Of a stretch of DNA of 21,002 nt, positions 1 to 21,002 are shown one piece after another (positions within the stretch are counted from its first letter, which is position 1; the number at the start of each line of letters is the position of its first letter). The notes under the pieces are model-generated. The model made no database searches and had not been told where the DNA came from. It saw only the letters and a list, made by a program, of their open reading frames with translations. Source of the stretch: a virus; the IMG/VR virus record IMGVR_UViG_3300033145_001678, positions 1 through 21,002 of that record, one strand, 5' to 3'. The translations under genes were made by a program, and so were the position numbers.

Positions 1-96
1 CTTGACGAGTTCCAGCCGGTGGATGACGAGCCGCCCCGGCTCGACGAGAAAGCGCCGGTAACGTGCCCGAAGTGCGGCCATGAGTTCACGCCCTGA
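1..96 (+). CDS. C-terminal end of a zinc-ribbon-tailed protein (5' truncated)
   Basis: Frame 1 is open from the window edge and encodes 31 residues ending in TCPKCGHEFTP before TGA at 94-96. The visible part is an acidic, proline-rich linker followed by one CxxC knuckle. The gene overlaps the start of the Mom-family gene by 17 nt. In phage Mu the small zinc-finger protein Com is encoded just upstream of, and overlapping, mom and activates its translation, so a Com-like role is possible. The knuckle here is at the extreme C-terminus, which fits equally well with the tail of a longer phage protein, for example a ParB-like or DNA methyltransferase protein with a terminal zinc ribbon. The N-terminal part is outside the window, so no function can be assigned. 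Confidence 0.7.
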   Translation, partial: LDEFQPVDDEPPRLDEKAPVTCPKCGHEFTP

Positions 97-775
97 CCTG
101 AAACTCGCGTGGTGTTCGCACAAGGCGGTGAAGTACGCTGTCGAGCATTGGCATTATTCCAGACGGATGCCGCGATTCAAGCTCGTATCGATCGGCGCTT
201 GGGAAGACGGCCAATTTGTCGGTGCGGTGATCTTTGGTCAGGGGGCAACGCCAGAGATCGGGAAACCCTTTGGCATGTCGCGCCTCGAAGTGTGCGAATT
301 GGTGCGCGTTGCCCTTCGGGACCGGAAGACGCCGACAAGCCGCATTGTTGCGATTGCCCTGCGGATGTTGCACCGACACTGCCCCCAGACACGGCTCGTC
401 GTATCATTCGCCGATTCGGCCCAGGGCCACATCGGGACGATCTACCAAGCGGGCGGATGGGTCTATGTTGGCTCGTACACGCATCATGCCTACCTCGTGG
501 GTGGCGTCATTGTACATCCGAAGACATTGCATTCACGGTATGGCATTGGTGGACAGTCTATCCCGTGGCTTCGTAAGCATATCGACCCGGTAGCCAGTCG
601 GATCAATGTGCCGCCGAAATACAAGTATGTGATGGCATTCGATCAGGCCGGGCAGGACGTGATTACACCACTAGGAAAGCCGTATCCCAAACGCGCCGGA
701 AGTGATACCGGCGACACGCCGGCCGTCCAGGCCGGAGAGGGCGGATCGACACCGACCCCGGCGCTTACGACATGA
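80..775 (+). CDS. mom: Mom-family adenine modification protein
   Basis: This 231-residue protein resembles phage Mu Mom, a GNAT-fold enzyme that converts DNA adenine to a carbamoylmethyl-type derivative and protects phage DNA from restriction. Family-like features seen here are VEHWHYSRRMP at residues 21-31, the ELVRVAL segment near 73-79, the FADSAQGHIGTIYQAGGW stretch at about 110-127, and a C-terminal tail with KPYPKRAGS and a Gly-rich GGSTPTPAL end. The length is close to that of Mu Mom. The ATG at 80 lies inside the end of the preceding zinc-ribbon gene, suggesting translational coupling, and the stop overlaps the terminase small subunit start (ATGA). A position directly before terS is common for mom-like genes in environmental phages, from memory. 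The catalytic residues were not verified. Confidence 0.85.
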   Translation: MSSRPDLKLAWCSHKAVKYAVEHWHYSRRMPRFKLVSIGAWEDGQFVGAVIFGQGATPEIGKPFGMSRLEVCELVRVALRDRKTPTSRIVAIALRMLHRHCPQTRLVVSFADSAQGHIGTIYQAGGWVYVGSYTHHAYLVGGVIVHPKTLHSRYGIGGQSIPWLRKHIDPVASRINVPPKYKYVMAFDQAGQDVITPLGKPYPKRAGSDTGDTPAVQAGEGGSTPTPALTT

Positions 776-1242
776 AGGGAAGAAAGCCAATACCGTCGAA
801 GATCAAGGCGCTGCGGGGCCACCCGGACAAACGGCCCCATGCGGCGAAGGGTGAGCCTGCGCCGCCACCGGGCCTGCCGGACTGCCCGAATCACCTGTCG
901 CTTGAGGCGAAGGGCGAATGGGCGAGGATCACTGACGAATTGGCCGCCTGTGGCCTGTTGACGAGGATCGATCGGGCGGCTCTGGCCGCATACTGCCAAG
1001 CGTGGGGGCGGTGGGTTCAGGCCGAGCAGGAATTGAAGAAAACCAGCCTCGTAGTCAAGACCACTGCGGGCAACGTCATTCAGAACCCCTATCTGTCCAT
1101 CGCAAATAAAGCGATCGAGATCATGTACAGGTTGCTGGCTGAATTCGGCATGACGCCGTCGGCGAGGTCGCGGATCAAGATCGATGGGCCGCAGCACGAG
1201 GATAAGCTGGAAAAACTGTTGCGGGTCCATAAGGGAGCATAA
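772..1242 (+). CDS. terS: Phage terminase small subunit, P27 family
   Basis: This 156-residue protein begins MKGRKPIPSKIKALRGHPDK, the basic N-terminus typical of P27-type small terminases (Terminase_4). It continues with a helical core including LTRIDRAALAAYCQAWGRW, a predicted winged-helix/oligomerisation region. A conserved segment near residues 119-136 (EFGMTPSARSRIKID) closes the family signature. The small subunit recognises phage DNA and regulates the large-subunit motor during packaging. The start overlaps the mom stop by 4 nt. The stop codon shares one base with the terL start (TAATG), so the genes form one translational unit. Length and context match the family. Confidence 0.93.
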   Translation: MKGRKPIPSKIKALRGHPDKRPHAAKGEPAPPPGLPDCPNHLSLEAKGEWARITDELAACGLLTRIDRAALAAYCQAWGRWVQAEQELKKTSLVVKTTAGNVIQNPYLSIANKAIEIMYRLLAEFGMTPSARSRIKIDGPQHEDKLEKLLRVHKGA

Positions 1243-3893
1243 TGGCCGCCAAGAAGCGCGGACCATCGGCGGTGTCAAAGCGGGCGATCCGCAGCGGGAT
1301 CGATGAGCGGGCGATTGCGGAGGGCTGTTATTTCGACCTGCCGGCGGCGCACCATGTGCGGGAGTTCTTCCGGGAGTTCCTATGTCATAGCAAGGGAGAG
1401 TGGGCCGGCCAGCCGTTTCTCCTTCTGCCGTGGCAGTGGGATGATGTCGTCAAGCCGCTCTTCGGCTGGAAGCGGCGGGACGGCAGCAGGCGGTATCGCA
1501 AGGCTTATATCGAGATCGCCAAAAAATCCGGGAAGGCGCTCGCGTTGGACACACCGCTTCCGACGCCCGATGGGTGGACGGCAATGGGTGATATCGACGT
1601 CGGGGCAACGCTATTCGACGAGAATGGCGAGACCTGCACAGTAGTTGCGGCAACGTCTGTTATGTTGGGCCGCCCATGCCACCGCGTGCATTTCTCGGAC
1701 GATACGGAGATCATCGCCGATGCAGACCACGAATGGCAAACCCGCAGTCTGGCCAAGCACTACAAGATGGGCGTAAGGACGACCGCCGAGATCGCCGCGA
1801 CGATTAGCACTCGCACCGATGGTGCCCGAAATCATTCAGTGCCAGTCGCTGGGCCATTACAGCAGCCGAATCGCGAGTTGCCAATCCATCCATACGTGCT
1901 GGGGATATGGCTTGGCGACGGCCATTCGACTAGCGGCCGCATTACCTGCGGATACGAAGATCTCGCGATTATCGACGAGATACGCAATTGCGGCGAAACC
2001 GTCGAAGAGCGCCCGACGAAGAATGATGGATCAGGCTGTTTTATTATTGGTCGCACTTGTTCGCCAAAGACATCGTTTCAGGCGCGGCTGCGACAGATAG
2101 GCGTCTTCAATAATAAGCATATCCCGGTCGAATACTTGCGGGCCTCAATTCCCCAGCGAGTCGCTCTGCTGCAGGGGCTGATGGACTCGGACGGCTACGC
2201 GGGCGCACGCGGCCAATGCGAGTTCACTACAACCAAGGAAACATTGCGCGATGGGATGCTTGAGTTATTGCGCGGCCTGGGCCACAAGCCAATGCTGGGA
2301 TCTGGTCGGGCGACTATATACGGCAAGGACTGTGGCCCAAAATATCGCGTTCGCTTCCACGCCACGAGACGACAACGAGCCTTTCGGCTTGAGCGTAAAT
2401 GGCGGCGGCAGTTGCCGTCCCCCGACCGGAGCCGCCGGTGCATGATGCGGCAGATCGTGAGCGCGGACGCGATTGAAAGCGTCCCTGTCCGCTGCATAGA
2501 GGTCGATTCCCCATCCCGGTTATATCTTGCCGGGCCAGGCATGGTGCCAACGCATAACAGCACCCTATGTGCGGGCCTGAGCCTGTATCTGTTGATTGCA
2601 GACGGGGAGATCGGGGCCGAAGTCTATTCCGCCGCGGCTGACCGGGAGCAAGCGGGTATCGTCTTCCGCGAAGCGGCTACGATGGTGCGGGCGTCGCGGG
2701 AGTTGGCGGATCACGTTGAGGTCATCGACAGCCGCAAGCGAATCACGTTTCAGCGGACGGGATCGTACTTGCAGGCGCTGAGCCGCGAGAGCGGGTCGAA
2801 CGAAGGCCTGAACATCCATGGCCTGATTTTCGACGAACTGCACGCGCAAAAGACACGGGATTTGTGGGACGCGCTGACCTACGGGGGGGCAGCGCGTCGC
2901 CAGCCGCTCGCCATCGCCATTACCACGGCGGGATTCGACCGGCATTCGATTTGTTACGAACAACGGGAATATGCGCTTCAGGTTTTGGACGGGCGGATAC
3001 CCGACTGGACTTTCTTTCCCTATGTTTGCGCAGCGGACGAGGGCGACGATTGGACCGCCCCGCAGACCTGGGCGAAGGCGAATCCGAGCCTAGGGGTTAC
3101 GGTCAAGGAGGGGGAACTTGCGGAGGCGTGCGCCGAGGCGCAAGCGTCGCCGCTGAAAGAGAATTCGTTCAAGCGGTACAGACTCAATATCTGGACCGAA
3201 CAGGACGTGCGATTCTTGCAAATGAATGAATGGGATGCCTGTGGGAGCGCGGTTGATCCGGAAGCATTACGAGGGCGGCCCTGTTACGCGGGCCTGGACC
3301 TGGCGAGTACGCGCGACCTGAATGCCTTTGTCTTGTTCTTCCCGGACGACGGAAACGCCGTGCTGCCCTACTTCTGGATACCACAGGACACGGCCCGCGA
3401 GCGGGAGCGCAGGGATAAAGCCCCGTACTTGACGTGGGCCAAAGAGGGTCTGATTGAGCTGACGCCGGGCAATGTCGCGGATTACGACCGTATTCGGGCG
3501 CGGGTCAACGAGATTGAGGAGCAGTACGATATTCAAGAGATCGCGATCGATCGCTGGAACTCGCTTCAATTGCAAACGCAGCTCGATGACGATGGATTCA
3601 CCGTTGTCCCCTTCGGTCAGGGCATGGTTTCGATGTCAGCCCCGACGAAGGAATTGGAGAGGCTGATACTCGCCCGTCAACTCGCCCACGGGGGGCACCC
3701 GGTCTTGCGGTGGATGGCGGGTAATATCAGCGTGAAAGAAGACGCGGCTGGCAATATCAAGCCGGACAAGGATAAGTCAACGGAAAAAATCGATGGAATC
3801 GTCGCGCTTATCATGGCGATTGGCCGGGCGATGGTGCGCAAGGAAGGTAGCGACAACGTATACGATGAGCGGGGGCTGCTGTCGGTAGGATGA
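1242..3893 (+). CDS. terL: Terminase large subunit precursor with in-frame intein
   Basis: The 883-residue precursor is the packaging ATPase/nuclease of the HK97-like Terminase_1 group. The first extein (residues 1-98) has the LLPWQW adenine-binding motif and ends in KKSGK, the first part of Walker A. An intein occupies residues 99-439. The second extein resumes at STLCAGLSLYLL, so removing the intein restores KSGKST. Walker B with the catalytic Glu is LIFDELHA at about residues 528-535. The RNase H-like nuclease starts at YAGLDLASTRD (about 682-691). Further acidic positions lie in AIDRW and the terminal DGIVALIMAI segment. Spliced length would be 542 residues, normal for the family. The unspliced precursor should lack a working ATP site. 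Confidence 0.95.
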   Translation: MAAKKRGPSAVSKRAIRSGIDERAIAEGCYFDLPAAHHVREFFREFLCHSKGEWAGQPFLLLPWQWDDVVKPLFGWKRRDGSRRYRKAYIEIAKKSGKALALDTPLPTPDGWTAMGDIDVGATLFDENGETCTVVAATSVMLGRPCHRVHFSDDTEIIADADHEWQTRSLAKHYKMGVRTTAEIAATISTRTDGARNHSVPVAGPLQQPNRELPIHPYVLGIWLGDGHSTSGRITCGYEDLAIIDEIRNCGETVEERPTKNDGSGCFIIGRTCSPKTSFQARLRQIGVFNNKHIPVEYLRASIPQRVALLQGLMDSDGYAGARGQCEFTTTKETLRDGMLELLRGLGHKPMLGSGRATIYGKDCGPKYRVRFHATRRQRAFRLERKWRRQLPSPDRSRRCMMRQIVSADAIESVPVRCIEVDSPSRLYLAGPGMVPTHNSTLCAGLSLYLLIADGEIGAEVYSAAADREQAGIVFREAATMVRASRELADHVEVIDSRKRITFQRTGSYLQALSRESGSNEGLNIHGLIFDELHAQKTRDLWDALTYGGAARRQPLAIAITTAGFDRHSICYEQREYALQVLDGRIPDWTFFPYVCAADEGDDWTAPQTWAKANPSLGVTVKEGELAEACAEAQASPLKENSFKRYRLNIWTEQDVRFLQMNEWDACGSAVDPEALRGRPCYAGLDLASTRDLNAFVLFFPDDGNAVLPYFWIPQDTARERERRDKAPYLTWAKEGLIELTPGNVADYDRIRARVNEIEEQYDIQEIAIDRWNSLQLQTQLDDDGFTVVPFGQGMVSMSAPTKELERLILARQLAHGGHPVLRWMAGNISVKEDAAGNIKPDKDKSTEKIDGIVALIMAIGRAMVRKEGSDNVYDERGLLSVG
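1536..2558 (+). mobile_element. Class 3 (WCT-type) intein with LAGLIDADG homing endonuclease, in terL Walker A
   Basis: A 341-residue insertion lies between extein Lys98 (codon 1533) and Ser440 (codon 2559). It starts ALALDTPLPTPDGW, so position 1 is Ala rather than Cys or Ser. In intein numbering, block B holds DHEW with His65 and Trp67, block F holds Cys320 in VRCIEVD, and block G is PTHN with Thr339, His340 and Asn341. The +1 residue is Ser. Trp/Cys/Thr at these positions with a non-nucleophilic first residue is the published hallmark of class 3 inteins, which splice through the block F Cys and are thought to be of phage origin. Two LAGLIDADG motifs, VLGIWLGDG (121-129) and LLQGLMDSDG (211-220), keep their acidic residues, so homing activity is plausible. 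Parts of the endonuclease region, about 2030-2120, look more AT-rich than the exteins. Confidence 0.92.
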
Positions 3894-3894
3894 C

Positions 3895-4074
3895 ATGAAA
3901 GCGAAGCTCAAACGACTGGGGCGGCGGCTCTCGCAGATACCGGCGGTCAGCGCGGTCGCCCTGCTTGGCATACTGCTGATCGGGGCCGGGGTGTGGCTCA
4001 TGTCGCCGGCGTGGTCGCTTATCGTCGTCGGGGGCCTTTGCTGGCTGGATAGTGCTTTCGGTCCGAGGAAATGA
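3895..4074 (+). CDS. Small two-helix membrane protein
   Basis: This 59-residue ORF starts one base after the terL stop. It has a basic N-terminus (MKAKLKRLGRRL), a hydrophobic segment from about residue 17 to 36 (VSAVALLGILLIGAGVWLM), a short turn (SPAW) and a second hydrophobic stretch (SLIVVGGLCWL, 41-51), ending in GPRK. It is probably an inner-membrane hairpin protein. Small membrane proteins of unknown role occur at the terL-portal junction in other phages. It is too short for a family call. Tight spacing and coherent amphipathic design support it as a real gene. A holin-like role is possible but not supported by position. Confidence 0.65.
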   Translation: MKAKLKRLGRRLSQIPAVSAVALLGILLIGAGVWLMSPAWSLIVVGGLCWLDSAFGPRK

Positions 4075-4091
4075 GGGAAACGAGGGAATAA

Positions 4092-6842
4092 ATGGGCCTT
4101 TTGGCCGCAATCATAGACCCGAAAGCCGAATTTCGCAGCGGGTTCGCCAATCCCGCGCAGTGGCTTATCGACGCGCTGGGCGCCGGTCCGTCGGCGTCCG
4201 GCATATCGGTCACGGAAGCGAACGCCCTGAAGTTCTCGGCCGTTTACGCATCGCATCGAATCATCGGCGAAACTGTCGGGAGCCTGCCGTTCCTGGTTTA
4301 CAAGCGGGGTGATGATGATGGTCGCCACCGTGCGCCGGAGCACTCAGTATACAAGGTCCTCCACGATCAGGCGAACCCTCATATGACGGCTATGGTCTTT
4401 CGCGAGACGTTGCAGGGGCACATTCTGGGATGGGGCAACGGGTATGCGGAGATCGCGCGGGATGGCAGCGGGAACGTGCGCGAGTTATGGCCGCTGGACC
4501 CCAGCCGGATCGGACCGGTGCTGGCCAGCGATGGCTCGCTCGAATACGTCTACAAGTATCAGAATGGGCAGAATGCGAAACACATCCCCGCCAAAGACGT
4601 TCTGCACATTCCGGGTCTCGGTTTTGATGGCTACATAGGCTATTCACCAATCCGCATGGCCCGCGAGGCCATCGGTCTCGGCCTGGCGGCGGAGCGGCAC
4701 GGGGCGACGTTCTTCGCGAATGACAGTCGGCCGGGCGGCGTATTGGAGCATCCGGGCGTAGTTGAGCAGGAGGCGCATGATCGACTGAAAGCCTCATGGG
4801 AGACGCTGCACAGCCGGGGCAGCGCCCATCGCATTGCTATACTTGAACAAGGCATGAAGTGGCAGGCGACGGCGATTCCGAACGAAGACGCCCAGTGGCT
4901 GGAGAGCCGGGCGTTCCAGGTTCGCGAGATCGCCCGTATATACCGAATTCCGCCGCACCTACTGGCGGACCTCGACCGCGCGACGTTCTGTATGCCCGCC
5001 GACACGGAAGTGCTGACGACGGGTGGTCCCGTCTCGATTGCTGACGTGAATGCGGGCGATGTCGTGTGTAGCTTCGACGAGACGGGCCAACAGCGACAGG
5101 CCACGGTATTACGCTCAGAATGCACCGGCGAAGACGAGATATTGTGCATTCGCACGACCAATCGTAGCGTCAGGATGAATGCCCGCCACAGGGTGGCTAT
5201 AAGGGCGAAGTCGCCGACTCCGCGACCGGGCGCGGGTGGGTATCAGTGCGTGACGTGGGAAACAGTCTGGCGACGGGCTGGCGAATTGAAAGTCGGCGAC
5301 GTACTGATTGCAGCGGACGGCATCGAGAGTGCGGGGCTGGAGCGGTGCCCGACGCGGGACGTGACCGAAGGCTTTGCGGAGTTCTGTGGCCTGCTGCTCG
5401 GCGACGGGAACATCAACAAGAATCACGGCGTCACGATTGCGCGTGCCGCTACGGCGCAGTATATGGACCATTACCGCGATGTAATGGCCGCCGAGTTTGT
5501 CTCTTACGACGGCGGCAACGGGCGAGAAGTACTGACCAAGACGCGGCCCGTGCATATCGGCGAGAGCGACCGGCAGACGCGGTTCTCGTCAGTGCTCGCT
5601 GCAAACGAGTTGACGGAACTAGGACTGGCCGGCACGGCACACACCAAATCGGTCCCCGGATGGGTATTTAAGCTCACGGACAAACTGCGGCTGGCGTTCC
5701 TTCGCGGCTTCCTCGATGCGGATGGTTCCGTTGACAAGAAAGGGCGGATTTCGTATTCGTCGTGCAACGAGAAGATGCTGTCACAGATTCGGCACTTGTG
5801 CATTGCCGTTGGTGTTCCGGTGACGAACATGCGATGCCAGGAAGGCGTGACGACGCTACCTAATGGCAGACAGATCGCATTCCGTCAGTATGCGTTCACG
5901 TGCTCCGACCCCGGCGCGAATCGCCGGATCGGGTCGAATGATCCCCGGTATGTCGCGCGAATGATGGCGGGCAAGCCAATCAATCGCAAGGGCCGCAAAT
6001 ACCCGCGGTATGGCGGCAAAGGCTTTGACGCGCCCGGCATGGCCCTATCGCGCATTACGAGTATCGACCACGATCCCGTGGAAAAAGTCTACGACCTGGA
6101 AGTGGACGGCACGCACTGCTTTATTGCCAACGGGGTCGTCGTCCACAACAGCAACATCGAAGCCCAGGGTATCGAGTTCGTGACCCACTGCATCCGGCCA
6201 TGGCTCGTGCGCTGGGAGCAGGAGTGCAACCGCAAGCTGCTGGCTAACGCGCCGGGTTATTTTTGTGAACATGTCGTCGACGGCCTGCTTCGCGGCGATA
6301 CGGCCAGCCGGTATAGCGCCTATGCGGTTGGCCGACAGTGGGGTTGGCTGAGCACCAACGAGATCCGCCGGCGAGAGAACATGAACCCGATCGACGGGGG
6401 CGACGAGTACCTGGTGCCCATGAATATGACCCCGGCGGCTAAGCGGGCGATCATCGCGGCGCACCGGCCGCTCTTGACAGATATTTGCGGGCGCATCCTG
6501 CGGCGCGAGGCGGGGGCGATCGAGTCAGCCTTGCGCCGCGAGGCGACGTGGAAGACCGAGATAGAGGCCTTCTATAGCGAGCATAGGCAGTTCATCGTCC
6601 GGGCGATTGCACCGGCGATAACGGCGTGCTTGGGCGCATTGCCGGCCACGGTGCGGGGCGATCGAAGCGCGGGTGATTACGCTTGGGGTTTTGCGGAAAC
6701 GCGAGTGCGCCGCGCGATGGCGAAGGCGGCCGATCTCGTTGGCGCGCAACAGACCGCCAGAGAATGTCGCGGCGGCGCGGCGGCGGCGTGGGCGGACGAG
6801 ATATTAACCGAACTGATCGGAGGAGAAAATACCGATGGCTGA
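4092..6842 (+). CDS. HK97-family portal protein precursor with in-frame intein
   Basis: The 916-residue precursor is the dodecameric DNA channel at the head vertex. Family features are SVTEANALKFSAVYASHRII near residues 37-56, followed by SLPFLVY. Further markers are the GNGYAEIARDGSGNV segment and LWPLDPSRI in the clip/stem region. The extein then has FQVREIARIYRIPPHLLADLDRATF (about 275-299), interrupted at the very conserved ATF/SNIE junction. Extein sequence resumes SNIEAQGIEFVTHCIRPW at residue 687. Spliced length is 529 residues. A C-terminal extension of about 110 residues after NPIDGGDEYL is helical and Ala/Arg-rich, longer than the HK97 portal, and of unknown role. The gene is preceded by GAGGGAAT-type ribosome-binding sequence. 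Its last 8 bases overlap the protease start. Confidence 0.95.
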   Translation: MGLLAAIIDPKAEFRSGFANPAQWLIDALGAGPSASGISVTEANALKFSAVYASHRIIGETVGSLPFLVYKRGDDDGRHRAPEHSVYKVLHDQANPHMTAMVFRETLQGHILGWGNGYAEIARDGSGNVRELWPLDPSRIGPVLASDGSLEYVYKYQNGQNAKHIPAKDVLHIPGLGFDGYIGYSPIRMAREAIGLGLAAERHGATFFANDSRPGGVLEHPGVVEQEAHDRLKASWETLHSRGSAHRIAILEQGMKWQATAIPNEDAQWLESRAFQVREIARIYRIPPHLLADLDRATFCMPADTEVLTTGGPVSIADVNAGDVVCSFDETGQQRQATVLRSECTGEDEILCIRTTNRSVRMNARHRVAIRAKSPTPRPGAGGYQCVTWETVWRRAGELKVGDVLIAADGIESAGLERCPTRDVTEGFAEFCGLLLGDGNINKNHGVTIARAATAQYMDHYRDVMAAEFVSYDGGNGREVLTKTRPVHIGESDRQTRFSSVLAANELTELGLAGTAHTKSVPGWVFKLTDKLRLAFLRGFLDADGSVDKKGRISYSSCNEKMLSQIRHLCIAVGVPVTNMRCQEGVTTLPNGRQIAFRQYAFTCSDPGANRRIGSNDPRYVARMMAGKPINRKGRKYPRYGGKGFDAPGMALSRITSIDHDPVEKVYDLEVDGTHCFIANGVVVHNSNIEAQGIEFVTHCIRPWLVRWEQECNRKLLANAPGYFCEHVVDGLLRGDTASRYSAYAVGRQWGWLSTNEIRRRENMNPIDGGDEYLVPMNMTPAAKRAIIAAHRPLLTDICGRILRREAGAIESALRREATWKTEIEAFYSEHRQFIVRAIAPAITACLGALPATVRGDRSAGDYAWGFAETRVRRAMAKAADLVGAQQTARECRGGAAAAWADEILTELIGGENTDG
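4989..6149 (+). mobile_element. Class 1 intein with LAGLIDADG homing endonuclease, in portal gene
   Basis: A 387-residue insertion occupies residues 300-686 of the portal precursor. It begins CMPADTEVLT (Cys1 nucleophile), has a block B-like segment with His67 (ARHRV), and ends VYDLEVDGTHCFIANG then VVVHN, giving the penultimate His386 and terminal Asn387. The +1 extein residue is Ser. This is the canonical class 1 arrangement, unlike the neighbouring terL intein. The endonuclease domain has two intact motifs, FCGLLLGDG (about 132-140) and LRGFLDADG (about 238-246), with both acidic residues present. The insertion site is a highly conserved portal segment, typical of inteins that persist because precise loss is hard. 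Splicing and homing are predicted, not demonstrated. Confidence 0.95.
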
Positions 6843-7581
6843 CAAGAAGGAACAAAACACAGAGCGGCGGGTGGTGGCCGTCGATGACGCCGAATTGCGA
6901 ATCGAGCCGGATGGCGATGGGCCGGGCAATATGACTGGCTACGCCGCTCGATTCAACAAGTGGAGCGTTGATCTCGGTGGCTTCGTGGAGCGGATTAAGC
7001 CGGGGGCGTTCGAGGATGCGATCGAGGGCGACGATATCCGGTCGCTCAAAAATCACGACTCGAACCTGCTGCTTGGCCGCGTCAGCGCCGGGACGCTTGA
7101 ACTTGAAGAGAATAAGACGGGCCTGCGGTTCAAGAACCCGCTGCCAAATACGACCGCCGGGCGCGATGTCGCGGAGGAAATCCGCCGGGGCGATCTGAGC
7201 GGATGCAGTTTCAGCTTCATCGTGGCCGATGATGGCGACGAGTGGGCGGAAAAGGACGGCGTTGTTAAGCGGACAATCCACAAGTTCAAGCGAATCTTCG
7301 ATGTTGGTCCCGTGACGTTCCCGGCCTATCCAGACACGAGCGTCGCGGTGCGCAGTTTGGAGGAGTTCCGCGCCGCGGAGGCGGCGGGCGAGGTCCCCGA
7401 TGAACCGGCGGCCGAGCGGAAGGAAAACGAGACGCCGCCAGAGACGCCGACGACTGAGGCGCTTCAAGCATCTCTTGACGCCGCGAAGGCGCGCGAACTG
7501 AAGCGTGAGGTGGAAAACGACATTATGCGGCAGATGCCGCTTCAGGTTGCAGTGGACGTTGCAGTGGATAAAGAGGAGTAG
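6835..7581 (+). CDS. HK97-family prohead maturation protease
   Basis: This 248-residue serine protease (Peptidase U35/assemblin fold) processes the capsid protein's scaffold domain during prohead maturation. Visible family motifs are GYAARFNKWSVDLGGFVERI (about 35-54), SLKNHD with the catalytic His near 74, and GDLSGCSFSF with the catalytic Ser near 125. VGPVTFPAYPDTSVAVRS completes the domain. The C-terminal 70 residues are acidic and helical, a likely internal scaffold tail. The ATG at 6835 is preceded by an AGGAG site (6821-6825) and overlaps the portal stop by 8 nt (ATGGCTGA). The order portal, protease, capsid is the HK97 order. Confidence 0.94.
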   Translation: MADKKEQNTERRVVAVDDAELRIEPDGDGPGNMTGYAARFNKWSVDLGGFVERIKPGAFEDAIEGDDIRSLKNHDSNLLLGRVSAGTLELEENKTGLRFKNPLPNTTAGRDVAEEIRRGDLSGCSFSFIVADDGDEWAEKDGVVKRTIHKFKRIFDVGPVTFPAYPDTSVAVRSLEEFRAAEAAGEVPDEPAAERKENETPPETPTTEALQASLDAAKARELKREVENDIMRQMPLQVAVDVAVDKEE

Positions 7582-7758
7582 GCCGCCGGGCGGCGCCGGG
7601 CCGAAGTCCGGTAGTCGCATGGTTGGCAACCGGGGAGTGCGACGGGGCGAACTCCGTTGGCCATACCCGCACGTTCGGACCGTAGATGCGGCCCGTCTTA
7701 CACGCGGCGGTCCGAGAGGATTGTCGTGAGGGATAAGTTTTTTGACGGAGGAATACAC
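7582..7758 (+). promoter_or_regulatory. Structured leader of the major capsid gene
   Basis: This 177-nt non-coding gap is the longest in the window. It holds a perfect 8-bp inverted repeat, TCGGACCG (7675-7682) and CGGTCCGA (7708-7715), with a 25-nt loop. A weaker GGAGT/ACTCC arm pair lies just upstream (about 7634-7655), and there is a GC-rich GCCGGGCGGCGCCGGGC tract near the start. A T-run (about 7737-7742) sits directly before the GGAGG ribosome-binding site at 7747-7751. The hairpin is separated from the T-run by over 20 nt, so it is not a classical terminator. A processing, stability or translation-control element for high capsid expression is an inference. No convincing -35/-10 pair was found. 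Confidence 0.4.
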
Positions 7759-9099
7759 ATGGACGAATTGGATAAACTCAGGCAGCGGCGCGACGCGACG
7801 CTCAAGGCCGCGCAGGAAATTGTTGACGTGGCCAAAGACGAGGGGCGAAAGGTTACGCCGGAGGAGGGCGCGAAGTTTGACGCTCTGATGGTGGAGTACA
7901 ACGATCTCGACGCCGATATTGGGCGGAGAGAGCAGATTAAGGTCGCCGAGGACCGGTTGAAAAAGGTCACCCGGCAGATCGAGCCGGAGCCGATCGCCAA
8001 GCCCATAGGGACCGGCAGTCGGATCGAAGTCATGCCGCCCGGGTATGACATCAAGCTGCGGGCGTTCACCGGCCCCGGCGCCCACGAGCGGGCCTATCGC
8101 GCCGGCATGTGGTGCCGGGCGATGATCTTCGGTGACGGCCGCGCGAAAGACTGGTGCCGAGAGCACGGGCCGGAAATGCGCGTTATGACCGAGGGCGTCA
8201 ATACCGCCGGCGGTTTCCTGGTCCCGACGGAGATGGAAAACGCGATCATCAAGCTTCGCGAGGAATACGGCCTGGCCCGTCGCGTGTGCAAAATCCGCCG
8301 CATGGCCTCGGATACCGAAGTCATTCCCCGGCGCAGCGCCGGCGTGACGAGCTACTTCATTGGGGAGAACACCGCGATCACTCCGAGCGATGTCTCCTAT
8401 AATCAGGTGCAGCTTACGGCCAAGAAGCTCGCTACGGGGACTCGCATATCCAGCGATTTGACGGAAGACGCCGTCGTCAACGTGGCCGAGGACGTCGCCG
8501 AGGAGGCGGGCTACGCATTCGCCGTGAAGGAGGATCAGTGTCTTATCGACGGCGACGGCACGAGTGATTACGGCGGTATGGTCGGCTTCCGCACGAAGAT
8601 GGTTGACGGTAACCACGCGGCCAGCTATATCACCGCGACCGCCGGTGACGACCAGTTCACTGAACTGCTGCTCGCCGACATTATCTCCGTGATCGGCAAG
8701 TTGCCGCAGTACGCGCAAGCGAACGCCGCATGGTACTGCTCGCAATACGCCTGGGGCGCGGGCTTCCTGCGCCTGTTGGGCGCCGTGGGCGGCAACACGA
8801 TTCAAGCGCTGACAGCGGGTGCGGCTAAAGAATTCATGGGTTACCCCGTGGAGCTTTCTCCCGCGATGCCGTCGGCGACCACGGCGTATAACCTGACGCC
8901 CATGTTGGCGTTCGGGGACATGAGCAAGGCGGCGACGCTGGGCGACCGGCGCGGAATCACCGTCAAGGTCGACGATAGCATATATGCGGATTACGATCAG
9001 CTCTATGTTCGGGTTACAGAGCGGATTGACATCGTCGTTCATGACATCGGGGATGCTTCCAGTGCGGGGCCGCTCGTCGGCCTCGTTGGCCAGACCTAA
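7759..9099 (+). CDS. Major capsid protein, HK97 fold
   Basis: The reading frame is open from 7657, but the start is placed at the ATG at 7759, 7 nt after GGAGG, giving 446 residues. The N-terminal 100 residues (DELDKLRQRRDATLKAAQEI and following) are charged coiled coil, matching the scaffold-like delta domain removed by the upstream protease. The mature shell begins near TEGVNTAGGFLVPTEMENAI. The E-loop/P-domain region includes VIPRRSAGVTSYFIGENTAI, LTAKKLATGTRISSDLTEDA and the helix with EDQCLIDGDGTSDYGGMVG. The A-domain includes AAWYCSQYAWGAGFLRLLGA. The C-terminus is DISVVHDIGD-like, typical of HK97 gp5 relatives. The exact cleavage site cannot be read from sequence. The Lys/Asn crosslink residues were not assigned. 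Confidence 0.95.
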   Translation: MDELDKLRQRRDATLKAAQEIVDVAKDEGRKVTPEEGAKFDALMVEYNDLDADIGRREQIKVAEDRLKKVTRQIEPEPIAKPIGTGSRIEVMPPGYDIKLRAFTGPGAHERAYRAGMWCRAMIFGDGRAKDWCREHGPEMRVMTEGVNTAGGFLVPTEMENAIIKLREEYGLARRVCKIRRMASDTEVIPRRSAGVTSYFIGENTAITPSDVSYNQVQLTAKKLATGTRISSDLTEDAVVNVAEDVAEEAGYAFAVKEDQCLIDGDGTSDYGGMVGFRTKMVDGNHAASYITATAGDDQFTELLLADIISVIGKLPQYAQANAAWYCSQYAWGAGFLRLLGAVGGNTIQALTAGAAKEFMGYPVELSPAMPSATTAYNLTPMLAFGDMSKAATLGDRRGITVKVDDSIYADYDQLYVRVTERIDIVVHDIGDASSAGPLVGLVGQT

Positions 9100-9118
9100 T
9101 AGGAGGAGGGCATATATA

Positions 9119-9556
9119 ATGCTTCCACAAGGTAAACAGGTGATTTGCATCGCGCAGGCCTCGACGACTAACGCCGCTACGGCGACGGGGAACGTCGACA
9201 CGCTTGGCTACGATTTTCTGACGCTCGATGTCATTATGTCGACATCGGACGACACTACCAATAACCCCACCGTGTTCAAGCTGGCGGAGTCGGACGATAC
9301 GGTCGTCACGAACTTTGCGGATATCACGGCGTTTGTCGGCGACGGCACCGGTGGCTGGACTATTCCCGCCGCGGTCACGTCCGGCGACTGGGGCGTGAAG
9401 TTCAACGTGGACCTCAAGGGGCGAAAGCGCTACCTGAAGCTGTCGGTCAGCCCGCTGACCACGCAGGTCATCACGGCGATCGGGAATCTGTATCGGGGCG
9501 ACGAGGCGCCGGTGAACACGACTGCTGCTGATGTCAAGGCCCTGATCGAGGGGTAA
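9119..9556 (+). CDS. Probable capsid decoration or minor head protein
   Basis: The start at 9119 is chosen because AGGAGGAGG lies at 9101-9109, a very strong ribosome-binding site. The product is 145 residues. It is beta-rich, with LDTLGYDFLTLDVIMST-like strands (GNVDTLGYDFLTLDV near residue 24-38), the segment KLAESDDTVVTNFADIT and LKGRKRYLKLSVSPLTTQ. Proteins of this pattern, directly after the capsid gene, recur in environmental phage genomes as unnamed structural proteins, from memory. The strong ribosome-binding site implies abundant expression, consistent with a stoichiometric head protein. No enzymatic motif is visible. The call rests on position, size and strand-rich character. Confidence 0.6.
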   Translation: MLPQGKQVICIAQASTTNAATATGNVDTLGYDFLTLDVIMSTSDDTTNNPTVFKLAESDDTVVTNFADITAFVGDGTGGWTIPAAVTSGDWGVKFNVDLKGRKRYLKLSVSPLTTQVITAIGNLYRGDEAPVNTTAADVKALIEG

Positions 9557-9612
9557 GCGGGGAGTAGGAGGAGGAAGGGGCCGGCCGGCTTCCTTTCCGT
9601 TCAGGTTCGGCT

Positions 9613-9628
9613 CCCGCCTTCGGGCGGG
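9613..9628 (+). terminator. UUCG-tetraloop hairpin after the head-protein gene
   Basis: CCCGCC-TTCG-GGCGGG forms a perfect 6-bp stem capped by the very stable UUCG loop, extendable by a wobble pair and one more pair. It sits in the 125-nt gap between the decoration gene and the next small ORF. No T-tract follows, so termination is not certain. It may instead protect the abundant capsid mRNA 3' end. The rest of the gap shows only purine-rich sequence. Confidence 0.4.
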
Positions 9629-9681
9629 GGTCGGCCTGGATGGAGGGAGCACCTCTATTGTGAAACAGGAAAGGGAGCACG

Positions 9682-9831
9682 ATGACGGAAGGGACGACGC
9701 TGCACTGTCTCGCGGCGATGATGAATGCCGTCGGGTTTGACGACATCAAGATCTGGAAGCTGACCGAGCGGCCCGCCGACAACACCGAATGCCGGGGCTT
9801 CGCCTACGAAAGGAAGGCGATCAATGGCTGA
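9682..9831 (+). CDS. 49-residue ORF resembling a methyltransferase C-terminus
   Basis: This ORF has an ATG after AAAGGGAGCACG and ends in TGA overlapping the next gene by 8 nt. The product contains LAAMMNAVGFDDIKIW. That spacing (L, MM, G, DI, W) matches LGQLMAQAGLTDIRPW at residues 123-138 of the methyltransferase domain encoded next door. It therefore looks like the last structural piece of a class I SAM methyltransferase without its cofactor-binding half. It could be a remnant of a duplicated or replaced methyltransferase or a genuine small partner protein. An in-frame stop at 9661 precludes a longer N-terminus. Function is not assigned. Confidence 0.5.
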   Translation: MTEGTTLHCLAAMMNAVGFDDIKIWKLTERPADNTECRGFAYERKAING

Positions 9832-11044
9832 TCCGGTCAAGCTCAATCTCGGCGGCGGCGGCGTCGATCTGCCGGGCTATACGAATATCGACCGCTCTGC
9901 CGGCGGCGAGGCGTACCCGCTCAAGGATTACGCCGACAACAGTGTGGACGAGATCAGGGCCTCGCATTTGCTGGAGCACTTCAGCCACCGCAAGACGCCG
10001 GCGGTCCTGGGCGAGTGGGTGCGGGCGCTGAAGCCCGGGGGCGTGCTCAAGATCGCGGTTCCGAACTTCACCTGGATCATTGAGCAATACAATGGCGAGA
10101 AGGCCGGCGACTACCCGCTCGAAGGCTACCTGATGGGCGGCCACACGGATAACAACGATTGCCATGGGGCGATATTCAATGAAGAGAAGCTTGGGCAGTT
10201 GATGGCGCAGGCGGGCTTGACGGATATAAGGCCGTGGGCGGCGGACGCCCGGGATTGCTCGGCCCTGCCGGTATCGTTGAATCTCCAAGGCGCAAAGGCG
10301 ACCTCGTCCGTTACGCCGGCGGTCGGCGCATCGGTCGGCGCATCGGTCGTATCGCCCTTGCCGATGAAGGTCATTGCCGCGATGTCCGTGCCGCGACTGG
10401 GCTTCATGGACAATTTCTTCTGCGCGTTCGCGGCCTTGCTGCCGTTAAAGATTGAGTTGCTCAAGCATTCGGGCGCATTCTGGGGACAGTGTCTGGAACG
10501 GTGCATGGGCCAGGCGATCAACCAGGGCGCGGAGGCGATACTCGCCATAGATTATGACACGGTGTTCACGAAACGCGACGTGGAGACGCTCGTGCGTCTC
10601 CTGGCCGATCACCCGGAGGCGGACGCGATAGCATCAGTCCAGGCGAGTCGAACGCGGGGCATGCCGATGATGACGGTGCACGGGCTGGACGGCAGGAGCA
10701 TCCAGCGGGTGGATGCCGACGTATTCAAGCCGGACTTATATCAGATTCACACGGCGCATTTCGGTCTGACGGTGATTCGCGTCTCGTCGCTCAAAGATAT
10801 GCCGCACCCGTGGTTTTGGTCGAAGCCCGCGCCGGATGGTTCGTGGGGCGATGATCGAACGGATGACGACATCTATTTCTGGCGGCAGTGGGAGAAAGCG
10901 GGTAAGGCGCTGTATCTCGCGAATCGGGTGCCGATCGGTCACGCGGAGATGATGGTGATTTGGCCGGACCAGAACTTCGGCGTCATCTACCAGCATCCGA
11001 GCGAATTCTATGAGAAAGGGAAGCCGGCGGAGGCGTGGAGGTAG
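9824..11044 (+). CDS. SAM methyltransferase-glycosyltransferase fusion protein
   Basis: This 406-residue protein has two enzyme domains. Residues 1-157 resemble a class I SAM-dependent methyltransferase: LNLGGG (7-12) is motif I, followed by GYTNIDR, DEIRASHLLEHFSH (42-55) and LKPGGVLKIAVPNF (69-82). A Gly/Ala/Ser/Val linker (about 158-180) is encoded partly by two exact 12-nt direct repeats at 10322-10345. Residues 181-406 resemble a GT-A glycosyltransferase: start MKVIAAMSVPRLGF, metal/nucleotide-sugar DxD motif as AIDYDTVF (DYD at 243-245), then DGSWGDDRTDDDIYFW (338-353) and IGHAEM (371-376). It sits in the head operon between capsid and connector genes, so modification of virion protein or glycan, or of DNA, are candidates. 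The acceptor is unknown. The start overlaps the preceding ORF (ATGGCTGA). Confidence 0.82.
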   Translation: MADPVKLNLGGGGVDLPGYTNIDRSAGGEAYPLKDYADNSVDEIRASHLLEHFSHRKTPAVLGEWVRALKPGGVLKIAVPNFTWIIEQYNGEKAGDYPLEGYLMGGHTDNNDCHGAIFNEEKLGQLMAQAGLTDIRPWAADARDCSALPVSLNLQGAKATSSVTPAVGASVGASVVSPLPMKVIAAMSVPRLGFMDNFFCAFAALLPLKIELLKHSGAFWGQCLERCMGQAINQGAEAILAIDYDTVFTKRDVETLVRLLADHPEADAIASVQASRTRGMPMMTVHGLDGRSIQRVDADVFKPDLYQIHTAHFGLTVIRVSSLKDMPHPWFWSKPAPDGSWGDDRTDDDIYFWRQWEKAGKALYLANRVPIGHAEMMVIWPDQNFGVIYQHPSEFYEKGKPAEAWR

Positions 11045-11061
11045 GGGTCTCCACAAAGCTC

Positions 11062-11076
11062 CCTGCCGGCAGGCAG
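11062..11076. repeat. GC palindrome repeat, copy 1
   Basis: CCTGCC/GGCAGG is a perfect 12-bp palindrome at 11062-11073, followed by CAG, and is related to the longer palindrome at 16112-16137. It lies in the 103-nt gap between the fusion enzyme gene and the next small gene, upstream of a CACGAAGGGG sequence. The rest of this gap holds an AT-richer stretch and the GAAAGGA ribosome-binding site at 11134-11140. Confidence 0.6.
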
Positions 11077-11147
11077 ATTTCACGAAGGGGACGATTTATA
11101 CAATTATGGATTCGCAGCGTTAATGTACTTCCTGAAAGGAATGCCTC

Positions 11148-11345
11148 ATGGACAACGAAACGAAGTGGACGACGCCGATGCCATTGGTATCGGTGGAAAG
11201 AGATGGCAGCCAGGTTACGTTTGTGTTTGACGACCTGTACGGCTGCCGGGAGTTTGGGTTTGTTTGTCGCAAAGACGCCAACGGCTTCCATGTTCAGTAC
11301 GATTGTGAGCCCACAGAGGAGGCGTCCATCGCCGCAGAAGGGTGA
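11148..11345 (+). CDS. Hypothetical 65-residue protein, possible paralogue of the 17356 gene
   Basis: This ORF has a GAAAGGA ribosome-binding site about 8 nt upstream of the ATG. The product is small and beta-like, with KW at 6-7, DGSQ at 19-22, GF at 37-38 and YDC at 51-53. The gene at 17356 places KW, DGSQ, GF and YNC at almost the same positions (5-6, 21-24, 37-38, 52-54), so the two may be distant paralogues. Both are preceded by a CCTGCC/GGCAGG repeat. No known family was recognised. Confidence 0.6.
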   Translation: MDNETKWTTPMPLVSVERDGSQVTFVFDDLYGCREFGFVCRKDANGFHVQYDCEPTEEASIAAEG

Positions 11346-11410
11346 GTCCGCAGAGAAACACGGCGCCGGCGGCCTTGATGCGGACCTGCCCGGCGTGCGG
11401 CTATACGTAG
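11342..11410 (+). CDS. Possible 22-residue microprotein with CxxC motif
   Basis: A GTG start overlaps the previous stop (GTGA), reading MSPQRNTAPAALMRTCPACGYT before TAG. The CPACG knuckle resembles half of a zinc ribbon. The remaining intergenic sequence to 11482 holds only an 11-codon ORF and the GAAAGGAATGCAAAGGAAAG purine-rich leader of the next gene. With one knuckle and no strong ribosome-binding site, this may be a degraded gene end or chance. Confidence 0.25.
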   Translation: MSPQRNTAPAALMRTCPACGYT

Positions 11411-11482
11411 CGCGGAGCATGTGTAAGCCGGGCGGCGGCATGGTGAAACTGTGACCGAAAGGAATGCAAAGGAAAGCAGGCG

Positions 11483-11761
11483 ATGAGAATCAAACTGAAA
11501 CAGGCGTGGGGCGAGTACTCGGTCGGGACGATCCTTGAGCCGCATCCCGGCCTTGCGAAGAAGCTGATCGACGCGAAGATCGCGATGGAGGTCAGGGGGC
11601 CGAAGGTCAAGATCGCGCGGTCGCCGGGCGAGCAGGAGACGGGCGAGGCGGACCCCGAGGCCGAACGGGCGGTGACGCCCCCGGCCAAGCCGAAGCGAAA
11701 ACGCAGGGGGGCCAAGGCGAAGGCCAAGGACCGCGAAGGAGACATAACGAATGGCGACTGA
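11483..11761 (+). CDS. Small phage protein with lysine-rich tail
   Basis: This 92-residue product has two parts. Residues 1-40 (MRIKLKQAWGEYSVGTILEP, then a short helix ending in AKIAMEV) resemble the compact VGxxIxxxxGxAxxLIxAxxA pattern of small proteins found in phage head operons, from memory. The rest is low-complexity and charged, first acidic (QETGEADPEAE) then strongly basic (KPKRKRRGAKAKAK). The basic tail suggests DNA or capsid-lumen contact, which is inference. Its end overlaps the next gene start by 11 nt. A purine-rich GGAAAG site (11471-11476) precedes the ATG. Confidence 0.7.
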   Translation: MRIKLKQAWGEYSVGTILEPHPGLAKKLIDAKIAMEVRGPKVKIARSPGEQETGEADPEAERAVTPPAKPKRKRRGAKAKAKDREGDITNGD

Positions 11762-12161
11762 GGAAATCCAAGAGGGGCCGACGACCACCCTTCGTGTAAG
11801 CGAAACGGCTATCGCCGTGGTCGCGGGTGCGGCCGCCGACATCATAGAGTTCATTATCCCACCCGGTTCGACGCACATGGGCGTCCAGATCAAAAACAGC
11901 CACGGCGCGACGGCGTTCGACGCCTTCAACATCCTGCGCCAGATGCACCCGGACGGCGCGTGGGAGACCATAGCCGACGCGGCGGGCGATTACACGACCC
12001 CGCAATCCCCGATCATCGAGGCGAGCGCAAGCCCCGTAACCCTAGCGGCGGGGGCGAGCGTGTATCTGCGGATCGAAGTCAAGGGCATGTGGGCGATCAA
12101 GTTTCAGGCGAGCGGGAATGGCGGCGTCTCGGAGGCCGAAGTCTACGCGACGATAAGGTAA
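11751..12161 (+). CDS. Beta-rich putative virion protein
   Basis: This 136-residue product alternates short hydrophobic strands (TTTLRVSETAIAVV, DIIEFIIPPGSTHMGVQIKN, VYLRIEVKGMWAIKFQASG) with Gly/Ser/Thr turns, suggesting a beta sandwich. There are no Cys pairs or enzymatic motifs, and no signal peptide. Its position inside the head block, downstream of the capsid gene, suggests a decoration, head fibre or carbohydrate-binding role. No named family was recognised. The start at 11751 lies inside the end of the preceding gene and follows AAGGAG at 11736-11741. Confidence 0.65.
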   Translation: MATEEIQEGPTTTLRVSETAIAVVAGAAADIIEFIIPPGSTHMGVQIKNSHGATAFDAFNILRQMHPDGAWETIADAAGDYTTPQSPIIEASASPVTLAAGASVYLRIEVKGMWAIKFQASGNGGVSEAEVYATIR

Positions 12162-12174
12162 TTGAGGGGAAATC

Positions 12175-12552
12175 ATGGCGACACGATATACACAGAGCGA
12201 AATAAGTCCCGTAGACCATCCGGCTTTCACCTATTTCTCGGCCAAGGTCGATGTCGCGGCGGGAGCAACAGAAACGCTCAAGGCCAACGCGGCGGCGGGC
12301 GTCGAAGTGTGGCTTTATGGCTATTCCTTCCATGCGGGCGTAGCGGCTGGAACCTACGTTTTGCTCAGCGATACAACCCCCTTGACAGGGGCGAAGCCCG
12401 TAGGCGTCAACGGCGGGGGCAACCGCGATCGCGGATATCTCGATGGGCCCATCCTCAAGTGCGCCGCTGCGGAGGCTTTGAAAATGACCACGGTAGGCTG
12501 CGCCATTGATGGTGAGATCAACGGGTACCTTGTAGACACAAGCCTGCTGTAA
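12175..12552 (+). CDS. Beta-rich putative virion protein
   Basis: This 125-residue product reads like a jelly-roll or beta sandwich, with YFSAKVDVAAGATETLKAN, then VEVWLYGYSFHAG, TYVLLSDTTPLTG and KMTTVGCAIDGEINGYL. There is no catalytic signature. It shares general size and strand character with the products of 9119 and 11751 but no clear sequence identity. The ribosome-binding site is GAGGGGAAATC upstream of the ATG. A structural role is inferred from its neighbours. Confidence 0.65.
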   Translation: MATRYTQSEISPVDHPAFTYFSAKVDVAAGATETLKANAAAGVEVWLYGYSFHAGVAAGTYVLLSDTTPLTGAKPVGVNGGGNRDRGYLDGPILKCAAAEALKMTTVGCAIDGEINGYLVDTSLL

Positions 12553-12563
12553 GGAGCTGGAGG

Positions 12564-12848
12564 ATGGCTACGCGAGCGATAAGTGTGAGAAAAGATGAGG
12601 GCCTGCCGACCGTGGACCGTGAGAGGGCGGGCGGGCACATTAAGTACCTCTGCGTCGACGCCGTTGCAGGCGACGCCGTGCAGGTGGACGTGCTGGTGAA
12701 CGGCGCAAAGGTGGAGAGCCTCGGTCCATGGGTCGCTTCGGTGAAGCCCGGACGGAAGGCCGTTGTGCAGGTGCGGATGGTGGTGGATGACAACCATCCG
12801 TTGGATGCGCTTGAGGCGTCGCCGGAGGAGAAGCTGATTCATGGCTGA
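12564..12848 (+). CDS. Hypothetical 94-residue head-operon protein
   Basis: This product has a charged N-terminus (ATRAISVRKDEGLPTVDRER), a central beta-rich part (VQVDVLVNGAKVESLGPW, AVVQVRMVVDD) and an acidic end. No family was recognised. It is preceded by AAGGAGCTGGAGG at 12552-12564, a strong ribosome-binding site. Its stop lies inside the ATGGCTGA overlap with the next gene, suggesting that both are translated together. Confidence 0.65.
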   Translation: MATRAISVRKDEGLPTVDRERAGGHIKYLCVDAVAGDAVQVDVLVNGAKVESLGPWVASVKPGRKAVVQVRMVVDDNHPLDALEASPEEKLIHG

Positions 12849-14232
12849 CAGATTCCTCATCCCGGCTGGCGGAGTCTGGGCCGATGCCAACTCAGATATC
12901 TGGGCCGCGTCCAGCGGCGGCGCAGCCGACGAGGGCGGGCTCGTTGCCGATACTGACGTGGCGGTGCTGGATTCTGAGTCGGGCGACCTGGAAATTGCTC
13001 TTGGCGCGACCGTCGCGTGCGTTGGGATGAGAATGACAGGCTACACGGGGCAGGTGGTTTTTAATAACAGCCTGCTCGACATCAACGGTCGCGTGGTCGA
13101 TTTTGGCGGTGAAGGGACGATAATCCAAGACGGAGGCGGTACTATTGCGATTGGTGGTGCGGGGCACCTGAACCACACATTTTGCGATGGGGCCGGGTTT
13201 ACTGATCCAGGCGTACTTATCATCTTCGACGCCGTCGGCGGCGAGGACAACCCGACGCTTTCGCCCTCGACCTCGGACTTCCCCACCCTGCCCGCCCTCA
13301 CGATCGACAACGCCGTGAACAGCTTCATCGTGGGCGCAAGCAGCAGCGGCCTGCGGGTCGGCGGCGACCTCACCTTCACCACCGGCGGCAAGTTCGACAC
13401 GACCACGAACGCCGTGAGCACCACGCACTCCGGCACGTCGGCGCTTGCTTGGAACGACGAGACAAGTCGGCTTTACCACTACATACTGGGCGAAGGGGCT
13501 GTAATTACCTTGCAGGCCCGTTCTTGGTTCTCGGCCTTCACACGGGGGGCGAGTGGAACGCTGACGGGCTTCCACGAGATTATGCTAGTTTTGGAGGGCG
13601 ATGATAAATGGGTCGAAGGCGATGCTGAGATCAGCGTATCCGCCGTCAATTTTTTGGCGGACGTAGCCGGCGCGACACGAGAAATTGGGGCGATTGCGCT
13701 ACCCGATGTAACAGGTGAGGTTCGTGTGGGGAGACAACGCTACCTTCGTCTTGTACAGACAGGCGATTGGCTGATCGGGCCAACGTTGCGGATTCAGGAC
13801 TATATAAACGGTCAACATGCTCAACTCGACTGCAAGCGGTCGGATCTGAGGGTTGATGGAGATATTGAGCTAGGCCGCCCCGCCGTGGATAAGGGCGGCG
13901 GGTTCCTGCTCTGCGGCGAGGGCGTCATGGACTGGCGGGGGGACGTGAAGATCGCGACCGACAGCAACGCCGGGGCCGATGACCAGAACAAGATCGAGAC
14001 GGAAAGCGCCTACATCGCCTTGGGCGGCGCCCTCGACGCAACGGGCATCCTGCTGACCGGCACGGGTGCGGCGCACGTCATGGGCGGAACGGTGCAGAAC
14101 ACGGCCGACAAGGGCGTGACGGGGGCGATCCACTGCCACGGGACGACAGACGGCGGCAACAACGACGCCAACGTGACCTTCGATGAGCACGCGTCGCCGG
14201 GGTCGCTGGCGGCGATGGGGGTGGGAGTATAA
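12841..14232 (+). CDS. Beta-solenoid-like virion surface protein
   Basis: This 463-residue protein opens with RFLIPAGGVWADANSDIWAA. That Gly/Trp-rich start recalls phage structural proteins beginning with RYWVGGTGNW-type repeats (from memory). Many short strands punctuated by Gly, Asn and Asp follow, for example DINGRVVDFGGEGTIIQDGG, VGGDLTFTTGGKFDTTTNAV, LRVDGDIELGRP and MDWRGDVKIATDS. The pattern fits a right-handed parallel beta-helix. No catalytic motif was found. Candidate roles are head fibre, spike or host-polysaccharide binding. It lies in the head block rather than beyond the tape measure, which is unusual for a receptor-binding protein. No N-terminal secretion signal is visible, as expected for a virion component. 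Confidence 0.65.
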   Translation: MADRFLIPAGGVWADANSDIWAASSGGAADEGGLVADTDVAVLDSESGDLEIALGATVACVGMRMTGYTGQVVFNNSLLDINGRVVDFGGEGTIIQDGGGTIAIGGAGHLNHTFCDGAGFTDPGVLIIFDAVGGEDNPTLSPSTSDFPTLPALTIDNAVNSFIVGASSSGLRVGGDLTFTTGGKFDTTTNAVSTTHSGTSALAWNDETSRLYHYILGEGAVITLQARSWFSAFTRGASGTLTGFHEIMLVLEGDDKWVEGDAEISVSAVNFLADVAGATREIGAIALPDVTGEVRVGRQRYLRLVQTGDWLIGPTLRIQDYINGQHAQLDCKRSDLRVDGDIELGRPAVDKGGGFLLCGEGVMDWRGDVKIATDSNAGADDQNKIETESAYIALGGALDATGILLTGTGAAHVMGGTVQNTADKGVTGAIHCHGTTDGGNNDANVTFDEHASPGSLAAMGVGV

Positions 14233-14235
14233 GCC

Positions 14236-14295
14236 ATGTCGCTTAGCGATCGGGAGAACTGCGGGCCGGACACGGCGGAACAGGGGGTGACCTAA
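14236..14295 (+). CDS. Possible 19-residue leader ORF before the connector gene
   Basis: ATG at 14236 reads MSLSDRENCGPDTAEQGVT and stops with TAA directly abutting the connector ATG (TAAATG). It fills the otherwise empty 63-nt gap. Its only supporting evidence is the perfect junction, which could serve to reload ribosomes onto the connector gene. It may be chance. Confidence 0.2.
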   Translation: MSLSDRENCGPDTAEQGVT

Positions 14296-14850
14296 ATGGC
14301 GGCGGAGAGCGCGCCGGTCACGACCAGCGAGGCCAAAGACTGGCTGCGCCTCGATATCGCCGACGACGATACGATGATCGGCGGCCTCCTGCTGGCGGCG
14401 ACACATTACGCCGAGACCTTCACCGGGCGCACATTGGTGACGGCCACGAAATATCATTACCTGACGGGGTGGGAGTATCCGATCGAATTACCGGAATTTC
14501 CGCTCGTGTCGGTCACGTCCATCAAGTACATCGACCCCGACGGTGTGGAGCAGACGCTGGCGGCGGCGCTCTACGACGTGGATACGGTGATCGAGCCGGG
14601 GTGTGTCCGCCTCGGTTACGGCGATAGCTGGCCGGCGCTGCGCGGGGACGAGAACGGCATCACGATAACCTACGTCGCGGGCTACGGTGCGGCGGCGGAT
14701 GTGCCAGACGGGCTGAAGGTGGCGATCAAGATGATGGTCGCCAACTGGTATGAGAATCGGGAGGCCGTCTCGGAAGGCCAGAAACTATCGCCGGTTCCGA
14801 TGGCGGTTGAAATGTTGCTATGGCAATATAGGCATGTGGAGGCGGGCTGA
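14296..14850 (+). CDS. Head-tail connector protein, HK97 gp6-like
   Basis: This 184-residue protein fits the phage gp6-like connector family, which forms a ring below the portal. Features are SEAKDWLRLDIADDDTMIGG near residues 11-30, the AATHYAETFTGRTLV helix (about 34-48), the ELPEFPLVSVTSIKYIDPDG beta segment, ITYVAGYGAAADVPDGLKVA and the closing MMVANWYENREA helix. Length is close to family members with both N- and C-terminal halves. It begins a canonical block running connector, head closure, gp10-like, tail completion. Its stop shares one base with the next ATG (TGATG). Confidence 0.9.
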   Translation: MAAESAPVTTSEAKDWLRLDIADDDTMIGGLLLAATHYAETFTGRTLVTATKYHYLTGWEYPIELPEFPLVSVTSIKYIDPDGVEQTLAAALYDVDTVIEPGCVRLGYGDSWPALRGDENGITITYVAGYGAAADVPDGLKVAIKMMVANWYENREAVSEGQKLSPVPMAVEMLLWQYRHVEAG

Positions 14851-15182
14851 TGCGGGCGGGTAAGCTACGGCATCGCGTGGAGATCCAGAGCAATGCGCCA
14901 ACGCAGGATAGCTACGGGGAACCCATCGCCTCATGGACTACGAGCGATACTGTTTGGGCCGCGATCGAGCCGCTGGGCGGCCGGGAGTTGCTGCGGGCGC
15001 AGGAGATCAACGCGGAGGTCACGACTCGCATTCGGGTCCGGTATCCAGGTGCGCCGGGGGCGAGCACGCTGACGCCGGACGATCGGATCAAGCACGGGGC
15101 GCGAATCTTCGAGATCGCGGCGGTCATCAATCCTGAGGAACGGGACCGCGAGCTTGAACTGCTCTGCGTGGAGGCCGTTTGA
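14850..15182 (+). CDS. Head closure / head-tail adaptor protein (SPP1 gp16-like)
   Basis: This 110-residue protein starts MRAGKLRHRVEIQSNAPTQD, the typical opening of the Phage_H_T_join family, followed by the conserved WTTSDTVWAAIEPLGGRE core and RIRVRYPGAP and DRIKHGARIFEIAAVIN motifs. These proteins plug the portal-connector channel after packaging and offer the tail docking face. Length, motif order and position between connector and gp10-like protein fit. Both ends are coupled by TGATG overlaps. Confidence 0.92.
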   Translation: MRAGKLRHRVEIQSNAPTQDSYGEPIASWTTSDTVWAAIEPLGGRELLRAQEINAEVTTRIRVRYPGAPGASTLTPDDRIKHGARIFEIAAVINPEERDRELELLCVEAV

Positions 15183-15628
15183 TGGCTGATGGGGTGAGGA
15201 TTAAACTAGAGGGCGCGGCGGACTTCGAAAAAGCTCTTGACCAGCTTGTGGCCAAGGTCGCCAGGAAGATCGTCACGCAGCCGATCCGCAAAGGCACGAA
15301 GACGATCGCCGAAAACGCCAAGGCTCGCACCCCGGTGCGAACAGGCGCAATGAAAAAGGCGATAACCGTCCGGGCATCGAAGACCAAGCGGCGCGGCGAG
15401 ATATCGTTCAACGTTATCTTCGACACGAAACGATATTCGCGGCTTGTGAGTCATTCAAAGGCCGGCAGGCGGTTTTTCTATCCCGCCGCGATCGAATACG
15501 GAACGTCGCGCCAGGCGGCCAAGCCCTTTATGCGGCCCGCATTCGACGCACAGAAGGCCCCGGCGCTGCGCACGATTATGAACGATATTCGGTGCGGCAT
15601 TGAACAGCAAGCGGGGACCGCGACATGA
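15182..15628 (+). CDS. HK97 gp10-like tail-completion protein
   Basis: The product is 148 residues from the ATG at 15182, preferred over the in-frame TTG at 15179 because it overlaps the previous stop as TGATG, like its neighbours. Family motifs are VRIKLEGAADFEKALDQLV, the helix with NAKARTPVRTGAMKKAI (the conserved TPVxTG), then FYPAAIEYGTSRQAAKPFM, where the family has the conserved EYGT and PFMRPA. It fits the HK97-gp10_like family, involved in tail joining or tail assembly. The stop overlaps the next start by 4 nt (ATGA). Confidence 0.92.
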   Translation: MADGVRIKLEGAADFEKALDQLVAKVARKIVTQPIRKGTKTIAENAKARTPVRTGAMKKAITVRASKTKRRGEISFNVIFDTKRYSRLVSHSKAGRRFFYPAAIEYGTSRQAAKPFMRPAFDAQKAPALRTIMNDIRCGIEQQAGTAT

Positions 15629-16032
15629 GCGTTATCGAGGAAGCGGTGCGGAAGATCATGGTGGACGACGCGGGGATCGGGGCCTTGGCCGCGAACCGCA
15701 TCTATCCGCACATCCTCCCCCAGGACGCGACGCTCCCGGCGATAACATGGCAGCGGATATCGGGCGCCCATCTGGAAGATATGGGCGGAGAAGACCTGCT
15801 GGCTCGTCCGCGAATCCAAGTCAACTGCTGGGGCGCGAGTTATTCGGACGCCAGCGACTTGCGGGACGCGGTGCGCACGGCGCTCGTGGATTATACGGGC
15901 ACAGTGCTGGGCGTGGTCATACGCATCATCTCACTTGAGGATGACGGCGATCTGTTCGAGCCTGCGGTGAGCAGTAAAGAAAAGCGGCGATTCGGGCGGA
16001 GGATGGACTTCATGGTCTGGCATGAGGAGTAG
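15625..16032 (+). CDS. Tail completion/terminator protein (DUF3168-like)
   Basis: This 135-residue product has IEEAVRKIMVDDAGIGALAA at the N-terminus and the RIYPHILPQDATLPAITWQR segment, the hallmark of DUF3168/tail-terminator proteins. ARPRIQVNCWGASYSDASDL and a FMVWHEE terminus follow. Such proteins cap the tail tube and contact the head connector. It is the last gene before the repeat-bearing gap. Family assignment is by motif and position. Confidence 0.88.
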   Translation: MSVIEEAVRKIMVDDAGIGALAANRIYPHILPQDATLPAITWQRISGAHLEDMGGEDLLARPRIQVNCWGASYSDASDLRDAVRTALVDYTGTVLGVVIRIISLEDDGDLFEPAVSSKEKRRFGRRMDFMVWHEE

Positions 16033-16038
16033 TGGGGA

Positions 16039-16108
16039 ATTGACAATTTCCAATTGACGATTTCCGATTGATAGAGGGGCCGTGGACTCCAATCCGCAAA
16101 TTGTCAAT
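16039..16108. repeat. AT-richer 14-bp tandem repeat with an 11-bp inverted copy
   Basis: ATTGACAATTTCCA (16039-16052) is followed by ATTGACGATTTCCG (16053-16066) and a partial ATTGATA (16067-16073). AAATTGTCAAT at 16098-16108 is the exact inverse complement of 16039-16049, so a stem-loop with a 48-nt loop can form. The block differs in composition from the surrounding GC-rich genes. It fits a dispersed chromosomal-type intergenic repeat rather than phage coding sequence. Together with the following palindrome it fills the gap 16033-16155, which contains no supported gene. Confidence 0.65.
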
Positions 16109-16111
16109 GGT

Positions 16112-16137
16112 CAACCTGCCTGCCGGCAGGCAGGTTG
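16112..16137. repeat. Perfect 26-bp GC palindrome, copy 2
   Basis: The arms CAACCTGCCTGCC (16112-16124) and GGCAGGCAGGTTG (16125-16137) are exact inverse complements with no spacer. It is the longest perfect palindrome I noticed in the window. Copies of the same CCTGCC/GGCAGG core occur at 11062-11076 and, split by a 16-nt loop, at 17298-17337. No T-run follows. It may act as an mRNA-stabilising or REP-like element; the gene start is 19 nt further on. Confidence 0.75.
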
Positions 16138-16155
16138 TAAATAGGAAATCAAAGA

Positions 16156-16845
16156 ATGGCGGATACTGCACAAGGTACGAGGTTCCAGGTGGGCGACGGG
16201 GCGACGCCGGAGTTATATACCGATCTGGCGGGCGTCAAGAGCATCAGCGGCCCCAGCTTGGCGAACCCCACGGTCGACGCGACGGGCCTGCTCGATATGG
16301 CCCGGCGGAAAATCTCGAAGCAGCTCTGCGAATGCGGGCCGGTCGTCCTGGGCCTGCACTTTGACGCCTGCTCGGCCAACGACCAGGACGCGCTTGTCGA
16401 TAAAGTCATCGCCGGGAGCGGGGAGAGCAATTACATGGTTTGCTGGTCGAATCTGGACGCGAACAGCATGGCGATCAACAACGTCGATACGGTCAATGAT
16501 CAACTGGACTTTGTCGCTGCGCACGGGCTCCACACCGGCCAGCCGATTCGCCTGACGACTGACGGCGCATTGCCGACGAGTACGCCGCAGGTTGTTGTCG
16601 GGACCACCTACTTCGCGGGCTATACCGACGCGGATTCGATCACAGTTCATTTGACAAACGCGGATGCCGTCGCGGGCGCGAACAAGATCGACTTCACGGC
16701 GGCGGGCGCGAGCAATAATAATGTGACGTTCGGGACGAAGTGGGGGTTCGCCGCGCTGGTCCAGGGCGCCACGCCAAGCGGCACGGCGGGCGAGCCGCTG
16801 GCCGCCACGCTGAACTTTGAGATATCTGACAGCGTCGTCCTCTAA
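16156..16845 (+). CDS. Major tail (tube) protein with inserted domain
   Basis: This 229-residue protein starts ADTAQGTRFQVGDG and has LAGVKSISGPSLANPTVDAT (about 23-42), characteristic of siphovirus tail tube proteins, and ends in TPSGTAGEPLAATLNFEISD. Between about residues 100 and 190 lies an inserted domain: NVDTVNDQLDFVAAHGLHTG, QPIRLTTDGALP and GTTYFAGYTDADSITVHLTN. That AHGLxTGxxxRLTTxGxLP ... TxYF pattern recurs as a module in other phage structural proteins, from memory. Removing it leaves roughly the length of the next gene product. Inserted domains in tube proteins usually project from the tail surface. The weak GGAAAT site lies 9-14 nt upstream of the ATG. Confidence 0.85.
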   Translation: MADTAQGTRFQVGDGATPELYTDLAGVKSISGPSLANPTVDATGLLDMARRKISKQLCECGPVVLGLHFDACSANDQDALVDKVIAGSGESNYMVCWSNLDANSMAINNVDTVNDQLDFVAAHGLHTGQPIRLTTDGALPTSTPQVVVGTTYFAGYTDADSITVHLTNADAVAGANKIDFTAAGASNNNVTFGTKWGFAALVQGATPSGTAGEPLAATLNFEISDSVVL

Positions 16846-16887
16846 CAGGACGGGCGGCGGCGAGGGAACAACAAAGGAGTTGGAATT

Positions 16888-17286
16888 ATGGCGGACATTG
16901 CACAACTTACAACGATTTCATGGAATGGCACGACGATCCCCAGGATCACCTCGTTCAATGGGCCGAGTATGGGGACGCCGATTATCAATGTGCCGGACCT
17001 GGATGATACGGCGGTGGAGAAGATTTCCAGCGCCCTGTTCGACGGCGGGCAACTGTCGCTAAGCCTGAACTTTGAGGCGGATAATGCCGTGCACGATGCG
17101 ATGGTCGACGACAATATTGCGGGCACACCGCGGACCGTCGTCCTGCAATTCCAAAATGGGACGGCCGCGACCAGCGAGTATTCATGCACCGCGTTCTGCA
17201 CGCAATTCACGCCCAGCGGTAATACGGGCGAACAACTGACGGCTGACGTGACGCTGGATATCACCGGGGCTGTGACCATCACATAA
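16888..17286 (+). CDS. Second tail tube protein paralogue
   Basis: This 132-residue protein shows the same fold landmarks as its upstream neighbour without the insertion. It has ITSFNGPSMGTPIINVPDLD at about 20-39 (compare SISGPSLANPTVDATGL), the SALFDGGQLSLSLNFEADNA strand pair (compare CECGPVVLGLHFDACSAND), and TPSGNTGEQLTADVTLDITG at the end (compare TPSGTAGEPLAATLNFEISD). It is either a second tube subunit or the main one. AAGGAG at 16874-16879 gives a better ribosome-binding site than the first copy has, suggesting it may be the more abundant product. Both end before a palindrome-bearing gap. Confidence 0.82.
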   Translation: MADIAQLTTISWNGTTIPRITSFNGPSMGTPIINVPDLDDTAVEKISSALFDGGQLSLSLNFEADNAVHDAMVDDNIAGTPRTVVLQFQNGTAATSEYSCTAFCTQFTPSGNTGEQLTADVTLDITGAVTIT

Positions 17287-17297
17287 CTGGTTCCACG

Positions 17298-17337
17298 AAC
17301 CCGCCTGCCGACCAAAACGACCGATGGCGGGCAGGTT
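17298..17337 (+). repeat. Imperfect hairpin, copy 3 of the CCTGCC/GGCAGG repeat
   Basis: The arms are 17298-17309 and 17326-17337. Ten of twelve pairs are Watson-Crick, one is a G-T wobble and one is a mismatch, around a 16-nt loop. It sits 12 nt after the second tube gene stop and 18 nt before the next ATG. The TGCACGAAAGGA sequence after it echoes the CACGAAGGGG after copy 1. It could attenuate or insulate the tail operon, but there is no T-run. Confidence 0.6.
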
Positions 17338-17355
17338 GCACGAAAGGATAGCATG

Positions 17356-17583
17356 ATGTCAACTGTTAAATGGACGCCGAAGACGTACCCGGTCGCGGTG
17401 ATTCTCGTCGGCAAGGACGGTAGCCAAACGGAGTTCCCGCTGTACTACCCACCACAGGCCACCGGATTCACGTTCCGCGTGGCCGTCAATGAGGTGCATT
17501 CGATCAAGTACAACTGTTGGGCGCAGGCCAAGCCGATTCGCAAGAGGGGAATGCACGATGCGGGCGCTGCTGAAAGTCCTTAA
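17356..17583 (+). CDS. Hypothetical 75-residue protein, possible paralogue of the 11148 gene
   Basis: Tandem ATGs occur at 17353 and 17356. The second is 7 nt after GAAAGGA (17342-17348) and is preferred. The product (STVKWTPKTYPVAVILVGKD then GSQ) has KW, DGSQ, GF and YNC at positions near those in the 65-residue protein at 11148. It is beta-rich with a basic tail (AKPIRKRGMHD). Its last 26 bases overlap the following small ORF. It lies between tube and chaperone genes, a place where small accessory tail genes are tolerated. No function assigned. Confidence 0.55.
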   Translation: MSTVKWTPKTYPVAVILVGKDGSQTEFPLYYPPQATGFTFRVAVNEVHSIKYNCWAQAKPIRKRGMHDAGAAESP

Positions 17584-17698
17584 TCCGGCGATCTGGCTGT
17601 GGAACTTCTTCAAGTACACGAGCCATCTGGAGTTTCATCGAGTGCATCCGGGGCCCTATGTCCCGTATGACTTCTCGACAGATACGCAATATTTTTGA
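17558..17698 (+). CDS. 46-residue ORF with aromatic-rich N-terminus
   Basis: ATG at 17558 follows GAGGGGA (17544-17550). The product begins MRALLKVLNPAIWLWNFFKY, an amphipathic or membrane-seeking helix, and then has a His/Pro/Tyr-rich tail (HPGPYVPYDFSTDTQYF). It overlaps the preceding gene by 26 nt in another frame. The ribosome-binding site and coherent hydrophobic helix favour a real small gene, but homologues would be needed to confirm it. No role assigned. Confidence 0.45.
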   Translation: MRALLKVLNPAIWLWNFFKYTSHLEFHRVHPGPYVPYDFSTDTQYF

Positions 17699-17726
17699 AC
17701 ACGATTTGAACACGAAGGGAAGCACG

Positions 17727-18113
17727 ATGATACTGACAAAGGAAGCGATACTGACGGCGGACGATCTGAAGGGCGAACGGGTGGAGGTCCCCGAGTGGGG
17801 CGGCGATGTGTGGGTGGCGACACTATCCGGTACGGATCGCGAGAAGCTGGAAAAGCGCATTGCCGAGGCGCAGCCTGAAGAACTTGGCATAAGCGGGGTT
17901 CTCGCCCATGTGCTCGTCGCCACAATCACGGACGACGACGGCGCGCCGCTGTTCACGGAGGCGGACATACCCCAACTGGCCGGCAAGAGCAGCACGGTCC
18001 TCCTCGATCTTATCAAGCGGGCAATGACGCTCAACGGCCTGCTGCCGGCGGACGTCGAGGAGCTGGCAAAAAACTCGCCAGGCGGCCCGAGCGCCGCTTC
18101 TACTTCCGTCTAG
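17727..18113 (+). CDS. Tail assembly chaperone, short form (gpG-like)
   Basis: The start at 17727 is chosen by the GAAGGGA site at 17714-17720, giving 128 residues. ILTKEAILTADDLKGERVEV and PEWGGDVWVATLSGTDREKL are typical of phage tail assembly chaperones encoded just before the tape measure gene. The C-terminus after the frameshift site (residues 117-128, SPGGPSAASTSV) is low complexity, as expected for the non-shifted product. These chaperones coat the tape measure protein during tail assembly and are absent from the finished virion. In lambda the equivalents are gpG and gpGT. Confidence 0.9.
   Translation: MILTKEAILTADDLKGERVEVPEWGGDVWVATLSGTDREKLEKRIAEAQPEELGISGVLAHVLVATITDDDGAPLFTEADIPQLAGKSSTVLLDLIKRAMTLNGLLPADVEELAKNSPGGPSAASTSV
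18068..18097 (+). promoter_or_regulatory. Predicted programmed -1 frameshift site (slippery heptamer plus hairpin)
   Basis: In the chaperone frame the codons read GCA AAA AAC, giving the slippery heptamer A AAA AAC at 18068-18074. A 7-nt spacer (18075-18081) is followed by GCGGC (18082-18086) paired with GCCGC (18093-18097) around a 6-nt loop. After a -1 shift, translation continues as LARRPERRFYFRLAQQMG into the downstream frame with no stop until 18335. Slippery sequence, spacing, stem and fused frame all agree with the conserved tail-chaperone frameshift. Confidence 0.88.
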
Positions 18114-18337
18114 CGCAGCAGATGGGCTGCACTGTCCGCGAGCTGCTGGCCCGCACCGACTCGCGGGAACTGGCCGAGTGGATGGCGTTCTTCAGGCTGG
18201 AAAACGAGGAGGCGGACCAGGATCAGGGGTCAACGGGGGGGCCGGGGGACGAGGCTTTCCCGCAAACCCCCGAGCGGCAGATAAGCATCGCGCACCGATT
18301 CAACAAGGCGATCGAGCAGCGAAAGAGACAGTGGTAA
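18074..18337 (+). CDS. Tail assembly chaperone extension (gpT-like), expressed by -1 frameshift
   Basis: The -1 frame is open from before the heptamer to TAA at 18335-18337 and adds 87 residues to the first 116 of the short form, for a 203-residue fusion. The key segment is RFYFRLAQQMGCTVRELLAR followed by TDSRELAEWMAFFRLEN. This is the usual LALALGxTVxELLAxxSSRELxEWMAYYRLE signature of the T-like extension. An ATG at 18122 falls within it, but independent initiation is unlikely because half of the conserved motif lies upstream of it. The extension binds the tube protein while the G-like part binds the tape measure, from work on lambda. Confidence 0.88.
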   Translation, partial: LARRPERRFYFRLAQQMGCTVRELLARTDSRELAEWMAFFRLENEEADQDQGSTGGPGDEAFPQTPERQISIAHRFNKAIEQRKRQW

Positions 18338-19918
18338 ATGGCTACAGTCGGAAATCTCGTTGTGAACCTGAAGGCGAAAACCGCCGAGTTCGGCAAAGGC
18401 CTGAAGCGTGCGCGCAAGAGCATCAGGACTTTCAAGAAAGCCCTCGATGGCGCGAGCAAGCGGGCCGCCGTATGGAGCCGCAACCTGGTTATGGCGGGGG
18501 CCGCGGTGGCCGGCGCGTTCGTAAAGCTGGCAATGGAGCAGGAGAGGGCCGAGATGGCGCTCGACGCCGCGCTCCAATCGACCGGCCAGAACGTCGCCAT
18601 CCACGGCAAGGCGCTTCGTCAAATGGCGGCCGATATTCAGAAGGTCACGGTGCATGGCGACGAGTTTGTCCTCGGCCTGATGACGGCGGGGATGAACCTG
18701 GGGATTACCGCCGACAAGATCGGCGGGGTCACAAAGCAGGCGATAGGTCTGGCGACTGTGCTGAAGATGGATCTGAACACGGCGATGCGCTACATGGTCC
18801 TGGCGCAGCAGGGCGAGATGACGATGCTGCGGCGTTACCTGCCCGCGCTGCGCGCGACCGAAGATGCGACCGAGCAATTGGCGATAGTCACGGAGGCGGC
18901 GAATAGGGGCTGGGAGCAGGCGCAGGCGGAGACCAAGACGACGCGGGGCGGGCTGCTCCAATTAAAGAATGCTTTGGGCGATGTGGGCGAAACGTTCGGC
19001 AAGGCCTTCCTGCCGATGATGCAAAGGGCAATAGGCAGGTTGCGGGCCTTCGCGGGTTGGGCGCAGTCACTATCGAAAGGGCAGATTCGCGCCCTCATCG
19101 ACGACGCCAAGAAGTTGGGCTTGGTGCTTCTGGGTATCTGGGCCGCGCCTAAATTGGTGGGCGCGATCACTACTTTTATTGGCCTGCTCAAGGCGGCCAA
19201 GGGCGCGATGATCGCGTTTAAGGCGTCCACAGTTTTGGCCACGGGCGTCACGGCGGGGCTGGCTGTCGGCCTGGGTCTGATAGCCGCGGGGTACGCCGAT
19301 ATCGCGACGAGGGCGGCCAAGGCGCGCTGGGGCATGTTCCAGATAACGCTGGAAAGCCGGGAAACCGGTAAACTCCTGAGAGAGTTGGGGCGGGCCCAGC
19401 GCGAATTGTCCGGGGCGACGAATCTGAATGAACGTGAGGCGGCGCTGAAGCGCGTCATCGCCCTGCGCGAGCGGCTGATAGAGCTGAGCGACGAGGAAAT
19501 AAGAAAAGGTGAGGAAAAGAAGGCGGCCGCCGAGACAAAAACCTGGTTAGAGGTGCTGGCGACAGCGGGTAGGAGCTTTAAGCCGGGCGGCTCAAGAAAG
19601 GCGATAGCTGAGATAAACGCCGTGAAAAAGGCGCAGCTCGAAGAAGCAGAGACGCAGATAGGTACGGCGAGGCGACTCAAGGGGGCAATGCAGGCGGGCG
19701 GCAAGAACCAGCCGAAGCTCGGTGACTTGATAAAGTTGCTCAAAGAAATCGAAGAGATTCGGTCGCAAGAAAAAAAGGCGGCCGCAAAGGCCGCGGCGCT
19801 GAAGGCCGCGATGGACAAAGCCGGCAAAGGCGGAGCCACGGCGGACAAACAAGACAAGCAACTTAGTCTCGACAGGGAGCGCAATCGCTTACTGAAGCGC
19901 GGTCCGGTTTTGGGCTAA
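18338..19918 (+). CDS. Tail tape measure protein
   Basis: This 526-residue protein starts immediately after the chaperone stop (TAAATG). It has an N-terminal basic helix (GNLVVNLKAKTAEFGKGLKR), a central helical region resembling phage tail tape measure cores (KIGGVTKQAIGLATVLKMDL, RYMVLAQQGEMTMLRRYLPA, TKTTRGGLLQLKNALGDVGE) and a hydrophobic patch (about 260-325: LGLVLLGIWAAPKLVGAITT, then further apolar helices). The C-terminal third is charged, Lys/Ala/Glu-rich coiled coil. Tape measure length sets tail length. At about 1.5 Å per residue this would predict a short to medium tail of roughly 75-80 nm. No lytic transglycosylase or peptidase domain is visible, so it appears to be a minimal tape measure. 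Confidence 0.9.
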   Translation: MATVGNLVVNLKAKTAEFGKGLKRARKSIRTFKKALDGASKRAAVWSRNLVMAGAAVAGAFVKLAMEQERAEMALDAALQSTGQNVAIHGKALRQMAADIQKVTVHGDEFVLGLMTAGMNLGITADKIGGVTKQAIGLATVLKMDLNTAMRYMVLAQQGEMTMLRRYLPALRATEDATEQLAIVTEAANRGWEQAQAETKTTRGGLLQLKNALGDVGETFGKAFLPMMQRAIGRLRAFAGWAQSLSKGQIRALIDDAKKLGLVLLGIWAAPKLVGAITTFIGLLKAAKGAMIAFKASTVLATGVTAGLAVGLGLIAAGYADIATRAAKARWGMFQITLESRETGKLLRELGRAQRELSGATNLNEREAALKRVIALRERLIELSDEEIRKGEEKKAAAETKTWLEVLATAGRSFKPGGSRKAIAEINAVKKAQLEEAETQIGTARRLKGAMQAGGKNQPKLGDLIKLLKEIEEIRSQEKKAAAKAAALKAAMDKAGKGGATADKQDKQLSLDRERNRLLKRGPVLG

Positions 19919-19944
19919 GCCCGCCAGAGCAAGCAAGGTTTGAC

Positions 19945-20730
19945 ATGCCAACAGTCAAATGGAATCAGCTAGAGGATGCGCAGGCGACGCTAACGGAAAC
20001 AGGCTGGCAGGCGACACGCAGCGCCATAGTCAAAGATCTGTCCGGCCCCGGACCGAGCCGAGTATTGATCGCCGTCAACTCCCTCGGCGTGCGGATCGGC
20101 GAACCACATCCGGTCTTGCCGGGCTGTCGCTTAGCCTCGATAGAGCCCACGCACGAATCGCCCAGCGTGGTTCGCTGCACGCTGAGCTACGCGCCCCGGG
20201 CGGATGGCGACGCGACCAACCTGCCTGCGGGGGGGGCCGTGGGCGCGGGCCTGAATTACACTATCGAGTTCGGGGTTTCCCTCCAAGAAAAGGAGACGGC
20301 GCTCAACGTTGACGGCGATCTGATGATTGTCAATTATATCGACCAGGACGGCGTTAAGCAGAATCAGGCGGCGATCGTCAGCGTATTGCAACCGTCTCGC
20401 ACGATAACCATTCACCGGCGCGAAACCACAAACCCGGGAGAAAAATCGCGGCGATACACCGGCACAGTAAATCAGAAGGGTTGGACTCTTGATCCCAGCG
20501 CTGACACTCATTCATGGCTTTGCACCGGCATTGCGGGGACCAGCAACGATAGCGGTAAGACTTGGGAAGTTACATATAACTTCGCCCACAAGGGCGGCAT
20601 CGCCGGCTGGTTGGCGGAAGCGCAATATCTCGACCCCGATACGGGACGGCCGCCGGGCGACGCCGACAAGAACGAAACGATCTACTACCCCGTATACAAA
20701 ACAGAGAACTTCAACGACTTCGGTTTCTAA
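19945..20730 (+). CDS. Probable distal tail or baseplate protein
   Basis: This 261-residue protein directly follows the tape measure, where distal tail (Dit) and tail-tip proteins are encoded. It is beta-rich: SRVLIAVNSLGVRIGEPHPV, CRLASIEPTHESPSVVRCTL, LNYTIEFGVSLQEKETALNV and SWLCTGIAGTSNDSGKTWEV. The C-terminus is aromatic and polar (ETIYYPVYKTENFNDFGF). There is no enzymatic motif. I did not recognise a named family, so the role is inferred from gene order. The ribosome-binding site is weak (AAGG at 19935-19938). Confidence 0.6.
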   Translation: MPTVKWNQLEDAQATLTETGWQATRSAIVKDLSGPGPSRVLIAVNSLGVRIGEPHPVLPGCRLASIEPTHESPSVVRCTLSYAPRADGDATNLPAGGAVGAGLNYTIEFGVSLQEKETALNVDGDLMIVNYIDQDGVKQNQAAIVSVLQPSRTITIHRRETTNPGEKSRRYTGTVNQKGWTLDPSADTHSWLCTGIAGTSNDSGKTWEVTYNFAHKGGIAGWLAEAQYLDPDTGRPPGDADKNETIYYPVYKTENFNDFGF

Positions 20731-20733
20731 GCC

Positions 20734-21002
20734 ATGATAGACCACTTTAATCAAGGCGAGCTACTGACCGCCCCGGCATTTCGGGAGCGGCTGAATCGGC
20801 TGGTGGACGCGCACAACGTCCTCGAACAAATAACGGGCGACGGCCTGGTCCGTGTATCGCACACGAAGAATGGCCTATCGGTCGGCCTGAATCTTCAGCG
20901 CGTTCTGGCGCGCGTGCCGACGGCGAGCAATGAATCCATAGTGATGCGCTGCGATAAGACCGTTGATATAAATTGCTCTACGGATGCTTCTTACTTCTAC
21001 AC
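20734..21002 (+). CDS. Phage tail-region protein, 3' truncated by window end
   Basis: The ORF opens 3 nt after the previous stop and stays open to the window edge (89 codons plus two bases). The N-terminus contains a helix (LTAPAFRERLNRLVDAHNVL) followed by ITGDGLVRVSHTKNGLSVGL and NLQRVLARVP. This RLNRLVDAxN ... GDGLVRVxxTxxGxxxxLNL pattern resembles uncharacterised proteins downstream of tail genes in environmental phages, from memory. It is probably a tail-tip or fibre-associated protein. The full function cannot be judged from the truncated part. Confidence 0.65.
   Translation, partial: MIDHFNQGELLTAPAFRERLNRLVDAHNVLEQITGDGLVRVSHTKNGLSVGLNLQRVLARVPTASNESIVMRCDKTVDINCSTDASYFY

Follow-up and report, generated by a model that had tools for sequence, protein, structure and literature searches.

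Identity and boundaries of the insert

The gene for the large terminase subunit (TerL) in the viral record IMGVR_UViG_3300033145_001678 carries an insert in the loop that binds ATP, which raises the question of what kind of element this is and whether it could still splice, spread or even control the packaging of DNA. We analysed the whole 21,002-nucleotide stretch of this record (the window; Table 1), and the reading we favour, at a probability of about 0.95, is that of a full-length class 3 intein in the Walker A loop of a tailed-phage TerL, predicted to be splicing-competent and to possess an intact homing endonuclease domain. It is built on what could be established directly, namely the anatomy of the element, its signature residues, its predicted fold, its exact empty site and its conservation.

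The initial annotation had placed the insert at 1536-2558, exactly between the Walker A Lys and Ser, and both the interval and the position hold. The insertion point is TerL codon 99, and the 341 inserted residues continue in frame and with 0 stops inside the open reading frame at 1242-3893, giving a junction that reads IAKKSGK-intein-STLCAG. Excision of the intein in silico yields a TerL of 542 residues that matches the solved structure of HK97 TerL (6z6d) at E 1.8e-69, the IARKNGKTG of HK97 aligning over the IAKKSGKST of the spliced protein. With the spliced TerL as query against IMG/VR, 49 relatives were obtained, 39 of which cover the insertion place; together with the phage record L070 and with L146, whose intein lies elsewhere, these give 41 homologues in which the Walker A site is uninterrupted (e.g., IEIPKKNGKSELAAG, VEIPKKQGKSELAAA) and follows the consensus (K/R)K(N/Q/S)(G/A)K(S/T) with no insert. 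Three TerLs (L062, L075, L076), for which the blast alignment merely extended into an intein, were left out of this count. Because the 41 empty TerLs continue through the place, the boundaries between Walker A Lys and Ser are exact; a junction displaced by one residue was ruled out by the same homologues. The GK/ST junction, the TerL Pfam matches and the HK97 alignment assign the insertion to the TerL1-a type, between the Walker A Lys and the Ser/Thr of the TerL ATPase.

Table 1. Features of the terL intein and of the adjoining genes (positions in the window).
Feature	Position	Strand	Basis or remarks
Mom-like DNA modification protein, adjoining the terminase genes	80-775		Pfam Mom E 7.5e-47; PHROG 1384
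Small terminase subunit	772-1242
terL ORF, large terminase subunit with intein, 883 aa	1242-3893	+	TerL_nuclease E 2.5e-49; TerL_ATPase E 4e-26
N-extein, 98 aa, ending in IAKKSGK	1242-1535	+	Walker A Lys (-1) at 1533-1535
Class 3 intein, 341 aa, Ala1 to Asn341	1536-2558	+
Cys48, counterpart of the DnaBi1 redox-partner cysteine	1677-1679	+	Alignment with 6bs8; 157/179; role from PMC6195587
Block B, His65 (B:10) and Trp67 (B:12)	1728-1736	+	Block numbering from PMC5222942
First LAGLIDADG motif, LGIWLGDG, acidic Asp128	1899-1922	+	Asp in 176/179
Lys194 of the conserved NKHIP motif, endonuclease domain	2115-2117	+	177/179
Second LAGLIDADG motif, LLQGLMDSDG, acidic Asp219	2166-2195	+	Asp in 176/179
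Cys320, fourth position of block F, proposed to initiate splicing as nucleophile	2493-2495	+	179/179; aligns with class 3 Cys of 6bs8
Block G end, Thr339-His340-Asn341	2550-2558	+
C-extein, starting at Ser+1 (STLCAG)	2559-3890	+
Portal ORF, HK97-type	4092-6842
Portal intein, 387 aa, class 1	4989-6149		Cys1, terminal HN, Ser+1, LAGLIDADG motifs

Class 3 signature and proposed splicing pathway

A phmmer search against all PDB sequences returned the class 3 DnaB inteins 6bs8, 6rix and 6riy with E values of 1e-34 to 1e-35. The two halves of the terL intein align, one from residue 1 and the other to residue 341, and the alignment skips only the endonuclease domain, which is absent from those inteins; the best E value of 1.4e-35 against solved class 3 inteins excludes a chance resemblance. 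Ala1, Trp67, Cys320, Thr339 and His340, on which the class 3 (WCT) assignment had originally been based, were all confirmed in the translation, as was Asn341, and with His65 and Ser+1 they make up the full WCT signature. The assignment itself is borne out by the homology to 6bs8, 6rix and 6riy and by conservation over an alignment of 179 sequences (besides the terL intein itself, phage records supplied 19, and IMG/VR and GTDB genomes 159), in which Cys320, Thr339, His65 and Asn341 are invariant and Trp67 is kept in 178; over the 74 clusters at 50% identity the WCT residues are unchanged. Alignment with known class 3 inteins, which the initial annotation had proposed as a check, sets Trp67, Cys320 and Thr339 within blocks B, F and G, and comparison with the solved structures and the 178 relatives puts them at B:12, F:4 and G:5. 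Residue 1, as fixed by the empty-site homologues, is Ala and so none of Cys, Ser or Thr, and the +1 residue is Ser, one of the two that the published class 3 criteria allow at this position (PMC5222942). Features of inteins at large are likewise present, in the HINT fold (model and PDB matches), blocks A, B, F and G, and the terminal His340-Asn341.

Our scheme for the terL intein is modelled on the published class 3 pathway (PMC5222942), in which the block F Cys would initiate splicing and the reaction would pass through two branched intermediates. The precursor would fold first, after which a centre of Cys320, His65 and Thr339, packed by Trp67, would make a direct attack on the bond between Lys(-1) and Ala1; the N-extein would then be transferred from Cys320 to Ser+1, and with cyclisation of Asn341, assisted by His340, the exteins would ligate as IAKKSGKSTLCAG and restore the ATP-binding loop. 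The splicing chemistry, like the endonuclease activity and the inactivity of the unspliced motor, is extrapolated from characterised relatives. Since the ATP-binding loop stays split until splicing, the unspliced TerL precursor should be without ATPase activity; in the RadA protein of P. horikoshii a P-loop intein blocks the ATPase, according to work cited in PMC6195587.

Cys48 and the idea of a packaging switch

That the intein acts as a post-translational switch on packaging is speculation, and no result obtained here demonstrates regulation. In its most specific form, the class 3 intein would have been domesticated as a redox or zinc switch, such that a Cys48-Cys320 disulfide or zinc bound to Cys320 pauses splicing and packaging waits for reducing conditions. 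In its favour, splicing of M. smegmatis DnaBi1 is reversibly blocked by a Cys48-Cys118 disulfide and by zinc on Cys118 (PMC6195587, PMC7360933). The pair expected of a redox-sensitive intein, Cys48 and the catalytic Cys (here Cys320), is present in the terL intein, and Cys48 is kept in 157 of the 179 class 3 sequences and in 57 of the 74 clusters at 50% identity (77-88%). It is commonly retained in class 3 relatives, which may be of specialist interest as the DnaBi1 redox paper calls it non-conserved (PMC6195587). This conservation does not demand a switch, however, because Cys48 is required for the splicing of DnaBi1 as such (PMC6195587). Enrichment of Cys48 at P-loop sites, as would be expected of a switch, was not found (39/53 clusters, versus 17/20 elsewhere). 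Mildly against the idea is also the behaviour of five phage TerL inteins that, according to Kelley et al. (2016; PMC5050341), spliced fast or readily to ligated product in a reporter, and an intact endonuclease accounts for the persistence of the element without any regulation. We therefore consider such a domestication unlikely, and we are just as doubtful of the broader proposal that Cys48-Cys320 forms a redox/zinc gate on packaging and that gating of this kind is class-wide in class 3 inteins rather than a mycobacterial peculiarity; if true, redox/zinc gating would extend to phage motors across class 3 inteins. First and foremost the terL intein is a mobile element that occupies a conserved site, and any part it might play in regulation is hypothetical.

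Endonuclease domain, predicted fold and intactness

Both LAGLIDADG motifs retain their acidic residues, in keeping with their initial description as intact: Asp128 and Asp219, each found in 176 of the 179 aligned sequences, are accompanied by Lys194 and Lys288, and all four positions are almost invariant among the relatives. The Pfam endonuclease model PF14528 matches residues 208-252 (E 6.7e-5; score 23.5 bits, cut-off 22.5). An AlphaFold2 model derived from 67 sequences reached a mean pLDDT of 96.4 and a pTM of 0.94, and a Foldseek search of the PDB with this model aligned PI-SceI along its entire length (E 2.5e-20, query TM 0.80), with the class 3 DnaB inteins matching its splicing part (target TM 0.82-0.86). 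The LAGLIDADG endonuclease would cut intein-free TerL alleles at the conserved site, whereupon the intein would be copied in, and as judged from motifs and model the terL intein is very probably a potentially homing element.

A decayed intein, in which splicing or homing has been lost, would be in line with the single copy and with a PF14528 score barely above the cut-off. We regard this as very improbable, given that there is no stop or frameshift, that the conserved catalytic positions of both domains are all intact, that the AlphaFold model is confident throughout and that TerL is conserved downstream of the intein. TerL is essential to tailed phages, and a loss of splicing would thus be lethal. 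The element was found on one contig and lacks close relatives, the most similar intein being about 53-57% identical. Its third-position GC (0.657) lies just under the range of the remaining ORF blocks in the window (0.66-0.84), a difference that is compatible with a foreign origin but proves nothing.

Neighbouring genes and a second intein

The left end of the window is a standard tailed-phage head operon, which comprises the genes for the Mom-like protein, both terminase subunits, the portal protein, the head protease, the major head protein and connector proteins. The adjacent packaging genes terL and portal bear inteins of two different classes. The portal intein is inserted between ATF and SNIE of the HK97-type portal, where many portal homologues are empty. 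Its relatives on five IMG/VR contigs are 56-61% identical and all follow RATF, and the TerL of these five contigs is devoid of any class 3 intein; only eight phage records hold even a distant relative of it.

That the terL intein belongs to class 1 or class 2 and only resembles class 3 is highly improbable, for although an Ala at residue 1 is by itself also compatible with class 2, the full WCT set with Ser+1, the direct homology to inteins whose class 3 mechanism has been proven biochemically and the contrast with the neighbouring portal intein, which has Cys1 and lacks a block F Cys, all argue for class 3.

The Pfam model Intein_splicing (PF14890) and the NCBIfam model intein_Cterm both match the portal intein and gave no match to the terL intein. 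As PF14890 matches only 1 of 67 aligned class 3 inteins at E 0.01, its silence here reflects a gap in the model and is not counter-evidence. With 66 of the 67 members missed, annotation that relies on Pfam will overlook most class 3 inteins, which are under-annotated as a result.

Relatives, insertion sites and movement

Relatives of the terL intein (E <= 0.01) are present in 762 phage records, and alignment-based scans confirmed at least 586 in IMG/VR and at least 570 in GTDB genomes among the candidates examined; when IMG/VR was scanned with the intein at the protein level only, 0 relatives were returned, whereas the alignment-based scan of IMG/VR did detect them. Many phages and bacteria thus carry relatives at this kind of site, in host proteins that include TerL, DnaB-like helicases and various other P-loop proteins. 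Among the 178 relatives whose junctions were read, sampled by their similarity to the terL intein and therefore biased as to percentages, 139 have GK before and Ser or Thr after the intein; the +1 residue is a Ser in 108 of the 178 and a Thr in 70.

In a tree of 84 rows the terL intein pairs with that of L072 (SH-aLRT 88, not starred), among other Walker A TerL inteins. The C-extein of L072 is 30% identical to that of terL, far more diverged than the intein (about 53-57%), unlike L071, for which identity is 51% in both intein and C-extein; this hints, as weak evidence, at a movement of inteins between TerL genes.

In L146 the Walker A site of TerL is empty (LEIGRKNGKTTLAAG) and a class 3 intein lies further along, after GAEIFSVA. 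Two WCT inteins combine the class 3 set with a first residue of the class 1 type, Cys1 in L132:2498-3577 and Ser1 in L061:2001-2993 (Mycobacterium phage Blubba gp203); Tori and Perler reportedly described Ser1 in a class 3 intein of a related mycobacteriophage. The large terminase subunit of Escherichia phage FL04 (L067) carries the annotation "replicative DNA helicase DnaB", which apparently stems from similarity to the intein, since the equivalent gene in the related phage MIZ5 is annotated as TerL.

Comparison with known inteins

The kind of element is already known: Walker A TerL inteins, class 3 TerL inteins and TerL inteins active in both splicing and DNA cleavage were all published in 2016. 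In the passages of Kelley et al. (2016; PMC5050341) drawn on here, TerL is the protein that most often hosts inteins in mycobacteriophages, the TerL1-a site separates Lys from Thr in the Walker A motif, a WCT logo is given for phage class 3 inteins, and the TerL1-b and TerL1-c inteins cut their own empty alleles in vitro. Mycobacteriophage TerL1-a shares with the terL intein its type of host protein and its position between Walker A Lys and Ser/Thr, but it belongs to other phages, and the same passages name a relation to class 3 DnaB-b for TerL1-c and TerL1-e, not for TerL1-a. The environmental virus contigs L071-L077 and L079 of IMG/VR have full-length class 3 inteins at the Walker A site of the same TerL family; these are 45-53% identical to the terL intein, so that about half of the residues differ. 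What the terL intein adds to a family known in hundreds of phages is a clean, full-length class 3 example from an uncultured phage, along with a precise empty site for homing studies.

Also among the closest known counterparts, M. smegmatis DnaBi1 and M. chimaera DnaB1 (6bs8, 6rix, 6riy) share the WCT residues, Ala1, Cys48 and Ser+1 and are likewise inserted after the GK of a P-loop. His65 and Trp67 bear identical numbers in these inteins, while Cys320 corresponds to Cys118 and Cys124, and Thr339 to Thr137 and Thr143, in M. smegmatis and M. chimaera, respectively. Both are, however, mini-inteins without an endonuclease, and their host is a replicative helicase instead of a terminase.

Follow-up and report, generated by a model that had tools for sequence, protein, structure and literature searches.

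To our knowledge, only a handful of phages have been shown to have glycosylated virions. In the mycobacteriophages Che8, Corndog and Myrna, phage-encoded glycosyltransferases (GTs) glycosylate the capsid and the tail tube, according to the passage of PMC12363180 that cites Freeman 2023. Among other viruses, the A064R protein of chlorovirus PBCV-1 builds the capsid glycan with two rhamnosyltransferase domains and a methyltransferase domain (PMC7019647), and a capsid protein is the proposed substrate of A197, a GT-A enzyme of STIV (PDB 2c0n; PMC4187194). The cement protein Bbp16 of phage BPP-1 (PDB 3j4u) is a jelly roll of 140 residues, and its dimers attach to the outer face of the capsid (PMC3863775). 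Here, we analysed a block of genes inside the head module of the virus record IMGVR_UViG_3300033145_001678; the whole 21,002-bp record is referred to as the window.

An expanded interval between the capsid and connector genes

The window carries, in order, a Mom-like gene, the small and large terminase, portal, S78 protease and HK97 capsid genes, and then the block (9119-14295), downstream of which lie the connector, head closure, neck, tail terminator, tail tube and tape measure genes. The gene preceding the block encodes an HK97-fold major capsid protein (MCP; 7759..9099, + strand; Pfam Phage_capsid PF05065, E 9e-42; phrog_10, E 3.7e-55; the query ran from 7753), and its downstream boundary is a gp6-like head-tail connector gene (14296..14850, + strand; PF05135, E 1.3e-10; phrog_40, 6e-26). 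Seven credible genes on the same strand separate the end of the capsid gene (9099) from the start of the connector gene (14296); a doubtful 65-aa ORF (11148..11345, + strand) had a relative in 0 loci. Across 53 loci with a related capsid and connector, the median capsid-to-connector distance was 1365 bp, compared with approximately 5.2 kb in the window, and a distance above 4 kb was otherwise seen only in locus L039 (7.1 kb), indicating that the expansion in the window is a real outlier. The unusual gap of about 5 kb pointed out in a preliminary description of this DNA was therefore borne out, and the genes that it listed were all present and co-directional. A promoter and terminator scan of the window returned the same counts as in shuffled sequences.

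The Mom-like DNA modification protein (80-775; PF25680, E 7.5e-47) is encoded directly upstream of the small terminase, and a relative is present in locus L079 too. Inteins with LAGLIDADG-type domains interrupt the neighbouring packaging genes for the large terminase (1242-3893) and the portal (4092-6842); the portal intein matched Intein_splicing (1.9e-8) and LAGLIDADG_3 (7e-9), and the matches of the terminase intein were weaker. Two adjacent genes at 16156-16845 and 16888-17286 both matched the major tail protein phrog_158 (9e-5 and 3e-13, respectively), a possible duplication of the tail tube protein.

A widespread core and a lineage-specific insertion

Related loci were collected from viral contigs with an enzyme query (37 loci) and a capsid query (38 loci) and from bacterial genome bins with a GT profile (10 loci), and family members in these loci were assigned by iterated profiles. 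In three of the loci (L018, L042 and L081), two segments had a match to the major capsid family, with the protease gene between them in L018 and L042. The results revealed a recurring order of capsid gene, 9119-type jelly-roll gene, GT gene, 11483-type small-protein gene (not detected in every locus) and connector gene in approximately 65 related loci, and since many loci are close relatives, these counts overstate independence. The 9119-type gene was located immediately 3' of the MCP gene in 70 of 71 loci. Two counts were chosen to avoid query circularity: the GT was present in 26 of the 32 capsid-query loci reaching the 9119-type gene, and a 9119-type gene stood upstream of the GT in 9 of the 10 GT-profile loci from bacterial genome bins. 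Six loci carried the jelly roll without a GT, suggesting that the 9119-type protein goes with the capsid rather than with the enzyme, and that the GT is dispensable for the capsid type of the window.

The products of 11751, 12175 and 12564 and the 463-residue protein encoded after them had a relative in none of the related loci. The block thus consists of two parts, a widespread core (9119, 9824 and 11483) and a separate lineage-specific insertion (11751-14232). The preliminary description had read 9119-14295 as one coordinated block and had proposed to look for it as a unit in other phages; the core half recurred, whereas the second half was missing from every related locus found, and the single unit was rejected. 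Its pairing of capsid surface proteins with a modifying enzyme fits the first half, in which a cement-like jelly roll and a GT are conserved after the capsid gene, without extending to one block.

The 9119 product is predicted to be a capsid-associated jelly roll

The first core gene (9119..9556, + strand; the query began at codon 4, position 9128) encodes a protein of 145 aa that matches phrog_5707 (E 2.7e-8) and is predicted to be a jelly-roll, capsid-associated (cement/decoration-like) protein. AlphaFold, run with 33 sequences, returned a jelly-roll-like sandwich with a pLDDT of 84.4. The structure prediction proposed in the preliminary description thus yielded a beta-rich fold for this product; its claim of several small beta-rich proteins held for this one only, and the 11751, 12175 and 12564 products are still candidates.

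The model was aligned with the BPP-1 cement protein 3j4u_H (VIA-align Z 8.1, 113 residues, 17% identity) and with the Carin1 mature capsid chain 8cjz_A (VIA-align Z 7.4 across 113 residues), two phage capsid chains that it matched over nearly their full length, and generic jelly rolls matched it equally well or better, with unrelated ones lying within 2 units of Z 8.1; we therefore read the match as a resemblance of fold. A PDB sequence search with the jelly-roll profile gave nothing significant, including no match to Bbp16. The top Foldseek matches of the model, ephrin receptors and carbohydrate-binding modules with TM-scores mostly of about 0.55 or lower, are generic jelly rolls and were rejected as relatives. 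A cement or decoration role of the 9119 product is likely because of its genomic position.

A methyltransferase-GT fusion encoded next to the jelly-roll gene

The second core gene encodes a fusion of a SAM-methyltransferase-like N-terminal domain (approximately residues 1-171; 9824..10336, + strand; phrog_6636, 2.3e-6; Methyltransf_23, 8e-6; Methyltransf_11, 4.5e-5) and a GT-A-type GT C-terminal domain (10337..11044, + strand; phrog_1574, E 3.6e-6). In the methyltransferase half, the G-x-G region was conserved in 17 other full-length fusions, with G10, G12, G18 and further positions at least 90% conserved. In the GT half, D72-x-D74, D96, Q102, R105 and H202 were invariant in 30 sequences, the DxD being a metal/nucleotide-sugar motif. 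The family phrog_1574 was matched by 21 of 30 GT relatives, and 17 of 30 GT sequences matched a Pfam GT2-type family (best PF13632, 2.5e-7; also PF00535), while the GT half of the window itself fell below the Pfam cut-off (PF00535, Glycos_transf_2; 13.7 bits vs 23.3). A PDB sequence search with the GT profile found nothing significant, the best hit being STIV A197 (E 0.53). With its Methyltransf_11/23 half and its GT half, the product is the modifying fusion enzyme that the preliminary description had named.

The methyltransferase domain is modular. A different one is present in L039 and L038 (Methyltransf_9 in L039), the GT stands alone in many phages, and L032, L034 and L035 encode a similar domain in a gene of its own, located upstream of the capsid gene. 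In L019 (6418-9152), a GT alone precedes the connector gene and a methyltransferase-GT fusion follows it.

The fusion enzyme had no membrane-length hydrophobic segment (maximum 19-residue Kyte-Doolittle mean, 1.51), and nearly all loci with good coverage encoded it within the cluster of head genes. Both observations argue against an enzyme that modifies the host surface polysaccharide for superinfection exclusion or seroconversion, although phage-borne GTs acting on the host surface are known in general and SAM-methyltransferases of the matched Pfam types act in glycan loci too. Phages usually encode host-surface modification in separate morons that include membrane proteins, and we regard such a function as quite unlikely here.

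The GT recurs beside unrelated capsids and shares its slot with other carbohydrate enzymes

In related loci, the slot of the fusion gene also holds other enzymes. The GT is replaced by a CMP-sugar-type cytidylyltransferase in L049 (CTP_transf_3, 4e-22), group-1 GTs are added in the slot in L002, and in L085 (885-2220) a sulfotransferase gene (7.5e-9) and a cytidylyltransferase-like gene separate the methyltransferase-GT gene from the jelly-roll gene. Because of these occupants, carbohydrate chemistry on a locally encoded product is favoured.

The window GT was found to be homologous to phrog_1574 members beside SU10-type capsids (hhalign probability 97.5, E 7e-12). The GT gene lies one gene after the SU10-type capsid gene in L101 and one gene after the annotated capsid gene in ctvy9321, and directly 3' of the capsid gene in L162 and in the cultured Microcystis phage Mel-JY34. 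The SU10-type cases (L101, L162 and Mel-JY34) indicate that the place beside the capsid gene is a recurrent position of the GT in unrelated capsid types. A 9119-type jelly roll was not found in the SU10-like phages with the GT; the jelly roll therefore cannot be the general GT target, and any target common to both lineages would more probably be the capsid protein.

The location of the GT gene in unrelated phages, flanked by the capsid and connector genes and away from replication genes, and the presence of a CMP-sugar-type enzyme and a sulfotransferase in the same slot also speak against an action on phage DNA, by which the fusion enzyme would glycosylate and methylate a hypermodified base, like T4-type DNA glucosyltransferases, together with the Mom-like protein. 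Such an activity would agree with the Mom-like gene at the start of the window, and virus-encoded DNA-hypermodifying GTs have been described, as indicated by work cited in PMC12619734. However, a thymidylate-synthase/hydroxymethylase homologue (PF00303) was found in 0 of 12 related records, which are incomplete ones, and we assign this function a low probability.

The pre-connector insertion encodes a probable fibre-like protein

The last core gene (11483..11761, + strand), between the GT and connector genes, encodes a small protein with a basic tail; it had no Pfam, PHROG or NCBIfam match, and 38 family members were identified in related loci after profile iteration. The small proteins encoded by the insertion are lineage-specific. 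For the 11751 product (11751..12161, + strand), one remote relative was found, UFOVP1367_5 of LR797314.1 (tblastn E 3e-5, 33% over 82 residues), which an uncultured phage with a P2-type order of genes encodes in its head module. No relative was found for the 12175 product (12175..12552, + strand), none in the fetched loci for the 12564 product (12564..12848, + strand), and none in viral contigs for the 11751 and 12175 products. The nearest relative of the window, L039, carries at the same pre-connector place an unrelated insertion whose products include a LamG-lectin-like protein (3e-21) and a fibre-like one, which suggests that this is a cargo site. The L039 insertion (11598-15264) encodes a 573-aa fibre-like, a 241-aa and a 298-aa LamG-lectin-like protein with signal-peptide-like starts, which are odd for virion genes.

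The gene at 12841..14232 (+ strand) encodes a protein of 463 aa, whose residues 3-84 belong to the GW ('RYWVGGTGNW...SGGAGG') viral fibre-like family (family HMM E 1.1e-7). The GW profile was seeded from a family consensus and then tested; when it was run against 13,339 sequences, 200 of which were shuffles of the 463-residue protein, the next best value was 0.042. Residues W13, W21, S25, G27, D44, S47 and G48 were common to all 17 aligned GW sequences. No relatives of the 463-residue protein were found by peptide seeds, by tblastn in phages or by phmmer in related loci, and the link is made by the GW profile only. AlphaFold with 17 sequences gave a pLDDT of 43.5, a value below what a usable model requires, with only residues from about 41 to 90 near 62-70 and showing a strand ladder. 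A beta-solenoid is probable for this protein; of the beta-solenoid-like protein in the preliminary description, the N-terminus now has a family, and the fold is unconfirmed by the model.

The GW family is very large (409 viral contigs in one scan) and uncharacterised. The members examined are 360-1450 aa long and adjoin adaptor and small head/fibre genes in podophage-like contigs, and in the cultured phage P19250A a member is encoded downstream of the genes for host specificity and the tail fibre. Because of these neighbouring genes (adaptor, head/fibre and tail-fibre), the 463-residue protein is probably a fibre-like virion protein, on the head or the tail side. Family members (L087-L166) reach about 1450 aa with repeated domains and are almost absent from cultured phage records.

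The GT and a GW protein co-occur in SU10-like phages; a profile search found both in 8 of 80 GW loci, and in 6 of 6 loci with a visible SU10-type capsid gene, as in L162, where the order is MCP, GT, a 129-aa product, GW protein and adaptor. This co-occurrence would suit an enzyme whose main substrate is the fibre and not the shell, glycosylating the 463-residue protein and the adjoining small proteins. However, about 65 loci among the window's own relatives have the GT without any GW protein, and we consider the fibre rather unlikely to be the main substrate.

Discussion

We consider it fairly probable that the block serves virion glycosylation, with the capsid and/or cement protein as the presumed target and a displayed fibre as accessory cargo. 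This explanation builds on the gene order and its conservation, the enzyme family, the invariant catalytic-type residues, the jelly-roll model and the N-terminal family of the 463-residue protein. The conserved half (9119-11761) would form a capsid-surface module, in which the 9119 cement protein would bind to the outer face of the HK97-type shell. As a soluble cytoplasmic enzyme, the 9824 product would add a sugar to a virion protein encoded close by (capsid and/or cement), and its methyltransferase half would probably O-methylate this sugar or another one linked to it. The 11751-14232 genes may be accessory cargo inserted at a variable pre-connector site, with the 463-residue protein most likely a displayed fibre-like protein. 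The benefit would be a changed surface, affecting for example particle stability, adhesion or shielding.

A broader proposal, to which we give slightly less than an even chance, is that the place beside the capsid gene has been taken by this one GT family in no fewer than two unrelated capsid lineages, and that its partner domains and the enzymes of the slot (methyltransferases, a CMP-sugar enzyme and a sulfotransferase) are interchangeable, so that the capsid coat would be chemically variable between related phages, with a linked cargo site adding displayed fibres, and that the arrangement is widespread in uncultured tailed phages. If true, sugar-coated capsids would be common and variable in nature. 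The unknown PHROG phrog_1574 becomes testable, and a test is feasible since the cultured phage Mel-JY34 carries a GT homologue directly after its capsid gene.

The preliminary description knew of no system described with such content, an assessment that was partly wrong: virion glycosylation in phages and other viruses is known, and the GT recurs with a GW protein in SU10-like phages. In a limited literature search, we found no description of the head-module position, the methyltransferase fusion or the exchangeable slot.

Compared with BPP-1 Bbp16, the 9119 product is likewise predicted to be a jelly roll of about 140 residues from an HK97-fold phage, and the alignment spans residues 2-133 of its model; no sequence-profile match links the two, and the two-fold dimer and the capsid binding are known from Bbp16. 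Like STIV A197, the window GT is a small soluble viral enzyme of GT-A type with a DxD motif, whereas A197 comes from an archaeal virus and the sequence match between them is not significant. The window enzyme resembles PBCV-1 A064R in joining GT and methyltransferase in one polypeptide; A064R, compared here by description, belongs to a eukaryotic virus and differs in the order and number of its domains. SU10-like podophages (SU10_MCP, GP4 gp80-like and SU10_adaptor) resemble the window in encoding a homologous GT close behind the capsid and a GW protein near the adaptor, but their head modules have an unrelated capsid family and, in the members examined, neither the 9119-type jelly roll nor the methyltransferase fusion. 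As in the mycobacteriophages, a phage-encoded GT is proposed to act on the capsid; unlike there, the GT lies between the capsid/cement and connector genes and is fused to a methyltransferase. Virion glycosylation is known already from mycobacteriophages, STIV and chloroviruses, and the block in the window would be a variant of it.
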